From: Deltaproteobacteria bacterium
GTDB lineage: Bacteria > Myxococcota_A > UBA9160 > UBA6930
Direction of reading: 5' to 3'
NCBI GenBank assembly: GCA_016875395.1
Contig: VGRF01000017.1
Span: 1 to 64,000, forward strand
DNA: 64,000 bases
Position numbers and translations under genes: made by a program. Position 1 is the first letter of the stretch. Every line of letters starts with the position of its first letter. Positions 1-64,000 of the stretch are shown here, in pieces. The notes beneath the pieces were generated by a model. It was not told where the DNA came from, searched no databases, and was given only the letters and a program-made list of their open reading frames with translations.

Positions 1-261
1 ACACCGTCCGTCCGCACTCGAGCCTCGGCAATCTCACGCCGGCAGAGTTTGCCGCGCGAGGTCGATCAACAGAGCAACCAGGGGCCGTTCTCTAGAGACC
101 GTTGGTCCGAGAAATGCCAGCAGGTCAGACCTAGTGAAGATCCGCATCGAGACCGACGCGCGAACAACGCTGAATCCAAGGGACGCGAAGAACCAGACGC
201 AGTCGGGCATCTTTGGGCTCCGTCTACCGAGAACCTTCCGCGGTGTCGGTCGCGCGGACTA
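1..261. other. Edge region with no gene recognised
   Basis: No coding region, RNA gene or clear repeat was recognised between the window edge and the 3' end of the methionine aminopeptidase gene. A plus-strand open frame runs through here and on across the antisense of that gene, but its translation is arginine-rich and resembles no family, as expected for chance frames in GC-rich DNA. Confidence 0.5.
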
Positions 262-1095
262 CTAGACCGGCGCCTTCTCCCCCTCGCCCAGCGTCAGGGG
301 CTCCACGCCGTCCGCGGTCACGAGCACGGTGTGCTCGAACTGCGCGGAGAGGGAGCCGTCGGCGGTGACCGCGGTCCAGCGGTCTTCGAGGATTTCCGTC
401 TTCCAGTGACCGAGGTTGATCATCGGCTCGATCGTGAAGGTCATGCCGGGCGCGAGGCGCTCGCCGCTGTTGGGCTTGCCGTAGTGAAAGATCGTCGGCG
501 CGGTGTGGAAGATCTTGCCGGTGCCGTGGCCGGTGAACTCGCGCACGACGCCGTAGCCCTGCGCTTCGGCGAACTGCTGGATCGCGAAGCCGATGTCGCC
601 CGTGGTGCCGCCTGGCCTAACAGCTCGGATGCCGAGCCACAGCGCGTGGTAGGTGTCGGCGACGAGGCGGCGCGCTTTCGGCGCGACGTCGCCGACGAGG
701 AACGTGCGCGAGCTGTCGCCGTGGTAGCCGTTCAGCTTCGGCGTCACGTCGACGTTCACGATGTCGCCATCTCGCAGGATCGTCTTGGCGTCCGGGATGC
801 CGTGGCAGACGACGTCATTGATCGAGATGCAGCTGCAGCGCGTGTAGGGCGGATGGCCGTAGCCGAGCGTGGCGGAGACGGCGCCGTGGTCGCGCGTGAA
901 CTCGTCGATGAAGTTGTCGATCGAGAGCGTGTCGAGGCCGGGGCGGATCCGCTTCGCCACTTCGTCGAGGAGCCGGCCCGCGAGCCGGCCTGCCGCGCGC
1001 ATCTGCTCGATCTCGTGCGGCGCGAGCAGCGGAATCACACCACTGCGACCGCGCGGCGCGGATTCTTGCTTCTGCTTGCCTCGACCCAAACGCAT
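262..1095 (-). CDS. map: Type I methionine aminopeptidase
   Basis: This cytoplasmic metalloenzyme removes the initiator methionine from new proteins. The 277-residue product has the pita-bread fold signature. The five metal ligands can be assigned to D116 and D127 (motifs NVDV and GDSS), H190 (FTGHGTG), E223 (TIEPM) and E254 (QFEHT), and the substrate-binding His to H98 in CHGIP. The length is slightly above the usual 250-265 because of a basic N-terminal extension of about 20 residues, so a start a little downstream is possible. It lies 109 bp downstream of the fatty-acid operon on the same strand and may be read through from it, but no coupling is visible. Confidence 0.96.
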   Translation of the reverse strand: MRLGRGKQKQESAPRGRSGVIPLLAPHEIEQMRAAGRLAGRLLDEVAKRIRPGLDTLSIDNFIDEFTRDHGAVSATLGYGHPPYTRCSCISINDVVCHGIPDAKTILRDGDIVNVDVTPKLNGYHGDSSRTFLVGDVAPKARRLVADTYHALWLGIRAVRPGGTTGDIGFAIQQFAEAQGYGVVREFTGHGTGKIFHTAPTIFHYGKPNSGERLAPGMTFTIEPMINLGHWKTEILEDRWTAVTADGSLSAQFEHTVLVTADGVEPLTLGEGEKAPV

Positions 1096-1204
1096 GCGAC
1101 TTCCCTAAGGCGAAGGTTGACCAACATAGCGGCGTGATGACGCCCGAGGCTGAGCCGCGCCCGGTCGGCCTCGAGGTCAACGCGCTAGCGAAGCCGAGCC
1201 GAGC

Positions 1205-4200
1205 TCAACCGGGACGCCGCGCCTCTTCTCGCAGCTGCGCGATCAGGAACGCGCGCATCTCGCGCGCGGGCACGATGGATTCGAGCGAGCCCACATCTTT
1301 CGCGCGCTGAACGGAGTGGATGCGGTCGAACTCCTCGGCGAGCTCGGCCTGCTTCTCGAGGCGCACCTCTTCGAGCACTTTCTCGAAGCGCGCACGCGCC
1401 TCCTCGCTCGCGTTGCGGCCGGGCTGCGCGGCGCGCACGCGCGGGTCGGCGGCGGCACGGGCGCGCACGTCGCGCGCGAACACCACCGCGGCCGCGGGCC
1501 CGCCGCCGATCACGCTCGCGAACGAGCCTTCGAGCGCGGAGGCGCGCAGGCGCGAGTTCAGCGCACGCGAGAACACGACGTAGGCGCCGCCGTGGTAGCG
1601 AGACACGACCATGAAGGAGATCGGGCCGTCGAAGTTCACGACCGCGCGCGCGATCTCGGCGCCGTACTCGAGCTGCAGCTTGCGCATCGACTCGGGCGAG
1701 CCGTCGAAGCCTGACAAGTTCGCGAGGATCACGACGGGGCGGTTGCCGCTCGCCGCGTTGAGCGCGCGCGCGACTTTCTTCGAGGAGAGCGGGAAGAGCG
1801 TGCCGCCGGTCCAGGTCGACGGACCGTCGGGCGGCCGATAGCCCTCTCTCGTCAGGGACGTGCTCTCGATGCCGATCAGGCTCACTGCCTGCCCGCCGAG
1901 ATGCGCGTCCCACACGATCGCGGTCTCTGCGCCCACCCACGCGCGCCAGCGCTCGAGGTGCGGGCTGTCTTGGTCGATCAGCGCGGCCATCACCGGGCGC
2001 ATCGCGAAGGGGCGCTTGCGACCGGGGTTGGTGGCGTCGTCGAAGATCTCGCCCACGCGCGCGAAGTCGCCGCCCGGCGTCGCGGTGGCGCCGGCGTCGC
2101 GCGTGTCGGGGTCGCTCGTGCGCTGCGCGCGCGGCCCGCGCTCACCGGGCACGACGTACGTGAAGCGGTAGTGCTCGAACAGGATGCGATACGCGTCGCG
2201 GATGTCGGTGGCGTAGTACTGGCCCTCGCCGTTCGGGCCCATGATGCGCTCGAAGCCGCCGATCGCTTGCTCGTCCTCGGCGCTGACGGCGCCCGAGGCT
2301 TCGAGCGCCGCGCGGCCCGTCAGCACCATCGACGCGCCCGGCGTCATGATCAGCGCGCCGCGCGTGTGCATCAGCATCGTCGCGAGCGAGTCCCAATAAC
2401 TCTGCGCGCCGACGTTCACGCCCGTCACGATCACGTGGATGGCGCCGCCTTGCTGCGTGAACTCGATGATGCGGCGCACGACGCGCGCGGTGGCGTCGAG
2501 ATTATCCGTACCGCTGTCCATCGCGATGCGCGCGCCGCTCGACACCGGCACCCACTCCACGGGGATGCCGCGCTGCTCGGCGAGATCGATCGCCGCGACG
2601 ATGCGGCTGCACTCCTCGGGGCCGAGCGAGCCCATGCCGAGCGTCGGGTCCGAGAGCACGAGCACGCGCGACATGCCATCGGGCACCTTCTCGGTGGGCG
2701 TGCTGACGACGCCGAACACGATCGCGCAGTCGTTACGGCCGTAGGGGCGCGCGACGGGCGCGGCGGCACCGCTCGCGTCGAGATCCCATTCCTCGAAGGT
2801 GCCCACGGGCAGCTCGCCCTCGCCCGCGGCGTCGCCGTGCGAGCCCGTCAGCATCCGGACGATCTCGTACGGGTAGACGAGCCGGCGGCGGCGCGCGTCG
2901 ACGACTTTGCGCTCGTACGCCGAAGCGACGCGCAGGGCGCCGGTGCGCGGCTCGCGCATCTCGAGCGTGAGGTTCGAGCCGGTGAGATTCGCGATCACCA
3001 GCTCGCGCGGCGTCGCAGGCTCGTCCGGCTTCGCGCGGTCGAGCGTGCGCAAGCGCACGATCACCTTCTCGAGCCCGAGGTTGCGCGTCGCCGGCGCGAG
3101 CTTGCGCGAGAGGCGATCGGCGAGGCTCGCTTCGAGCACGATTTCGGGCGCGAGGTAGATCGCGATGCGGTTCCACTGCAGGCGCCGCTGCGGATCGCGC
3201 AGCGCGAGGTGGTTGCGCAGCGCGCGCGTCGCCTCGAAGAACATGTGCTCGAACGCGGGCACGTGCAGCGCCGCCTCGCGGCCCGGATCGGGCGAGCGCG
3301 AGCGCAGATCGCCGAGCACGAACATGCGCTCGTCGCTCGCGTCCTCGCGGCTCTTGCCCCAGAACGCGTAGAGGCCCTCGCTCGCGGGCAGGCGCTCGAG
3401 CGCGAAGTTCACGAGCCGCCCGAGGTCGACGCGCTTTGCCGCCTCGGGGTGGAGGCCGTGCAGGCTCGCGTCTTCGGCGAAGCCGTTCGGCGTGGGCACG
3501 AACGTGAAGTGGAGATCGGGGCCGCTGGGGCGGACGAGCGTGACCGTGACGCGCCCCGCGGCGAGCGAGCCCGCGAGCACGGGCGTAACGACTGCGGCGA
3601 CGTCCGGCGCTTCCTCGTCTTCACCGAGCGCGGCGAACAGCTCGAGCGCGAACACCGCGGGCCAGTCGTGACTCTCGCGCGACGACTCGGCGGCGCGCAC
3701 CACCACGCGCAGCGTGTCGGCGAGATCCGCAAGCGACGCGGTCGCCCCCAACACCACGCGACCCCCCGCGAAGTCCATGCGCTCTATCCAGCGCCCCGAC
3801 TCGCGGAACGAGACCTGCGCGATCGCCTCCTCGGGCGCGTAGGCGCGCTGCAGCTGCGCGGCGAGCGCGATCGCGCGGCGGCGCGGATCGGCGTCGGCGA
3901 TCCACGCGCCCACGCGGTCGAACGTCGCGCGCGGCACGCCGGCGAGATCGAGCAGCACTTCCGCCGGCGGCGCGGTCGGCTCCGCCTCCGCGGCGTCGAG
4001 GTAGGCGTTCACCTGCTTGCTCGTGCGCTCGGCGAGGCGCAGCGCTTCGGGCTGCTCGAAGATCACGTAGCGCGCTTCGATCGCGGCGTCGGCGACGGCG
4101 TTCGAAAGCAGGCCGCGCATGCCCGCGAGCAGATCGAGCGCCGCGGCGAGGCGCGCATCTTGCGCGAGCGGCACGCCGTGGCGCGCGAGCGAAGCCGCGC

Positions 4201-6781
4201 GGCGCAGCATCGCCAGCGCGAGGCGGTCGCGCAGCTCGGGCTGCTGCTGCGAAGCGAGCAGGCGCAGCACCGCGCGCTCGAGCGCGTCGCTGTGATCGAT
4301 GCTCTCGACGCCGTAATGAGCGAGCGCCGCTCGCACGAGATCGAGGAACTCCGCGGCGATGCCGGCGCCGCCGGCGCGCGTGCGCCGCGCGAACATGCGC
4401 ATGCGCGCGTCGTTCGAGGGCCCGAGCTCGCCGGAAACCGACGCAGCGGGCGAGCGAATGAAGAGCCGCGCGACATCGGCGGTGAGCGAGAGCTCGTGAC
4501 GAATCTCGGCGAGCTCGGCGTAGAACGGGTCGGGGAGGCCATCGGGCAGCGCCGCCTCGAGGAACTCGGCGAGCTTGTCGGCGCGCGCGGGGTTCACGTC
4601 GTAACCGAGCAGTGCACGGCGCGCCTCGTCGCGGATCGCGGCGATCGCGCTCCGGCGCTGCGGCGGCTGCGCGTTCGCCGCGGCCTCGAGGTCGGGCGCC
4701 CCGAGCGGGTCGCCGCCCTTCTCGCGGAAGAGCGGCGCGAGCGGATCCGCGATGTCGGGCAGCGCGAGCCGCGCGACGCTCGGCGCACTCGCCGCGCCCG
4801 CCTCGTCCTTCTTCGGCTCGATCACGAGCAGCACGTCGCCGGCCGCGACCTTCGCGCCCTTGCGCACGAGCACTTCCGTAACAACTCCGCTGACGGGCGC
4901 GTCGAACGCGACCTCCATCTTCATCGCTTCGAGCAGGCCGATCGTCTGGCCAGCGGTCACCGTGTCGCCCGGCTGCACGTGCACCGCGACGACCATCGCG
5001 GGCGCCGCGGCGCGCACTTGGCCCGCCGACTGCTCGTCGAAGCGGAACGCGCGCCCCTCGAGCTCGACGCGCAGGTTCGCCCCGCCCACGTCGTAGAGCA
5101 CGCGGAACACGCGCTCGCCGAGCTGCAAGCGCGCGGTGTGCTCGCCCTCTTCGCGCAGGCCCGCTGCGAGCGCGTGGCCATCGAGATGCACGCGGTATCG
5201 CCAGCCGCCGATCGCGTAGATGTCGAGGCGGTACTGCTCGCCGCCGAAGCCGAGGTCGATCTGCTGCCCGCTCGAGACGGGCACGCGATCCGCGGCGAAC
5301 GCGGCCTCGGCGTAGAAGTTGAGCCGCGCCTGCGCGCGCGCGGCCTGATAAGCGAGGATGCCCGCGGCGACCAGCGCCGGCGCGGCGAGCTCGTCGTTGC
5401 GCTCGCGCGCGAGTCCGAAGCGATCGAGCCAAGTCGTGTCGACCGCGCCCTTGCGGTAGTCGGCGTGGTCGAGGATCTCGGCGAGCCAGCCCTTGTTGGT
5501 CGCGCCGCCCTCGACGACGAGGTCGAAGTCGTCGAGCGCGGACGCGAGCCGCGCGCGCGCTTCTTCGCGATCGGCGCCGGTCGCGATCACCTTCGCGATC
5601 AGCGAGTCGAACGCGGCGGGCACCGTGCTGCCCTGCACGTAGCCCGTGTCGACGCGAATGCGCGGACCGAGCGCGGGATCGAAGCGCGCGATGCGGCCGG
5701 GCGCGGGCAGGAAGCCCTGATCGGGGTCTTCGGCGCACACGCGCGCCTCGATCGCCCAGCCGTGCTCGCGCAGCTTCACGCCCGCGAGCGACTCGCCGCG
5801 CGCGATGCGGATCTGGATCTGCACCAGATCGAGGCCGGTCAGCTCCTCGGTGATGCCGTGCTCCACCTGGAGCCGCGGATTCATCTCGAGGAAGTAATAA
5901 CTCTCGCCCTCGACGAGGAACTCGACGGTGCCGACGCCTACGTAGCCGACGTGCTTCGCGACTTTCGCGGCGCACGCTTCGAGCGCGCTGCGCACTGCGG
6001 GCGAGAGCCCCGGCGGCGGCGCTTCCTCGAGCACCTTCTGGTGGCGCCGCTGGACCGAGCAGTCGCGGCAGCCGACCGCGAGCACGTTGCCGTGCGCATC
6101 GCCCGCGATCTGCACCTCGATGTGCCGCCCGCCCGTGACCTTCGCCTCGATGAAGAGGCGCCCGTCGCCGAAGGCGTTCTTCGCCTCGGAGCTCGCGGAA
6201 CGAAACGCGGGCGCGACCTGATCGAGCGAGTCGACGACGCGTATGCCGCGCCCGCCGCCGCCCGCGGAGGCCTTGATCACGACCGGCAGGCCGATCTCGG
6301 TCGCCCAGCGCTCGGCGTCCGCTTCGTTCTCGACGACGCCCTTGCTCCAAGGTGTCACGGGCACGCTCACGCTCTCGGCGAGGTGCTTCGAGCCGATCTT
6401 GTCGCCGAGGGCGCGCATCGCGTCGGGCGAGGGGCCGAGGAAGCGAATGCCCTCGCGGTTCAGGCGCTCTACGAACGCGGGGTGCTCGGAGACGAATCCC
6501 CAGCCTGGCCACACCGCGTCGGCCTCGGCCTTGCGCAGCGCCGTGATCAGTCCGTCGTGATCGAGATACGCCGCGACTTCGCCGCGCGGCGCCGGCATCG
6601 CGATCGCGAGGTCGGCGTGGCGCACGAACGGCGCGTCGCGATCGATCTCGGTGTAGAGCGCGACGGCGAGAATCTCCGCGCCTTCCTGTGCGCGCAGCGC
6701 CTTCACCGCGCGAATGCAGCGCATCGCGGCTTCGCCGCGATTCACGATCGCGAGGCGGCGGATCGGCTGGATGCGCGTCAC
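1205..6781 (-). CDS. Single-chain (eukaryote-style) acetyl-CoA carboxylase
   Basis: This protein is predicted to make malonyl-CoA from acetyl-CoA, bicarbonate and ATP. The 1,858-residue chain carries, in order, a biotin carboxylase (about 10-455; glycine-rich ATP-grasp loop KASAGGGGRGIRVV and MNPRLQVEH), a biotinyl domain (EAMKM, Lys 621), a roughly 600-residue central region, and both halves of a carboxyltransferase (about 1,250-1,858; GMSRVLVLSDPTLGMGS and ANLSGFDGSPESM). This is the order of eukaryotic ACC. It differs from the separate AccABCD subunits of most bacteria. The start is a GTG overlapping the stop of the phosphopantetheinyl transferase gene (GTGA). It is the last gene of the fatty-acid operon, so acetyl-CoA is the likely substrate, but propionyl- or longer acyl-CoA cannot be excluded. 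Confidence 0.9.
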   Translation of the reverse strand: MTRIQPIRRLAIVNRGEAAMRCIRAVKALRAQEGAEILAVALYTEIDRDAPFVRHADLAIAMPAPRGEVAAYLDHDGLITALRKAEADAVWPGWGFVSEHPAFVERLNREGIRFLGPSPDAMRALGDKIGSKHLAESVSVPVTPWSKGVVENEADAERWATEIGLPVVIKASAGGGGRGIRVVDSLDQVAPAFRSASSEAKNAFGDGRLFIEAKVTGGRHIEVQIAGDAHGNVLAVGCRDCSVQRRHQKVLEEAPPPGLSPAVRSALEACAAKVAKHVGYVGVGTVEFLVEGESYYFLEMNPRLQVEHGITEELTGLDLVQIQIRIARGESLAGVKLREHGWAIEARVCAEDPDQGFLPAPGRIARFDPALGPRIRVDTGYVQGSTVPAAFDSLIAKVIATGADREEARARLASALDDFDLVVEGGATNKGWLAEILDHADYRKGAVDTTWLDRFGLARERNDELAAPALVAAGILAYQAARAQARLNFYAEAAFAADRVPVSSGQQIDLGFGGEQYRLDIYAIGGWRYRVHLDGHALAAGLREEGEHTARLQLGERVFRVLYDVGGANLRVELEGRAFRFDEQSAGQVRAAAPAMVVAVHVQPGDTVTAGQTIGLLEAMKMEVAFDAPVSGVVTEVLVRKGAKVAAGDVLLVIEPKKDEAGAASAPSVARLALPDIADPLAPLFREKGGDPLGAPDLEAAANAQPPQRRSAIAAIRDEARRALLGYDVNPARADKLAEFLEAALPDGLPDPFYAELAEIRHELSLTADVARLFIRSPAASVSGELGPSNDARMRMFARRTRAGGAGIAAEFLDLVRAALAHYGVESIDHSDALERAVLRLLASQQQPELRDRLALAMLRRAASLARHGVPLAQDARLAAALDLLAGMRGLLSNAVADAAIEARYVIFEQPEALRLAERTSKQVNAYLDAAEAEPTAPPAEVLLDLAGVPRATFDRVGAWIADADPRRRAIALAAQLQRAYAPEEAIAQVSFRESGRWIERMDFAGGRVVLGATASLADLADTLRVVVRAAESSRESHDWPAVFALELFAALGEDEEAPDVAAVVTPVLAGSLAAGRVTVTLVRPSGPDLHFTFVPTPNGFAEDASLHGLHPEAAKRVDLGRLVNFALERLPASEGLYAFWGKSREDASDERMFVLGDLRSRSPDPGREAALHVPAFEHMFFEATRALRNHLALRDPQRRLQWNRIAIYLAPEIVLEASLADRLSRKLAPATRNLGLEKVIVRLRTLDRAKPDEPATPRELVIANLTGSNLTLEMREPRTGALRVASAYERKVVDARRRRLVYPYEIVRMLTGSHGDAAGEGELPVGTFEEWDLDASGAAAPVARPYGRNDCAIVFGVVSTPTEKVPDGMSRVLVLSDPTLGMGSLGPEECSRIVAAIDLAEQRGIPVEWVPVSSGARIAMDSGTDNLDATARVVRRIIEFTQQGGAIHVIVTGVNVGAQSYWDSLATMLMHTRGALIMTPGASMVLTGRAALEASGAVSAEDEQAIGGFERIMGPNGEGQYYATDIRDAYRILFEHYRFTYVVPGERGPRAQRTSDPDTRDAGATATPGGDFARVGEIFDDATNPGRKRPFAMRPVMAALIDQDSPHLERWRAWVGAETAIVWDAHLGGQAVSLIGIESTSLTREGYRPPDGPSTWTGGTLFPLSSKKVARALNAASGNRPVVILANLSGFDGSPESMRKLQLEYGAEIARAVVNFDGPISFMVVSRYHGGAYVVFSRALNSRLRASALEGSFASVIGGGPAAAVVFARDVRARAAADPRVRAAQPGRNASEEARARFEKVLEEVRLEKQAELAEEFDRIHSVQRAKDVGSLESIVPAREMRAFLIAQLREEARRPG

Positions 6782-7371
6782 GATGCGAGCCTCACGCTCT
6801 CGGCGCCGAGCGCGCACGCGAACGCGACGAAGCGCCCGTGATGGGAGAGCGAGAGATCGGCGCGCGCGGGCTCACCGCGCACGCACAGCACGGGGATGCG
6901 CCCGCGCTTCGCGACCGAGAGCTCGCCCGCGTCGGCGCCGAGCTGCGCGGCGAGCGCGCCGCACGCGAACGCGCGCGCTTCCGCGGAGGCGTCGTCGCTC
7001 GCGAGCTCCCTGACGCCGCGCGCGGCGGACTCCGCGCTCGCATCGTCGCTCGCGAGCGCGTGCACCCACTCCGCGCGCTCCTCGACGAACAACGCGAAGC
7101 GACGCTCGCCGTGCGCCACGCTGCCGCGCTCGCGCGACAGCAGCGTCACCTCGAAGCGCGAGGGCGCCCACACCGTGGCGCGGTCGAGCTTCTTCGCGGC
7201 CTTGTAGGCCGCCTCCTTCGCGGCCCACAGCACCCAGCGCACGCGCTGCGTCGCATCGCCTGCGATCAGCGCGCGCTCGCGCTCGCAGAACACGCGCGCG
7301 TCGAAACGCGGATTCTGCGCGCCCGGCTGCGTGCCGCGGTGCGCGAAGTCCACCACGTCATTGCCGAGCAT
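6778..7371 (-). CDS. 4'-phosphopantetheinyl transferase family protein
   Basis: This enzyme should transfer the phosphopantetheine arm of CoA to the serine of an acyl carrier protein. The 197-residue product has the early acidic motif (GNDVVDF) and the family hallmark WAAKEAAYK at residues 49-57. The gene overlaps its upstream neighbour by 14 bp and the carboxylase gene downstream by 4 bp, so the three are probably translated together. The evident substrate is the ACP encoded two genes upstream. The middle (about 95-150) is alanine-rich and variable. Whether it also serves other carrier proteins cannot be told. Confidence 0.85.
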   Translation of the reverse strand: MLGNDVVDFAHRGTQPGAQNPRFDARVFCERERALIAGDATQRVRWVLWAAKEAAYKAAKKLDRATVWAPSRFEVTLLSRERGSVAHGERRFALFVEERAEWVHALASDDASAESAARGVRELASDDASAEARAFACGALAAQLGADAGELSVAKRGRIPVLCVRGEPARADLSLSHHGRFVAFACALGAESVRLAS

Positions 7372-8110
7372 CGAAGTGTTCCTTCTCGAGCTCGGCGAGC
7401 TTCGCCGTGACTTGGCGCGCGATGTCGAGCGAGCCGCGCAGGCCGCTCTGATCGCTCTTCGGCTCGAGCACGGCCATGCGCCCGCGGAAGACTTCGCCGC
7501 GCGCCGGCGCGTCCGTCATGCCGTGCTGGCCGTCGCCGCGCAGGTAGAGGCACAACACGCGGCAGCCCGGCACCGACGAAACGATGCGGCCGATGCCGTA
7601 CGCCGCGTTCTCCACCTCGACACGCCCGCTGCGCGAGCGCGCGCCTTCGGGGAACACCATCACCGCTTCACCGCTCTTCAGCAGGTACTCCACCTTGTCG
7701 AGCACGAGCGCGACTTCCTTGCGGTCGGAGCCGCGCCTGATCGGAACGCACTTGAGCACGTACGTGAGCAGCTGCTTCCACCACGTCGACGCGAAGTGCA
7801 CGCGCTCGGGCGTGTTCCACGGAATCGACGAGAAGTGACGCAAGTAGAAGAGCGAGTCGCCGAGCGCCCAGCCGATCACGAACGAATCCAGCATCGTCAG
7901 GTGATTCGCGCAGATCAGCAGCGGCGCGTGCGACTGGGTGCGCAGCTCGCGGTACTGACGGCGCAGCTCGGCGGCGTTCGCGACGCGCCAGCGGAACGCG
8001 AACGCCATCAGGCTGACGAAGATCGGGATCCACAGCGGCGAGAGGGCGCGCGACACCGCCCGCTGCACACGCAGCGCACGCACGTCGCTCGCAGCCAGGC
8101 CTTCCGCCAA
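7358..8110 (-). CDS. Lysophospholipid acyltransferase (PlsC-like)
   Basis: This is a membrane-associated acyltransferase of the PlsC/LPLAT family that moves an acyl chain to a glycerol-type or other acceptor. The 250-residue product has the catalytic NHLTMLD (HX4D) block near residue 69 and the acceptor-binding FPEGARS block near residue 153, with one hydrophobic segment near residues 25-40. The open frame starts at a TTG 12 bp downstream of the acp stop; a GTG nine codons further in is an alternative start. Its place between acp and the phosphopantetheinyl transferase suggests that it off-loads the product of this synthase straight into a lipid. The acceptor is unknown. Confidence 0.85.
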   Translation of the reverse strand: MAEGLAASDVRALRVQRAVSRALSPLWIPIFVSLMAFAFRWRVANAAELRRQYRELRTQSHAPLLICANHLTMLDSFVIGWALGDSLFYLRHFSSIPWNTPERVHFASTWWKQLLTYVLKCVPIRRGSDRKEVALVLDKVEYLLKSGEAVMVFPEGARSRSGRVEVENAAYGIGRIVSSVPGCRVLCLYLRGDGQHGMTDAPARGEVFRGRMAVLEPKSDQSGLRGSLDIARQVTAKLAELEKEHFDARQ

Positions 8111-8122
8111 CGCGAATGCCGG

Positions 8123-8368
8123 CTAGAGCTTCTGCGAGATCAAGCCGACGCAGTCGCCGATCGTGTTGACGGTGTCGACGTCTTCGTCGGCGATCTCGAT
8201 GTCGAACTCGTCCTCGAAGGCGAGCACGACGTCGACGAGACGCGCCGAGTTCACCTTCAGGTCCTCGAGGATGTTCGTCGCCGCGCTCGCGCTCGAGAGC
8301 GCGGCCGCGTCCTTCACGTACGGCGTCAGGATCTTGATCACGCGCGACTGAATCTCACTGGCCTGCAT
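8123..8368 (-). CDS. Acyl carrier protein
   Basis: This 81-residue acidic helical protein carries growing acyl chains on phosphopantetheine. The attachment site is Ser41 in VNSARLVD; the usual DSL triplet is NSA here, so this is a diverged ACP and not the standard AcpP. The helix after it (VVLAFEDEFDIEI) is typical. An AGGGGAG ribosome-binding site sits just upstream of the ATG. The gene lies 29 bp after the ketosynthase stop and 12 bp before the acyltransferase, so it is the dedicated carrier of this operon. Confidence 0.92.
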   Translation of the reverse strand: MQASEIQSRVIKILTPYVKDAAALSSASAATNILEDLKVNSARLVDVVLAFEDEFDIEIADEDVDTVNTIGDCVGLISQKL

Positions 8369-8397
8369 TCGTTCTCCCCTTGGTTGAGCGCCTGGGA

Positions 8398-9675
8398 CTA
8401 GTCATTCCACTTGCGCAGCACGAGGGCGGCGTTCACGTCGCCGAAGCCGAAGCCCGCCTTCATGATCGTGCGCAAGCCGGGAAGCGTTCTCGTTTCGTGC
8501 GGAATCGACGCCGCGAAGGGCGCGATCTCGGGGTGCACGTCCTCGCAGTTGATCGAGCCGTGCACGTAGCCGCCGCGCAGCATCAACACGGCGGCGATCG
8601 ACTCCAGCGCGCCCGCGGCGCCGAGCGTGTGGCCGATCAGCGACTTGGTCGACGTGATCCACGGGAAGCTCTCGGGGCCGCGGCCGAGCGCCGCGGACCA
8701 CGACGCCACCTCGCGCGGATCGGCCCCGGTCGCGGTGAGGTGGCCGCTGATCGCGTCGACCTCGCTCGTCGCGATGCCGGCGTCGGCGATCGCGGCGCTG
8801 ATGCAGCGCCTCACACCTTCGGGGTTCGGCGCGGTCATCGAGCCGCCGCCGCGGTGCCCGCCGCAGTTCGTCGCGGCCCCTAACACCTCGGCGTGAATGC
8901 GCGCCCCTCGTGCGCGAGCCGCGTCGAGACTCTCCACGATCACGACGCCGGCGCCCGCGCCCGGGATGAAGCCGCCCGCGCTCGCGGAGAGCGGCCGGGA
9001 CGCCGCCTCGGGCGCGTCGTTGTGCTTGCGGTTCAGTACGCGCATCGCATCGAAGCCGGCCCAGTTGTACGGCGTCGGCACTTCGGCGCCGCCGCACAGC
9101 ATGCGCTCCGCGAGGCCCGCGCGGATGCGCTCCACGCCCATCGCGATCGCCTCGGCGCCGGTCGCGCACGCGCTCGAGTTCGTCGTCACCTGGTTGCCGA
9201 GCGCGAGGATCCCGGACACGCGCGCCGAGAGGCCGCTCGCCATCACCTGCTCGACCGAGGTCGAACCGAGGCGCTTCACCTTGTTGTCGTTCACGAGCGG
9301 CACCACGCGGTCGCCCACCGTGTCCATGCCGCCGATGCCGGTCCCGAGCACCGCGCCGGTGTCCCAGTTCACGTGCTCGTCGCCGAACTTCGGGCGAGGC
9401 AGCCCCGCGTCGGCCCACGCTTCCACGCTCGCGATCGCCGCGTAGCGATGGATCGCGTTCATCGCGAGCAGCTCTTCCTCGGTGAAGAGCGACTTCGCGA
9501 GCTCTTCGACGCCCTCGGGCACGCCGCCCACCGTGCAGGCAAAGCCGTGCTTCACCATGAAGTCGACGGTGCGCAGGCCGCTCTTGGTCGAGCGGAGGGC
9601 GGCGTCGAACGCGCCGAGGCCGTTCGCGTTGGGCGCGATCACGCCCATGCCCGTGACCACGACGCGCCGCTTCAT
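8398..9675 (-). CDS. Beta-ketoacyl-ACP synthase (FabF/FabB-like)
   Basis: This condensing enzyme is predicted to extend acyl-ACP by two carbons with malonyl-ACP. The 425-residue thiolase-fold protein has the nucleophile Cys170 (SSACATG), His312 (SGHLTATG) and His349 (IGHTLGAAGA). The His312 block reads GHLTATGADP where most FabF proteins have HGTST, which marks a subfamily. It overlaps the dehydratase stop by 4 bp (ATGA) and precedes acp. With the KAS III, ketoreductase, dehydratase and enoyl reductase genes upstream it completes a full elongation cycle. Confidence 0.93.
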   Translation of the reverse strand: MKRRVVVTGMGVIAPNANGLGAFDAALRSTKSGLRTVDFMVKHGFACTVGGVPEGVEELAKSLFTEEELLAMNAIHRYAAIASVEAWADAGLPRPKFGDEHVNWDTGAVLGTGIGGMDTVGDRVVPLVNDNKVKRLGSTSVEQVMASGLSARVSGILALGNQVTTNSSACATGAEAIAMGVERIRAGLAERMLCGGAEVPTPYNWAGFDAMRVLNRKHNDAPEAASRPLSASAGGFIPGAGAGVVIVESLDAARARGARIHAEVLGAATNCGGHRGGGSMTAPNPEGVRRCISAAIADAGIATSEVDAISGHLTATGADPREVASWSAALGRGPESFPWITSTKSLIGHTLGAAGALESIAAVLMLRGGYVHGSINCEDVHPEIAPFAASIPHETRTLPGLRTIMKAGFGFGDVNAALVLRKWND

Positions 9676-10130
9676 CGCGCGACTCCCATGCCCGACAGCT
9701 GCCCCGAGCACACGATGCGCCCATCCGCGCCGCTCATCGTGGCCTCGACCTTGATCTTGCGGCGGCGATAGAAGAGCACGCGCGACTCGGTGGTGACGAC
9801 GTCGCCAGGGCGCACGACGCCTGAGAAGTCCACTTGCGCGTCGGTAAAGAACGTCTGGTACGTCGCGGCCTCCGCGTCGTCGAACTCGGCATAGAGGCGT
9901 TGAAGCGCGATCGGCACGACGCCGCACTGCGCCATCGACTCGATCAAGAGCACGCCAGGCGTGACTGGGTTGCCAGGGAAGTGCCCGCGATAGAAATCCG
10001 CCTCGGGTCGCCAGCGATAGCGGCCGACCGCGCGCTCCTCGCTCAGCTCCAACAATTCGTCGACGAAGCGGAACGGCTCCTGCTGCGGCACGCGCGCGAG
10101 CGCTTCGGCGGTCGTGAGCTTCCTACCCAC
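9672..10130 (-). CDS. 3-hydroxyacyl-ACP dehydratase (FabZ-like)
   Basis: This hotdog-fold dehydratase removes water from 3-hydroxyacyl-ACP. The 152-residue product shows the active-site helix HFPGNPVTPGVLLIESMAQ with catalytic His50 and Glu64. The size fits FabZ better than FabA, and no isomerase-specific feature is evident. The start is a GTG that overlaps the ketoreductase stop by 8 bp, and its own stop overlaps the ketosynthase start by 4 bp. Both overlaps indicate translational coupling inside the fatty-acid operon. Confidence 0.92.
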   Translation of the reverse strand: MGRKLTTAEALARVPQQEPFRFVDELLELSEERAVGRYRWRPEADFYRGHFPGNPVTPGVLLIESMAQCGVVPIALQRLYAEFDDAEAATYQTFFTDAQVDFSGVVRPGDVVTTESRVLFYRRRKIKVEATMSGADGRIVCSGQLSGMGVAR

Positions 10131-10854
10131 CGTACATCCCTCCGTTCACGTGGATGACGGTGCCGTGCACGTAGCTCGCCTTGGTCGCGAGCCACGTAAC
10201 AACTTCCGCGACTTCCTCCGCAGTCCCCATGCGCGCCATCGGGATGCGCCCGAGGATGTGCTGCTTCACTTCCGCGGGCAGCTCGTGCGTCATCTCGGTG
10301 TCGATGAAGCCGGGCGCGACGGAGTTCACGCGGATGTTCCGGCCCGCGACTTCCTGCGCGAGCGACTTGGTCAGCGCGTCGAGCCCGGCCTTCGCCATGG
10401 TGTACGGCGCTTGCCCCGGGTTGCCCGTGTGCCCGACCACGCTCGAGATGTTGATGATGCGCGCGTCGTCGCTGCGTATCAGGAAGCGGCGCAGCGCGAC
10501 CTTCGTGAGATACCAGGTGCCCCGTTCGATCGCGGCGACGGCGTCGTAGTCCTCGAGCTTCATCGTGACCATCGGCGCGTTCACGTTGAAGCCGGCGTTG
10601 TTCACGAGCACGTCGAGGCGGCCGGCCTTGTCCTTGAGCTCGGCGATCAGCGCGTCGATCTGCGCGGAGTCCGCGAGGTCCGCCTTCAGTAGGAACGCCT
10701 CGCTCCCGCACTTGTCCGCGATCGCGCGCGCCTTCTCCTCGCTGGAGCGGTAGTGCACTGCGACGCGAAAGCCGGCGCCCGCGAGCGCGAGCGCGCAGGC
10801 GGCGCCGATGCCGGTGCCGGCGCCCGTCACGAGTGCGACGCGCGCGTCGCTCAC
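10123..10854 (-). CDS. 3-oxoacyl-ACP reductase (FabG-like SDR)
   Basis: This NAD(P)H-dependent short-chain dehydrogenase is predicted to reduce 3-oxoacyl-ACP. The 243-residue product has the cofactor loop TGAGTGIG (10-17), NNAG at 85-88 and the catalytic Ser138, Tyr151 and Lys155 (YTMAK). The conserved Asn of the usual N-S-Y-K tetrad falls in the segment AAIERGTW and appears replaced by Ile or Glu. The start is a GTG overlapping the KAS III stop (GTGA). Position between KAS III and the dehydratase supports the fatty-acid role over general SDR activity. Confidence 0.9.
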   Translation of the reverse strand: MSDARVALVTGAGTGIGAACALALAGAGFRVAVHYRSSEEKARAIADKCGSEAFLLKADLADSAQIDALIAELKDKAGRLDVLVNNAGFNVNAPMVTMKLEDYDAVAAIERGTWYLTKVALRRFLIRSDDARIINISSVVGHTGNPGQAPYTMAKAGLDALTKSLAQEVAGRNIRVNSVAPGFIDTEMTHELPAEVKQHILGRIPMARMGTAEEVAEVVTWLATKASYVHGTVIHVNGGMYGG

Positions 10855-11852
10855 GCCGCGGCTCCGAACCGAAGCAGCGCCCGCGCCCAGGTGAGACCGC
10901 CGCCGACCACGACCGCCGCGAGATCCGCGCCCGCCGGCACCTTGTCCCAGTGCTGCGAGATCACGGTGGGACAGCTCGCGCCGCCGGTGTTGCCGAACCA
11001 CTCGACGTTCGAGAAGTGCCGCTCGGGCTGAACGCCGCAGCGCTGCGCCACTTGCTCGAGCACCCGCAGATTGGCCTGATGACCGACGAAGTAGAGCGGC
11101 CGATCGCCGCCTTCTTCCGCGAGCTGCTCCTTCAGCTTCTCGTAGCCCTCGCGCGTGCGCTTGATCGCGAACATCTGCACTGCGCGGCCGTCCTGTGAGA
11201 ACACGCTCGTGCGCCGGATCAGCACCTTGTCCGCGCCGCTCGGATCCGACGCCACTGCCGGCCACAACGCCTCGACGCGCGCGGGCACCTTGGTCGAGAT
11301 CACCGCCGCGGCGGCGCCGTCGCCGAAGAGCACCGCGGAAGAGCGGTCCGAGTAGTCCATCGCCGACGTGAGCTGCTCGGTCTGCGTGATCAGGATGAAC
11401 TCCGGCAGTTTCGCCGGATCCATCAGCGACAAGTTGTAGAGGTGCATCAGGAACGTGGAGCACGCGCTGTTCACGTCCCAGCACGGCGCCTCGATGCCGA
11501 GTTGCTTCGCGACGAAGCTCGCTTCGGCGGGGCACAAGATGCGCGGCGCCGAGCTGCCCGAGATGACGAGACCGATCTGCTCGCGCGTCACGCCTGCGCG
11601 CTGCATCGCCATCTCGGCGGCGCGCTGCGCGAGGTCCGCGTTCGTGTAGAGCAGCGCGCTCTCGGCCTCGCGCACGTCGCGATTCTTCGTCGCCGCGAGG
11701 TACTCGAGCGGCAGCGCGCTGCGCCGCTCGCGGATGCCCACGCGCTCGACGATCCAGTCGTCGTTCGTCCCGATGTCGAGCGACTCGAGGAACTTGTTCG
11801 TGATCACCACCTCCGGGTGGAAGTGGCCCATGGCGTGGATGTAGAGGCTCAC
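10851..11852 (-). CDS. Beta-ketoacyl-ACP synthase III (FabH-like)
   Basis: This enzyme starts fatty-acid synthesis by condensing an acyl-CoA primer with malonyl-ACP. The 333-residue product has Cys131 (NSACSTF), His258 (GHQANLRVL) and Asn288 (FGNTGGASCP), the KAS III catalytic triad. The GTG start overlaps the enoyl reductase stop by 4 bp. The N-terminus (YIHAMGHFHPE) and several loops differ from textbook FabH, so the primer may not be acetyl-CoA. The sequence alone does not show the primer. Confidence 0.9.
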   Translation of the reverse strand: MSLYIHAMGHFHPEVVITNKFLESLDIGTNDDWIVERVGIRERRSALPLEYLAATKNRDVREAESALLYTNADLAQRAAEMAMQRAGVTREQIGLVISGSSAPRILCPAEASFVAKQLGIEAPCWDVNSACSTFLMHLYNLSLMDPAKLPEFILITQTEQLTSAMDYSDRSSAVLFGDGAAAAVISTKVPARVEALWPAVASDPSGADKVLIRRTSVFSQDGRAVQMFAIKRTREGYEKLKEQLAEEGGDRPLYFVGHQANLRVLEQVAQRCGVQPERHFSNVEWFGNTGGASCPTVISQHWDKVPAGADLAAVVVGGGLTWARALLRFGAAA

Positions 11853-12802
11853 GTGGTGCTCCCCGCGATGCGCTCGCCGCCGTCGATGCGGATCACCGTG
11901 CCGTTGATCCACGCCGCTTCGGGCAGGCATAACAAGTAGAGGACGTTCGCGACGTCGGGCGGCGTGGTGATGCGGCGCAGCGGATTGCGCAGCCGCGAGT
12001 GCGCCTTCAGCCGGTCGCTGCCGGGAATCGCTTGCAGCGCGGGCGTGTCGGTGACGCCGGGCTGCAGCACGTTGCAGCGAACCCCGTGCGGGCCGAACTC
12101 GGTCGCGATCGAGCGCGCGGTCGCCTCGAGCGCGACTTTCGCCGCCGACACCGCGGCGTAGCCTTTCCACGCGACTTCGTTGCCCTCGCTCGTCAGGCCG
12201 AACACGCGCGCATCGGCGGCGAACTGCCCGCGCTGGAAGATGTCCTGCACCCAGTCGAGCAGGCTCGTGCCCATGCAGTGAATCGTGCGCGCGAAGTCTT
12301 CGGCATCGAGCAGCGAGTGCGTCGGATACGCGGGCGCGGTCGAGAGCTCGGCGAGCTCGTCGAAGCCTTCGCTCGCGAGCTTGTCGACGGCGCCCGCGAG
12401 CGCCTCCTTCGCGACGCCGAGCGACTCCGCAAGCTTCGCCACCGCGAGCCCGGCCCCGGGCTTCGCCACCTCCGGCACGATCAGCTTCAGGTTCCCGAAC
12501 GCGATCGAGTGGAGGAGCATCTTCACGCGCCCGCTCGCGCCGAGCTGCTCGCCGAGCTGGCCGAGAATTCGGCCGCGCACTTCGGCGTCGAGTGCGTCGT
12601 CGTTCTCGATGATCAGCTTCACGCCCGTCGCACGCAGCTTCTCGAACTCGGGCTCGATGCGTTTCATCGCGCCGCGGCGGTCGCGGTGGACGATGCAGAG
12701 GTTCATGCCGTGCGCCGCGAGCTTCTGCGCGGTCGCGAGGCCGAAGCCGCTCGATCCGCCGAGGATCACGCCCCAGTCATCGCCGGAGAAACGTCCGGAC
12801 AT
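11849..12802 (-). CDS. Enoyl-ACP reductase (FabI-like SDR), extended
   Basis: This protein is predicted to do the last reduction of each elongation cycle. The 317-residue Rossmann protein starts with GGSSGFGLA and has the FabI-type spacing Tyr215-x6-Lys222 (YAAVSAAK), unlike the YxxxK of ordinary SDRs. It is about 55 residues longer than E. coli FabI; the extra length is an alanine-rich insert around residues 110-165. It is the first gene of the operon and is followed by KAS III with a 4-bp overlap. It could instead act on enoyl-CoA, but the context argues for ACP. Confidence 0.82.
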   Translation of the reverse strand: MSGRFSGDDWGVILGGSSGFGLATAQKLAAHGMNLCIVHRDRRGAMKRIEPEFEKLRATGVKLIIENDDALDAEVRGRILGQLGEQLGASGRVKMLLHSIAFGNLKLIVPEVAKPGAGLAVAKLAESLGVAKEALAGAVDKLASEGFDELAELSTAPAYPTHSLLDAEDFARTIHCMGTSLLDWVQDIFQRGQFAADARVFGLTSEGNEVAWKGYAAVSAAKVALEATARSIATEFGPHGVRCNVLQPGVTDTPALQAIPGSDRLKAHSRLRNPLRRITTPPDVANVLYLLCLPEAAWINGTVIRIDGGERIAGSTT

Positions 12803-13146
12803 TGCTCCCTCCGCCTGCGCTGCCGCGATCCCTCGCGCGAGCCGGCCGGCTCCGCCGCGAATCCGCGCATTTTGACCCGAAGTCAGGCGCGAAGAGGCGG
12901 GAGATTTGCCGAGGCGACTCGCGTGTCAACCAGCTCGCGAGCAGAGCAAGCTGCGTACCCGCCCGCACCCGCGCGCCCAAACGAGCGCGACGATACGAGA
13001 AGGCCCGCGGAACTTCTCGGGTTTTTGCACACGTTGTGGCCCCGAGCGCCTGCTGTCGGTGCGCCTCCAGGGAGCACGGCGTGCCCGCGAGGTAGACACG
13101 GTGCATCGGCGCCATTTCGTGCCAGACCCCAAATGGCCGCTGGCCG
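12803..13146. other. 344-bp intergenic region upstream of the fatty-acid operon
   Basis: No gene was recognised here. On the minus strand a perfect TTGACA lies at 12929-12924, followed after 17 bases by a weak AATCTC (12906-12901), about 100 bp before the enoyl reductase start. This is a candidate promoter for the nine-gene operon. A 14-bp palindrome (GAGCCGGCCGGCTC, 12839-12852) lies between it and the gene. Neither is proven by sequence alone. Confidence 0.3.
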
Positions 13147-13914
13147 TCAGCCCATCCACGCGCCGTTGTTCGGGTCGAAGGCCTGCCCGGTGAACGAGAC
13201 GCCGCCGGGGCCGCACAGGAACTCGACGAGCGCGGCGACTTCTTCGGGCTCGCTGATGCGCTGCAGCGGGACGCCGGCGAGCAGCTCGGCCTTGGTGGCG
13301 CGGTAGTCCTTGCCCATGCCCTCGCCGATTTCGGTCATGCGGTCGACGGCCATCTGCGTCTCGACCCAGCCGGGGCAGATCGCGTTCACGAGCACCTTCT
13401 TGGGCGCGAGCTCCGCCGCGAGCGAGCGCACGAGCCCGAGCTGCCCGGCCTTCGCCGCGCTGTAGGCCGAGATGCCCGCGACGCCGAAGCGCGCGACGCA
13501 CGAGCTGATCACGATCGCGTGCGTGTAGCCGGCGCTCGCCGCGAGCTGCGCCTCGAACGCGCGCAGCGTGAAGTACGCGCCGTCGAGGTTCGTGCGCACG
13601 ATTGCGTCCCAGCGGTCGCCGCCGCCGAGATCGTTCGGGCCGCCGATGCCCGCGTTCGCGACCACGACGTGCGGGCGACCGAGCGTACGCGCGACTTCGG
13701 CGAAAGCGCCGTCGACCGAGGCGCGCTCCTGCACGTCGCACGGAATCACGCGCGTTTTGCCCTTCGCCTCGCCCGCGACCGCCTCGAGCGTCCCACGCGT
13801 GCGCCCGAGCAGCGCGACCGACGCGCCGCACGCAGAGAGGCGCAGCGCGATCGCGCGCCCGATGCCGGTGCCGGCGCCCGTCACCACTGCGACTCGGCGG
13901 GAGAGATCGGTCAT
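13147..13914 (-). CDS. SDR family oxidoreductase
   Basis: This is a classical NAD(P)-dependent short-chain dehydrogenase of 255 residues with TGAGTGIG near the N-terminus, NAGIGG, the catalytic YSAAK and the usual PGWVET loop. The ATG at 13914 was chosen because the 17 residues before it in the open frame have no SDR character. It could be a FabG paralogue or a 3-hydroxyacyl-CoA or alcohol dehydrogenase; the substrate cannot be told. It lies 344 bp upstream of the fatty-acid operon on the same strand and is probably a separate unit. Confidence 0.85.
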   Translation of the reverse strand: MTDLSRRVAVVTGAGTGIGRAIALRLSACGASVALLGRTRGTLEAVAGEAKGKTRVIPCDVQERASVDGAFAEVARTLGRPHVVVANAGIGGPNDLGGGDRWDAIVRTNLDGAYFTLRAFEAQLAASAGYTHAIVISSCVARFGVAGISAYSAAKAGQLGLVRSLAAELAPKKVLVNAICPGWVETQMAVDRMTEIGEGMGKDYRATKAELLAGVPLQRISEPEEVAALVEFLCGPGGVSFTGQAFDPNNGAWMG

Positions 13915-14008
13915 GAGCGCCTCCGGATTGCGACGATATCCCTGAACGCGAACGGTCGGCTGCACTCAGGCCGGGCCTAGACGCAGCTCTGCGCCGCGCC
14001 GCGCCTCG

Positions 14009-16810
14009 CTACCGCGCCCGGCCCACGATGCCGACTTCTTCGAGAACGCTCGGCAGCTCCGCGAAGCGCGCGACGCGCACGCTGCAGCCTTCGGGCAGCG
14101 CTTCGCCGAGGCGGCGGAAGTAGTTCTTGTCGGTGCGACCCTCGACGATCACCACGATGCCGCGGTCGTGCTCGGTACGGATCAGGCGCCCGACCATCTG
14201 CTTGAGGTGCAGCAGCATCTTGCCGAGCGTCGCGCGCTCGAACGGCGAGATGCCGCGCTCGAACAGGCGCTGCTCGCGGCGTTTGCGGAGCTCCGTCGGC
14301 ACCTCGAACGGCAGCTTCTCGATCACGACGGCCTGCAGCGCGTCGCCGGGGATGTCGATGCCCTGCCAGAAGCGCCGCGCGCCGAGCAGCACGCTGCCGC
14401 CGTTCGCGAAGCGAGTGATCAGGGCCGTTGGGTCGTCGCCGTCTCTACGCGGTGCGATCACTTCGAGCCCGTCCTCCTTGAGGCGCGCCGCAAGCTCGTC
14501 GGCGACGTCGTTCATTCGACGCAGACTCGTGAAGAGGCCGAGCGTTCGGCCGCCGAGCTCGCGAGCGAGCAGCGCCAGCACGTCGCTCGTTTGGCGCACG
14601 AGCTCCTCGCCGCCTCCGCGCAGCGCGACGACGCGCATGTGGTCGCGGTAGTTGAACGGGCTCGGCACGCTGATGCGCTGCGCCCGCTCGCCGGCGCGCT
14701 CTTCGAGCTCGAGCTCGCCGGTAGCGGCGAACGCGTCGCCTCGCACGAACAGGCTCGCCGACACCGCCGCGAACGAGCGCATCTGGGAGACGAAGCGCTC
14801 GTGGAACTCCTTGGCCGGCGACACCGGGCGCACCACGAGCCGCCACGCGTCGAACGGCGCTTCCACGTCCTCCACCATCGCGACGTGCTCGGGCGCTTCG
14901 TCGAAGGCGGTGCGCAGCGCGTGGGCCTGCTCGCGCAGATCGTCGGCCGCGCGGCCCACCGCGGGCTCCGGCAGCTCGGGCACCTTGTCCGCGATCGCGT
15001 CGAGCGTGTCCGCGATGTGGCGCGCGATGCGCGCAGCGGCGGCGGCGTCCGCGCCGTCGGGCAGCGGAAGCTGCACGTCGCCGTACTCGCCCGCGTGCTC
15101 CGAGAGCGCTTTCCCGAGCGCGGTCAGCTCCATGTACAGCTCGCGCCGCCACGCGCGCGCGTCGGCGTCGAGCTCGCGGCGCTCCTTCGGCGGCAGCAGC
15201 GCCTCGCCGCGCGGGCGACGCCCACTCGCGGGGCGACCGAACAGGTCGTCGAAGCGCTCCAGCAACGCGTTCGGCTCGACCGCGACGGCGAGCACTTCGT
15301 CGACCACGCCGGTGAGCTCGTGCGCCTCGTCGGCGATCGCGTGCGCGAACGCGGGGTAGTCGGGCGGCCAGCGCAATAACAAGTCGTGGTTCGCGACGAT
15401 CAGGTGCGCCTGCGCGAGCGCTGCGCGGCGGCGGCCGAGCGGGCAGTCGCGCTCCTTAGCGCACTGCTCGCGCGAGCACTGCTCGGCGCGCGCAGCGACC
15501 GAGCGCCGCAACAAGTCGCGCAGCACGGGGTACCTGCGCACGAGCGCGCCGGGCACGCTCTGGATCTCGCCGTGCGGGCGCGTCTTCGCGCACGCTTCGA
15601 GCACCGCGTACGCGAGGCGGTCCTCGGGGAACATCTGCGGGTCGCTGCCCTCGCTCAGCACCTGCCCGAGACGGCGAGCACACGCATAGTTCGCGCGGCC
15701 CTTGATCGAGACGGCGCGCAGCTCGGGGTGACCGAGCATGCGCGCGGCCGCGGGGATGTCCTTCTCGACGAGCTGATCCTGCAGCAGCTTCGTGCGCGTC
15801 GAGATCACGACCGGCCCTCGGTCGCCATCGGCGGTCGCGAACGGAATCGCCGCCGCGAGATACGCGAGCGACTTCCCGACGCCGGTGCCGCCTTCCGCCA
15901 ACAACAACTCGTCGCGCTCGAAGTTCTGCGCGAAGCGGCGCGCCAGCTCGATCTGCCCCTCGCGCACGACGAAGCGCGGGAAGCTGCGGCGCCCGCGCGC
16001 TTCGTCGGCGAGCACGGCCGCGATGGCCGCTTCGTCGAACGCGACGGGCTCCTCCTCGCTCGCGCCGATCGCGACGAAGGGCGGCTCGACCCGCACCTCC
16101 ACCGCGCGCTCGGGCTTCTCGAGCAGCGCGAGCCACGGCGAGTCCGGCGCGAACGCTTCCAGCGCCTCGCGAGCCACCGCGAAGCGCGCCGTGCCGGTGC
16201 GCGCGCCTTCACCGGCAGCCGCGATCACGCGCGCGGTGTCGAGCGCGTCGTCGAGCGCGCGATGGCGCTCCTCGGTGCCGAACAGCATGCGCGTGAACGA
16301 CTCGAGGCGCAGATCGGGCGCGTCGGGGTGCGTCAGCGCGAGCAGGTCGAGCGTGTCGAGGAACTCGGTGTGCGCGAGCGCCGGCTCGACGTAGTGCGAG
16401 AGGAACGCGCGCTCGAAGCTCGCGTTGTGCGCGATGATCCTTCGACCTGTCAGGGCCGCGCGCAGCTCGCCCTGCAGCGCTTCGAGCACGGGGGCGCTCT
16501 CGAGGTCCGCGTCGTCGAGGCCGGTGAGCCGCTTCACCGGCCGCGGAATCGAGCCGCGCGGCTTCACGAGGCTCGTCAGCGTGACGAGCGGCTCCACGCC
16601 GGGATCGACGAGCAGCGCGCCGAACTCGAGGATCTCCGCGCCCGCTTCGACGGCGAGCCCGGTCGTCTCGAGGTCGACGATCGCGATCGGCCCGAGTCGC
16701 GACGCGAAGCGCGCGAGAACACCGGGCGCGATCCCTAATGACTCGGGCATCGCCTCGCTGCGCGCGAGGCGCGGCGAATCCGAGGCAGAGCTGTCGCGCG
16801 AGGAGCCCAT
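14009..16810 (-). CDS. DinG-type helicase fused to a DnaQ-like exonuclease
   Basis: This is a predicted DNA-repair enzyme of about 933 residues. An N-terminal DEDDh 3'-5' exonuclease domain (IVDLETTG, then HNASFE and HRALDDALDTAR) is joined to an XPD/DinG-type superfamily 2 helicase. The helicase has Walker A EGGTGVGKS, a cysteine set between Walker A and DEAH (CARRL, then EQCSREQCAKERDC) that would bind an iron-sulphur cluster, the box VADEAHEL, and a C-terminal motor ending with QMVGRLIRTEHD. The DinG-with-exonuclease architecture is known. The start could be 16810 or the ATG at 16750. Confidence 0.9.
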   Translation of the reverse strand: MGSSRDSSASDSPRLARSEAMPESLGIAPGVLARFASRLGPIAIVDLETTGLAVEAGAEILEFGALLVDPGVEPLVTLTSLVKPRGSIPRPVKRLTGLDDADLESAPVLEALQGELRAALTGRRIIAHNASFERAFLSHYVEPALAHTEFLDTLDLLALTHPDAPDLRLESFTRMLFGTEERHRALDDALDTARVIAAAGEGARTGTARFAVAREALEAFAPDSPWLALLEKPERAVEVRVEPPFVAIGASEEEPVAFDEAAIAAVLADEARGRRSFPRFVVREGQIELARRFAQNFERDELLLAEGGTGVGKSLAYLAAAIPFATADGDRGPVVISTRTKLLQDQLVEKDIPAAARMLGHPELRAVSIKGRANYACARRLGQVLSEGSDPQMFPEDRLAYAVLEACAKTRPHGEIQSVPGALVRRYPVLRDLLRRSVAARAEQCSREQCAKERDCPLGRRRAALAQAHLIVANHDLLLRWPPDYPAFAHAIADEAHELTGVVDEVLAVAVEPNALLERFDDLFGRPASGRRPRGEALLPPKERRELDADARAWRRELYMELTALGKALSEHAGEYGDVQLPLPDGADAAAAARIARHIADTLDAIADKVPELPEPAVGRAADDLREQAHALRTAFDEAPEHVAMVEDVEAPFDAWRLVVRPVSPAKEFHERFVSQMRSFAAVSASLFVRGDAFAATGELELEERAGERAQRISVPSPFNYRDHMRVVALRGGGEELVRQTSDVLALLARELGGRTLGLFTSLRRMNDVADELAARLKEDGLEVIAPRRDGDDPTALITRFANGGSVLLGARRFWQGIDIPGDALQAVVIEKLPFEVPTELRKRREQRLFERGISPFERATLGKMLLHLKQMVGRLIRTEHDRGIVVIVEGRTDKNYFRRLGEALPEGCSVRVARFAELPSVLEEVGIVGRAR

Positions 16811-16974
16811 CAGCGCGACACGATAGGCGCGCGATTCAACTCGTTCAGCCGCGAACGACGACCGAGTGCACCCCACGCCGCAATTCGCGCGAGCGGATCA
16901 GCGGCGGGCGAAGCCCGCCCGCTGCATCCGCCGAGCACCGAGTCCCGGATGAGCCCGCGCAACCAGGCGCGTGA

Positions 16975-18621
16975 TCAAACGTAAATCCCACCTTTGTAGG
17001 CCCGATCCTGGCGAATGATCACGTTGATCAACGCCGGCTTGCCCGACGCCGCCGCGCGCTCGAGCGCGGGGCGGATCTGCTCGGGGCGATCGCAGAACTC
17101 GCCGTGGCCGCCGAAGGCCTCGACCACCTTCTCGTAGTGCGTGTAGGCGAGCTCGGTCGCCGCGAGACGATCCCAGCCGTAGATGCTGCCCTGCGGCCGC
17201 ATCATCTGACCCCACGCCGCGTCGTTTCCGACGATGCCGATGATCGGCAGCTTGTGGCGCACGGCGGTCTCGAACTCGAAGCCGTTGAGGCCGAACGAGC
17301 CGTCGCCGTACACGATCACGACGCGCTTGTTCGGGTGCGCGAGCTGCGCCGCGAGCGCGAAGGGCGCGCCCACGCCGAGCGTGCCGAGCGGGCCCGGGTC
17401 CATCCAGGCGCCTTCGCGGCGCACGGGCAGGATCTTCGCCGCGGTCGCCACGATGTCGCCGCCGTCGCCGATCACGATCGGATCGTCGAGCGTCGCGAGC
17501 CAGTCGCGCACTTCGCGGCACATGCGCTGCGGATCGACCGGCACCTCGTTCGAGTTCAGCGCCGCCTCGACCTTCGCTTCTTCCTTGACCTCGATCGCGC
17601 GCAGCTCGTCGCGCCACGCGCTGAAGTCGAGCTGCACACCTTGGTTCTTCATCTCCTCCAGTAACAAGTCGAAGGAGCAGGCGAGGTTGCCGACGAGGCC
17701 GACATCGCTCTGGCGGTTCTGGCCGATCAGCGTCGCGTCCATGTCGAGCTGAATGATCTTCGCGTCGGCGGGGATCGTCTTGCCGAACGCGAGCCGGAAG
17801 TCGAGCAGCGTGCCGGCGAGGATCACGCAGTCGCTCTTCTTGAGCGCGTCGCGGCGCGAGCGATTGCCGAACTGCAGCGAGTTCGGCGGCACCGTGCCGC
17901 GGCCCATGCCGTTCGTGAACGCGGGAATGTGCGTCTCGTTCAGGAAGCGGTTCAGCTCGCCGCTCGCGCGCGACCACTTCACCGACGTGCCGGCCATCAC
18001 CATGGGCCGCTTCGCGCCGCGCAGAATGTCGAGCGCAGCGCGCACCTCGTTGCGATCGGGCGAGAGGCGCGGCGGCTCGGTCTTGATGCGCGGCACCGGC
18101 GCGTCGGCCCACTCGCACTGGCCCATGAACACGTCCATCGGAATCTCGAGGTACGCCGGGCCGGGGATGCCGGAGACCGCGTGGCGAATCGCGAGCTCGA
18201 TGTACTCGGGGATGCGCTTGGTCTGGTAGACGGCGTCGCAGTACTTCGTGATCGGGCGAACCACGCCGAGGTGATCCATCTCCTGCAGCGAGCCGCGGCG
18301 CAGGTTCTCGAAGGGGCCCTGGCCGCCGAAGATCAGAATCGGTGAGTTCGCGCGCCACGCGTTCGCGATGCCGGTGACGCCGTCCGTCACGCCGGGGCCC
18401 GCGGTGATCGCGGCGACGCCGATCTTGCCCGGGTTGCAGCGCGCCCACGCGTCGGCGGCGTGCACGGCCGCCTGCTCGTGGCGCACGTCGATCACCTTGA
18501 TGCCTTCGTCGAGGCAGCCGTCGTAGATCGGCATGATGTGGCCGCCGGAGAGCGTGAAGATCACTTCGACGTTGGCAGCCTTGAGTGCGCGCGCCGCGAG
18601 CTTTCCGCCGTGAACGGGCAT
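16975..18621 (-). CDS. Thiamine diphosphate-dependent enzyme (acetolactate synthase-like)
   Basis: This 548-residue protein has the three domains of the ThDP decarboxylase/synthase family. The cofactor-activating Glu lies in VRHEQAAVHAADAW near the N-terminus. The ThDP-binding motif starts with GDGSFGLNGFEFETA and ends in GNDAAWG, so the usual NN is ND here. An AAGGAG ribosome-binding site precedes the ATG at 18621. No small regulatory subunit of acetolactate synthase is adjacent, and the C-terminus (YKGGIYV) is unlike IlvB. A 2-hydroxyacyl-CoA lyase or oxalyl-CoA decarboxylase-type activity is therefore as likely as acetolactate synthesis. Confidence 0.85.
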   Translation of the reverse strand: MPVHGGKLAARALKAANVEVIFTLSGGHIMPIYDGCLDEGIKVIDVRHEQAAVHAADAWARCNPGKIGVAAITAGPGVTDGVTGIANAWRANSPILIFGGQGPFENLRRGSLQEMDHLGVVRPITKYCDAVYQTKRIPEYIELAIRHAVSGIPGPAYLEIPMDVFMGQCEWADAPVPRIKTEPPRLSPDRNEVRAALDILRGAKRPMVMAGTSVKWSRASGELNRFLNETHIPAFTNGMGRGTVPPNSLQFGNRSRRDALKKSDCVILAGTLLDFRLAFGKTIPADAKIIQLDMDATLIGQNRQSDVGLVGNLACSFDLLLEEMKNQGVQLDFSAWRDELRAIEVKEEAKVEAALNSNEVPVDPQRMCREVRDWLATLDDPIVIGDGGDIVATAAKILPVRREGAWMDPGPLGTLGVGAPFALAAQLAHPNKRVVIVYGDGSFGLNGFEFETAVRHKLPIIGIVGNDAAWGQMMRPQGSIYGWDRLAATELAYTHYEKVVEAFGGHGEFCDRPEQIRPALERAAASGKPALINVIIRQDRAYKGGIYV

Positions 18622-18728
18622 GGGGACTCCTTGGGAATCGGGCGACGATACAGCGTCGCGACCGATCGCGGCGCAGGGCACGCGCAGTGAGCCGAAGGCG
18701 ATCGGAGAGTCGAACCTGCAAAAGGAAA

Positions 18729-18756
18729 CCGGCGCTGGGATCGCTCCCAGCGCCGG
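18729..18756. terminator. Hairpin downstream of pal
   Basis: Two perfect 12-base arms (CCGGCGCTGGGA and TCCCAGCGCCGG) are separated by the 4-base loop TCGC. It sits 26 bp past the pal stop on the minus strand and before the ThDP-enzyme gene. No clear U-tract follows, so it is either a weak intrinsic terminator or an mRNA 3'-end stabiliser. Its core is close to the hairpin at 39192-39220. Confidence 0.7.
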
Positions 18757-18781
18757 CTCGAAGTGAGCGCCTAGGCGCTGA

Positions 18782-19258
18782 CTACTTCTTGAACTCGGCG
18801 CGGCGGTTCATGCGCCAGGCCGACTCGTCGCTGCCCTGCACGGCCGGCTGCGCCTCGCCGTAGCTGACGGTGTCGATCGTCGCCGACACGCCGCTGTCCG
18901 CGAGGTACTGCTTCACCGCGTTCGCGCGGCGTTCGCCGAGGGCGAGGTTGTACTCGTCGCTGCCGCGCTCGTCGCAGTGGCCTTCGACCACGACGCGGCC
19001 GAGGCTCATGTTCTTGATCGCGGTCGCGTTGCTCGCGAGCGTCGCCTTCTGGTCGTCGCGAATCACCGACTGGTCGTAGTCGAAGTACACCGCGTCGAGG
19101 CCGGCAATCGGCGTCTCCTGGGCGGGCGCTGTGCCGCGATCCTCGGTGAACTCCGTCGGCGCTGCGGTGGCGGTTTCGGTCTTCTTCGCTGCACACGCAC
19201 CGGTGAACGACACCGACACGATCAGGGCTGCGGTCCACAAGAAACTCTGTACGCGCAT
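18782..19258 (-). CDS. pal: Peptidoglycan-associated lipoprotein (Pal/OmpA family)
   Basis: This 158-residue outer-membrane lipoprotein should anchor the membrane to peptidoglycan in the Tol-Pal system. It has a hydrophobic signal sequence ending at Cys (SFTGAC, a non-ideal lipobox with Thr at -3), a short linker and an OmpA C-terminal domain. The diaminopimelate-binding loops are visible as GHCDERGSDEYNLALGERR and the ending MNRRAEF. The ATG at 19258 was chosen because it begins the signal peptide. No tol genes lie within the window, so the gene is detached from the usual tolQRAB-pal cluster. Confidence 0.9.
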   Translation of the reverse strand: MRVQSFLWTAALIVSVSFTGACAAKKTETATAAPTEFTEDRGTAPAQETPIAGLDAVYFDYDQSVIRDDQKATLASNATAIKNMSLGRVVVEGHCDERGSDEYNLALGERRANAVKQYLADSGVSATIDTVSYGEAQPAVQGSDESAWRMNRRAEFKK

Positions 19259-19478
19259 GACTTTTCGGAACTCCTGGTGAACCCGGACGATTCTCGCGGC
19301 GGGTTGGGTTGAGAGGTGCCGCTGCCGGGGATGAATCGGGCGCGGAAGATGAACGCAGACCCGAAGCGCCGCAAGGGTTTTTTCGTGAGGCGGGTCACGA
19401 ATTAGGGGGCGTTGCGGGGCCACCTCAGGCCGAATTGCCTGAGTTGCGCCGGCGTTGCCAGCGCGCGAGGGGCGACCC

Positions 19479-20264
19479 TCAGTGCCCCTCGAACTTGGGC
19501 GGGCGCTTCTCGAGGAATGCGCGGACACCCTCCTTGTAATCCTCGCTGTCGAAGCACTCCTGGATCGACGCGCGGATGGCCTCGCGGTCGCGCTGCCCAG
19601 GGTCGCGGGCGAGCTCGCGGCTGATGCGCTTCACGCTGCGCACGGTGAGGGGTGCGTTCGCGGCGATCTGGGCCGCGATCTCGCGCACCCGCGCTTCCAG
19701 CTCGGCCTTCGGAAAGACCGCGTTCACGAGCCCGAGTCGCAATGCATCTTCCGCGCGATACCTGCGCGCCGTAAAGAAAATCTCGCGCGCGGTGCTGGGG
19801 CCGACGAGCTGCGTCAGCGCCTCGATGCCGCTGGCGTGGTAGCCGAGCCCGAGCCGGGCCGCGGGGATCGCGAAGACCGCGTCGTCGGCGCAGTAGCGGA
19901 GGTCCGCCGCGAGCGCGGTCGCCACGCCGCCGCCCACGCAGAAGCCGTGAATCATGGCGATCACGGGCTTGCTCACCGCCCCGAGCGCCCCGAACGCGCG
20001 CTGCGTGCCGTCCTCGTACACCTGCGCCGCCGCGCCGCCCGTTCGCCGCGACTCGAACTCGGAGATGTCCGCGCCCGAGATGAAGGCCACTTCCCCGCTG
20101 CCGCGCAGCACGATCACGCGCACCGCCGGGTCCGCGTCGAGCTTCACGGCCGCGTCCGCGAGCTCCGCCCACATGTGCGCGGAGACGGCATTGCGCCGCT
20201 CGGGGTGGTCGATCGTGATCCAGGCGAGCGGGGCTTCGAGTTGGCTGAGGATTCTTCCGGGCAT
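19479..20264 (-). CDS. Enoyl-CoA hydratase/isomerase family protein
   Basis: This 261-residue crotonase-fold protein is predicted to act on acyl-CoA esters. The first oxyanion-hole block (FISGADISEFES) and the GFCVGGGVATALAADLRYC block with the second oxyanion-hole glycine are present. The C-terminus (RAFLEKRPPKFEG) is typical of enoyl-CoA hydratases. It stands alone between pal and thiI with no beta-oxidation partner next to it, so the substrate cannot be assigned. Intergenic DNA on both sides is 220-260 bp with nothing recognised. Confidence 0.88.
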   Translation of the reverse strand: MPGRILSQLEAPLAWITIDHPERRNAVSAHMWAELADAAVKLDADPAVRVIVLRGSGEVAFISGADISEFESRRTGGAAAQVYEDGTQRAFGALGAVSKPVIAMIHGFCVGGGVATALAADLRYCADDAVFAIPAARLGLGYHASGIEALTQLVGPSTAREIFFTARRYRAEDALRLGLVNAVFPKAELEARVREIAAQIAANAPLTVRSVKRISRELARDPGQRDREAIRASIQECFDSEDYKEGVRAFLEKRPPKFEGH

Positions 20265-20525
20265 CGTGGCTCCGAAGGGTCGAGGTTCAGCTTCTCTCCT
20301 TGTGTACTTCGCTCGCCTTCACCTCGCTGCGTCGCACGCACGTCGAGCTGTCCAAAGGGAGCCACGAGTCGCGACATCGCTGGAATGAACCTCGCTGTCG
20401 AACGCTCCTCCTGAGCATGTCGGCCGAGGCCGCAAGCGGAGCGCGCAGCAGCGGCCGAGTCTTCGAGGCCGATGCGAAGTCAACGTGGAGAAAGCGCGCC
20501 TCTCCCAACTCCGTAACCTGCACCC

Positions 20526-21986
20526 ATGCAGGTACTCCTACGCCTCTCCGGTGAAGTCTCGACGAAAGCGCGCGAGACGCGGTGGCGTTTTGTGTCGCAG
20601 CTGCTGCGCAACCTGCGCGATGCCCTGCGCAGCGAGGGCATCGCGTACACGCTGGTCCGCAAGCACGACCGCATCTTCGTCGAGCTCGCCGATGCGCGCG
20701 GCGCGGAGGTGCTGGCGCGCTTGTTCGGCGTGCAGTCGGTGTCGGTCGCGATTCGCGGGCCGGGAAAATCGCTCGAAGAGATCGTCGCGCGGGGCGAGCA
20801 GGTGTTCGCCGAGAAGGTCCGTAACAAGCGCTTCGCCGTGCGCGCGCGGCTGGTCGGCAAACCGAAAGATCTCGGCTTCAGCTCGCGCGACCTGCTGATC
20901 CAGCTCGGTGCGAAGCTCGGCGCGCACGCGTTGCGCGTCGACCTCGACACGCCCGAGGTCACCGCGTCGGTCGAAGTACACGAGGGCCATGCGTACTTCT
21001 TCAGCGAGTCGTTCGGCGGCGAGGGCGGCCTCCCGCTCGGGACGGAGGGGCGCGCGCTCGCGCTCGTGTCCGGCGGCTTCGACTCCGCCGTCGCCGCGTG
21101 GCAGATGATGCGCCGCGGCCTCGCGCTCGAGCTCGCGTTCTTCAACCTCGGCGGCCGCTCGCACCGCGCAGGCACGCAGCGCGTGATGCACGCGCTCGCG
21201 ACGCGCTGGGCCTACGGCACGCACCCGCGCCTGCACTGCGTCGACTTCGACGCCGTCTCGCGCGATCTGCAGGAGAAGACCGAGCCGCGCTATTGGCAGG
21301 TGATCCTGAAGCGCTTGATGCTGCGCGCCGCGGACGCGCTCGCGCGCGAGCTCGCGTGCCCGGCACTCGTTACGGGCGAAGCGTTGGGTCAGGTCTCGTC
21401 GCAGACGCTGGTGAACCTCGCGACGATCAGCGCGGCGACGCAGCTGCCGATCCTGCGCCCGCTCGTCGGCGCGAACAAGGACGAGATCATCGACCTCGCG
21501 CACCGCATCGGCACCGGCCCGATCTCCGCGACGGTCGCCGAGTACTGCGCGCTCGTGCCGCGCCGCCCCGCGACCGCCGCGACTCTCGCGGCGGTGGAGG
21601 CCGAGGAGGCGAAGCTCGATGCGACGCTGCTCGCGCGGGCAGTCGCGACTCGCGAGATCGTCGACGTGCGCGACGCGGATCCCGAAGCGAGCGCGCTGCC
21701 CGAGCTGGCGGTCGAGGCGATCCCGCCGGGCGCGGTCGTGATCGACCTGCGCTCGCGCGACGAGTTCAAGCAGTGGAGTCTCGCGGGCTCCGTGCAGCTC
21801 GACTTCGCGCGCGCGCTCGAAGCGCTGCACGCCTTCTCGGGCGAGCAGCGCTACGTCGCGGTGTGCGCGTTCGGCCTCAAGAGCGCGCACCTCGCCGAGC
21901 TGATGCGCAAGCAGGGCCTCGACGCGTACCACTTCCGCGGCGGCACCGCCGCGCTGAAGAACTGGGCGGAGCGGGCCACTCCTTAG
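20526..21986 (+). CDS. thiI: tRNA 4-thiouridine sulfurtransferase ThiI with rhodanese domain
   Basis: This cytoplasmic enzyme uses persulfide sulfur to make 4-thiouridine at tRNA position 8 and, in many bacteria, supplies sulfur for thiamine. The 486-residue product has an N-terminal ferredoxin-like/THUMP region, the PP-loop SGGFDS at 182-187, Cys341 in EYCALVP and a C-terminal rhodanese domain with the persulfide Cys447 (VAVCAFG). Both cysteines of the E. coli mechanism are thus kept. The gene converges with the next one, and the two stop codons overlap by 3 bp. Confidence 0.95.
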   Translation: MQVLLRLSGEVSTKARETRWRFVSQLLRNLRDALRSEGIAYTLVRKHDRIFVELADARGAEVLARLFGVQSVSVAIRGPGKSLEEIVARGEQVFAEKVRNKRFAVRARLVGKPKDLGFSSRDLLIQLGAKLGAHALRVDLDTPEVTASVEVHEGHAYFFSESFGGEGGLPLGTEGRALALVSGGFDSAVAAWQMMRRGLALELAFFNLGGRSHRAGTQRVMHALATRWAYGTHPRLHCVDFDAVSRDLQEKTEPRYWQVILKRLMLRAADALARELACPALVTGEALGQVSSQTLVNLATISAATQLPILRPLVGANKDEIIDLAHRIGTGPISATVAEYCALVPRRPATAATLAAVEAEEAKLDATLLARAVATREIVDVRDADPEASALPELAVEAIPPGAVVIDLRSRDEFKQWSLAGSVQLDFARALEALHAFSGEQRYVAVCAFGLKSAHLAELMRKQGLDAYHFRGGTAALKNWAERATP

Positions 21987-22363
21987 GCGCCGCCGTTGTT
22001 CGCTCCCGCCGAGAACACCTCGCCGCGCGCGCGCAGTGTGACGCGGCAGCTGATCGCGAGCAGCGGGCGGCGCGGGCTGCCACCGCGCGACTCGCTCGGT
22101 GCGAACGCGGCGTCGAGCTGCGCAAGCTCGGGGCGCGCGTTCGCGGTGCGCTTCGCGACTTCGCGCGCGAGCTCGCCCGCGATGAAGAGCGGCGGCAGCG
22201 GCTCGTCGTCGCACCACGTCTCGCCCGTGAGCAAGTCGATGCGCAGCGCGCCCTCGCCGAGAGCGAGGAGCGCGTCGTAGTCCTCGCGCAGCTTCCAGCC
22301 GAGGAAGCTGCGCGCCAGGTCGTGCGCGAGTTCTTGGAGCGCGGCGGGCGCGGGCATCGCCAC
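21983..22363 (-). CDS. Hypothetical protein, 126 aa
   Basis: The family is not recognised. The product begins with an amphipathic helix (ALQELAHDLARSFLGWKLREDY), followed by an acidic stretch (TGETWCDDEPLPPLFIAGELA) and a short serine/glycine-rich tail. There is no signal peptide or membrane segment. It follows the spermidine-synthase-like gene on the same strand with a 26-bp gap and ends in a 3-bp overlap with the converging thiI. Codon use is like its neighbours, so it is probably a real gene. Confidence 0.6.
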   Translation of the reverse strand: MAMPAPAALQELAHDLARSFLGWKLREDYDALLALGEGALRIDLLTGETWCDDEPLPPLFIAGELAREVAKRTANARPELAQLDAAFAPSESRGGSPRRPLLAISCRVTLRARGEVFSAGANNGGA

Positions 22364-22389
22364 TTCATCGGTCGGCGCAGCGCCACTTG

Positions 22390-23064
22390 TTACGCCCGCG
22401 CGAAGTAGAGCCAGTTTTCTTCGCTACGGGCGTCGACGCCATTTGCGAACGCGATGCGCTCGACCTGCACATCGGCGAACACCGCGCGCAGCTCCGCCTC
22501 GAAGCGTGGGCTCGCGGCGAACGACCACACGCCGAGCACGCCGCCGGGCGCGAGCCAGCGCTTTGCGACGGCGAGGTTCTCCGCGGCGTAGAACGAGTCG
22601 CTGCTCGGGCCGAGGCGCTCTTCGGGCGAGTGATCCACGTCGACGAGGATCAGGTCGTAGTGACTCGTCGGCTCGGCGAGCAGCAGCGCGTAGGCGTCTC
22701 CGCGCTCGGCGGAGAAGCGCGCGTCGGCGCGCAGCTCGCAGGCGAGGGGCACGAGGCCGCGCGAGTGCCAGTCGAGCACCGGCGCGAGCAGCTCGACCAC
22801 GCGCACGCTCGCAACGCGCGGCGACGCGAGCAGCTCGTGCGCAGTGGCGCCGAGCCCGAGGCCGCCGACGAGCGTGCGCAGCGCGGGGCCGCCGTGCAGC
22901 GCGACCGCGCGCGAGGCGAGCGCGCGCTCGGAGGCGGTAGTCGCGCTGCTCATCAGGAACTCGTGGTCGAGCGAGAGCTCGACCGCGCCTGCGCGATCGC
23001 GCAGCCAGATCAGCCCGATTTCGGTCTCTTCCGCCGCGAGCACCTCGAAGTCGAGGCTGCTCAC
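22390..23064 (-). CDS. Spermidine-synthase-like SAM-dependent methyltransferase fold protein
   Basis: This protein of about 224 residues has the Rossmann nucleotide site VGGLGLGATAHELL, the acidic VVELLAPVLDWH strand and the later LILVDVDHSPEERL block, as in spermidine-synthase-type and small-molecule methyltransferases. The GTG at 23064 overlaps the stop of the upstream gene by 4 bp (GTGA) and was chosen because the residues before it are low-complexity. There is no polyamine gene nearby, so the name describes the fold and not the substrate. Confidence 0.75.
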   Translation of the reverse strand: MSSLDFEVLAAEETEIGLIWLRDRAGAVELSLDHEFLMSSATTASERALASRAVALHGGPALRTLVGGLGLGATAHELLASPRVASVRVVELLAPVLDWHSRGLVPLACELRADARFSAERGDAYALLLAEPTSHYDLILVDVDHSPEERLGPSSDSFYAAENLAVAKRWLAPGGVLGVWSFAASPRFEAELRAVFADVQVERIAFANGVDARSEENWLYFARA

Positions 23065-23621
23065 GAGCGCAGCGTTTCGGCGCGCAGCGCGGGCAGGCCG
23101 TCGAGGCTCCGCGTGTTGTTCGCGAGCTGGTACTCGCGCAGGCCGTCCGCGCCCTTGCGATCGACCCACGCGTCCAGCTGCTTGCGGTCGGCCTCGAAGC
23201 GCATCAGCGGAACGCCGTAGCCGCACGAGTCGGCGATGCGAGAGAGCGCGATGCGAATCACGGCGCGCACGCCCTCGCGCGGCGGGAACTTCGCCGCGAG
23301 CCCTGCGAAGTCGGCGTCACCCGGCTCGACCACGCCCGCGCGACCTTGCAGGCGCGCGATGCGCGGCGGGCCCTCGAACGCGCAGAGCATCAGCGTGATG
23401 CGCCCGTTCTCGCGTGCGTGCGCGATCGTCTCGGCGCCGCTGCCCACGAAATCCAGGTACGCGACTTCGCGCGGGCCGAGGATCGCGAGCGAATCGAGGC
23501 CCTTCGGCGAGAGGTTCACGTGGCCACTCGCGGCGAGCGGCGCGCTCGCCACGAAGAACATCTTCTGCGCGCGGATCCATTCCGCGAGCGCGTCGTCGAT
23601 CCCATCGAACTTCTTCGCCAT
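23061..23621 (-). CDS. Pyridoxamine 5'-phosphate oxidase family protein
   Basis: This 186-residue flavin-binding split-barrel protein shows the family blocks VNLSPKGLDSLAILGP, YLDFVGSGAET and NGRITLMLCAFEGPPRI. Members bind FMN, F420 or haem and are usually reductases or oxidases of unknown substrate; they are not PdxH. The ATG at 23621 opens MAKKFDGIDDALAEWI. It is translationally coupled to the downstream spermidine-synthase-like gene by a GTGA overlap. Confidence 0.85.
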   Translation of the reverse strand: MAKKFDGIDDALAEWIRAQKMFFVASAPLAASGHVNLSPKGLDSLAILGPREVAYLDFVGSGAETIAHARENGRITLMLCAFEGPPRIARLQGRAGVVEPGDADFAGLAAKFPPREGVRAVIRIALSRIADSCGYGVPLMRFEADRKQLDAWVDRKGADGLREYQLANNTRSLDGLPALRAETLRS

Positions 23622-23710
23622 GCGCACCTCGCTTCGGAGGCGCGAGCGTAGGCGATGGCGGGAGCGCCGATCGTGCCGGGCCCAGAGCCGCGGGACTCCC
23701 CGCCTCTGCG

Positions 23711-24382
23711 CTACGGCGTCTCGGGCGCGGCCTCGCGCTGCGCGCGGCGCTCGCGCATGCGCTCGGCGGCACTGCGCAGGTCGCGCAGCAGCTTGTCGCG
23801 CTGCTCGGGGCTGTGCGCGCCGAATTTCTCGTCGACCAGCGCGCGCTGCTCGGAGTCGCTGAGCGCGCCGAACTTCTCGAGCCGCGTGCGCATGCGACCG
23901 CGCTCGCGCGGCGACATCTCGCGCCACTCCTGCGCCTGCCGGAAGAAGGCGCGGCGTTCTTGCGGCGACATCTCGCGCAGGCGCTGCCGCATCTCGGGAT
24001 TCCGCAGCGCCTCCGGCAACTCACGCGGGCGGCGGCGCAGCGCATCGACCTGTTCGCGGCGCTCGTGCTCCGAGTTGCGCTCGAAGTCGCGGAAGAAATC
24101 CAGGCGCTCGCTCGGAGGCATGCGGCGCAGCTTGCGCAGCACCACGCGCCGCTCGGCGTGGCTCAGCTCGCGGAGTGAACGATCGAGGCGCGGCGGAAGC
24201 TCGCGGCCGTCTCGGAGCGGGCGAATCACGCGGCCCGCTCGGGGCTCCGCCGCATTCCCGCGCACGTCGCCGCGCGGTCCCGCAGCGGCATCGCCTTCCT
24301 GCGCGCGCAGCGGCTCCGAGAGCGCACCGAGCATCAACGCGCCGGCGAGCGCGATGCGTGCGATGGAGACGAGCCCGCGCAT
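23711..24382 (-). CDS. DUF3106 domain protein, secreted
   Basis: This 223-residue protein has an N-terminal signal-like segment (IARIALAGALMLGALSEPLRAQ) and a body of repeated Arg/Glu-rich helices such as MSPQERRAFFRQAQEWREMSPRERGRM. The recurring LSxxERxxLxxR pattern is that of DUF3106. It probably lies in the periplasm as a helical bundle. Its start overlaps the anti-sigma stop by one base (TGATG), so it is the third gene of a sigma/anti-sigma operon. DUF3106 genes often follow RpoE-like modules, which suggests an envelope-stress role. That role is inferred. Confidence 0.85.
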   Translation of the reverse strand: MRGLVSIARIALAGALMLGALSEPLRAQEGDAAAGPRGDVRGNAAEPRAGRVIRPLRDGRELPPRLDRSLRELSHAERRVVLRKLRRMPPSERLDFFRDFERNSEHERREQVDALRRRPRELPEALRNPEMRQRLREMSPQERRAFFRQAQEWREMSPRERGRMRTRLEKFGALSDSEQRALVDEKFGAHSPEQRDKLLRDLRSAAERMRERRAQREAAPETP

Positions 24383-25203
24383 CAGGACGCCCCCGCCTCG
24401 AGCGCGTCGAGCGCACCCAGCACGTCGAGTACGCCTACCACGCCTGCATCTTCGAGCGCGAGCGACGCAAGCGCGGCGTGCTCGTCCTCGTTCATCTCGA
24501 CGAGCAGCGTGAGCGGGCCGCCCTCGATCTCGATTTCTTCGACGGGCTCTGCAGCGATCTCCGTCTCGGCGAATTCGGCCTCGAGATCGATTTCACTCGG
24601 GTCTGACTGCTCGCCGAGTGCGTCGGCTGCGATCGACTCGGGTGCGCTCGGTGCAGGCGTCGCGGACGCGATCTTCTGGGTGGGCGGCGCGCTCACCGGC
24701 TCGCTTTCCTCCGTCGGCGCCGCCTCCGGTGTCGTCTCCTTGGCGATCTCGGCAGGCGCTGCGGTGTCCTCGGCTGGCGTGCTCGGCTCGCTCGCGCGCG
24801 GAGGCGTCGCATCCGCGACTTGCGGCGAATCGCTGCGCTGCTCGAGGCCCGCGTCGGGAAGCCCGATCACGACTGCGAGCGCCGCCGCAGCCGCTGCGGC
24901 GAAGCCCGCGCCCCAGGCGCGCAGGGAGATGCGCGGGCGCCGCGGCGCGCCGCCGCGGAGAGCGCTGAGCTGCGGGCGAGCGTGCGCGTCGGCGTCGAGC
25001 TTGGCTTGCAGCCGCGCGCGCAGGTCGGCCGGAACCGGCCGAGCCGGAATCGCGCGCAGCGCCGCGTCCACGCGCGCAAGCTCCTCGAGCCGCGCCGCGA
25101 GCGCTGGGTCGCGCGCGATCTCGTCGCGCAGCGCGCGCTCTTCGGCTGCGCTGAGCGCGCCATCGAGCAGCGCGCAGAGTTGTTCGTCGCGAGCGGTCGT
25201 CAT
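24382..25203 (-). CDS. Anti-sigma factor (RseA-like), membrane-anchored
   Basis: This 273-residue protein starts with a cytoplasmic anti-sigma-type helical domain (LCALLDGALSAAEERALRDE). A single hydrophobic segment (WGAGFAAAAAAALAVVIGLP) follows near residues 96-116, then a long Pro/Glu/Ala-rich outer region. It should hold the upstream ECF sigma factor inactive at the membrane. There is no HxxxCxxC zinc motif. Its start overlaps the sigma stop by 4 bp (ATGA). The low-complexity outer part suggests proteolytic control, but no site can be defined. Confidence 0.8.
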   Translation of the reverse strand: MTTARDEQLCALLDGALSAAEERALRDEIARDPALAARLEELARVDAALRAIPARPVPADLRARLQAKLDADAHARPQLSALRGGAPRRPRISLRAWGAGFAAAAAAALAVVIGLPDAGLEQRSDSPQVADATPPRASEPSTPAEDTAAPAEIAKETTPEAAPTEESEPVSAPPTQKIASATPAPSAPESIAADALGEQSDPSEIDLEAEFAETEIAAEPVEEIEIEGGPLTLLVEMNEDEHAALASLALEDAGVVGVLDVLGALDALEAGAS

Positions 25204-25841
25204 CGGGTCACCCCGCGTAGAGCCACAGGCTTCGGCGCCTCGGTCAGCTTCTCACGCGCGCTCGCCAGCTGCTCTGCGAGCGCGACGCGCGCGCGATGCA
25301 CGAGCGCCTTCACCGAGGACTCGCTCGTTTCGAGCGCCTGCGCGACTTCGGCGTAGGGCAGCCCCTCGACCGCCGCGAGCCACAGCGCCGCGCGCTGCCG
25401 CTCGGGCAGCTTCTGCAGCGCGGCCTCGACCTCGCTGCCTTCGCGGCGCGCGTTCACGATCTCGTCCACGGGCGATTCCTCCGCGGCCAGCTCGAGCGGC
25501 GCCCCCTCGCGCTCGGCGTCGGTGCTGTCGTGGGGCGCGCGGCGGAAGGGACGCCGCAGCTCGTTGCGCGCCACGTTCGAGGCGATCGTGTAGAGCCAGG
25601 TCGAGAACTTCGCGTCGGGCTCGTAGCGCGAGCGCGCGCGATGGACGCGCAGGAAGGTCTCCTGCACCAGCTCCTCTGCGACCGCCGTGTCTCTCACCAT
25701 GCGCTCCAGGAAGCGGAGGAGCTTGCCGGCCCAGCGCTCGAACAAGGCCTCGAAGGCCGCGTCGTTGCCGCCGCGGAACGCGAGCATGAGCCGCACGTCC
25801 TCGTCGTGCACTGCGTCGCGTCCTCCGCCCACAGCCTGCAA
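25200..25841 (-). CDS. ECF-family RNA polymerase sigma factor
   Basis: This 213-residue sigma-70 relative has region 2 (AFEALFERWAGKLLRFLERM, then ELVQETFLRVH and FSTWLYTIASNVA) and region 4 (LPERQRAALWLAAVEGLPY, then SSVKALVHRARVALAEQL), with no region 1 or 3. It should direct transcription of a small regulon, probably including its own operon with the anti-sigma and DUF3106 genes. A variable acidic linker (about 110-140) joins the two domains. No autoregulatory promoter was identified with confidence in the 163 bp upstream. Confidence 0.93.
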   Translation of the reverse strand: MQAVGGGRDAVHDEDVRLMLAFRGGNDAAFEALFERWAGKLLRFLERMVRDTAVAEELVQETFLRVHRARSRYEPDAKFSTWLYTIASNVARNELRRPFRRAPHDSTDAEREGAPLELAAEESPVDEIVNARREGSEVEAALQKLPERQRAALWLAAVEGLPYAEVAQALETSESSVKALVHRARVALAEQLASAREKLTEAPKPVALRGVTR

Positions 25842-26004
25842 CCCCGCGAATGCGGAGTGGTTTCGGCCGTGCCCGGAGAGCTAGCGGGCGCCCGGAAACA
25901 GTCGAGGTGACGCGGAAGAGGAGCGACGACGTGCCGCCTCGCTGCGCACGCGGTTCGGGCCTGGCACGAAGCGGCGCGGATCCGTGCCACGCCTCAAGCC
26001 GCGC

Positions 26005-26823
26005 TCAGGCGCCTCTCGCGTTCAGGAACTCCAGCACCGCGCGATTGAACGCGGCGGTCTCCTCGATGTTCACGCAGTGGCCCGCGCCCGGAATCGTCAC
26101 CGACTTCGCGCTGCGGATCTTCGCGCTCATCACGTCGGCGGCGCGCAGGTAGGCCTTGTCGAGCTCGCCCACGAGCACGAGCGCGGGCGCCGCGATCTCG
26201 CCGAGGCGGTCGATCGTGGCGGGCGCCGGGCCCGAGACGTTGCGGCCGAACGCGGCGACGCCGCGCGCCGACTGCGCCTCGATCTCGCGGCCCGCGCGCT
26301 GCGCCGCGGGCAGCTCGGGCCTGAGCCCGATGCAGAGCGGCTGCGCCGGACCGCTCGCGTAGCCCGCGAAGCCATGCTTCTCGAGCCGCACCGCGATGCG
26401 CTCGATCTGCGCGAGCCAGCCCGCCTGCGCCTCGGGGTTCTTGAAGCCGGGGCCGGTCGCGATCAGCACCAGCGCCGAAACGCGCTCCGGGTTCGCGAGC
26501 GCGAAGTGCTGCGAGGCGAGGCCGCCGAACGAGAGGCCCGCGCAGATCGCGCGCCGGCCCGGCGCCGCCCAGTCGAGCACGCGGCCGAGATCGGAGACGA
26601 CGTGCGCGATCGAGTACGCGCTGGCTGCCTCCGGCGCCTGCGAACGCCCGTGCCCGCGGTAATCCCACAGCACGACGCGATACCCCGCCGCGACGAACGG
26701 CTCTACCTGCTCGCGGAAGTTCTCGTGCGTCTGCACGTAGCCGGGCGAGAAGATGATCGGCTCGCCGGCGCCGTGCGCCTCGGCGTAGAGCTGGGTGCCG
26801 TCAGCGGCGGCGACAAAGGACAT
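26005..26823 (-). CDS. Alpha/beta hydrolase
   Basis: This 272-residue hydrolase has the oxyanion-loop region SPGYVQTHENF, the nucleophile elbow GLSFGG with Ser, the acid in GELDKAYL and the base in GAGHCVN. The strand pattern (VVLWDYRGHGRS) is typical of the epoxide hydrolase/3-oxoadipate enol-lactonase branch. The substrate is unknown. A palindromic repeat element (26873-26930) lies directly upstream of its start, so its promoter must lie in or beyond that element. Confidence 0.88.
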   Translation of the reverse strand: MSFVAAADGTQLYAEAHGAGEPIIFSPGYVQTHENFREQVEPFVAAGYRVVLWDYRGHGRSQAPEAASAYSIAHVVSDLGRVLDWAAPGRRAICAGLSFGGLASQHFALANPERVSALVLIATGPGFKNPEAQAGWLAQIERIAVRLEKHGFAGYASGPAQPLCIGLRPELPAAQRAGREIEAQSARGVAAFGRNVSGPAPATIDRLGEIAAPALVLVGELDKAYLRAADVMSAKIRSAKSVTIPGAGHCVNIEETAAFNRAVLEFLNARGA

Positions 26824-26872
26824 TGCGGCGAGCTCCTCGGGATACGGGGCGGGGATGTGTACACCGCGATGC

Positions 26873-26930
26873 GGGGACGTTCCGCAAGTAAAGAAAGCGC
26901 GGCTCCTTTACTTACTTGCGGAACGTCCCC
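26873..26930. repeat. GGGGACGTTCCGCAAG palindromic element, copy 1
   Basis: A 58-bp inverted repeat has outer arms GGGGACGTTCCGCAAGTAA (26873-26891) matched by its perfect reverse complement ending at 26930, around a short loop. A second copy with the same 16-base outer arm lies at 43484-43557. It sits between two minus-strand genes. The structure resembles REP-type or small non-autonomous palindromic elements; no transposase is present in the window. Confidence 0.85.
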
Positions 26931-26950
26931 GGTGCCCCGTTCCCGCGCGC

Positions 26951-27373
26951 TTACGCCTTCTCGATGCGCGCACGCAGCGCGCGCGCCATCGAGTCGAGCT
27001 GCTGCTCGAGCGGCAGCTTGATCGTGAACTCGGGGACGAAGCCCTTGGTCGCGCCGTCCATCTCGAAGCGCACGCGCGTGCGCGCACCGCGCTCCTCGAA
27101 GGTGATCTTGCCCTCGAGCTTCTTCCACACGTTGCCGTCGCAGACTTTCTCGAAGCGGACGTTGCCGTCGGCGCCGAACGTGAAGTGGAACGTCGCGTCG
27201 CTGTCGCGGCCGAGCGCGCGGAACTTCGAGTGCGTGGTGAGCTTGTTGGCGTCGCGCTTCACGACCTCGGTCTTCGCGCCGTCGAACAAGCTCAGGATCG
27301 TGCGCTCGTCGGCGAGCACGGCCGCCGCGTCGCTGCGCGCGCGCGCTACCTCGAACTCCTTGGTGAGTCGCAT
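26951..27373 (-). CDS. SRPBCC/START-like domain protein
   Basis: This protein of about 140 residues has the pattern of SRPBCC (polyketide cyclase/CoxG-like) proteins: an opening MRLTKEFEVARARSDAAAVL, a mid-protein strand-rich half (RFEKVCDGNVWKKLEGKITF) and a long C-terminal helix (LEQQLDSMARALRARIEKA). The fold makes a hydrophobic pocket for lipids or other small ligands. The inner ATG was chosen since it starts the first strand. The ligand is unknown. Confidence 0.65.
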   Translation of the reverse strand: MRLTKEFEVARARSDAAAVLADERTILSLFDGAKTEVVKRDANKLTTHSKFRALGRDSDATFHFTFGADGNVRFEKVCDGNVWKKLEGKITFEERGARTRVRFEMDGATKGFVPEFTIKLPLEQQLDSMARALRARIEKA

Positions 27374-27435
27374 GGGGGTGCCTCCGCCGCGCATTCTGTC
27401 ACGCGCGCGGCGTGCCGCGAAAGCGCGCTCCTCCG

Positions 27436-29133
27436 CTAGCGCAGGACGAGCGTGCCGGGGGCGATCAGCAGCGGCGCACCGAGCGGCAACTCGGTCGCGA
27501 GGGTGTGCAGCTCGCGCAGCTCTCGCGGCAGGGCGCGCAGCGGCGCGCTCGCGGACTCGATCCGCGCACCGCGCATCAGCTTCGCGAGCTGCTCGGCGAG
27601 AGTCGGCGCAGCGGGGAAGGGCTTCAGCGCGATGGTCGCCTTCTCGTCGACGCCGATCGCCTTTTTCGCCGCGGCCGCCGCCTCATAGAAGCCGCCGAGC
27701 TCGTCGACGAGGCCGATCTCTCTCGCCTGCGCGCCAGTCCAGACGCGCCCGCCGCCGATCTTCTTGACCGCGTCGGCGTCGAGCTCGCGGCCCTCGGCCA
27801 CGCGCGCCACGAACTGGTCGTACACGCCCGTCACGTCCTTGCGCAGCACCTCGCGCGCGCCCTCGCTGAGCGGTGCGCTGCCGAATAACAAGTCGGCGCG
27901 GGCACCCCGCTGCATCGTCTCCGTGCTGATGCCCACCTTCTCGAGCAGCCCGCCGAGCGAGGGGCGGATCACGAACACGCCGATCGAGCCGGTCAGCGTC
28001 GTCGGCTGCGCGACGATCGTGTCCGCGGCGCACGCGACGTAGTAACCGCCCGAGGCCGCGAGATCGGACATCGACACGATCACGGGCTTGCCCGCCGCGC
28101 GCGCATCGCGCAGCGCGCGCCACATCAGGTCCGACGCGAGCGGCGAGCCGCCGGGGCTGTCGATGCGCACGAGCAGCGCCTTCACGTCCGCATCTTCCAC
28201 CGCGTCGCGCACCGCATCGACGAACGTGTCCGCCGCCATCACGCGCTCGCCAGTCGGCGTCATCTCGCCGCTGCCCGTAACCACCATGCCCACGCCCTGG
28301 ATCAAGGCGACGGTCGCCGCGGGCTTCGCGGCCGGCTCGATCAGCGCCCAGTCCTCGGCGCTCACGACCGTCTCGTCCTTCACCACGTCCTCGTAGTGCG
28401 CGACGCGGTCGATCAGCTTCGCGGCGAGCAGCTCCTCCGCCGAGCTCGGCGCCTCGTCGAGCAGCTCGCGCACGCGCGCGGGCTCGAGGCCGCGCGCCTT
28501 CGCGACATCCGCGACGAAGGCAGCCTCCGTCGAGTCGAGCAGCGCGTTCGTCATCTCGCGCGAGGCGTCGGACATCTTCTCCGCGGTGTACGGCTCGACC
28601 GCGCTCTTGTAGTCGCCCGCGCGCTCGTATTCGACCATCACGCCGAGCTTCTCGAACAGGCCTGCGAAGTAGAGGTACTCCGCGGCGAGGCCGAGCAGCG
28701 GGCTGCGCGAAGCCGGCGTCGCGACGACCTTCTTCGCAGCGCTCGCGACGTAGTAGCCGCCCGCGCCGAAGCCCTCGACCTCGAGCAGCGCCACGGTCTG
28801 CTTGCCTGCCGCGTTCAGCCGCTCGATCGCTCCGCGCATCTCCTGCGCCTTCGCCCAGCCCACGCCGAGGCCGCGCACGCGCACCACCACGCGCTCGATG
28901 CGCGAGTCGAGCTCCGCCTTGCGCAGCGCCGAGTAGAGCCCGAGCAGCGACTGCCCGTCGCCGCCGAAGAAGCGCGCGAGCGGCCCGAGGTCGCTGCCGT
29001 CCGTGTAAGCGCCTTCGAGCGTGAGCACGAGCGTGCTGTTCTGCTCGATGCGCGGCCCGCCGCCGCAGCTCGCGAGCGCGAGCACGGCGATCAGCGAGAT
29101 GCCGGCAATCCGGGCGAGGCGAGAACGGCGCAT
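27436..29133 (-). CDS. sppA: Signal peptide peptidase SppA, 67K type, lipoprotein
   Basis: This membrane-bound serine protease degrades leftover signal peptides. The product of about 565 residues has a signal sequence with the lipobox LASC and two tandem S49 domains. The catalytic Lys176 lies in the first domain (GDYKSAVEPYT) and Ser361 in the second (LAASGGYYVA), matching the Lys-Ser dyad of E. coli SppA. A lipoprotein anchor instead of an N-terminal transmembrane helix is a variation on the E. coli enzyme. The ATG at 29133 was chosen because it opens the signal peptide. Confidence 0.93.
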   Translation of the reverse strand: MRRSRLARIAGISLIAVLALASCGGGPRIEQNSTLVLTLEGAYTDGSDLGPLARFFGGDGQSLLGLYSALRKAELDSRIERVVVRVRGLGVGWAKAQEMRGAIERLNAAGKQTVALLEVEGFGAGGYYVASAAKKVVATPASRSPLLGLAAEYLYFAGLFEKLGVMVEYERAGDYKSAVEPYTAEKMSDASREMTNALLDSTEAAFVADVAKARGLEPARVRELLDEAPSSAEELLAAKLIDRVAHYEDVVKDETVVSAEDWALIEPAAKPAATVALIQGVGMVVTGSGEMTPTGERVMAADTFVDAVRDAVEDADVKALLVRIDSPGGSPLASDLMWRALRDARAAGKPVIVSMSDLAASGGYYVACAADTIVAQPTTLTGSIGVFVIRPSLGGLLEKVGISTETMQRGARADLLFGSAPLSEGAREVLRKDVTGVYDQFVARVAEGRELDADAVKKIGGGRVWTGAQAREIGLVDELGGFYEAAAAAKKAIGVDEKATIALKPFPAAPTLAEQLAKLMRGARIESASAPLRALPRELRELHTLATELPLGAPLLIAPGTLVLR

Positions 29134-29196
29134 GCTTCCTCCGCGCGCCGCGGTTGCGGCGCATTCGCAATGCATCGGCTTACCGGCGCAGCGCTT

Positions 29197-30114
29197 TCAG
29201 AGCAATGACGAGAGCGCGAGCCCGCCGGTCAGTGCGAGCCCGCCACTGAGCGCGAAGCTCATCGTCTGCGCGAACGCAGTCATCATCTGCCGCGGATCGT
29301 GCGCGTACGCGAGCGCGGTGCGGGCCGCGCGCAGCGCCAGCGGCGCGGCGGTGAAGATCGCCAGCGCGAAAGGCGAGATCTCGCCGAACGCGACTGACGC
29401 GCCCACCACCGCGAACGGCAGCGCGAGCAGCCAGGGCACGAGCTTCGCCGCGCCCTCGGCGCCGAGCCGGACGATCGGCGTCTTCTTGCCGTGCTTCGCG
29501 TCGGCCTCGCGCTGCGGGAAGTGGTGGAGGAAGAGGATTGCGGTGTCGAGCAGGCCGACGACGCACGCGAGCAGAAGCGCCGCCGTGCTGAACTGGCCCG
29601 TCTGGACGTAATAAGTGCCGAGGCCCGCGAGCGGGCCGAACAAGAGGAAGATCACCGGCTCGCCCGCGCCGTAATAGGCGAGCTTGAACGGCGGCGCGGT
29701 GTAGAAGAAGCCGAACAGGAAGCCCGCCACGCCGATCGCGAGCACGACGTGCCCCTCGAAAATTCGATCGAGCGCAAGGCCACACGCGAGCCCAGTGCCG
29801 AAGCACGCCGCCGCGAGCGCCCACATGCCGCGGCGCGAGAGCACGCCGGACTGAATCACGCGGCTGCCGAGCGGGAACGCGTTCTTCGCGAAGGTCGGGT
29901 CCGCGTCGAGGCCCGAGGCGTCGTCGAACAGATCGTTCACCACGTTCACGCCGGCCTGCAGCGCGATCAGCCCGAGGAACGTGAGCGCGAAGCGGTCCCA
30001 GTGGATCTCGCCGCCCTCGGCCGCGACCAGCGCCGTGAGCACGAGCGCGGGCAGCGCGCCCGCGAACAAGCTCGGCGCGCGCGTCGCACGCACGAACGTG
30101 GCGAACGAAGCCAT
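29197..30114 (-). CDS. UbiA-family prenyltransferase (MenA-like)
   Basis: This integral membrane protein of 305 residues has about eight hydrophobic segments. The first prenyl-diphosphate-binding Asp motif is NDLFDDASGLD, and the second lies in the loop after LLDTAILFLHHFPQREADA. The pattern fits 1,4-dihydroxy-2-naphthoate octaprenyltransferase, which makes demethylmenaquinone. No other men genes are in the window, so other UbiA substrates remain possible. The start overlaps the upstream stop by one base (TGATG). Confidence 0.85.
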   Translation of the reverse strand: MASFATFVRATRAPSLFAGALPALVLTALVAAEGGEIHWDRFALTFLGLIALQAGVNVVNDLFDDASGLDADPTFAKNAFPLGSRVIQSGVLSRRGMWALAAACFGTGLACGLALDRIFEGHVVLAIGVAGFLFGFFYTAPPFKLAYYGAGEPVIFLLFGPLAGLGTYYVQTGQFSTAALLLACVVGLLDTAILFLHHFPQREADAKHGKKTPIVRLGAEGAAKLVPWLLALPFAVVGASVAFGEISPFALAIFTAAPLALRAARTALAYAHDPRQMMTAFAQTMSFALSGGLALTGGLALSSLL

Positions 30115-30857
30115 CAGGGACGCTCCAGCACGGCGCGGATGTTCCGCCACTTCCCGACCGCGCCTTGGCCGTGGCACGACACGCTGCCCTTGCCGGGCTG
30201 GATGTCCTTCTCGGTCATCAGACCGAGCGCGATCGTGAACGGCCCGAGCTCGCCCACGTTCTCGGCGCGCTTCACCACCTCGCCCTGATGGCGCCAAGTG
30301 AGTGTCTGCGCCGCGCGGTCGTGCTCGATCGCGTACTCGTGGAAGGCGCCTGGCTCGAGCCCGCTCTTTTCATCGAACCAGCAGAAGAACTTCGGCCCCT
30401 TCGAGCGCTGCGGCGCCGTCGTGCCAGGGAAGGGCAGATGCGCGTGCACGGTCGCGAACTGGTCGTTGCCGACGAAGAAGTTGATCGCGACGCCGCGTGC
30501 GAGATCGAGCAGGTGGAAGCTCACGAAGCCGTCGTAGAGATCGCCCGGCTTCGCGCCCACGATGCGCGCCGCCTGCTCCCACTCGAGCGTGAGCTTGCCG
30601 CCTTCCGGCGCGCCGAACGTGCGCGTCGAGAAGTACATGTGCTTCGCGTTGTCGAAGAACTGCACGTGGTCGTTGCTGCGCGTGAACGGCAGCGCGGACA
30701 CCATCAGGCCGCCGTTCTGGATGATCACGCTCGCGTTCGGCTCCTGATACACCCAGCTGCCGCCGTCGGGCATCGGGAACGAGCCCGGCGCCCAGCTGCG
30801 CGGCTCGCCCTCGACGATGCATCCGAAGTCGCCGACCTCGATCACTTCCTGCGCCAC
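30114..30857 (-). CDS. Conserved hypothetical, beta-rich (DUF6081-like)
   Basis: This 247-residue soluble protein has many aromatic and glycine turns (GSWVYQEPNASVIIQNGGLMV, GDLYDGFVSFHLLDL) and no signal peptide. The strand pattern suggests a jelly-roll or concanavalin-like sandwich, and it resembles proteins annotated DUF6081, from memory only. It is coupled to the downstream prenyltransferase by a TGATG overlap, so the two are co-translated. No catalytic residues can be named. Confidence 0.6.
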   Translation of the reverse strand: MAQEVIEVGDFGCIVEGEPRSWAPGSFPMPDGGSWVYQEPNASVIIQNGGLMVSALPFTRSNDHVQFFDNAKHMYFSTRTFGAPEGGKLTLEWEQAARIVGAKPGDLYDGFVSFHLLDLARGVAINFFVGNDQFATVHAHLPFPGTTAPQRSKGPKFFCWFDEKSGLEPGAFHEYAIEHDRAAQTLTWRHQGEVVKRAENVGELGPFTIALGLMTEKDIQPGKGSVSCHGQGAVGKWRNIRAVLERP

Positions 30858-30946
30858 GTCGCACTCCCCGAAAGAAAACGAGTCTAGGCGCGCGAATCGG
30901 CCGAGGCAGCGGAGCGATCTGCGTTTCGCCGCCTAGGATGCGCGCC

Positions 30947-31276
30947 ATGTCCGACGCACGCGCAGCTCAGAAGGAAGCGTTTCAGCACTTCGTCGCCGGG
31001 CGGCTCGACGTGGCCGCCGCGGCGTACCGGCGCGCGCTCGAGCTCGACCCGCAGCTCGCGATCGCGTGGAACGGCCTCGCGATGGTGCTCGAGCGTGCGA
31101 ACGACCTCGACGGCGCCATCGCCGCCGCCGAGCGCCTCGCCGCACTCGACCCGGACGACCCGCTCGCGCACACGAGTCTCTCGCGCTTCTACCAGCGCAA
31201 GGGCTGGATTCAGCGCGCCGAGGACGAGAAGGCGCTCGCGACCAAGCTCGCGATGAAGGCGGCGGGGAAGAAGTAG
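30947..31276 (+). CDS. Small tetratricopeptide repeat protein
   Basis: This 109-residue protein consists almost wholly of about three TPR-type helix pairs: AYRRALELDPQLAIAWNGLA, AIAAAERLAALDPDDPLAH, then a lysine-rich last helix. It has no signal peptide. TPRs bind partner proteins, and none is evident here. Two ATGs are possible (30938 and 30947); the second begins MSDARAAQKEAF. It converges with the PEP-CTERM gene, and the two stop codons abut. Confidence 0.75.
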   Translation: MSDARAAQKEAFQHFVAGRLDVAAAAYRRALELDPQLAIAWNGLAMVLERANDLDGAIAAAERLAALDPDDPLAHTSLSRFYQRKGWIQRAEDEKALATKLAMKAAGKK

Positions 31277-31906
31277 CTACGCGCGGCGCTTGCCGGCGCG
31301 CAGCAATCCCACGCTGCTGAGCGTGAGCAGCGCCAGCGTGCCCGGCTCGGGCAGCGGCGTGTTCACGAGCGACTCGCTCCCGCCATTCGCGTAGCCCTGC
31401 ACGTGCACGCCGATGCGGAGTCGGCCATCGGCCAGCTCATCGAGCACGTCCTGAAGCGTGCCGCCCGCTTGGAGGTCGAAGTAAATCGTCACGCTCTCGC
31501 CGGGGTTCACGCCGTTCGGCTGTACGGGCGGATCCGAGTCCGCAGTGAAGCCGACCGTCGCGACGAACGCCGGCGACGCGTTGTTGCCGGCCGGGAGATT
31601 TCCGGGGCTGGCGCCCTGCGAGAAGCTGACGCCCGCGCTGCTGGAGATGCTCGCGATGCCGAGCAGCGTGCCGTCGTCGAAGTAGATGTCCGTGATCGAG
31701 GACGCCGAGGGGCCGACGTTCGTGAAGGTGAACGAGACCTGGTTCGGCCCGGTCGAAGCGACGCTCACCGCGAGCTGCGCGGATCCGATCGCACAGTTCC
31801 CTGCGTTGTTGTTGGACACGCACGTCCCGAAGCTGAGCGTGGTGGCCGAGGCGCCCGCGCCGAGTAAGAGGAACGACGCGAGCGCGAGCGCAGCGATTGC
31901 CTTCAC
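31277..31906 (-). CDS. PEP-CTERM sorting-domain exported protein
   Basis: This 209-residue exported protein has a signal peptide (VKAIAALALASFLLLGAGASA) and a strand-rich body with many Ser/Gly/Asn residues. Its C-terminal sorting tail has the PEP motif (LPEPGTL), a hydrophobic stretch (ALLTLSSVGLL) and a basic end (RAGKRRA). Such tails are cleaved by exosortase, usually with exopolysaccharide. The body has two early cysteines (GTCVSNNNAGNC). The GTG start follows AAAAGGGG. No exosortase gene is in the window. Confidence 0.85.
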   Translation of the reverse strand: MKAIAALALASFLLLGAGASATTLSFGTCVSNNNAGNCAIGSAQLAVSVASTGPNQVSFTFTNVGPSASSITDIYFDDGTLLGIASISSSAGVSFSQGASPGNLPAGNNASPAFVATVGFTADSDPPVQPNGVNPGESVTIYFDLQAGGTLQDVLDELADGRLRIGVHVQGYANGGSESLVNTPLPEPGTLALLTLSSVGLLRAGKRRA

Positions 31907-32050
31907 GAGAACCCCTTTTGGTCGTCTCGGAACAACAGCAATCCCGGTGCCAAGCAGGCCGGGCTCGTAAGCGTCTGAAAATGCAGAGAAATTCCCAGGT
32001 CCACCGCGCCTCAAAACGGAACGTGCGTTCCGCGAAGGGAAATCTCCTTC

Positions 32051-32740
32051 CTATCCGCTGCGCCGAAGCAGCCACCGGCGCGTCTCGTGAACGAGAGTCA
32101 GGGACGCCTCTGGCCCGGACCACCAGCGCACGAAGGCGAGCTCGTCGGGCTCGGCAGGGCTCTCCGCCCGCTCGGTCACCGAGTCGAGAGCGAGAACGAG
32201 GGGCGCGCCATCGCCACTCTCCCCGAGCAGCAGCGCGACTGCGTGCGTCGGGGCGAGCACGTCCGCGTGCGGCGTGAGCGGTGCGAGCGGGAATTCGTCG
32301 CCACACACGAGCAACACGTCGCGTTCGGGCTCGCGCGCCAGCAGGCCGAGCGCCTCGACGAGCCCGCACACGAAGCTCTCGCGCCCGGCGGAGATCGAGC
32401 TGCACGCGCTTCGGTTCTTCGCCCACACCGAGAAGACGCCCGCGGGCGCGTTGTGCACGGAGTGGCTGAAGGTGTTGGGCGAGAGCGCCCTTCCGGTTGT
32501 TATGGAATCGAGCAGCTCGACCAGCGCCGTGAGCGATGCGTGGCGGCTCGCGAACACGCACGCGCATGCCTCGATCTGCGCCGCGCTCGCGCACTCGTGC
32601 GCGACGTGCAGCATCGCGCGCGTCACGTCGTCGCAGCGGCGGCGCACGAGCGGCGGCAGAAAGCGCGCATCCGGCGCTCCGGCCTGCGCGCCAGCGTCCG
32701 GCTTCCACGCGACGACCTGGCGCACGAGCGCGCGTTTCAT
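32051..32740 (-). CDS. Beta-ketoacyl-synthase-like chain-length factor (aryl polyene type)
   Basis: This 229-residue protein matches the short ketosynthase N-terminal-like proteins (Ketoacyl-synt_2) of aryl polyene clusters. Blocks seen are SPNTFSHSVHNAPAGVFSVW and LLVCGDEF. The active-site Cys of true ketosynthases is absent, so it should act as a non-catalytic partner that sets chain length. Its start overlaps the stop of the ketosynthase gene upstream by 4 bp (ATGA), as for a heterodimer pair. Confidence 0.8.
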   Translation of the reverse strand: MKRALVRQVVAWKPDAGAQAGAPDARFLPPLVRRRCDDVTRAMLHVAHECASAAQIEACACVFASRHASLTALVELLDSITTGRALSPNTFSHSVHNAPAGVFSVWAKNRSACSSISAGRESFVCGLVEALGLLAREPERDVLLVCGDEFPLAPLTPHADVLAPTHAVALLLGESGDGAPLVLALDSVTERAESPAEPDELAFVRWWSGPEASLTLVHETRRWLLRRSG

Positions 32741-33930
32741 CGCGCGTGACCGAGCACGAGTGCGCAGTTGCTGCCGCCGAAGCCGAATGAGGTGGACATC
32801 AGTGCGGCGGGCCACGACGCCGCAACCCCTTCGCCGCGCTGCGCGAGCGGCAGCGCAGGCAGCGCCGGATCGCGCGCGCCCGCGGCGACATGCGGCGGCA
32901 GCGCGATGCGCTCGCCTTCGCGCCGCGCGAGCGCGAGCCAGCAGAACGCGGCTTCGAGCGCGCCCGCCGCCGCCAGCGTGTGCCCCGTGAGCGGCTTGGT
33001 GGAGCTGCACGGCGGCGGCGCGGCGAACACGCGCGCCACGGCGAGGCTCTCCATCGCGTCGTTGTGCGGCGTGCCCGTGCCGTGCAGGTTCAGGTACGCG
33101 ATGTCGCCCGGTGCGAGCCGCGCGTCCGCGAGCGCCGCGCGCATCGCGGCCTCGGCGCCTGCGCCTTCGGGATGCGGCGCCGAGATGTGATGCGCGTCCA
33201 TCGCCTCGCCCGCACCCAACAACGCGAGCGGCGCCGCCTCGCGAGTCACGAGGAAGAGCGCCGCGCCTTCGCCGAGCACGAGGCCGTCGCGCCCCGCGGT
33301 CATCGGGTTCGTGCGGTCGGCGGCGAGCGCTTGCAGTGCGCGGAACCCGTTCGCGGTCGTGCCGCAGAGCGCATCGCTGCCGCCCGCGATCACGGCGTCG
33401 CACCAGTCGTTCGCAATGAGTGCGCGCGCGCTCGCGAGCGCCTTCGCGCCGGAAGAGCACGCGGTCGACATCGCGAAGCGAGGCCCCGCGGCGCCGGCCG
33501 CGTGTGCGATCACTTTGGCGACGCCGCCGAACTCGATGCGCTCAAGGTGCGAGCCTGGCGGCAGCGCGCCGTCTGCGGCGCGCGCGCGAAACGCGGCCTC
33601 GGTCTCGCCGATGCCCCCCGTGCTCGTTCCCACCACGACACCGACGCGGAGCGCGCCGAAGCGCAGCACCGCGGCGCGCGCCTCGCGCTCGATCTGCGCG
33701 AGCGCGGCGAGCGCGAGCTGCGCGGCGCGCGTGTCGTGCTGCACGACCGCGCGCGGAACCTCGGGCAGCGCGCTCGTCACGCTGCCGAATCGAAAGCGCG
33801 CGCCGGGCGTGAGGTCCTCGCGCCACGCGAGCGCGCTCGAGTCGCCCGCGACGAGGCCGCGCCACACCGCATCCGCGGAGTCGCCGAGCGCGCACACGAG
33901 ACCGAGCGCGGGCACGCCGACAGCGCTCAT
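32737..33930 (-). CDS. Beta-ketoacyl synthase (aryl polyene type)
   Basis: This 397-residue condensing enzyme has Cys158 (STACSSG), His283 (NLHGTGTPHND) and His317 (TGHTLAAAGA). The neighbours (chain-length-factor-like protein, acyl ligase, dehydratase, second KS) place it in polyene and not primary fatty-acid synthesis. It appears intact. Both ends overlap neighbouring genes by 4 bp, so ligase, KS and chain-length factor form one minus-strand operon. Confidence 0.88.
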   Translation of the reverse strand: MSAVGVPALGLVCALGDSADAVWRGLVAGDSSALAWREDLTPGARFRFGSVTSALPEVPRAVVQHDTRAAQLALAALAQIEREARAAVLRFGALRVGVVVGTSTGGIGETEAAFRARAADGALPPGSHLERIEFGGVAKVIAHAAGAAGPRFAMSTACSSGAKALASARALIANDWCDAVIAGGSDALCGTTANGFRALQALAADRTNPMTAGRDGLVLGEGAALFLVTREAAPLALLGAGEAMDAHHISAPHPEGAGAEAAMRAALADARLAPGDIAYLNLHGTGTPHNDAMESLAVARVFAAPPPCSSTKPLTGHTLAAAGALEAAFCWLALARREGERIALPPHVAAGARDPALPALPLAQRGEGVAASWPAALMSTSFGFGGSNCALVLGHAR

Positions 33931-35276
33931 CGAGGCTCCCGCAACAGCTCGCCGCGCAGGATCTTCCCGGTCGGCGAGCGCGGCACGTCCTCCCGAATCT
34001 CGAACACGCGCGGCACCTTGTAGTCGATCAGCCGCTCGCGCGCGTAGCGACGCAGCGCATCGCGCGTGGGCGTGCGTCCCGGCTCGGGCACGACGACGGC
34101 GCGCAGCCGCGCTCCCGTATCCGAGAACGGCAGCGGCAGCACGACCACGTCGCGCACGTCGGGATGCCCTAACAACAACGCCTCGACTTCGAGCGAGTTC
34201 ACCTTCACCGCGCCGACGTCGATGAGCAGGCTCGCGCGCCCGTTCAGCCAGAGCCGCCCCGCGTCGTCGAGTCGGCCGAGATCGCCCGTGTTCACGAGCT
34301 CGGCCGGCGCATCCGCGCTTCCGACGTAGCCGTCGAAGCGGGACGGCGCGGCCACCGCCACGATGCCCTCCTCGCCGATCGCGACCGGCTTCTCTGGATT
34401 CGGCGCGGCGCGATCGAGCACTCGAAGCGTCACCCCCGGGAGCGCGCGGCCGACGCAGCCGAGCGGATCGCCCGCGCGCGTCGCGGTGACTGTGCCGAGC
34501 TCACTCGATCCGTACACCTGCCCCACCGCGACACCGAGCTTCTCCTCGAACGCTCGGGCGACTCGCTCCGACAGCGCGCTGCCGGCGGAGACGACGCAGC
34601 GCAGCACTGCGCTGGCTGCTTGGTCGCCAGCGAGGCGAGCGAGCGCGTCGACCATCGTCGGCACGGCGGGCAGGTGCGTGATGCCGCCTTCTGCGAGCTC
34701 GCGGCGCACGAGCGCGGGATTGAAGCCCGCGTGAAGTACGGCGCGCGCGCCCGCAAGCAGCGCTGCCGTCAGCTGATCGAGCCCGTACGAGTGGAACAGC
34801 GGAATCGCGAGCAGCGAGCGGTCGCCCGGACCGAGCGCGAGCGCCTCCGCCGAGGTGCGTGCGATGAAGTCGACCGCGCGCACGCTGCGGCGCACGATGC
34901 GCGGGAAGCCCGTGGTGCCCGAGGTGGTGAGCAGCACCGCACCGGAGAAGTCGCGCGGGCCGTCGATCGTTCGTGGCGCGCGCAGCAGTGCGTCGAACGC
35001 GAGCGACTCCCCGCCGCCGAGCCTCGGCTCCGCGAGCACGAGCTTCGCGCCAAGCTGGTGCGCGAGATCGGCGAGGGCGGCCGGCGGGGTGCGCGGCGGG
35101 ACCCCTAACACCTCGGCGCCCGAGCGCAGCGCGGCGAGTAGCGCACACGCGAGCGCCGGCCCGTTGTGCGCGACGACGATCACGCGCGCGCGCGGCCCGA
35201 GTGCCGCGAAGCGCACGGCGAGCGCGCAGGTCGCGATCTCGAGCTCCGGGCTCGCTCGCGCACGTAATCGCAGCAC
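33927..35276 (-). pseudogene. AMP-binding acyl ligase, 5' truncated
   Basis: This ANL-superfamily acyl- or aryl-acid ligase of about 449 residues has the P-loop TTSGTTGFPR, NTGDLGRLDD, the hinge region NGRASLLIDVGAVKVNS and the catalytic Lys in SPTGKILRG. It would load the starter acid for polyene synthesis. The core is complete, but homology begins abruptly at about 35255 (SPELEIATCALAVRF). The usual first 25-40 residues are missing, and the upstream part of the frame is antisense to the acyltransferase fragment on the other strand. A GTG at 35276 could still start a shortened protein. Confidence 0.7.
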
Positions 35277-35641
35277 GCAAACAAGTCGCGGCGGGCGGCG
35301 TCGTCGCGGTGCTGGCGGACCGGCTCCCACCCGGCGCGCGCGAGGAGGGCGTCCCTGCGCAGCTGTTAGGCGGAACCGTGCGCATCCCCGAGGGCCCGCT
35401 GCGCCTCGCCGCGCTGCTGCGTTGCCCCGTCGTGACGATGAGTGCGCTGCCCGCCGGCCCGCGCCGCTATCGCGTCGAGGTGCGCCCCTTCGCCGATCGC
35501 ATCGAGCTGCCTCGCGATGCTCGCGGTGAAGCGCTTGCCAGCTACGCGCAGCAATACGCGAGCTGGCTCGAAGGGCTCTGTCGCCGCGCGCCGCTTCAGT
35601 GGTTCAACTTCTTCGACTACTGGGAAGCGCCGCGGCCGTGA
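35255..35641 (+). pseudogene. LpxL-type acyltransferase, C-terminal fragment
   Basis: Only the last 128 or so codons of a lipid A lauroyl-type acyltransferase are present. The visible blocks are GGVVAVLADRLPPG, then LLGGTVRIPEGPLRLAALL, and the tail LCRRAPLQWFNFFDYW. The N-terminal half with the HX4D catalytic site is absent. No start codon of its own is evident, and homology stops where the opposite-strand ligase begins. In polyene clusters this enzyme attaches the product to a lipid anchor, so the locus lacks that step unless another gene does it. Confidence 0.75.
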
Positions 35642-36072
35642 CGAGCGAGCTGCGCGAAATGGAAGCGCTCGTCCCGCACGCAACGCCGATGCGCTGGCTC
35701 CGGCGCGTGGTCGCGCATGCCGGCGACGAGACCGTGTGCGAGGCGTGCGCCGACGACCTCGCGCTGCTGCAGGACGCACGCGGCGCCGTGCCCGGCTACG
35801 CGACGCTCGAGCTCGCCGCGCAGTGCGTCGCCGCTCACGCGCGCCTCTTCGCGAGCGACGCCGGCGCGCCGCGCATCGGCTTCCTGCTCGGCGCGCGCCG
35901 CTTCCAGGTGCACGCGCCCGAGCTCGCACCCGGTCAGCTGCTGCGAGTGCGCGTGAAGCGCCAGTGGGGCGCGGCGACCGGCCCCGTCTCGTTCGACAGC
36001 GAGGTGCGCGACGCAGCGAGCGGGACGCTTCTAGCTGCGGGGCGCATCAGCTGCTTCACTCCGAGCGATTGA
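35638..36072 (+). CDS. 3-hydroxyacyl-ACP dehydratase (ApeP-like hotdog)
   Basis: This 144-residue hotdog protein has LVPHATPMRWLRRVV at the start, GYATLELAAQCVAAHARLF in the hot-dog helix and a C-terminal strand pair (SGTLLAAGRISCF). It should dehydrate the ACP-bound 3-hydroxy intermediate. The GTG at 35638 overlaps the acyltransferase stop by 4 bp. The order dehydratase, ketoreductase, ketosynthase is the apeP-apeQ-apeR order of aryl polyene clusters. Confidence 0.8.
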   Translation: MTSELREMEALVPHATPMRWLRRVVAHAGDETVCEACADDLALLQDARGAVPGYATLELAAQCVAAHARLFASDAGAPRIGFLLGARRFQVHAPELAPGQLLRVRVKRQWGAATGPVSFDSEVRDAASGTLLAAGRISCFTPSD

Positions 36073-36096
36073 TCGCGGACTCGGGGTTGTCATCGC

Positions 36097-36819
36097 GTGA
36101 GACGCGTCCTCGTCACCGGCGGGAGTCGCGGCATTGGCCGCGCTGTCGCGCTGCGTCTCGCACGCGACGGCTACGCGCTCACGCTGAACTTCCGCAGTCG
36201 CCGCGAAGACGCCGAGCGCGTCGCGGATGAAATCGCCGCGGCGGGCGGGAAGGCCGGCCTGCTGCCGTTCGACGTGGCGGATCGCACGGCGGCGAGCGAA
36301 GCGCTGGCGAAGGATCTCGCCGCGGGCGGCGCTTATTACGGCGTCGTGTGCAACGCGGGCGTGAACGCGGACGCGCCGTTTCCGGCGATGAAGCCCGAGG
36401 CGTGGGACCGCGTGCTGCGCACGAATCTCGACGGCTTCTACAACGTGGTGCAGCCGCTCGTGATGCCGATGGTGCGCGCGCATCAGGGCGGGCGGATCGT
36501 GGTGATGTCGTCGGCCTCGGGCGTGATCGGGAATCGCGGGCAGGTGAACTACGCCGCGTCGAAGGCCGGGCTGAATGCCGCCGCGCGCTCGCTCGCGCTC
36601 GAGCTCGCGAAGCGCGAGATCACGGTGAACAGCGTGGCGCCGGGGCTGATCGAGACGGAGATGATCGAGAAGGCGCCGCGCGAGGAGATCGAGAAGCTGA
36701 TCCCGATGCGGCGCGTCGGGCGGCCCGAGGAAGTCGCGGCGCTCGTCTCGTTCCTGTTCTCGCCGGAGGCGGCCTACATCACCGGGCAGACGATCTCGGT
36801 GAACGGTGGCCTCGCGTGA
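36097..36819 (+). CDS. 3-oxoacyl-ACP reductase (ApeQ/FabG-like SDR)
   Basis: This 240-residue short-chain dehydrogenase has [28 protein letters not shown] with the tetrad Asn, YAASKAG and the C-terminal NGGLA. All four catalytic residues are present. It is expected to reduce the ketone in each polyene elongation round. The start is a GTG 24 bp after the dehydratase. Its stop overlaps the ketosynthase start (GTGA). Confidence 0.87.
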
Positions 36820-38060
36820 CGAGCCTTACCCCCCGTCTCGTGGTTGTTACGGGGGTCGCCGGCATCTCGCCGCTCGGCGCGTGCTGGAAAGACGTGAGCG
36901 CCGCGCTGCGCGAGTCGCGCTCGGGCGTCGAGCGCGTGCCGGAGCTCGCGGAGATCGCTGGGATGCGCACGCAGCTCGCGGCGCGCGTGAAGGACTTCGC
37001 GACGCCGGCGCACTACGACCGCAAGCGCACGCGCAGCATGGGCCGCGTGGCGCTGCTTGCCACGCGCGCCACCGAGCTCGCACTGCAGGATGCGGGGCTG
37101 ATCGGCGACGAGGTGTTGGGGAGCGGCGCGACGGGCATCTCGTACGGCTCGACCTCGGGCAGCCCGCCTGCGGTCGAGAGCTATGCGCGCAAGTTCATGC
37201 TCGAACGCACGCTCTCGGGCATTCGCCCCAACGACTACGTGCAGCACATGAGCCACACCGTCGCGGCGAACCTCGCGCAGTTCTTCGGCGTGCGCGGGCG
37301 GATTCAGGCGACGTGCACCGCGTGTACGTCAGGCAGCCAGGGCATCGGCTACGGAGTGGAAGCGATTCGATTCGGCCTGCAGGAAGTGATGATCGCCGGC
37401 GGCGCGGAGGAGTATCACGCGCTCGACGCTGCGGTCTTCGACGTGCTCTACGCGACGTCCGCGCGCAACGAAGAGCCGTCGCGCACGCCGCGCCCCTTCG
37501 ATGCGGAGCGTGATGGCCTCGTCGTCGGCGAGGGCGCGGCGACGTTCGTGCTCGAGAGCCTCGAACGCGCGCGCGCCCGGGGCGTGCGCATTCACGCGGA
37601 GATCGTGGGGTTCGCGACGAACTGCGACGGCGTGCACATCACGAACCCCGATGCGGGCGGCATGCAGCGCGCGATCGAGCTCGCGCTGCGCAGCGCAGGG
37701 CTCAGCGCGCGCGAGATCGGCTACGTGAACGCGCACGCGACCGCGACCGAGGCGGGCGACATCGCCGAGAGCCAAGCCACGTTCGGGGCCCTCGGGCGCG
37801 TGCCGATCAGCTCGCTGAAGGGCGCGCTCGGCCATACGCTCGGCGCGTGCGGCGCGCTCGAGGCGTGGCTCACGCTCTAGATGCAGCGCGAAGGCTGGTT
37901 CGCGCACACGCTGAACCTCGAGCGCGTCGACGAGCGCTGCGCGCCGCTCGACTACATCGTGAGCGCGCCTCGCGCGCTCGACTGCGAGTACGCGATGACC
38001 AACAACTTCGCGTTCGGCGGCGTGAATACGTCGCTGATCCTGCGCCGGTGGCGCGAGTAG
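36816..38060 (+). pseudogene. Beta-ketoacyl synthase (ApeR-like) interrupted by an in-frame TAG
   Basis: The frame encodes a complete 414-codon ketosynthase apart from one TAG at codon 355 (37878-37880). Before it lie Cys170 (TACTSG), NAHATATEAGD and LGHTLGACGA; after it the same frame continues with QREGWFAHTLNL and ends TNNFAFGGVNTSLILRRW, the normal C-terminus. Homologues have a continuous sequence here, so a single base change in a sense codon is the simplest reading. As given, the product lacks the last 60 residues, which form part of the fold. Sequencing error is the alternative. Confidence 0.85.
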
Positions 38061-38069
38061 GAGGCGACG

Positions 38070-38510
38070 ATGCACCTGACGACGACCCTCGCGCTGGCAC
38101 TCGTGTGGAGCCTTGCCGCCGCGCCCGCCAGCGCTCGCAACACATTCCACGATCTCGATGTCGCGAGGGCCAAGGCCGAGGGCTCTGGTCGCGAGAACGT
38201 GCTCGACGTGCCGGTGTTCATGGCCGGTGAAGTGCACGCGCCGATTGCGCAAGACCTCGGCGTCTTCCCCGCGAACCGCAGCACGAATGCGGCGAACAAG
38301 TCGGACGAGAAGGCCTGTCAGATCGCGTTTCTCTCTGCGCTGATCGCGCTGCAGTCGAAGGCGCGTGCCCTCGGCGCCGACTCGGTCGTCGACGTGCGTT
38401 CGATCACGAAGCGGCGCGAGCTCGAGAGCGCGACGCAGTATCGCTGCGTCGCGGGCGCATTCGTCGCGAGCGTCGCGCTCTCGGGGCGCATGGTGAAACT
38501 CGCGAAGTAG
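38070..38510 (+). CDS. Small exported protein (misnamed excinuclease-like family)
   Basis: This 146-residue protein has a clear signal peptide (TTLALALVWSLAAAPASA) and a body with NKSDEKACQIAFLSAL, LGADSVVDVRSITKR and YRCVAGAFVASVAL. These blocks match a family of small periplasmic proteins often labelled excinuclease ATPase subunit in databases, although they have no ATPase motifs. Two cysteines may pair. A GGAGG site precedes the ATG. It directly follows the polyene ketosynthase and may belong to that transcript. Confidence 0.75.
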   Translation: MHLTTTLALALVWSLAAAPASARNTFHDLDVARAKAEGSGRENVLDVPVFMAGEVHAPIAQDLGVFPANRSTNAANKSDEKACQIAFLSALIALQSKARALGADSVVDVRSITKRRELESATQYRCVAGAFVASVALSGRMVKLAK

Positions 38511-38522
38511 TCAGGAGGCCTC

Positions 38523-39188
38523 GTGTCCGATCTGCTGCTCAAATCGCTCGGGCTCTCGCCGGAGCTGCACGCTTATCTCGTCGCGCACGGGACGCCGCCG
38601 GATGCGGTGCAGCGTGAGCTGATCGCGGAGACCGCGAAGCTCGGGCCGATCTCGATCATGCAGGTCGCGCCGGAGCAGGGCGCGTTTCTCACGCTGATTG
38701 CCAAGCTGATCGGCGCGCGCGAGGCGGTCGAGGTGGGCACGTTCACGGGCTACTCGTCGCTCGCGATCGCACGCGGTCTCGCGGCCGGCGGGCGCCTGCT
38801 CTGCTGCGACGTCTCGCACGAGTGGACCGCGCTCGCGCGCAAGGCGTGGGAGCGCGCGGGCGTCGCGGATCGCATCGAGCTGCGCATCGCGCCAGCGGCG
38901 GAGACGCTGCGCGCGCTGCCGGAGACGCCGCGCTTCGACCTCGCCTTCATCGACGCCGACAAGGTGAACTACGCGACTTATTACGAAGAGATCCTGAAGC
39001 GCACGCGCTCGGGCGGCCTGATCTGCGTCGACAACGTGCTGTGGAACGGCGCGGTGATCGACGCGTCGGCGCAGGACGAGAACACGCGCGCGATTCGCGC
39101 CTTCAACGACACGGTCGCTGCAGACACGCGCGTCGACTGCGTGATGACGCCGATCTCGGACGGGCTCACGCTGCTGCGCAAGAAATGA
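38523..39188 (+). CDS. Class I SAM-dependent O-methyltransferase
   Basis: This 221-residue enzyme is of the catechol/caffeoyl-CoA O-methyltransferase type, with the SAM motif VEVGTFTGYSSLAIA, the second motif LLCCDVSHEW, FIDADKVNY for metal and catechol binding, and ICVDNVLWNGAV. It methylates a hydroxyl of an aromatic or acyl substrate. Aryl polyenes often carry a methoxy or methyl group on the head ring, so a link to the locus is plausible, but this family is common elsewhere. The GTG start follows AGGAGG. Confidence 0.9.
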   Translation: MSDLLLKSLGLSPELHAYLVAHGTPPDAVQRELIAETAKLGPISIMQVAPEQGAFLTLIAKLIGAREAVEVGTFTGYSSLAIARGLAAGGRLLCCDVSHEWTALARKAWERAGVADRIELRIAPAAETLRALPETPRFDLAFIDADKVNYATYYEEILKRTRSGGLICVDNVLWNGAVIDASAQDENTRAIRAFNDTVAADTRVDCVMTPISDGLTLLRKK

Positions 39189-39191
39189 GAA

Positions 39192-39220
39192 GCGCCGCTG
39201 GAGGATCGCTCCAGCGGCGC
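39192..39220. terminator. Bidirectional hairpin between convergent genes
   Basis: Perfect 12-base arms GCGCCGCTGGAG and CTCCAGCGGCGC flank the 5-base loop GATCG. It lies 3 bp past the methyltransferase stop and 20 bp past the stop of the converging beta-barrel gene, so it can serve both. No long T-tract is present on either side. Confidence 0.75.
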
Positions 39221-39240
39221 AGCGTCGAACAGGGCCGACG

Positions 39241-39768
39241 TTAGAAGCGGTAGCTGACGCCGAGGCTCAGACCGAGATAGTCGAGGTCCGAGAGATCGCC
39301 GGTGCCGATGTTGTAGACCGACTCCACGTTGAACGCGGCGTTCTCCGTGAAGTAGAAGTCGAGGCCGCCACCGACCTTCGCGACGAACGCGCTCTCGTCA
39401 CCCGAGCCAAGACCGGTGATGCCCGCCTTCGCGAACATGCCGCCGACGCCAGCCATTAGGTACGGCTGGATCTGCTCCTGCATCAGGAAGAACTTGCCGT
39501 TCAGCGTGACGAGGGTCGACTTCAGCTTCACGTTCGAAGAGCCCGCGAAGTCGCCCGAGTAGTCGACCTGACCCTCGAGCGCGAGGTTCGGCGTCATCCG
39601 GTAGCCGAGGCGGCCCGAGGCGCCGACTGCGGCCTCGTCCGAGTCGCTGAGGAACGCGCCGACGACGCCGAGTTGCCCGTAGACGCCGGGCCGTGCGTAG
39701 TCCTGCGCGAAGGCCGATTGCGCCGCGAAGGCGACGAGAGCTGCGAGCAGTAATCAGATCTTCTTCAT
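39241..39768 (-). pseudogene. Outer-membrane beta-barrel protein with a TGA in its signal peptide
   Basis: The frame encodes a small eight-strand barrel protein of about 175 codons (OmpA/OmpW-like, OMP_b-brl). It has alternating strands (QIQPYLMAGVGGMFAKAG, DFYFTENAAFNVESVYN) and ends in LGVSYRF, a terminal Phe as needed for BAM insertion. The signal peptide reads MKKI, then TGA (39756-39754), then LLLAALVAFAAQSAFA. No ATG, GTG or TTG lies between that stop and the mature part that would restore a signal. The gene is therefore either inactivated or carries a sequence error. Confidence 0.8.
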
Positions 39769-39969
39769 GGGTCCCCCTTGTCGCCGCGGATTGCGGCGCG
39801 TTGGCTACGACGTTCGGCGGCTCGAGAAGTTCACGCTGGCCGGCGTCGTCCGAGGTTTCGGACGAACGGCGCGACTCGTTAGGGATGAATTTGCGCGCGG
39901 AGAGCGACGGTCGTCACAAAGCGCGGCCGCCGCAGATGGGCGGACGTGCGGCGCGTCACCTGCGAGGGC

Positions 39970-40584
39970 TCATCCACCCAGCATCACGGCCACGAGCTCG
40001 GCCTGGCGGTGTACGCCCGCCTTCACGAAAGCCTGCTTGAGGTGGCAGCGCACGGTCTCGATCGAGATGCCGAGCTGCAGCGCGATCTGCGGAACTGTTA
40101 GGCCTCTCGCGAGTCGCTCCGCGACGAGCGACTCCGAGGCCGTGAACCCGAAGCGCACGCGCGCCGAAACGATGACGTGCGGCTCGCGCGGACGAACGAT
40201 GAGCAGCGCCGCATCGAGCGCGGGCCCGAGCGGCAGGGCGCGCATCGCGAACACCGCGGTCTGCGAGAGCGAGAGCTCCATCTCGTCCGTCGCGCGCTGA
40301 TCGCGAATCGCGTCGCGCACCCCCTCGAACAACGCGGCCAGCTTCGGGCCGGCGCTCTCGGAAAGGCGACCGTTCATCGCGGCGACGCCCATCGTCGACG
40401 CCATCAATCGCCGCCCGGCGGCGTTGGCGCCGAGGATTTCGCCGTCCGAGCGGACCACGAACTGGGCGTCCGGATGCGACTCGAAGCAGGCGGAGCTGAA
40501 GTCGCTGTGCGGAGTCGCGAAGCGGCCACCCGCTGGGGCCCGAAACGACGGCCGAGAGAGGAACGATCGGAGCGGCTGGGCCAT
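39970..40584 (-). CDS. LuxR-type transcriptional regulator with PAS-like sensor
   Basis: This 204-residue regulator has a PAS-like N-terminal half (HPDAQFVVRSDGEILGANAAGRRLM) and a C-terminal LuxR/GerE helix-turn-helix (FGFTASESLVAERLARGLT, then GISIETVRCHLKQAFVKAGV). There is no receiver domain, so it is not a standard response regulator. The ligand and targets are unknown. It faces the beta-barrel gene across 200 bp of DNA in which nothing else was recognised. Confidence 0.85.
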   Translation of the reverse strand: MAQPLRSFLSRPSFRAPAGGRFATPHSDFSSACFESHPDAQFVVRSDGEILGANAAGRRLMASTMGVAAMNGRLSESAGPKLAALFEGVRDAIRDQRATDEMELSLSQTAVFAMRALPLGPALDAALLIVRPREPHVIVSARVRFGFTASESLVAERLARGLTVPQIALQLGISIETVRCHLKQAFVKAGVHRQAELVAVMLGG

Positions 40585-40667
40585 GCAAGCAAGATTGCGT
40601 TCTCGATCACACATCGCGCTGTGAACGAGTTCACACCCCCCGGCATCGAGCCGCCCGCCTCGCTCGC

Positions 40668-41585
40668 CTACGGCGCGAACGCTTCCAACGCCGCAGCGAA
40701 ATCCTCCGCGTCGGGGCAGCGGGCCTCGACGTCGCGGTACGCGACGTATGCCGCGTGGAGCAGATGGCGTTTGGCGTGCGGGGAGGCCGGCGCGCCGTAG
40801 GCAGAGTCGCCCACGAGCGGATGCCCGAGGTGCGCGAAGCTGGCGCGGATCTGGTGCAGGAAGCCCGTCGCCGGGCGAGCCTCGACGAGGGTTGCGTCGC
40901 GCAGCCGCTCGAGCGCGCGCCAGGTCATGCGCGTGTGCCGCGAGCGCGGATCGCCCGCGGCGACGACGCGCACGCGCGCGGGCCGGTGCTGCGCGACGGC
41001 GAGCGGCAGCGCGAGCTCCCCGCTTCCGCTGAGCCCGCCGTGCACGATCGCGCGGTAGACCTTCTCGACTCGGTGCGCGCGAAAGCCGCCGCGCAGCTGC
41101 TCCCAGCGGCCCTGCTCCGTGGCGAAGAGGAGCGCGCCCGACGTGTCGACGTCGAGTCGGTGCACGACCCCGCTGCGCAGTCCCGCTTCGCCCACGCCCA
41201 CGATCTCGGGGAACTTCGCGGCCACGAAGTTCAGCGCGGTGCCCGTTTCGCCGGGATCGAGCGGATGCACCGGCATGCCCGCGGGCTTCGCGACCGCGAG
41301 CCAGCCGGCCCCGCGCGCGAGCACGGGCAGCGCCAGCTCGGGCTGCGCGATCGGCTCCGCGTGCGCGCGCCCCGCGAAGCGCTGCACCGCGACGCGTTGC
41401 CCCGCCGCGAGCGGCGCACCCTTGTCCGCGAGCCCCACCGCGCGCGCGTCGACCTCGACCGCCCCGCGCTCGAGCAGACGCCGCGCCTCCGCGCGCGAGA
41501 CGCGCAGCCCATCCGCGAGGAACGCATCCAGCCGCGCGCCGGCGTGCTCCGGCGTGACCTCGAGAGTGCGCGGGGCGGCGGGCAT
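40668..41585 (-). CDS. RluA-family pseudouridine synthase
   Basis: This 305-residue RNA-modifying enzyme converts uridine to pseudouridine in rRNA or tRNA. It has an N-terminal S4-like RNA-binding domain (GARLDAFLADGLRVSRAEAR) and the catalytic block HRLDVDTSG with its Asp. The second RluA block is LVEARPATGFLHQIRASFAHLG. The ATG at 41585 opens MPAAPRTLEV; open frame continues far upstream but is antisense to the next gene. The target uridine cannot be told from sequence. Confidence 0.92.
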   Translation of the reverse strand: MPAAPRTLEVTPEHAGARLDAFLADGLRVSRAEARRLLERGAVEVDARAVGLADKGAPLAAGQRVAVQRFAGRAHAEPIAQPELALPVLARGAGWLAVAKPAGMPVHPLDPGETGTALNFVAAKFPEIVGVGEAGLRSGVVHRLDVDTSGALLFATEQGRWEQLRGGFRAHRVEKVYRAIVHGGLSGSGELALPLAVAQHRPARVRVVAAGDPRSRHTRMTWRALERLRDATLVEARPATGFLHQIRASFAHLGHPLVGDSAYGAPASPHAKRHLLHAAYVAYRDVEARCPDAEDFAAALEAFAP

Positions 41586-41653
41586 GCGCGGCGTGCATAG
41601 GCGACTCACGCGCAGCCCTCCACACGCGCAGCTGGGAAGCGATGTGCACCGAT

Positions 41654-41725
41654 GTGCACGTACGTCCCAGGTGCGCGCTTTGGTGCACGTACGTCCCCTG
41701 TGCGCGAGCCCGGGTGCGCGTCCGC
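41654..41725. repeat. 29-bp tandem direct repeats upstream of the leuA-like gene
   Basis: The word GTGCACGTACGTCCC occurs at 41654-41668 and again 29 bp later at 41683-41697, each followed two bases on by GTGCGCG. A degraded third unit (GTGCGCGTCCGCCC) begins at about 41713. The run lies between the divergent starts of the pseudouridine synthase (41585) and the leuA-like gene (41772). The two best units are on one face of the DNA roughly every three turns, as for a repeated operator. Confidence 0.7.
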
Positions 41726-41771
41726 CCGCGCGCCCGATACCCTGGCTCGCTTCCCGCACGCCGAGGCCCCC

Positions 41772-43322
41772 ATGCCCAGCTCCGCACGCACGCGCATTCA
41801 GGTGATGGACACGACGCTGCGCGACGGCGAGCAGACGCCGGAGATCTCGTACACGCCCGCCGAGAAGCTCCAGCTCGCGCAGACCTTGCTGGAAGACGTG
41901 GGCGTCGACCGCATCGAGATCGCGGGCACGCGCGTCTCCGAAGGCGAGCGCGAAGCCGCGCGCCAGATCTGCGCCTGGGCGAAGAAGCGCGATCTGCTGC
42001 CGCGCATCGAGATGCTCGGCTACGTCGACGGCACGCAGTCGATCGACTGGCTCGAATCGACGGGCGGGCGCGTGATGAACCTGCTCACGAAGGGCTCCGA
42101 GCGGCACTGTCTCCAGCAGCTGCGCATGCCGCCCGAGCAGCACCGCAAGCGCATCGCCGACGTGCTCGCCTACGCGCGCAAGCGCAAGGTGAAGATGAAC
42201 GTCTACCTCGAAGACTGGTCGCAGGGCGTGAAGGACTCGCCCGACTACGTCTTCTCGATGATGCGCACGCTCGTGGAGCACGACGTCGCGCGCGTCTACC
42301 TCGCCGACACGCTCGGCATCCAGGCACCGCGCGACACCGCGCGCTCCGTGGACCTGATGGTCGCGAGTTGGCCGGACGTGCACTTCGAGTTCCACTGCCA
42401 CAACGACTACGGCCTCGCGACGGCGAATTGCCTCGCCGCGGTCGAGGCCGGCGCGCGCGGCGTGCACACCAGCGTGAACGGCCTCGGCGAACGCGCGGGC
42501 AACACGCGGCTCGCGGAAGTCGTCGCGGCGCTGCACGACCACGGACCGTGGAAGACGGGCGTGAACGAGAAGAAGCTCGTGGCTGTCTCACGACTCGTGG
42601 AAATTGCGACGGGCAAAGAGGTCTCGGCGAACGCGCCGATCGTGGGCGCCGACGTGTTCACGCAGACCGCGGGCATTCACGCCGACGGCGACGCGAAGGG
42701 CGATCTCTACGAGTCGCGGCTCGCGCCCGCGCGCTTCGGGCGCCAGCGCGCCTACGCGCTCGGCAAGCTCTCGGGCAAAGCGTCGATCGACCAGAACCTC
42801 GCGAAGCTCGGCATCGAGCTTTCGACCGAAGCGCGCGATGCGGTGCTCGCGCGCGTCGTCGAGCTCGGCGACAAGAAGCGCAAGGTGATGCCCGAGGATT
42901 TGCGCTTTCTGATCGCGGACGTGCTGAAGACGCCGCGCGAGCAGCTGATGCGCGTCGCGTCGTACGAGGTGACGGTCGGCAGCGACGCCACGCCGAGCGC
43001 GCACCTCACGCTCGCGTACGGCAAGCAGCGCGCGACCGCGAGCGCGACGGGCGACGGCGGCTACGACGCGTTCATGAAGGCGCTCGCGAAGGCCGCGAAG
43101 AAGTTCGGCCTCGCGCTGCCGGAGCTGCGCGACTTCCGCGTGCGCATCGCGCCCGGCGGCGAGACCGACGCGCTGGTCGAGACGATCATCTCGTGGCGCG
43201 GCGAAGGCGGCGCGGAGAACTGGTCGACGATGGGCGTCGACTCCGACCAGCTCGCCGCCGCCGTGCTCGCGACGGAGAAAATGCTGAACCAGCTCCTCGC
43301 GGATCATCGGAGACGGTCGTGA
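41772..43322 (+). CDS. 2-isopropylmalate synthase/citramalate synthase-like enzyme
   Basis: This 516-residue DRE-TIM metallolyase family enzyme condenses acetyl-CoA with a 2-oxo acid. The N-terminal TIM barrel has DTTLRDGEQ, the metal-binding HCHND block and GLGERAGNT. A LeuA-type allosteric domain follows from about residue 390. The segment IEIAGTRVSEGEREAAR differs from standard LeuA (normally IEAGFP), so this is a side branch whose 2-oxo acid may be pyruvate, 2-oxoisovalerate or 2-oxoglutarate. No other leucine genes adjoin it. Confidence 0.85.
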   Translation: MPSSARTRIQVMDTTLRDGEQTPEISYTPAEKLQLAQTLLEDVGVDRIEIAGTRVSEGEREAARQICAWAKKRDLLPRIEMLGYVDGTQSIDWLESTGGRVMNLLTKGSERHCLQQLRMPPEQHRKRIADVLAYARKRKVKMNVYLEDWSQGVKDSPDYVFSMMRTLVEHDVARVYLADTLGIQAPRDTARSVDLMVASWPDVHFEFHCHNDYGLATANCLAAVEAGARGVHTSVNGLGERAGNTRLAEVVAALHDHGPWKTGVNEKKLVAVSRLVEIATGKEVSANAPIVGADVFTQTAGIHADGDAKGDLYESRLAPARFGRQRAYALGKLSGKASIDQNLAKLGIELSTEARDAVLARVVELGDKKRKVMPEDLRFLIADVLKTPREQLMRVASYEVTVGSDATPSAHLTLAYGKQRATASATGDGGYDAFMKALAKAAKKFGLALPELRDFRVRIAPGGETDALVETIISWRGEGGAENWSTMGVDSDQLAAAVLATEKMLNQLLADHRRRS

Positions 43323-43483
43323 CGAGGCGCGGCCATCGAGTGGGCGCGAGCAAGAACCCCGCTGGCTCCGCTGCTCCGCGCTCGGCGCATGCAGCCGGCG
43401 GCGCCGTGCGCTGCGGCTGATCCGCTCCGACGTGACGCGACTTGGGGTGCGCTCGCTCGCCGTCGCCTGCGGCCTCCGCGCCC

Positions 43484-43557
43484 GGGGACGTTCCGCAAGT
43501 AAGTCAAGCAGCGTTCCGCGATCCGGAACCCTCCTTGCTTTCTTGCGGAACGTCCCC
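43484..43557. repeat. GGGGACGTTCCGCAAG palindromic element, copy 2
   Basis: A 74-bp inverted repeat starts with GGGGACGTTCCGCAAG and ends with its exact complement CTTGCGGAACGTCCCC. The inner parts are less symmetrical than in the copy at 26873-26930, with further small internal repeats (GTTCCGCGATCCGGAAC). The right arm runs into the first codons of the next gene. Confidence 0.85.
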
Positions 43558-44499
43558 GCGCTTCTCTTGCTCTCGGCGCTGTGCCTCGCGCCGCCCGCGC
43601 TCGCGAAGAGCGACGAGCCCGACCCGCGCTATCAGCCGACGCAGTCGCTGCTCGAAGTGAACGCCGTGCTGCGGCGCCACATCTCGGACGACACGTATCG
43701 CTTCGCGCCCGCGCGCGACTTCACGGGTCGCAACGTCTACCGCAGCTCGCTGCTGCGCCTCGAGAATCTCGAGCGCGCGCACGAGGCTTCGCTCCGCGCC
43801 GGTGCGTGGGCGGAGGTGTTGCCCTTCGCGAAGGGGCGCGCGCTGGAGCGGCTGCGCGCCTACGACGTCGCGGCCGAGAGCTATCGCCGCGCCGCGGCGG
43901 CCGAGGGCGAGCTCGCGCAGGAGGCGCTGCGCAGCGCCGCCGTGTGCGACGCACTCGTTACGGCGACGAAGCGCGGCGAGGCGCCGCCCGCGGTGGGCTC
44001 CGACGACGCGCTGCTCGCGGCGCGCGAGGCGCGCATCGAGGAGATCGGCGCGCGGCGCACCAAGCTCGAGGAGCTGCTCGAGACCGCGCAAGGCACACAC
44101 TACGCCGCGGTCGTGCGCGAGGAGATCGAGCGCAACGACCGCGAGCGGGCGCGGGTGCTCGTCTCGACGCGGCGCCTCTTCGCGGACGGCGCGGTGCGCG
44201 CACTCGCCGCGCTGCAGCGACTCGCGATCGATCACAAGGAGAGCAAGCTCGCGAACAGCCACGTGCTCGAGCTCGCCGAGCTGTACGCGACGCTCGCGCG
44301 CGAGTACGTCGAGGAGTACCCGCCCGAGTCGCCGGGCTTCGAGCCCGAGCGCTTCGAGGAGCTGGTGAACTCCGCAGCGCGCCTCTACGAGACCGTCTCG
44401 AACCAAGACGGCGCGACGGAGAAGCTCGAAGCCGCGCGCCGGCTCGAGGCCTTCCTCGCATTCACGTTGAAGGTGGATCGTGATCGCTTCACGCCCTAG
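43543..44499 (+). CDS. Exported helical protein of unknown function
   Basis: The family is not recognised. The 318-residue product has a signal peptide (RNVPALLLLSALCLAPPALA, mature end KSDEPDPRY) and long alanine/glutamate-rich helices with TPR-like spacing (GRALERLRAYDVAAESYRRA). The best start, a TTG at 43543, lies inside the right arm of the palindromic repeat; an upstream GTG at 43432 is an alternative, but it would put the whole repeat in the reading frame. The 3' end overlaps the next gene by 20 bp, so the pair is probably an operon acting in the envelope. Confidence 0.65.
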   Translation: MRNVPALLLLSALCLAPPALAKSDEPDPRYQPTQSLLEVNAVLRRHISDDTYRFAPARDFTGRNVYRSSLLRLENLERAHEASLRAGAWAEVLPFAKGRALERLRAYDVAAESYRRAAAAEGELAQEALRSAAVCDALVTATKRGEAPPAVGSDDALLAAREARIEEIGARRTKLEELLETAQGTHYAAVVREEIERNDRERARVLVSTRRLFADGAVRALAALQRLAIDHKESKLANSHVLELAELYATLAREYVEEYPPESPGFEPERFEELVNSAARLYETVSNQDGATEKLEAARRLEAFLAFTLKVDRDRFTP

Positions 44500-46777
44500 G
44501 CACTTCTTTGCGAGCTCTCGAGGCTCCCGGAGCGGGGGCCGGTCGTGGCATCCCGCTGGAATGCTCGCCGCCTGCTTGTTGGGCACGGCCTGCACGACCT
44601 CGGCGCCGCCGTCGCGCAATCTGCTCGAGCCTGCGCCGCGCCTCTCCGCGCCGCTTCCCGATGACGCCGATCTCGCCGCGCGCGACGCCGCGCGATCTCT
44701 CTGGCGAAACGACGGGGCCGCGCTCGCGCGCAGCGTGGAGCGCCTCGAAGCGATCGAGGCCGCGCGCGAGAGCGAGAAGCTCGCGCCCACCGGCCTCGCT
44801 GCCGCCGCGCGCGATGCCGAGGCCGCGCTCCTGCCTGCGGGCCCCGCGCGCCGCACGGCGCAGGCGCGCGTGCTCGAGCGCGGCGACGTGCCGGCGGAGC
44901 TGCGCTCGCGCATCGAGCAAGACATCGCGGACGATCCGCTCCTGCTCGCGAAGAAGCGTCTGCGCGAGGACCGCATGGAGCGTTGGGGCGGCGCGGCGAA
45001 CGAGGTGGCCGAAGGCATGGGCGGCTCGATCGTGACGCCGTTCTTCGTCCCGATTCGCCTCACGCAATCGCTCGTGCGCGTCGCTCTCGCGCTTCACGAC
45101 GAGGAATCCCTGACAGCTCGCGAGCGGCAGGCGCTGAAGCACTGGAAGGACTTCGTCGAGGAGCAGCCCGACGCGCCGCAGGCCGCCGAGCTGATCGACA
45201 AGATCGAGGCCGCGCAGCTGCGCTGGATCGAGATGCAAGTCGACCGCGCCGTGCGCCAAGGCGAAGCGGCGATGGCGCAAGGCGAGCCCATCCTCGCCGC
45301 GTTCCTCGCCGAGCGCGCGCTCCGTTATCGCAGCGAAGACGCCGAGGCGGTCGACTTGCTTCAGCGCGCGACCGAGACGGGCCAAGCGTGGACGGAGAAC
45401 CGCGCGCGCACGCTGCGCGCTGCCGACGCGGTCGCGCCGCTCGCGCCCGAGGAGTGGGCGCTCGCGCGCGCGCTCGTCGCGCCCGGCGCGGACCTAACAG
45501 CTGTCGCGCAGCCACTGCTCACGAGCGCGAACGCGCTCTCGCGTGAGGCGGCCGAGCTCGCGCTGGCACTCGCGGCGCGCGAGGCGGGCCGCGAGGTCGA
45601 CGCGTTGGAGCGCATCGAGGCGCTCGCCAAGCGCGACAGCGCGATGGGCCGGCACGCGGCGGCCATGCTGGTCGACTTCGACGCGAACCCGTATCGCGCG
45701 TTTCGTCTCGCGCGGCGCGAGAAGACCAAGGAGAGCGCGAAGCAGCTGTTGTTCGGCCCGCTCGCCTACGGCGCGCGCGACCACGATCTGCCGCGCCCGA
45801 TCGAGTGGCTCGCGGAGGTGCCGATGCTCACGAGCGTCGTGCTCGGCCTGCCCTCGCGCCTGATGGCGTTCCCGTACGGCAAGAGCGAGAAGCGCGCCGC
45901 CGCCGCGCTCGCGCGCCGCTACCTCGAGCATCACCCCGAAGGCGCGCACGCGGGCGAGGTGCGCACGTGGCTGCGGGAGTACGAAGACGCGCGCGGCAAC
46001 GCGGTCGCGGCGGTCGAGCTCGCGGAGGGCATGAGCGAGCTGAGCGAGAAGGACCTCTTGAAGCTGCGCGAGCGCGCCGCCGAGCAGCTCGTGGCCGCGT
46101 CCGCGCGCGAGCGCACGCGCGGCGGGCGCGGGCGGCTGTTGTTGATGGCCGCGGAGCGCTTCCCCGAGACCGAAGCGGCAAAGGAAGCGCGAGAGACCGT
46201 CGAGGAGATGATCGAGCGTGCGACGCCGCAGCGCATTCAGGTGAGCCGGCAGTACCTCGTCGAGAACCCCGAGCTCGCGGGCCCGCGCGGCTTCGCGCTC
46301 GCGCAGGGCACGCTCGACGGCAGCTACGCGAACGGCGAGCTGCACGCCGACGGCATCACGCTGATCGGCGGGCGCTGGATCGAGCTCGCGTACGTCGGCA
46401 CGGAAGGAAAAGACGGCGCGGCCGAGATTCGCCGCACCGAAGTGAGCAGCGAGCACCTCGCTCGCATCGTCGCGCTACTCGAAGAGAGCGCGATTCACCG
46501 CGCGCGCGTCGACCGCGACGCCACTTTCGACGCGCACGCCAAGCGCGAGAGCTTCTTCGAGCGCGCGCGTCTCGGCCTCGCAAACGATCCCGCGCAGAGC
46601 GGCGACGGCGAGTACGCCTTCCGCGGCATGCGCGAGCTGTACGGCATCGTGCGCGGGCGCGAATCGATCCTGCCCGTCGAGCTCGTGGTGCAGAGCGGGC
46701 TCGAAGACTTCGGCTTCGGCGCGTTCCCGCGCATTCGCATGCCGAAGGAGACGCCGGATCAGATTTTGTATCGGTGA
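44480..46777 (+). CDS. Large exported, probably lipid-anchored, helical-repeat protein
   Basis: The family is not recognised. The 765-residue product begins with a basic stretch and a hydrophobic segment ending in a possible lipobox (ACLLGTACTTS). Most of it is an alpha-solenoid-like series of Ala/Glu/Arg helices, with a different, strand-containing C-terminal 150 residues (NGELHADGITLIGGRWIELA). A flat segment around 440-470 (PMLTSVVLGLPSRLMAFP) might touch a membrane. The GTG start overlaps the preceding gene by 20 bp. The two proteins are likely partners; no enzyme motif was found. Confidence 0.7.
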   Translation: MIASRPRHFFASSRGSRSGGRSWHPAGMLAACLLGTACTTSAPPSRNLLEPAPRLSAPLPDDADLAARDAARSLWRNDGAALARSVERLEAIEAARESEKLAPTGLAAAARDAEAALLPAGPARRTAQARVLERGDVPAELRSRIEQDIADDPLLLAKKRLREDRMERWGGAANEVAEGMGGSIVTPFFVPIRLTQSLVRVALALHDEESLTARERQALKHWKDFVEEQPDAPQAAELIDKIEAAQLRWIEMQVDRAVRQGEAAMAQGEPILAAFLAERALRYRSEDAEAVDLLQRATETGQAWTENRARTLRAADAVAPLAPEEWALARALVAPGADLTAVAQPLLTSANALSREAAELALALAAREAGREVDALERIEALAKRDSAMGRHAAAMLVDFDANPYRAFRLARREKTKESAKQLLFGPLAYGARDHDLPRPIEWLAEVPMLTSVVLGLPSRLMAFPYGKSEKRAAAALARRYLEHHPEGAHAGEVRTWLREYEDARGNAVAAVELAEGMSELSEKDLLKLRERAAEQLVAASARERTRGGRGRLLLMAAERFPETEAAKEARETVEEMIERATPQRIQVSRQYLVENPELAGPRGFALAQGTLDGSYANGELHADGITLIGGRWIELAYVGTEGKDGAAEIRRTEVSSEHLARIVALLEESAIHRARVDRDATFDAHAKRESFFERARLGLANDPAQSGDGEYAFRGMRELYGIVRGRESILPVELVVQSGLEDFGFGAFPRIRMPKETPDQILYR

Positions 46778-46785
46778 GGAGCACC

Positions 46786-47361
46786 ATGCCGAGCTACGCG
46801 ACTCAGCCGCTGACTCCCGCGACGTGGCCCGACTTCGCGCGCCTCGTCGAGAAGCACAAAGGCGTCTGGGGCGGCTGCTGGTGCATGGCGTTTCACGCGG
46901 AGGGCATTCGCTCGGGGAAGAATCGCTCGTTGAAGGAGAAGCGCGTGCGCGAAGGCCGCGCGCATGCGGCGCTCGTCTACGCCGGCGACGACTGCGTCGG
47001 CTGGTGTCAGTTCGGGCCGACGGAGGAGCTGCCGAACATCAAGCACAAGCGCGCCTATGCGGATGGCCTCACGCAACTGCCCGACTGGCGCATCACATGC
47101 TTCTTCGTCGACCGCGAGCGTCGTCGCGCGGGTGTCGCCGCCGCGGCACTCCGCGGCGCGCTGCAAGAGATCGCTCGCCTCGGCGGCGGCAAAGTCGAGA
47201 GCTACCCCGAAGACATCAGCGGCCGCTCGATCTGGTCGTTCCTCCACAACGGCTCCGTCGCAATGTTCGAGAAGCAGGGCTTTCACCGCGATCGACGAAT
47301 CGGGAAGAACAACTGGGTCGTGCAGAAGACCGTGAGAAAGAAGGCAGCGAGCACTCGGTAA
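46786..47361 (+). CDS. GNAT family N-acetyltransferase
   Basis: This 191-residue acetyltransferase has the acetyl-CoA-binding region CFFVDRERRRAGVAAAALRGAL and a late GSVAMFEKQGFHRD block. The N-terminal segment GGCWCMAFHAEG with two Cys is typical of one conserved but uncharacterised GNAT subgroup. A GAGGAG site precedes the ATG, 9 bp after the preceding stop. The substrate is unknown. Confidence 0.87.
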   Translation: MPSYATQPLTPATWPDFARLVEKHKGVWGGCWCMAFHAEGIRSGKNRSLKEKRVREGRAHAALVYAGDDCVGWCQFGPTEELPNIKHKRAYADGLTQLPDWRITCFFVDRERRRAGVAAAALRGALQEIARLGGGKVESYPEDISGRSIWSFLHNGSVAMFEKQGFHRDRRIGKNNWVVQKTVRKKAASTR

Positions 47362-47450
47362 CGGACGCGCTGATTGCTTCGCTCACGGCTTTCGTCGCCG
47401 CTCGCGCCGTGGAACCCTCGGCGCTCTCTCACCTCGATCGGAGCCCTCCC

Positions 47451-48227
47451 GTGCAGCTCGCAGGACGCGTCGCGGCCATCACCGGCGGAACGCGCGGCAT
47501 CGGCCGCGGCATCGCAGAAGCTTTCTTGCGCGAGGGCGCGCGCGTCGTCGTGAACGGGCGCTCGCCCGAGAAGGGCGCGGCGACGCTCGCCGAGATCGGC
47601 GCGGGCGAGCGCGCGCACTTCGTCGCGGGCGACGTGCGCGTGCAGCGCGACGTCGAGCGCGTCGTCGACGAAACGATCGCGCGCTTCGGGCGCATCGACG
47701 TTCTCGTGAACAACGCGGGCGGCTCTTCCGGCTACGCGCCGGTCGCGGACCTCAGTGACGAAGCGTGGCTCGACGCGCAGAACTGGATCCTCAACTCCGC
47801 GTTCTGGGCCACGCGGCGCGCGCTGCGCGACATGATCCCGCGGCGTTGGGGGCGCGTGATCAACATCTCTTCCGTCGAGGGCAAGCAGGCGAACAAGCCC
47901 GCGGTCTCGCACTACATCACGAACAAGCACGCGCTGAACGGCTTCACCAAGGCGGTCGCGTTCGAGTACGGGCCGATCGGCATCACCTGCAACGCGATCC
48001 TTCCCGGCGCGGTCGAGACGGACTTGATGAAGGAAGCGGGCCCAGCGGCTGCGAAGGTCGCAGGCATCACGTACGAGAAGTTCCTCGACAACTACGCGCA
48101 GGACGCCGCGATCAAGCGCCTCAACACGGTGGAAGAGATGGCCGCCGTCGCGCTGCTGCTCACGTCCGAGGCGGGCGGCGGCATCACCGGCGCGCTGCTC
48201 GACGTGCACGGCGGGAGCATTCTCTAG
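47451..48227 (+). CDS. SDR family oxidoreductase
   Basis: This short-chain dehydrogenase of about 258 residues has ITGGTRGIGRGIAEAF, LVNNAGGSSGYAP, NISSVEGKQANKPAVSHYITNK with the Ser/Tyr/Lys residues, and the C-terminal VHGGSIL. The GTG at 47451 was preferred; a GTG 14 codons upstream is in frame. It resembles 3-oxoacyl-ACP reductases but stands outside any lipid cluster. It converges on the kinase-like gene with a 9-bp gap. Confidence 0.85.
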   Translation: MQLAGRVAAITGGTRGIGRGIAEAFLREGARVVVNGRSPEKGAATLAEIGAGERAHFVAGDVRVQRDVERVVDETIARFGRIDVLVNNAGGSSGYAPVADLSDEAWLDAQNWILNSAFWATRRALRDMIPRRWGRVINISSVEGKQANKPAVSHYITNKHALNGFTKAVAFEYGPIGITCNAILPGAVETDLMKEAGPAAAKVAGITYEKFLDNYAQDAAIKRLNTVEEMAAVALLLTSEAGGGITGALLDVHGGSIL

Positions 48228-48236
48228 TCGCGCGGG

Positions 48237-49349
48237 CTACTCGAACTCCCGTAACAACTCCGCGCAGCGCAGATCTTCGAACGCGGCGAAGTAACGCTCG
48301 ACCCACGCGTCGATCCACTCCTGGCCGCGGCGGTTGTTCGGGTCGAGGCTGCCGGCCGTCACCACGACGTAGCACCACATGAAGAGCACGGCGCGGCGGT
48401 AGTCGTCGAAGGCGTCCGCGAGGTCGCTCGCGGGCACACCGACCTTCGCAAGCTCGGCGCACCAGCGCGCGATCCAGGCGCGCTCGTGCGCGCGGCGGCC
48501 CTCGATGGGCACGCTGCCGGTCAGCAAGTACGCGATGTCGTGAATGCCGCGCCCGCGCAGGCTGCCGCCCCAGTCCACCACCGCCACGGGCGCGTGCTCG
48601 GGCTGGCTTCCGAAGAAGAGATTGTCGAGGCGGAAGTCGCCCTGGATCCAGGTGCGCGGCGCTGAGTCCATGAGGGCCTGCATGCGCGGAAGCGCAGCGC
48701 AGTAGCGGCCATGATCGAGCGCGCGAATCGACGGCGGCGCGCCGGTCCCGAAGAGCTGCATGAAGTTCCCGTACATCGCCTCGGCGCCCGCGGAGAGCCC
48801 TCGCGACATCAGCGAGTTCGCGCTGTTGGGCACGAAGTCGAAGTCGCCGCCGTCGACCTTGCCCCAGAACGCGCCGTGCAGCTGCGCCAACGAGTCGATG
48901 CACGCGAGCGTTTCGTCGCTGGTGCAGCCGCGCACCTGATCGCCTTGTGTCCAGTCGCCCAGGTCCTCGAGCACGAGCACGAAGCGCTCGCGGCCGTCGA
49001 GGTCCGCGTGGAAGACGCGCGGCGTGCGCATCGTCGAGCGCTGCGCGGCCAGCTTGTAGAAGAGCGTCTCGCGCTCGTAGTTGTTGAAGGTGATCGCGAC
49101 GGCGCGGTTCTGCTCGTTCGCGGCGGGCAGCTTCAGCACGACCGAGGCCGGGCCGCTTCCGCGCGCGTACTCGATGCGCGCGCGCGCGAGGCTCGAGAGC
49201 ATCCCCTTGCCCACCGCGATGCGCGTGATGTGCGCGCTGCGCAGCGCGACGTCGAGGCCCGCGCCACGCATGGCGGCCTCGAGCCACGCGGCGTCGACGT
49301 CGTCGGGGGTTGCGGGAATCGGGAGGCGCGCGCTCTCGTGAGGAGCCAT
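48237..49349 (-). CDS. Phosphotransferase-fold (APH/choline kinase-like) protein
   Basis: This 370-residue protein kinase-like enzyme has the nucleotide-loop region (VVLKLPAAN), the catalytic loop IQGDFRLDN and the metal-binding Asp in VVDWGG. In the catalytic loop the usual His of HGDxxxxN is Gln. Similar genes near SDRs and acyl-CoA enzymes are often annotated as acyl-CoA dehydrogenase-associated or ecdysteroid-kinase-like. The substrate is unknown. The ATG at 49349 has a GAGGAG site upstream. Confidence 0.82.
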   Translation of the reverse strand: MAPHESARLPIPATPDDVDAAWLEAAMRGAGLDVALRSAHITRIAVGKGMLSSLARARIEYARGSGPASVVLKLPAANEQNRAVAITFNNYERETLFYKLAAQRSTMRTPRVFHADLDGRERFVLVLEDLGDWTQGDQVRGCTSDETLACIDSLAQLHGAFWGKVDGGDFDFVPNSANSLMSRGLSAGAEAMYGNFMQLFGTGAPPSIRALDHGRYCAALPRMQALMDSAPRTWIQGDFRLDNLFFGSQPEHAPVAVVDWGGSLRGRGIHDIAYLLTGSVPIEGRRAHERAWIARWCAELAKVGVPASDLADAFDDYRRAVLFMWCYVVVTAGSLDPNNRRGQEWIDAWVERYFAAFEDLRCAELLREFE

Positions 49350-49431
49350 CGGCGCACGATAAGCGGAGATCCCGCGCGCGGTGGGTGTGCGCGTGTGAGA
49401 ATCGCGTCGACTGCGTTCGGAGGTGTTTACG

Positions 49432-49901
49432 ATGCCGCGCGTCTCCACGTGCCTCTGGTTCGAACGCGACGCCGAGATCGCGGTGCAGCTCTACACGTCG
49501 CTGATCGCGAACTCGCGCATCACCGCCACGAGCCATTACGGCGAAGGCGCGCAGATGCCCGCGGGCTCGGTCATGACCGTCAATTCACGCTCGACGGCGT
49601 GCCGTATCAGGCGCTGAACGGGGGTCCTTTCTTCAAGCTCAGCGAGGCGTGCTCGATCTCCGTCGCCTGCGAAACACAAGCCGAGATCGATCGGCTGTGG
49701 AACGCGCTCACCGCGAACGGCGGCGCCGAGAGTCAGTGCGGCTGGCTGCGCGATCGTTTCGGCCTCTCGTGGCAGATCGTGCCCAGGCAGATGAGCGCGT
49801 GGATGACGGGCCCGAATGCGGCGCGCGTCGTCGCCGCGTTCATGCCGATGAAAAAGCTCGACCTCGCGACGCTCGAGCGCGCAGCGCGCGGTGAGCCGTA
49901 G
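49432..49901 (+). pseudogene. VOC/PhnB-like protein, broken by a one-base frameshift
   Basis: The two halves of one PhnB-type vicinal-oxygen-chelate protein lie in different frames. The first reads from ATG 49432 to PAGSVMTV at about 49581. The second continues one base out of register from TTC at 49584 as FTLDGVPYQALNGGPFFK to the TAG at 49901. Loss of one base at 49581-49583 explains this, since family members read on as VEF or similar. The remaining sequence, including SQCGWLRDRFG and LSWQIVP, is well conserved, so the damage is recent or a sequencing error. Confidence 0.85.
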
Positions 49902-50317
49902 TGGCCGTACCCAGCATCGACGCCGCGCGCGTGCGCGCTTACTTCGCGGCGCTGCCACCGCTCGCGCGCCGCCGCGCGAAGTCGCTGCGCAGTCTCGTGC
50001 GCGCTGCGGCGCCGGACGCGATCGAGGTGTTCAGCTATGGCATTCCGGGCTTGCGCTGGAGCGACCGCGCGCTGCTCTGGTACGCCGGCTGGGCGGAGCA
50101 CGCGGCGCTCTACCCGATCACGCACGGCGTGCGGCGCGCGCTCGGCCCCGCGCTCGCGAAGCACGCGCTCTCGAAGGGCACGGTTCGCTTCGCGCACGAT
50201 CGCCCGCTGCCGAGCGCGCTGGTACGCAGGATCGTGCACGCGCGCATCGCTGAAATCCGCAGCGCACGGAGCGCGCGGCGCGTGAGAAAATCCAAAACTC
50301 GAGGAGGCTCCCGATGA
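49901..50317 (+). CDS. DUF1801 (YdhG-like) domain protein
   Basis: This 138-residue protein has a small alpha/beta fold with the family blocks SLRSLVRAAAPDAIEVFSYGIPGLRW and RALLWYAGWAEHAALYP and a basic C-terminal tail (SARRVRKSKTR). The function of the family is unknown. The GTG start shares one base with the TAG of the broken VOC gene. Its stop overlaps the next start (ATGA), so it opens a small operon with the propeller and MoaD-like genes. Confidence 0.82.
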   Translation: MAVPSIDAARVRAYFAALPPLARRRAKSLRSLVRAAAPDAIEVFSYGIPGLRWSDRALLWYAGWAEHAALYPITHGVRRALGPALAKHALSKGTVRFAHDRPLPSALVRRIVHARIAEIRSARSARRVRKSKTRGGSR

Positions 50318-51453
50318 CCCCCGCCAACGGCCCGATTCTCCTGACGATCGCGACGCGCAAAGGCCTGTGGTTCTACCGCGCGAACGCCGCGCGCTCGAAC
50401 TGGCAGCTCGAAGGCCCGCACTTCCTCGGCCACGAGATCCATCACGCCGTGCTCGATCCGCGCGACAAGCGCACGCTGCTCGTTGCTGCGAAAACCGGGC
50501 ACCTCGGGCCGACCGTGTTTCGCTCGCAGGATTTCGGCGCGACCTGGAAGGAGGCCGCGCAGCCGCCTGCGTTTCGGAAAGCAGCAGAGGGGGAGCGCGC
50601 GCTCGCGGTGAATCACGTGTTCTGGCTCTCGCCGGGGCACGCGACCGAGCCCGGCACGTGGTTCGCGGGCACATCGCCCGAGGGTCTCTTCCGCACGCGC
50701 GATGGCGGCGTCTCGTGGGAGCCGATGCCTGGCTACAACGATCACCCCGTCTACTCGAAGGGCGTCGCCGGAGTCGGCGGCACACCCGACGGGCCGGTGC
50801 TGCACTCGATCCTCGTCGACCCGCGAGACCCTAATCACATGTATCTCTCCGTTTCGGGAGAGCTCGGCGGCACGTTCGAGAGCCTCGACGCCGGCGCGAC
50901 CTGGAGGCCAGTGAACAAGGGCGTGAGAGTCGACTTCCAACCGGACCCGTATCCCGAGGTCGGCCAAGACCCGCACTGCGTCCGCCTGCATCCACTCAGG
51001 CCCGACGTGCTCTACCAGCAGAACCACGTCGGCATCTACCGGCTCTATCGCCCCGACGAAAAGTGGGAGCGCATCGGCGACAACATGCCGCGCGACGTCG
51101 GCGACATCGGCTTCCCGATGGTGCTGCACCCGCGCGACCCGGCGACTTGTTGGGTCTTCCCGATGGACGGCAGCGACGTGTGGCCGCGCGTGAGCCCGGG
51201 CGGGAAGCCCGCCGTCTACAAGACGAGCGACTCGGGCAAGAGCTGGACGCGCTGCGACACCGGACTGCCGCGCGAACAGGCGTGGATGACGGTGCGCCGC
51301 CAAGCCATGACCGGCGACGCGCACGATCCGGTGGGCCTCTACTTCGCGACCACGCACGGTGAGCTGTGGGCGAGCTTCGACGAAGCCGCGAGCTGGCAGT
51401 GCCTGCGCCGCAAACTCCCGCAGATCCACGCCGTGGAGGCGTTCGAGCTGTGA
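50314..51453 (+). CDS. Sialidase-like (BNR) beta-propeller protein
   Basis: This 379-residue cytoplasmic protein has several Asp-box turns of the form SxDxGxTW: SQDFGATW, TRDGGVSW, SLDAGATW and SDSGKSW. That makes a six- or seven-blade propeller likely. Catalytic residues of true sialidases are not evident, so glycosidase activity is not supported. It is coupled to the DUF1801 gene upstream and the MoaD-like gene downstream by 4-bp overlaps, so a joint role with a sulfur-carrier-like protein is suggested. Confidence 0.8.
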   Translation: MTPANGPILLTIATRKGLWFYRANAARSNWQLEGPHFLGHEIHHAVLDPRDKRTLLVAAKTGHLGPTVFRSQDFGATWKEAAQPPAFRKAAEGERALAVNHVFWLSPGHATEPGTWFAGTSPEGLFRTRDGGVSWEPMPGYNDHPVYSKGVAGVGGTPDGPVLHSILVDPRDPNHMYLSVSGELGGTFESLDAGATWRPVNKGVRVDFQPDPYPEVGQDPHCVRLHPLRPDVLYQQNHVGIYRLYRPDEKWERIGDNMPRDVGDIGFPMVLHPRDPATCWVFPMDGSDVWPRVSPGGKPAVYKTSDSGKSWTRCDTGLPREQAWMTVRRQAMTGDAHDPVGLYFATTHGELWASFDEAASWQCLRRKLPQIHAVEAFEL

Positions 51454-51710
51454 GAGTCGCGATCCCGTCGCCGCTGCGCAGCTACACCGCGCAGAAGAGC
51501 GAAGTCGAAGCCAGCGGCGCGAGCCTCGCCGAGCTGCTCGCGGACCTCGATCGCCAGTACCCCGGCATCCGCTTCCGCATGATCGACGAGCAGGACCGAC
51601 TCAGACCGCACATGCGGCTGTTCGTGAACAAGGTGGAGACGCGCGCGCTGGCGACGGCCCTAACAAGCGGGGACGAGGTGCACATCTTTCAGGCGCTGTC
51701 GGGGGGATGA
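51450..51710 (+). CDS. MoaD/ThiS-family ubiquitin-like protein
   Basis: This 86-residue beta-grasp protein ends in the diglycine SGG, which is adenylated and thiocarboxylated in MoaD and ThiS. It reads VRVAIPSPLRSY at the start and MRLFVNKVETRALATALTSG in the middle. No MoeB/ThiF activator, MoaE or ThiG gene is near, so the pathway is open; genes of this size often sit beside BNR-propeller genes. The GTG start overlaps the propeller stop (GTGA). Confidence 0.85.
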   Translation: MRVAIPSPLRSYTAQKSEVEASGASLAELLADLDRQYPGIRFRMIDEQDRLRPHMRLFVNKVETRALATALTSGDEVHIFQALSGG

Positions 51711-51745
51711 GCGCGGAGGGGACCGAGCAGGGAAGGATGGGCGCC

Positions 51746-52087
51746 ATGCCTCGCTACCTGATCTCATTCGACGACGGCTCGATGGACCACATCCCCGCTG
51801 CCGATTGGCCGTCGGTGGGCGAGGCATCTCATCGCGTCGTCCGCGAGGCGAAGGCTGCCGGCATCTGGATCTTCGGCGGCGGCATTCAGCGCCAGCGATC
51901 GAGCATCGTCGCGACGGACGGCGCAATCTCGGCGGGGCCCGTGCCGGAGAAGAAGGCCGTGATCGGTTGGTTCTCGATCATCGAGGTCGCCTCCCGCGAA
52001 GAGGCGCTCGCTTGGGCCGCTCGGATCGCCGCCTCGTGTCGCTGCGCGCAGGAAGTTCGCGAGATCATGTACGACCCGGAGTCGTGA
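51746..52087 (+). CDS. YciI-like (YCII) domain protein
   Basis: This 113-residue ferredoxin-like-fold protein has the opening MPRYLISFDDGSM, the mid block GIWIFGGGI and the C-terminal EVREIMYDP typical of YciI/DGPF-type proteins. Such proteins are often encoded with ECF sigma factors of the SigJ type, but none is adjacent here. The ATG has a GGAAGG site. Its catalytic role, if any, is unknown. Confidence 0.78.
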   Translation: MPRYLISFDDGSMDHIPAADWPSVGEASHRVVREAKAAGIWIFGGGIQRQRSSIVATDGAISAGPVPEKKAVIGWFSIIEVASREEALAWAARIAASCRCAQEVREIMYDPES

Positions 52088-52149
52088 CATCGCGCGGAAC
52101 GCGAGGCCCCCCGGCAATCCGGTCGATCGTGCGCGGAGGTGCCCCCGAG

Positions 52150-52926
52150 ATGAAGAAGACGCAGCTCCTCCGCTACCCGAGCGCCGCGAAGCGCTCGCCC
52201 GCCGTCGACGCCTGGATGCGCGCACACCGCGGCGAGCTCGGCGCGATCGCGCAGCGCTGGTTCGAGCTGATGCGCGGCTGCGGCGACGACGTGCGCGAGC
52301 TGATTCACGACGGCGCGCCGACCGCGTGCGTCGATGACGCGGGCTTCGCCTACGTGAACGCGTTCACGGCGCACGTGAACGTGGGCTTCTTTCGCGGCGC
52401 ATCGCTCGCCGATCCCGCGCGGCTGCTCGAAGGCACGGGCAAGTTCATGCGCCACGTGAAGCTGAGGCCCGGGCGTGATGTGGACGAAGAGGCGCTACGC
52501 CGGTTGATCGAGGATGCCTACGCGGACATGCGGCGCCGCGTCGAGGGCGAGCGTGAGGCGTGCCGAGAAACTCGCGTGCCCAGCGCGGGCTCCCGGTCTC
52601 GCGGCGCGCGAGCGACCGGGAGCGCTGACCCAGATCCCACCCGTCGCGCGGACCCACGGAGTCGCTGGCCTTCCGCACGCGCGGCGCCCGGTTTGGCGGC
52701 GGGCGTGCCTGCCCGGATCAGCTTTCCGGCCATCTTGAAAATGAATGTCAGTTTCACCTATGCTCCACCCTCCCCGACCCAAGGAGCCCGTGCATGCTCG
52801 TTTGCCACTGCCTCGCGATCCGCGACAGGGAGGTTCGTTCGGCGATCGCGCAGGGCGCCGAAACATCGAGCGAGGTCGCGCGGAGCTGCGGCGCCGGGAA
52901 TCGCTGCGGCGGCTGCGTTCCTTTGA
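52150..52926 (+). CDS. DUF1801-family protein with an abnormal C-terminal run-on
   Basis: Residues 1-130 form a conserved DUF1801-type domain (FAYVNAFTAHVNVGFFRGA, GTGKFMRHVKLRPG). After about 52545 the frame runs on for some 125 codons of basic low-complexity sequence, passing through the Fur-like palindrome and the start of bfd in another frame. A TGA in a neighbouring frame sits right at the domain end (about 52554). The natural stop has probably been lost by a frameshift, or the tail is real but unconserved. Confidence 0.6.
   Translation: MKKTQLLRYPSAAKRSPAVDAWMRAHRGELGAIAQRWFELMRGCGDDVRELIHDGAPTACVDDAGFAYVNAFTAHVNVGFFRGASLADPARLLEGTGKFMRHVKLRPGRDVDEEALRRLIEDAYADMRRRVEGEREACRETRVPSAGSRSRGARATGSADPDPTRRADPRSRWPSARAAPGLAAGVPARISFPAILKMNVSFTYAPPSPTQGARACSFATASRSATGRFVRRSRRAPKHRARSRGAAAPGIAAAAAFL
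52736..52756. promoter_or_regulatory. Fur-like operator upstream of bfd-bfr
   Basis: The half-sites TGAAAATGA and TCAGTTTCA are separated by three bases and match as an inverted repeat at 8 of 9 positions. The AT-rich palindrome stands out in GC-rich DNA and lies 37 bp upstream of the bfd ATG, where an iron-responsive repressor would act. It resembles the Fur consensus (GATAATGATAATCATTATC type) in base content and symmetry. Confidence 0.6.
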
Positions 52927-53009
52927 TCGAGGAGATGCTCGCGGAGCACACTGCACGGCACGCGGCTCGCGCGAACGGAAGCGCGGGTCAACCTGCGGCG
53001 AACGCCTGA
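52794..53009 (+). CDS. bfd: Bacterioferritin-associated ferredoxin (Bfd-like, 2Fe-2S)
   Basis: This 71-residue protein has the BFD cysteine set C4-x-C6 and C38-x2-C41 that binds a [2Fe-2S] cluster. In known systems it docks on bacterioferritin and reduces the stored ferric iron for release. An AAGGAG site precedes the ATG. It is followed after 10 bp by bfr and preceded by a Fur-like palindrome, so the pair should be expressed when iron is scarce. Confidence 0.92.
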
Positions 53010-53019
53010 AGGAGGTCGG

Positions 53020-53493
53020 ATGCCCCGCGGTGATGCTCAAGTCCTCGAAGCCCTGAACGAGATCCTCACGGCCGAGCTGACGGCGATCAATCAGTACTTC
53101 ATCCACGCCAAGATGTGCGCGAACTGGGGCTATGTGCGCCTCGCGAAGAAGAAGCGCGAGGAGTCGATCGGCGAGATGAAGGACGCGGATCGGCTGATCG
53201 AGCGCATCCTCTATCTCGACGGCACGCCGAATCTGCAGCGCCTGTTCCCCGTGCGTGTTGGGGAGGATGCGATCGAGCAGCACAAGCTCGACCTCGAGCT
53301 CGAGGTGAGCGCGGTCGCTCGATACAACGCCGCGATCGAGCTGGCGCGCTCCAAGGGTGACAACGGCACGCGAGAGCTGCTCGAGCGCCACCTCATCGAC
53401 GAGGAAGAGAGCGTCGACTGGCTCGAGACGCAGCTGAGCCTCGTCGAGCAGGTTGGTCGAGAGCGTTACCTCGCGGAGCAGATCGACGAGTAG
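53020..53493 (+). CDS. bfr: Bacterioferritin subunit lacking both ferroxidase histidines
   Basis: This 157-residue four-helix protein assembles into the 24-mer iron store. The haem ligand Met53 (E. coli Met52) is kept. Of the di-iron ferroxidase ligands, the carboxylates E19, E52, E95 and E128 remain, but His54 is Asp55 (GEMKDAD) and His130 is Ser131 (EEESVDW). It is therefore like the catalytically poor subunit type of two-subunit bacterioferritins. A second, active subunit would be expected elsewhere. GGAGG precedes the ATG. Confidence 0.92.
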
Positions 53494-53503
53494 AGGCGCA
53501 CTT

Positions 53504-53526
53504 CGCTGAGCCCCGCCCGCTCAGCG
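53504..53526. terminator. Hairpin after bfr
   Basis: Arms CGCTGAGC and GCTCAGCG flank the loop CCCGCCC, 10 bp past the bfr stop. It may end the bfd-bfr transcript. There is no U-tract. Confidence 0.5.
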
Positions 53527-53546
53527 AGCCACTACCCGAGATCGCG

Positions 53547-54272
53547 ATGGCACGGATGCAGCTCAGCACCTCCCGCATCGAGATCCCCGTCGGCGCGGCG
53601 CGCATGCCCGCGTTCGTCGCGAAGCCCGCCGCGGGCGGCGCGCGCTCGGCGGTGATCGTGCTGATGGAGGCGTACGGGCTCGTCGCCAACTTCGAGCGCG
53701 ACGTCGAGCGCATCGCGCGAATGGGCTACGTCGCGGTCGCGCCCGATCTCTACCACCGGCAGGCGCCTGACAACCGCGCTGATTACGCGGACTTGAAGAA
53801 GGCCATCGGCCTGATGCGCAATCTGAAGGACGAGGAGTTCCTCGCCGATATGCGCGCGACGGTCGCGCACCTGCGCGCATCGCCCGAGGTCGGCGCGCGG
53901 CCGATCGGTGTCGCGGGCTTCTGCATGGGCGGGCGGCTCAGCTTCCTCGCCGCGTGCGAGCTGCCCGAGCTGCGCGCGAGCGCGCCGTTCTACGGCGGCG
54001 GCATCGGCGCGCTGCTCGATCGCGCGCCGAAGATCTCGTGCCCGCTGCACCTCTTCTTCGGGCAGCTCGACTACTTCATTCCGCAGGAAGAAGTGCGCGC
54101 GATCGAGCAGCGGCTGCGCGCGCTCGGCAAGACCTTCGCGCTCGAGAACTACGCGGGCGCGGTGCACGGCTTCTGCTGCGAGGAGCGCGCGGAGTCGTAT
54201 CACCCGGAAGCCGCGCGCGACGCGTGGGCGAAGCTCGAGGCGTTTCTCGCGGCGAACCTGCGCGCGAGTTGA
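53547..54272 (+). CDS. Dienelactone hydrolase family protein
   Basis: This 241-residue alpha/beta hydrolase has a cysteine nucleophile, Cys126 in GFCMGG, the Asp in GQLDYFIP and the His in GAVHGF, the Cys-Asp-His triad of dienelactone hydrolases. The MEAYG block near residue 40 carries the Glu that pairs with Cys in the resting enzyme. No aromatic-degradation genes are adjacent, so the substrate is uncertain. The gene converges with glcF with a 10-bp gap. Confidence 0.88.
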   Translation: MARMQLSTSRIEIPVGAARMPAFVAKPAAGGARSAVIVLMEAYGLVANFERDVERIARMGYVAVAPDLYHRQAPDNRADYADLKKAIGLMRNLKDEEFLADMRATVAHLRASPEVGARPIGVAGFCMGGRLSFLAACELPELRASAPFYGGGIGALLDRAPKISCPLHLFFGQLDYFIPQEEVRAIEQRLRALGKTFALENYAGAVHGFCCEERAESYHPEAARDAWAKLEAFLAANLRAS

Positions 54273-54282
54273 CCGCGCGCGA

Positions 54283-55548
54283 TCACTCGGCGAGCGCGCG
54301 ATCGAGCAGCTCGACGGGGTGAACCACGCGAGCTGTTAGGCCTCGCTGCTTCGCGCCCGCGCTGAGATGCATCAGGCAGCCGGGGTTGCCCGTGACGATG
54401 TAGTCCGGGCTCGCCGCCGCGAGCGAGTCCATCTTGCGCGCGAGCACGGCGCGCGACATCTCGGGCTGCGTCAGGTTGTAGATGCCCGCGGCGCCGCAGC
54501 AGCTCGCGGGGTCGTCGTGCGCGACGACGCGCAGGCCCGGGATCTTCGCGAGTAGGCGGCGCGGCGCATCGACGACGCGCTGGCCGTGCGCGAGGTGGCA
54601 GGGGTCGTCGTAACAAGCGGTGCCCGCGATCTCGCTCCGCGGTTCGGGGATGCCCACCGCGTCGAGCAGCTCGCAGATGTCCCGCGTCTTCGCCGCGAGC
54701 GCATCGCCCTCGCCCGGTAGCCAGTGCCCGAGCTCGCGCAGCGCGGCGCCACAGCCGGCGGAGTTGGTGACGACCGCGTCGACGTCCTCGAGCGCGAACG
54801 CGGCGACGTTGAAGCGCGCGAGCTCGCGCGACTTCGCAGCGTCGCCGCTGTGCGCGTGCAGCGCGCCGCAGCAGCCCTGGCGTTCGGGCACGAGCACGTC
54901 GAAGCCGGTGCGCGCGAGCACGCGAGCGGTGGCCGCGTTCACGGCGCCGAACAGCTCGGGCATGACGCAGCCCTCGAGCAGCGCGACACGTCCGCGCTTC
55001 GCTCCGATCGCGGGTCTGAGCGCGGGCAGGCGTCTCCGCTCGCGCCGCGGCGGGATCGCAGGCAACAGCGCGTGCATTTCGCGCAGGCGCGCGGGGAGGA
55101 GCGGCGCCACGAGCGAATCGAGGCGCAGCGACTGCGCGGCGCCGAGCAGCGAGACGAGCGCGCCGAGCACGCCCTTGTTAGGGACGACGTGGCGCAACGC
55201 GAAGCGCTCGAGCGAGTACGCGAAGCCGCTGCGAAGCCCTGCGTCCGCGACTGCGGCGCGCGTCTGCTCGAGCAGCGCGCCGTACTGCACGCCCGACGGG
55301 CAGGCCGTCTCGCACGCGCGGCAGCCGAGACAGAGCGAGGCCTCTTCCGCGACGACGTCGCCGAGCGCGATCTTGCCCTCGGCGACGCCGCGCATCAGGT
55401 ACACGCGGCCGCGCGGGGACGACGTCTCGCGGCCGGTTTCGCGGTACGTCGGGCACGAGGAGAGGCAGAGGCCACAGTGCACGCAATCGAGCGTGGCGGG
55501 ATAGAGCTCGCGCATTTTCTGAGTGCCGGTGAGCTCGCTCTCTGTCAT
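54283..55548 (-). CDS. glcF: Glycolate oxidase iron-sulfur subunit
   Basis: This 421-residue electron-transfer subunit has two [4Fe-4S] motifs (C22, C25, C28, C32 in CVHCGLCLSSCP; C73, C76, C79, C83 in CLGCRACETACP) and two CCG domains (GCCGALH and SCCGAAG) as in heterodisulfide reductase-type proteins. With GlcD and GlcE it oxidises glycolate to glyoxylate at the membrane. Its start overlaps the glcE stop (ATGA). Confidence 0.95.
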   Translation of the reverse strand: MTESELTGTQKMRELYPATLDCVHCGLCLSSCPTYRETGRETSSPRGRVYLMRGVAEGKIALGDVVAEEASLCLGCRACETACPSGVQYGALLEQTRAAVADAGLRSGFAYSLERFALRHVVPNKGVLGALVSLLGAAQSLRLDSLVAPLLPARLREMHALLPAIPPRRERRRLPALRPAIGAKRGRVALLEGCVMPELFGAVNAATARVLARTGFDVLVPERQGCCGALHAHSGDAAKSRELARFNVAAFALEDVDAVVTNSAGCGAALRELGHWLPGEGDALAAKTRDICELLDAVGIPEPRSEIAGTACYDDPCHLAHGQRVVDAPRRLLAKIPGLRVVAHDDPASCCGAAGIYNLTQPEMSRAVLARKMDSLAAASPDYIVTGNPGCLMHLSAGAKQRGLTARVVHPVELLDRALAE

Positions 55549-56762
55549 CGCGTCACGCCGAATTCTCTGCCCGGGTTGAGCACGTTCGCAGGATCGTACG
55601 CGCGCTTCAGTGCACGCTGCAGCGCGAGCGTCGCGTCGACCTCGCCCGATACTTCGCGGCCGATGCGCAGTGCGAGCGGTGCTGCTTCGAGCCGCCACGT
55701 GCCGCCGGCACGCTTCGCGGCTTCGCGTACCGCCGTGAGCTGCGCCTCGAAGGCGCGCGCGTCGCTCGCCTCGAAGCGCGCGGAGACGAGGCCGCGCGCG
55801 GGGTAGACGAGCGTGCTCGCGCCGGCGGCGCACAGCGCTTCGCGCAGCGCGGGCGCTTCGCTCGGCAGCGCGGCAACGCGGAAGCGCAGTGCGCCGCCAC
55901 CCTGCGCCGCGCGCACGAGCTCGACCGCGTTCGCGGGCGCGTCGAGCGCGCCGAGCTTTGCCGCCCACACTGCGCGATCCGCCTCTACGGCCGCCGCGTC
56001 GCCCGCGAGCTCGAGCACGAACGCGCGCGTGCCGCCGAGCTGCGCTGCGAGCTCGGGAGCGAGTGTCGCATCGAGCAGCGCGCAGGCGCGCGCAGAGGAA
56101 GCGCGCGCGGCGCCCAGCGCGAGCGCGGTGTCCTGCGGCGCCGGCGCGAGCAGCACGTCGGTGCGCTCCGGCCGCGGCCGCAGGCGGAGCCACGCGGCCG
56201 TAATCACTCCGAGCGCGCCGCCGCTCCCGACGAACAGCTTGTTCAGGTCGTACCCGGTGACGTTCTTCACGACGCGACCGCCGCACTTCGCGACGTCTCC
56301 GCTCGCGAGCGCGAGCGTCAGGCCGAGCACGAAGTCGCGCGGGTGACCGAAGCGCGGGCCGAACGCGGCCGACGCGAGAGTTCCTCCGAGCGTCGCACCC
56401 GCGCCAGGCGGATCGAGCGGCAGCTGCCAGATCGAGCCCTCGAGCTGCGCAGCGATCTCGGCGAGCGTCGCGCCCGCGCCGAAGCGCGCGACGCCTTCGT
56501 CGAGATCGAGCTCGGGCGCCTCGCGCAGCGCGCTCGTCTCGATGCGCACGCGCGCACCACACGGCGCGTTCGCGGCAGCGAGCTGCGTTCCGCCGCCGAC
56601 GATCAGCGCGGGCACCTTCTCCTGCGTGAGCGCCGCGAGCAGGCGCGCGCACTCTGCGGCAGTGCGCGGGCGCAGCGTCGCTTCGAGCTGCGCGCCTTCG
56701 AGCGCGAGCGGCGCATGAAGCTCGCCCGAGAACTCACGCGCGAGTGCGGTGAGCGTCGTCAT
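55545..56762 (-). CDS. glcE: Glycolate oxidase FAD-binding subunit
   Basis: This 405-residue subunit has the PCMH-type FAD domain: VPALIVGGGTQLA, GATLGGTLASAAFG, GGRVVKNVTGYDLNKLF and GALGVITAAWLRL. It lacks the long C-terminal cap of GlcD, as in E. coli GlcE. Both ends overlap neighbours by 4 bp (ATGA), so glcD-glcE-glcF are translationally coupled and should be equimolar. Confidence 0.94.
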   Translation of the reverse strand: MTTLTALAREFSGELHAPLALEGAQLEATLRPRTAAECARLLAALTQEKVPALIVGGGTQLAAANAPCGARVRIETSALREAPELDLDEGVARFGAGATLAEIAAQLEGSIWQLPLDPPGAGATLGGTLASAAFGPRFGHPRDFVLGLTLALASGDVAKCGGRVVKNVTGYDLNKLFVGSGGALGVITAAWLRLRPRPERTDVLLAPAPQDTALALGAARASSARACALLDATLAPELAAQLGGTRAFVLELAGDAAAVEADRAVWAAKLGALDAPANAVELVRAAQGGGALRFRVAALPSEAPALREALCAAGASTLVYPARGLVSARFEASDARAFEAQLTAVREAAKRAGGTWRLEAAPLALRIGREVSGEVDATLALQRALKRAYDPANVLNPGREFGVTR

Positions 56763-58195
56763 TCGAACTCGATGCGGTCGTAGCCGCGCGCCTTCGGGTT
56801 CGACTCCATGCAGAAGCGCGTGGTCGGGAAGATCTTGCCGGGGTTGCACGTGCGATCGGGGTCGAAGGCGTCGCGCAGCTTCAGCATCGCGGCGATGTCG
56901 GCTTCGTTGAAGACGAGCGGCAGATACTCGCGTTTCTCGAGGCCGATGCCGTGCTCGCCGCTGATCACGCCGCCCGCCTCGACGCACACGCGCAGGATCT
57001 CTTCGCCGGCGGCGATCACGCGCGCGAGCTCGTCCGCGTCGCGGCGGTCGAACGAGATGTTGGGGTGAAGATTGCCGTCGCCGGCGTGAAAGACGTTCGA
57101 GAGGCGAAGGCGATGCGCGTCGCCGATCGCGCACACGCGCTCCAGGATCTCGGGCAGCTTCGCGCGCGGCACCACTGCGTCGTGCACGTACAGATCGGGT
57201 GCGAGGCGGCCCATCGCGCCGAACGCACCTTTGCGCGCGCGCCAGAAGCGCGTGCGCTCGGCGGCGTCGCGCGCGACCGCGACCTCTCGCGCGCCGGCGT
57301 CGCGGCAATGCGCGCTCGAGCGCGCGATCTGCACCTCGACTGCAGCGCGCGGGCCATCGAGCTCGATGATCAGGATCGCGCCCGCGTCCGTGGGCATGCC
57401 CGCGGCGTAAACGCTCGCCTCCACCGCGCGGATCGTGCGCTGATCCACGATCTCGAGCGCGCCGGGCACCATGCCACTTCTGATGATCGCGCCCACCGCG
57501 CGGCACGCGGACACGACGTCGGGGAAGATTCCGAGCAGCACCTCGACGCGCTCCGGCAGCGCCACGAGGCGCACCGTCAACTCCGTAACAACTCCGAGCG
57601 TGCCTTCGCTGCCGACCACGGCGCCGACGAGATCGAGACCGTTCGCCAGGCCGCTCGCGCTCCCGAGCCGCAGGATCTCGCCGTCGGGCAGCACCAGCTC
57701 GAGCGCGAGCACGTGATTCGTCGTGGTGCCGTACTTCAGCGTGTGCGGGCCGCCGGAGTTCTCGGCGACGTTGCCGCCGAGCGTGCACGACTGCTGGCTC
57801 GAAGGATCGGGCGCGTAGAAGAGTCCGTGCTTCGCGATGGCCTTCGAGAGATCCGCGTTCACGACGCCGGGCTGCACGACCGCGATGCGATTCTCCGGAT
57901 CGACGCGCAGTACGCGGTTCATGCGCGCGCACTCGATCACGACGCCGCCGTCGCACGCGACCGCGCCGCCCGAGAGCCCCGTGCCCGCGCCGCGCGGTAC
58001 GAACGGAACCCCGTGCTTGCCACACGCGCCCACCACGCGCTGCACTTCCTCCGCGCTGCGCGGCAGCACGACGGCGCCGGGCCGCGCGCTGTGGTGCGTG
58101 AGCCCGTCCGCCTCGTAGACGAACAACTCCTCCTCGCGCGCGAGCACGGCGTCGTCGCCGACGATCGTGCGCAGCTCAGCGAGAAGCGTGGTCAT
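56759..58195 (-). CDS. glcD: Glycolate oxidase subunit D (FAD-linked)
   Basis: This 478-residue catalytic subunit has the FAD-binding blocks VPFVPRGAGTGLSGG, CTLGGNVAENSGGPH and VGSEGTLGVVTELTV and the C-terminal segment ISGEHGIGLEK that carries the substrate-side His. It passes electrons from glycolate (or D-lactate) to GlcEF. It is the first gene of the operon. Two tandem 31-bp palindromes lie 20-80 bp upstream and could be its operator. Glyoxylate use cannot be traced further in this window. Confidence 0.94.
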   Translation of the reverse strand: MTTLLAELRTIVGDDAVLAREEELFVYEADGLTHHSARPGAVVLPRSAEEVQRVVGACGKHGVPFVPRGAGTGLSGGAVACDGGVVIECARMNRVLRVDPENRIAVVQPGVVNADLSKAIAKHGLFYAPDPSSQQSCTLGGNVAENSGGPHTLKYGTTTNHVLALELVLPDGEILRLGSASGLANGLDLVGAVVGSEGTLGVVTELTVRLVALPERVEVLLGIFPDVVSACRAVGAIIRSGMVPGALEIVDQRTIRAVEASVYAAGMPTDAGAILIIELDGPRAAVEVQIARSSAHCRDAGAREVAVARDAAERTRFWRARKGAFGAMGRLAPDLYVHDAVVPRAKLPEILERVCAIGDAHRLRLSNVFHAGDGNLHPNISFDRRDADELARVIAAGEEILRVCVEAGGVISGEHGIGLEKREYLPLVFNEADIAAMLKLRDAFDPDRTCNPGKIFPTTRFCMESNPKARGYDRIEFE

Positions 58196-58215
58196 GGCGA
58201 GCCTCGAAGCGCGGG

Positions 58216-58277
58216 GCGGTCATTTCGGCCCGGCCTGTTTGACCGCCCGGTCACTTTGGCCCGGCCGGAATGACCGC
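58216..58277. repeat. Two tandem 31-bp palindromes
   Basis: Unit 1 (58216-58246) and unit 2 (58247-58277) each run from CGGTCA through GGCCCGGCC to TGACCGC, so each is an imperfect palindrome and the pair is a tandem repeat. At the junction the TGACCG-CC-CGGTCA palindrome resembles TetR-family operators. The position just upstream of glcD fits an operator. It could also form hairpins at the 5' end of the glc transcript. Confidence 0.75.
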
Positions 58278-58350
58278 TCCGCCGCGCAAGGTTCGCACAG
58301 CCACGCGTCGCACCGCGCCGCGGCTGGCAGAGAACCGAGGGCTCCCGCGG

Positions 58351-59388
58351 CTACGCGAGCCCGAGGCGCTCCAGGTCGTCCTCGTCGAGACCGAGGTAGT
58401 GGCCGATCTCGTGCTTCACCGTGATCTGGATCTGCTCGACCAGCTCGGCGTGGGTGCGGCAGATCTTCTCGAGGTTCTTCTTGAACAGGATCACGCGGTC
58501 GATGTCGCGCGCCTGCGCGGTCACGGCGGCCTCGGTGCGCGGCACGCCGATGAAGATGCCGAGAATCTGCGGCGACACGTTCTCGCGCGTGATCAGCTCG
58601 GCGTCGGGGAAGTCGTGCACGAGCACGGGCATGTGCTCGACGTACTCGCGGATCGAGCGCGGCAGATCCGAGATCGCCTCCGCGGTGATGCGCTCGAACG
58701 TCGGGTGATCGACGACGACGGGCAGCGGGTAGTGGTCGCTGTCGAGCGCGTTCGACTGCTGGAACGCGCGCCGCGCATCGTCGTCGCGGCCGAGCCGCTC
58801 GAGCACGAGGCCGAGGTGGTAGACGGCGTGCGCGGACTCGGGGTCCATGATCACCGCGCGCTCGAGGTGCTTCTTCGCCTCGTCGAAGCGCCCGAGCTCG
58901 AAGCTCAGCTGGCCCTCGAAGGCGCGGTAGACCGCGATCTCGCCGGACTTCTGAATCGCGCGCCGCACCAGGAAGAGCGCGCCCTCGAGATCGTCGAGGT
59001 AGAAGAGCGCCTTCGACTTCAAATAATAAATCTCGGCTTCGGTCGCGCGGTCCGGCTTCGGCAGCTCCGTCGCGCCCGAGAGCAGCTTGTCGCACAGCGC
59101 GATCGCCTGTTCGTGCTCGCCCATCTCCTCGATGAGCAGCTCGGCTCGGTTCAGGTGCGCGGTGAGGAACTTCGGGTCGGCCATCACCGCGAGCTCGAAC
59201 TGGTAGAGCGCCTCTTCCACGCGCCCCTCGTCCCAGAGAATCTCGCCGCGTCCGTTGTGCGCCTCGGCGCCGTTCGGGTGCGCCTTCAGCGCCTCGTCGA
59301 GCCACGCCAGCGCCTCGTCCGTGCGGCCGCCATGGGACGCTTCCATCGCCTGATCCAGGCAATCCCAGTAGCGGTCGTTGTCTCTCAT
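58351..59388 (-). CDS. TPR protein with a C-terminal zincin (metallopeptidase) domain
   Basis: The 345-residue protein has four to six TPR-like units (ALAWLDEALKAHPNGAEAHN, HLERAVIMDPESAHAVYHLG) in the first 230 residues. A PF06262-type metallopeptidase domain follows, ending in HEIGHYLGLDEDD (His326, Glu327, His330; downstream acid in DEDD). No signal peptide is seen. The stand-alone zincin domain of this family is about 120 residues, so the TPR fusion doubles its size and could recruit a substrate. The ATG at 59388 begins MRDNDRYWD. Confidence 0.85.
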   Translation of the reverse strand: MRDNDRYWDCLDQAMEASHGGRTDEALAWLDEALKAHPNGAEAHNGRGEILWDEGRVEEALYQFELAVMADPKFLTAHLNRAELLIEEMGEHEQAIALCDKLLSGATELPKPDRATEAEIYYLKSKALFYLDDLEGALFLVRRAIQKSGEIAVYRAFEGQLSFELGRFDEAKKHLERAVIMDPESAHAVYHLGLVLERLGRDDDARRAFQQSNALDSDHYPLPVVVDHPTFERITAEAISDLPRSIREYVEHMPVLVHDFPDAELITRENVSPQILGIFIGVPRTEAAVTAQARDIDRVILFKKNLEKICRTHAELVEQIQITVKHEIGHYLGLDEDDLERLGLA

Positions 59389-59695
59389 CAGGGGCGCCGC
59401 CTTGCTGGAAGAACGTCTCGGCTGAACGGAAGCGCACCCTAGCAGAGCAAGTTCGCGCCCCTTCGCGCAAAAACTCCGACGGGCGAGCGCACGACTTCGT
59501 CGGAAGATCTCGCGCGAGATTTTTCCGATCGCGAGCCCCGAAGCCGCGGATGCGAGTCCATCGTCGGCTCGCATCCGAGCCGCAGAAGTCGCGCGCAAGC
59601 TGCTGAAATTCCGGGAGTTCTTCGCAGCGCCTCGCGCGCGGGTTGCGGCTGCTCGAAGCGCTGCCGCACTCTGCGCCGACTTCTAGGAGAAGCGC
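59389..59695. other. 307-bp intergenic region, divergent promoters likely
   Basis: The region lies between divergent genes and must hold promoters for both, but none is clear. A 14-bp palindrome (ATCTCGCGCGAGAT, 59507-59520) is followed by TTTT on the plus strand, and an AGGAGA site at about 59683 serves the SDR gene. No coding sequence was recognised. Confidence 0.35.
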
Positions 59696-60478
59696 GTGAT
59701 CCTGCAGAACAAGACCGTGATCGTCTCGGGTGTCGGCCCCGGCCTCGGCGGCGAAGTCGCGCGCTGCGCAGCGCGCGACGGAGCGAACGTCGTGATCGCC
59801 GCGCGCAATGCCGCGAAGCTCGAAGGCATCGCGAAAGCGCTCGACCCGAGCGGCGCGCGCGTGGCCGCGCACGGCTTCGACATCACGGACGCGCAAGCGT
59901 GCGAAGGCCTGATCGCATTCGCCGAGCGGCGCTTCGGGGGCGTCGACGCGCTGATCCAGGTCGCCGCGTTCGACGCGGTGTTCGGCACGCTCGAAACCAC
60001 CACCGCCGACGACTGGCGCAAGGTGATGGAAGTGAACGTGATCGGCTCGACGCAGCTGTGCCGCGCGGCGGTGCCCGCGATGAAGCGCCGCGGCGGCGGC
60101 TCGATCGTCCTAATCGGTTCCCAGTCCTACAACCATCCCCCCGACACCGCGCAGCTCGCCTACGCGTCGTCGAAGGGCGCGCTGATGAGCGCGATGTTCC
60201 AGATGGCCGTCGAGCTCGGCCCCGCGAAGATTCGCGTGAACACCGTGATCCCCACCTGGATGTGGGGCCCGCCCGTGCAGAACTACGTGAAGTGGCAGGC
60301 GAAAGAGCAGAAGACGAGCGAGGAGGCCGTGGTCGCGCACATCGCGAAGCGCTTCCCGATGCGCGAGATCCCGCCCGACGACGACGTTGCGGAAGTTGCG
60401 GTGCTGTTCGCGAGCGATCGCATGCGCATGGTGACGGGGCAGTACCTGCGCGTAGATGCGGGCGAAAAGCTCGGCTGA
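59696..60478 (+). CDS. SDR family oxidoreductase
   Basis: This 260-residue short-chain dehydrogenase has SGVGPGLGGEVARCAA, the coenzyme strand VVIAARNAAKL, MEVNVIGSTQL, the catalytic Ser/Tyr/Lys in LIGSQSY, YASSKGAL, and a C-terminal TGQYLRVDAGEKLG. The GTG at 59696 with AGGAGA just upstream was chosen. Relatives are often steroid or acyl-CoA dehydrogenases; the substrate is unknown. Confidence 0.87.
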   Translation: MILQNKTVIVSGVGPGLGGEVARCAARDGANVVIAARNAAKLEGIAKALDPSGARVAAHGFDITDAQACEGLIAFAERRFGGVDALIQVAAFDAVFGTLETTTADDWRKVMEVNVIGSTQLCRAAVPAMKRRGGGSIVLIGSQSYNHPPDTAQLAYASSKGALMSAMFQMAVELGPAKIRVNTVIPTWMWGPPVQNYVKWQAKEQKTSEEAVVAHIAKRFPMREIPPDDDVAEVAVLFASDRMRMVTGQYLRVDAGEKLG

Positions 60479-60489
60479 CGCGCGCGGAA

Positions 60490-60987
60490 TCAGTTCGCGG
60501 CGAGCGCCGCAGCACCCGCGAGCGCGATCTCTTCGTCCACGGTGGGTGAGTCGCCCGAGACTCCGATCGAGCCGATCACGCGGCCCTGATGACTGAGCGG
60601 GACACCACCGCGCAGCGCCGCGGCTCCAGGCAGCGCGAGCGCCGCGACGCGGCCGTTCTTCACCTGGTCCTCGAACACGCCGCTCGGCCGGCGGAAGATC
60701 GCGGCGGTGCGCGCCTTCGCGATCGCGACGTCGACGCTCGCGATCTGCGTGTCGTCGAGCCGCTCCAGCACGACCAGCGTGCCCGAGTCGTCCATCACCG
60801 CGACCACGACGCCGAGCCCGCGCCGCTTCGCCTCCTCCTCGGCCGCATGCGCTACGCGCCGCGCGGCATCGAGCGTGAGCACGGGCTTGGTGGGCAGTGC
60901 TTCCTGAGCGTTCGCCTGCGAGATGAGCGCGCTGAGCGAGAGCGCGAGGAAGAGCGCGACGCCGAACGTGATGCGGGCGGTGAGCAT
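60490..60987 (-). CDS. GlcG/HbpS-family haem-binding-like protein, exported
   Basis: This 165-residue protein has a signal peptide (ITFGVALFLALSLSALISQANA) and the GlcG/HbpS body LTLDAARRVAHAAEEEAKRR, VVAVMDDSGTLVVLERLDD, and the C-terminal GSIGVSGDSPTVDEEIALAG. Family members bind haem or corrinoids, or have unknown roles in glycolate and diol operons. It is 2.3 kb from glcDEF, across two genes, so a link to glycolate is possible but not shown. Confidence 0.87.
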   Translation of the reverse strand: MLTARITFGVALFLALSLSALISQANAQEALPTKPVLTLDAARRVAHAAEEEAKRRGLGVVVAVMDDSGTLVVLERLDDTQIASVDVAIAKARTAAIFRRPSGVFEDQVKNGRVAALALPGAAALRGGVPLSHQGRVIGSIGVSGDSPTVDEEIALAGAAALAAN

Positions 60988-61038
60988 GCGGGGCCTCGAT
61001 CTGGGTCGAGGCGTCGGATGCTGGGGGCGAGCTGCGTG

Positions 61039-61584
61039 TCACGCTCGCGAAGCTGTGAGCAGCTTGCGCCACGTATCCAAAAGGCCGAGCGGTGCCCCAT
61101 GCCGTTCGATGTACGCCTCGTCGAGAGCTGGGCTCGAATCGAGAATCGACTCGATGTCTGCAAGGTCTCTCGCTCTGCCGGCGATGAGCTTGCAAAGGAT
61201 CGCGTCCTCTCTCGAGGGAACTGGCACTGAGAGTCCGCTCGGGAGGAGCTCGTGTGCTGCTCTCGAAAGCGCGTCTTGCTCGAACGCGGTCCGCTGGACG
61301 ATGAGATCCGCACATCCGAACTCTCGGTGCATGAATCGCTTCACGTCCCCGTCAGGTGAGACTCGGTAGAGGCCCCAACCTTGGGCTTCGAGCACAGCCC
61401 CGAAGCTGGGGGAGCTGAACGCGGCGGACTCGACGAGCAGCTCCGTTTCGCCGGTGAGCTGCGTCTGTGCTCTGTACCGGTTTGCGGCGAGATCTCCGAA
61501 GAGCAGCCACCTCTTCGCCTCGCGTTCGAGCAACACTCCGATCGAATCGAGAGCGCTACGCCCCACGGCGCTGCGAGTAAGCAA
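61039..61584 (-). CDS. Nucleotidyltransferase-fold-like protein
   Basis: This 181-residue protein has the outline of minimal nucleotidyltransferases: an N-terminal LFGDLAANRYRAQTQL, then TGETELLVE where active enzymes have DxD, and the later segment REDAILCKLIAGRARDLADI typical of DUF6036/AbiEii-like proteins. The replacement of DxD by ExE makes activity doubtful. Its start overlaps the upstream 80-residue gene by 29 bp, a layout common in toxin-antitoxin pairs, but no antitoxin family can be named. Confidence 0.6.
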   Translation of the reverse strand: MLTRSAVGRSALDSIGVLLEREAKRWLLFGDLAANRYRAQTQLTGETELLVESAAFSSPSFGAVLEAQGWGLYRVSPDGDVKRFMHREFGCADLIVQRTAFEQDALSRAAHELLPSGLSVPVPSREDAILCKLIAGRARDLADIESILDSSPALDEAYIERHGAPLGLLDTWRKLLTASRA

Positions 61585-61798
61585 GAGAAGAACCTAACTC
61601 GCGCTCGCCGCCGGGCACACCAGGTTTCGCGAACTCGCCGAGTCGTGCTTCGATCTCCTCCATCCGCGCGAACATCTCGGCGAGCGACGCCGGCGGCTTG
61701 CTCTCGCGCGCGAACCGGCGCTTCGCTTCCCCGATCTGGCGCATGTGCTCGCGATCCTTCTCGCTCGCGCGTTCCGGCTTTTTCTCGCTCTCGCTCAT
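61556..61798 (-). CDS. Small charged helical protein, 80 aa
   Basis: The family is not recognised. The product is highly charged and probably helical (REHMRQIGEAKRRFARESK, SLAEMFARMEEIEARLGEF), with no membrane segment. It overlaps the nucleotidyltransferase-like gene by 29 bp in another frame, so the two are co-expressed. It could be a partner or antitoxin-like regulator of that protein; this is inferred from layout only. Confidence 0.6.
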   Translation of the reverse strand: MSESEKKPERASEKDREHMRQIGEAKRRFARESKPPASLAEMFARMEEIEARLGEFAKPGVPGGERELGSSLAYSQRRGA

Positions 61799-61824
61799 GG
61801 GCTCAGCTTACGCCTCGCACCTTC

Positions 61825-63360
61825 TCAGGCGAACCATCTCCCGAGCTTCGTGCCGAACAGCATGCGGATGAACTTCTGCGTGCCGTCTTCGCCTTTGCGC
61901 GTGTACGGGTAGCCACCCTGAATCGGGCCTTTGCCTTTGCGGTCGGCGAGGATCGGCTGGGCGTGGCAGTAGTTACGAAGCCCCTGCGCGCCGTTCACGG
62001 CGCCGATGCCGCTCGTCTTCACGCCGCCGAATGGCGCTTCGGGCACGCCGTAGGTCATCGCCATGTCGTTCACGCACACGCCGCCCGTCTCGATGCGCGC
62101 GGCGATGCGCTCGCCCCGCGCCGTGTCGGTGGTCCACACGTTGCCGTTGAGGCCGTAGTCGGAGTCGTTCGCGAGCGCGATCGCTTCTTCTTCGCTCTTC
62201 ACGCGCTGGATCGCCACGACCGGGCCGAACGTCTCCTGAGTCATTAGGTCCATCGAGTGGTTCACGTCGACTACGACGGTCGGCTCGTAGTAGAGGCCCT
62301 TCAGCGCGGGGTTGCGGCGGCCGCCGACGAGCACCTTCGCGCCCTTCGCGACCGCGTCGTCCATGTGGCGCTCGATGATCGACATCTGCTTGTCCCAGAA
62401 CACCGCGCCGACGTCGAACTCGCCGGTGTCGCTCTGGCGCAGCTTCTTCGCGCCCTCGACGACCTTCGCGACGAACGGCTCGTACACCGCGTCGTCGACG
62501 TAGATGCGTTCGGTGCCGCAGCAGTAGTGGCCCGTGTTCATGCACGAGCCGATCAGCGCGCCCTGCGCCGCGCGATCGAGGTCGGCGTCGGCGCACACGA
62601 TCATCGCGTCCTTGCCGCCGAGCTCGAGCGTGCAAGGAATCAGGTTCCGCCCGCAGGCTTCGGCGACCTTGCGTCCCGTCGCGACGCTGCCGGTGAACGA
62701 GATCTTGTTCACGCCGCTCTCGATCAACGCAGCGCCCGTCGCGCCGTCGCCCTGCAGCACCTGATAAAGATCGGCGGGCCAGCCCGCGTCTTCGGTGAAG
62801 CGCTTGATGAGTAGGGCGGAGAACGGCGTCACCTCGCTCGGCTTGTGCAGCACGGCGTTGCCGGCGACGACGGCCTGCACGAGCGGATTCACCGCGAGCA
62901 CGATGGGCCCGTTCCACGGGGTGATCAGGCCGACGACGCCGAGCGGCTTGTAGACGAGCTTCAGCTTCTTCGCGAAGCCCATCACGCCGTGGATGCCGCA
63001 CTTCTCCGGCGCGAGGAACTTCGGCGCGCGCTTGGCGTAATAAGTGATCGCGTCGCAGGTCGCGAACACCTCCATGCTGATCGCTTCGCTGCGCGCTTTG
63101 CCGGTCTCGGCGATCACGGCGTCGATCACTTCGTCCTGGCGCGCGACGAACTGGTCGAGCAGGCGCCACAGGTACTGCGTGCGCTCCTTCACGGGCAGCT
63201 CGCCCCAGGCGGCCTGCGCCTTGCGCGCGCGCTCGACGGCTGCGCGCACGTCCTCCGCGCTCGCGCACTCGAACTCGCCGATCGGGGCGAGCGAGGCGGG
63301 GCTGAGCGCGCGGTAGCGGCGGCGCGGGCCCGGGGTGGCGACGGCTTCGACGATGGCCAT
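61825..63360 (-). CDS. NAD(P)-dependent aldehyde dehydrogenase
   Basis: This 511-residue enzyme has LITPWNGPIVLAVNPLVQAV, NAVLHKPSEVTPFSALL, the coenzyme-binding ISFTGSVATGRKVAEAC, the general base in TLELGGKDAM and the catalytic cysteine region NTGHYCCGTER. The C-terminal PFGGVKTSGIG is normal. The catalytic motif differs from the usual GQxC, which places it in a broad-specificity group. The ATG at 63360 opens MAIVEAVATPG. The aldehyde is unknown. Confidence 0.92.
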   Translation of the reverse strand: MAIVEAVATPGPRRRYRALSPASLAPIGEFECASAEDVRAAVERARKAQAAWGELPVKERTQYLWRLLDQFVARQDEVIDAVIAETGKARSEAISMEVFATCDAITYYAKRAPKFLAPEKCGIHGVMGFAKKLKLVYKPLGVVGLITPWNGPIVLAVNPLVQAVVAGNAVLHKPSEVTPFSALLIKRFTEDAGWPADLYQVLQGDGATGAALIESGVNKISFTGSVATGRKVAEACGRNLIPCTLELGGKDAMIVCADADLDRAAQGALIGSCMNTGHYCCGTERIYVDDAVYEPFVAKVVEGAKKLRQSDTGEFDVGAVFWDKQMSIIERHMDDAVAKGAKVLVGGRRNPALKGLYYEPTVVVDVNHSMDLMTQETFGPVVAIQRVKSEEEAIALANDSDYGLNGNVWTTDTARGERIAARIETGGVCVNDMAMTYGVPEAPFGGVKTSGIGAVNGAQGLRNYCHAQPILADRKGKGPIQGGYPYTRKGEDGTQKFIRMLFGTKLGRWFA

Positions 63361-63495
63361 GAGAGATCTCCTGAAGAGAAGACGAGCACGATAACCCTGC
63401 GACGCGGCCACGGACTTGCCGATGCGTTGCCGCGCTGGCCGCCGGGGTTGACCCATTTCCCGCAAGGGGCCAGCCTGCACGAACTCCGAGGGGCC

Positions 63496-64000
63496 ATGGC
63501 GCTGGAACGCTTGATCACGCTGCCGCTGCAGCAAGCTGGCGAGTTCGTGGGCGAGATCGTCGGCTCGCTGCGCCGCACCTCGCCCTACGCCGAAGTGCCG
63601 CCGCTCGAGCCGCGCCTCGGGCTGCTCGCGCACGGCGCTCTCGATCGCGGTTTCACCCTGATGACTTCGCTGTTGACGGGGGTGCCGCTGCCGCAACTCG
63701 TTCGCCGCATGGTCGAGGAAGCCCAGGCGGCGCACGCGTTCTACGCAGAGCGCGGCTGGCTCGAAGATCCGCTGCCGTATCACCGGCGCCCGCCGAAGCT
63801 GCGTGAGGTCGATTCGCGCGAGAGCTCGGTGTGGGTGCGGCCCGGCATCGCGCCGACGCGCTTCGAGCACCTTTCGTGGGACAGCGGCTTCGAGCCGCAC
63901 GACTCCGAGCCCGGCGGCGAGCGCTGGCAGGCGCACCCCGAGAACGGCACCGCGCACGCGTACGTGATGCGCCACAAGGAGCCGCGGCCGTGGCTCGTGT
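63496..64000 (+). CDS. Alpha/beta hydrolase (ABHD18-like), N-terminal part
   Basis: The open frame from ATG 63496 runs off the window with no stop. The first 168 residues include ERLITLPLQQAGEFVGEIVG and WVRPGIAPTRFEHLSWDSGFE, and the last ones (AYVMRHKEPRPWLV) lead into the usual hydrolase strand before the oxyanion loop. The nucleophile lies outside the window. The match to ABHD18/DUF2048-like hydrolases is from memory of the block HKEPRPWLVxIHG. It is divergent from the aldehyde dehydrogenase gene with 135 bp between. Confidence 0.6.
   Translation, partial: MALERLITLPLQQAGEFVGEIVGSLRRTSPYAEVPPLEPRLGLLAHGALDRGFTLMTSLLTGVPLPQLVRRMVEEAQAAHAFYAERGWLEDPLPYHRRPPKLREVDSRESSVWVRPGIAPTRFEHLSWDSGFEPHDSEPGGERWQAHPENGTAHAYVMRHKEPRPWLV

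Follow-up and report, generated by a model that had tools for sequence, protein, structure and literature searches.

Does a bacterium make its malonyl-CoA with a single-chain acetyl-CoA carboxylase (ACC) built like that of eukaryotes? The question is raised by an 1,858-residue reading frame in the window, that is, the whole 64,000-nucleotide stretch of DNA analyzed here. From the sequence comparisons below, we put at roughly 0.8 the probability that its product is a bacterial homologue of the eukaryotic multidomain ACC, a cousin of the SACE_4237 type and a maker of malonyl-CoA. That the protein belongs to the ACC family appears nearly certain, and malonyl-CoA would very probably be its main product; that it mainly supplies its own operon is an even bet.

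Reading frame and domain order

The ACC gene reads from position 6781 down to 1205, from a GTG start and without an internal stop. The preliminary description had placed biotin carboxylase (BC), biotinyl, central and carboxyltransferase (CT) parts in this one frame in the order of eukaryotic ACC, an arrangement borne out by the frame itself, Pfam, the family profile and the fold; the frame is a real ACC-type gene (Table 1). Within the BC part, Pfam placed Biotin_carb_N at residues 7–122, ATP-grasp at 127–333 and Biotin_carb_C at 345–453, and the E-values of the BC, biotinyl and CT domains (5e-16 to 3e-65) were far beyond chance. The position of the EAMKM motif puts the biotin on Lys621 (codon 4919–4921), as had been proposed. 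An antisense frame on the plus strand (1901–6841, 1,646 aa) was rejected as a gene, because every domain match lies on the minus strand; it is explained as a chance product of the window's 70.6% G+C.

Table 1. The ACC gene, its domains and the neighboring genes, in positions of the window
Feature	Position	Strand	Basis and remarks
Single-chain acetyl-CoA carboxylase (ACC)	1205..6781	-	1,858 aa, whole gene; frame, Pfam and family profile
Biotin carboxylase (BC) domain	5423..6763	-	Residues 7-453; Pfam, BC tree
Biotinyl (BCCP) domain	4820..5011	-	Biotin_lipoyl, residues 591-654; Pfam
Central region as folded	2657..4816	-	Residues 656-1375, end part reaching into CT; fold and profile
Carboxyltransferase (CT) domain	1223..2680	-	Carboxyl_trans, residues 1368-1853; Pfam, PDB search with CT alone
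Type I methionine aminopeptidase	262..1095	-	Downstream neighbor, outside the function; TIGR00500 290.8 bits, over cut-off
4'-Phosphopantetheinyl transferase (PPTase) superfamily gene	6778..7371	-	PF01648 40.8 bits
Lysophospholipid-type acyltransferase	7358..8110	-	PF01553
Acyl carrier protein (ACP)	8123..8368	-	81 aa; NCBIfam ACP models 39-50 bits, under their cut-offs
Beta-ketoacyl-ACP synthase II-like (KASII)	8398..9675	-	fabF model 270 bits, cut-off 493.75; start chosen
FabZ-like dehydratase	9672..10130	-	PF07977, NCBIfam
FabG-like ketoreductase	10123..10854	-	3-oxoacyl-ACP reductase model 251 bits, cut-off 297.75; start chosen
Beta-ketoacyl-ACP synthase III-like (KASIII)	10851..11852	-	NCBIfam 198 bits, cut-off 249; Pfam; start chosen
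SDR, probable enoyl-ACP reductase	11849..12802	-	PF13561; role inferred
Second SDR	13147..13965	-	Beyond a 344-base gap upstream; may or may not belong to the operon

Central region and carboxyltransferase

Pfam by itself left the central region undecided, since ACC_central (PF08326) scored 23.8 bits against a cut-off of 23.2, barely above it, over residues 1076–1155; its identity is settled by the family profile and the fold. The profile, built from 25 full-length bacterial members, found yeast ACC first in the PDB (E 5.6e-176), and one stretch of it (328–1393) aligned with yeast residues 424–1611, through the biotinyl and central parts and into the CT. When the BC domain was left out of the profile, eukaryotic ACC chains made up the first 23 of 28 PDB matches.

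The central region was folded alone with AlphaFold from an alignment of residues 656–1375 with 91 relatives, hand-picked from 104 references, giving a pLDDT of 91.5 and a pTM of 0.89. In a Foldseek search of the PDB, all 31 matches of the model at E ≤ 0.001 were yeast, Chaetomium or human ACC; the best was 5csl_B (4.6e-24), and the first non-ACC chain had an E of 0.026. VIA-align superposed model residues 51–720 on residues 795–1585 of yeast ACC (5csk_A) with a Z of 29.1 and an rmsd of 5.5 over 570 residues, and gave a Z of 25.6 and an rmsd of 5.1 over 340 for the AC3–AC5 fragment 5cs4_B, whereas the first non-ACC chain reached a Z of 7.2. The region thus has a structural match in the eukaryotic ACC central domains, the point on which the preliminary description had staked its reading. 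The match carries the caveat that query-normalized whole-region TM-scores were at most 0.54 and the Foldseek rmsd was large; both would be expected if the subdomains sit at differing angles. Identity to eukaryotic ACC was about 17% in the fold-based alignment. Judged by the predicted fold together with the profile, the region is a true ACC central domain, present as claimed but nearer to about 690 residues than to the 600 or so first given. Helical-repeat chains (CNOT9, importins; Z 5–7) lay below the ACC rows in the VIA-align list and were taken to reflect a common arrangement.

The CT domain, searched alone, retrieved eukaryotic ACC chains first (E 2e-17), followed further down by an acetyl-CoA carboxylase beta chain (6.9e-10) and AccD6 (7.3e-8). 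With these matches of the central region and the CT, the combined result that would have spoken against a eukaryote-style enzyme did not appear. The eukaryotic CT motif ANWRGF, whose arginine we take to be catalytic in yeast ACC, was replaced by ANLSGF in 79 and ANISGF in one of the 80 loci among the matches listed. Propionyl-specific beta subunits carry Asp after GGAY; this position was Val in all 48 loci, of the 80 listed, where the pattern was found.

Known relatives, distribution and phylogeny

The preliminary description had further held that the single-chain bacterial acyl-CoA carboxylases known to it are much shorter and lack such a central region. As a rule for bacteria this is not supported, as Livieri et al. 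(2019; PMC6491548) describe one in SACE_4237 of Saccharopolyspora erythraea, a purified ACC/PCC with a chain of ~200 kDa and a homodimer of about 400 kDa. SACE_4237 has a eukaryotic-type central region and is essential for fatty-acid synthesis; its kcat/Km (per second per mM) is 0.85 with acetyl-CoA and 0.52 with propionyl-CoA, and none was detected with palmitoyl-CoA (PMC6491548). It has also been put to a complementation test in an accB temperature-sensitive strain. The window protein resembles it in its ~200 kDa chain and its BC–biotinyl–central–CT order, and the actinobacterial kin of SACE_4237 align with the window protein end to end. These kin place SACE_4237 in clade II of the BC tree described below, its own sequence being represented only by the N-terminus MFSRVAIV coded in a published primer; VFSRVAIV occurs in L133, L134, L135 and L138. 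Identity between the window protein and the clade II loci was 41–46% from the BCCP domain to the end. Actinobacteria were already known to have the type, and the window protein belongs to a separate-clade, Myxococcota-centered and widespread branch of it.

With yeast ACC1 and human ACC1 the window protein shares domain order, central fold and CT kinship, but it is shorter (1,858 versus about 2,200–2,400 residues), has ANLSGF in place of ANWRGF and does not group among the eukaryotic rows of the BC tree. Such a protein is predicted to work like eukaryotic ACC, yet it is not a member of the eukaryotic branch. PMC6491548 gives long-chain acyl-CoA carboxylase (LCC) as about 1,000–1,150 aa without a central domain; LCC likewise joins BC, BCCP and CT in one chain but is much shorter and has no ACC central domain. 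The heteromeric AccA–D enzyme has separate AccA and AccD subunits where the window enzyme is one chain, and the Shewanella AccS, as described in PMC11602165, is a single-chain bacterial ACCase of about 170 kDa whose domain order is unlike that of eukaryotic ACC. Searches of the open-licence literature listed no report of a single-chain eukaryote-type ACC from Myxococcota.

Among 60 relatives, 54 matched the window protein at E ≤ 0.001; G020 and G051 proved to be weak CT cross-matches, leaving 52, and 48 same-order relatives were 55–67% identical to the window protein. In a phylum sample, the central-plus-CT sequence matched 106 of 282 genomes at E ≤ 1e-30; the ACC_central Pfam model was too weak for such a survey (41/282 at E ≤ 0.001). 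A scan of GTDB genomes yielded at least 574 loci, of which 80 were kept (L059–L138) with titles from Myxococcota, Acidobacteriota, Actinomycetota and Pseudomonadota. At least three other phyla, including Actinomycetota, have relatives of equal length. Of the 80 listed loci, 71 matched the window protein from one of its first 9 residues onward, and nine only from a later point (L074, L084, L098, L099, L107, L112, L114, L118 and L121). A contig of the same-order assembly G269 (C182; L143:1-9938) carries an intron-split, algal-looking eukaryotic ACC and a RING-finger protein, and is eukaryotic contamination of that assembly.

The BC tree comprised 55 rows, with the window and 48 loci chosen by hand, yeast and one alga as the only eukaryotes, and two LCC-like and two MCC-alpha-like rows as the root. 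The window protein fell into clade I (18 rows, 100/100); one of these rows is titled Proteobacteria, and all others have Myxococcota titles or come from genomes of the window's order. In clade II (31 rows, 92/78), Actinomycetota, Acidobacteriota and Pseudomonadota stood together with more Myxococcota, among them L054–L058, which are second copies in genomes of the window's order. All bacterial ACC rows stood apart from the LCC-like and MCC-alpha-like rows, so the BC phylogeny that had been suggested as a check places the window protein in a bacterial ACC clade, away from the MCC and LCC rows. The eukaryotic ACCs lay outside both bacterial clades (97/83), and their branch was long, at 2.5 changes per column. 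By its end-to-end alignment, and by a common branch apart from MCC/LCC and eukaryotes (97/83), the window protein shares descent with the actinobacterial members. A quick CT tree again recovered clade II as one group (31 rows, 100), with the window's type apart from it; for placing eukaryotes this tree was set aside, with outgroup end branches of 5–7 changes per column and two of three eukaryotic rows covering less than half the columns. The record titled Spirochaeta sp. MED672 (L070) has a clade I ACC and a Myxococcota fatty-acid operon, and its title is probably a misassignment.

In 2019 an actinobacterial source of eukaryotic ACC was proposed, with only actinobacteria named as carriers in the part of the paper available (PMC6491548). 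AU tests on the BC tree did not reject the union of eukaryotes with clade I (p 0.333) or with clade II (p 0.086), but rejected their union with seven core actinobacterial rows at p 0.0167, a value that is optimistic, since the groups were named after the tree had been seen; the core group left out four actinobacterial rows (L106, L109, L117 and L127). Taken together, the BC tree and the AU tests weaken the proposal without overturning it. With two clades and Myxococcota in both, the wider set makes it testable with better sampling. A bolder scenario, which we offer tentatively, is that the enzyme is of old bacterial origin, with two main lineages: a Myxococcota-centered one tied to a type II operon, and another that reaches four phyla and often goes with a PfaA-like synthase. 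In each it would be a dedicated supplier of malonyl-CoA to the synthase next to it, and eukaryotic ACC would come from the stem of the family, not from within actinobacteria.

Operon, neighborhoods and probable role

The genes upstream of ACC form a packed type II set. From the SDR gene starting at 12802 to ACC, the eight junctions comprise overlaps of 4, 4, 8, 4, 14 and 4 bases and gaps of 29 and 12 bases, lengths that rest partly on three hand-chosen start codons (KASII, FabG and KASIII); at the last junction, the PPTase stop and the ACC start share 4 bases (GTGA). The claim that the gene ends a fatty-acid operon therefore stands as to the overlapping set, but less so as to the end, because a methionine aminopeptidase gene of the same orientation follows after another 109 bases. 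The operon genes scored under the curated cut-offs of primary fatty-acid genes, and fabD is absent from the operon in the window. The likely attachment serine of the operon ACP lies in LKVNSARL, not in the usual DSL. Elsewhere in the genome (4.5 Mb, 96 contigs, 96% complete), canonical fabD (352 bits), acpP and fabF (550 bits) lie together on contig C15, over or near curated cut-offs, which makes the window operon a second fatty-acid set. No accA or accD scored over cut-off in this genome (TIGR00513, TIGR00515). Other acyl-CoA carboxylases are encoded on C3, C4, C26 and C27 and could make malonyl-CoA too; those on C3 and C27 include two shorter LCC-like single-chain proteins, in frames of 1,150 and 1,352 aa.

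Neighborhoods differed between the clades. Among the listed clade I loci (L059–L083), at least four of eight operon genes were present in 19 of 25, fewer than four in two (L064, L081) and none in four (L073, L074, L075, L079), L074 being without upstream DNA. None of the 55 listed clade II loci (L084–L138) had four operon genes; a type II fatty-acid operon is the setting of the window's clade I. A PfaA-like synthase ended at most 230 bases from the ACC start in 25 of 48 clade II loci, these 48 being the listed loci, counted from L085, whose upstream DNA reaches 300 bases or more; the weakest such matches were L086 (77 bits) and L115 (97 bits). The second copies L054–L058 had a PfaA-like synthase directly before ACC in all five cases. 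Two synthase frames that look complete gave domain detail: that of L117 (176–7966, plus strand) carries KS, AT, ACP, KR and DH domains and scored 870 bits to PfaA (cut-off 1010); that of L097 (1–7869, plus strand) is alike at 868 bits, with a PPTase gene after ACC. Such pairs span Acidobacteriota, Actinomycetota (e.g. Mycobacterium), Pseudomonadota and Myxococcota (also L088, L100, L105, L111 and L056). Neighborhoods that recur in this way suggest that the enzyme supplies malonyl-CoA to particular lipid synthases.

Malonyl-CoA supply, as first suggested, is supported as a likely role by the operon, the ACC-type CT and the profile. The BC domain would carboxylate the biotin on Lys621, using ATP and bicarbonate; the central domain would be a scaffold placing BC, biotinyl domain and CT in the dimer, as in yeast; and the CT would pass the carboxyl group to acetyl-CoA, perhaps to propionyl-CoA too. 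The co-encoded KASIII, KASII, FabG, FabZ, reductase and ACP would consume the malonyl-CoA, and their product may be put into a lipid by the acyltransferase of the operon. Moving the malonyl group to ACP would depend on the FabD of C15, since none is encoded in the operon. Given the lack of accA and accD over cut-off, the second operon and the other carboxylases, we commit to malonyl-CoA, most likely for the operon and possibly for the whole cell. What weighs against this reading is the replaced ANWRGF motif, the low scores of the operon genes, the canonical set on C15, the other carboxylases, and three clade I loci (L073, L075 and L079) that have upstream DNA but no operon.

The closest competitor, to which we give somewhat less than an even chance, is that the enzyme is the cell's general ACC, serving the C15 set as well, its place in the operon being historical. 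Such a role would fit the lack of accA and accD hits in the window's genome, the presence of the gene in 52 of 60 relatives and its occurrence without the operon in L073, L075 and L079, all of which have upstream DNA; SACE_4237, moreover, is essential and general in its host, according to PMC6491548. It is countered by the other carboxylases of the genome, by the operon linkage in 19 of 25 listed clade I loci, which suggests a special partner, and by the relatives that do without the enzyme: in seven of these eight, accA and accD likewise stayed under cut-off, which means that the task can fall to another enzyme. Mutual exclusion with AccA/AccD was considered and is not claimed, as there is a single clear case, G051 (L139), with a true accA (480 bits) and no single-chain ACC, and G057 (L140, L141) has both, its accA- and accD-like matches falling in one 466-aa frame.

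We think it unlikely that the enzyme is mainly a carboxylase of propionyl-CoA, or of longer acyl-CoA, providing branched extender units for the operon product: the nearest CT relatives in the PDB are acetyl-CoA carboxylases, and Val, not the propionyl-type Asp, follows GGAY wherever the pattern was found (48/48). The reading draws on SACE_4237, which uses propionyl-CoA nearly as well as acetyl-CoA (PMC6491548). LCC-type enzymes also fuse BC, BCCP and CT, and the same genome has two; that the window protein is one of them is nonetheless highly improbable, given the ACC central domain seen by profile and fold, the separation of bacterial ACC rows from LCC-like and MCC-alpha-like rows in the BC tree, and the absence of mmdA from the best 25 of 48 families for the window protein. 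Least probable of all, at the edge of what we would entertain, is an origin by eukaryotic contamination or by a recent transfer from a eukaryote. Assemblies of this kind do contain eukaryotic contigs, as L143 in G269 shows, but the window gene has no introns, lies in a bacterial operon, is 55–67% identical to 48 same-order relatives and belongs to a bacterial clade of its own. This compact bacterial form of the enzyme would also lend itself as a model of eukaryotic ACC in structural and engineering work.

Two further beta-ketoacyl synthase genes lie elsewhere in the window. The one at 36231–38045 (plus strand) matches NCBIfam PRK09116 at 494.6 bits and is interrupted by a TAG in frame (37878–37880), beyond which the synthase continues; it is a pseudogene, an assembly error or a case of readthrough. 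The other, at 32740–34500 (minus strand), matched PRK09185 over cut-off and has UbiA, O-methyltransferase and signal-peptide-peptidase-like genes near it (about 27–46 kb), a region that by its look is presumably another lipid or aryl-polyene-type cluster.
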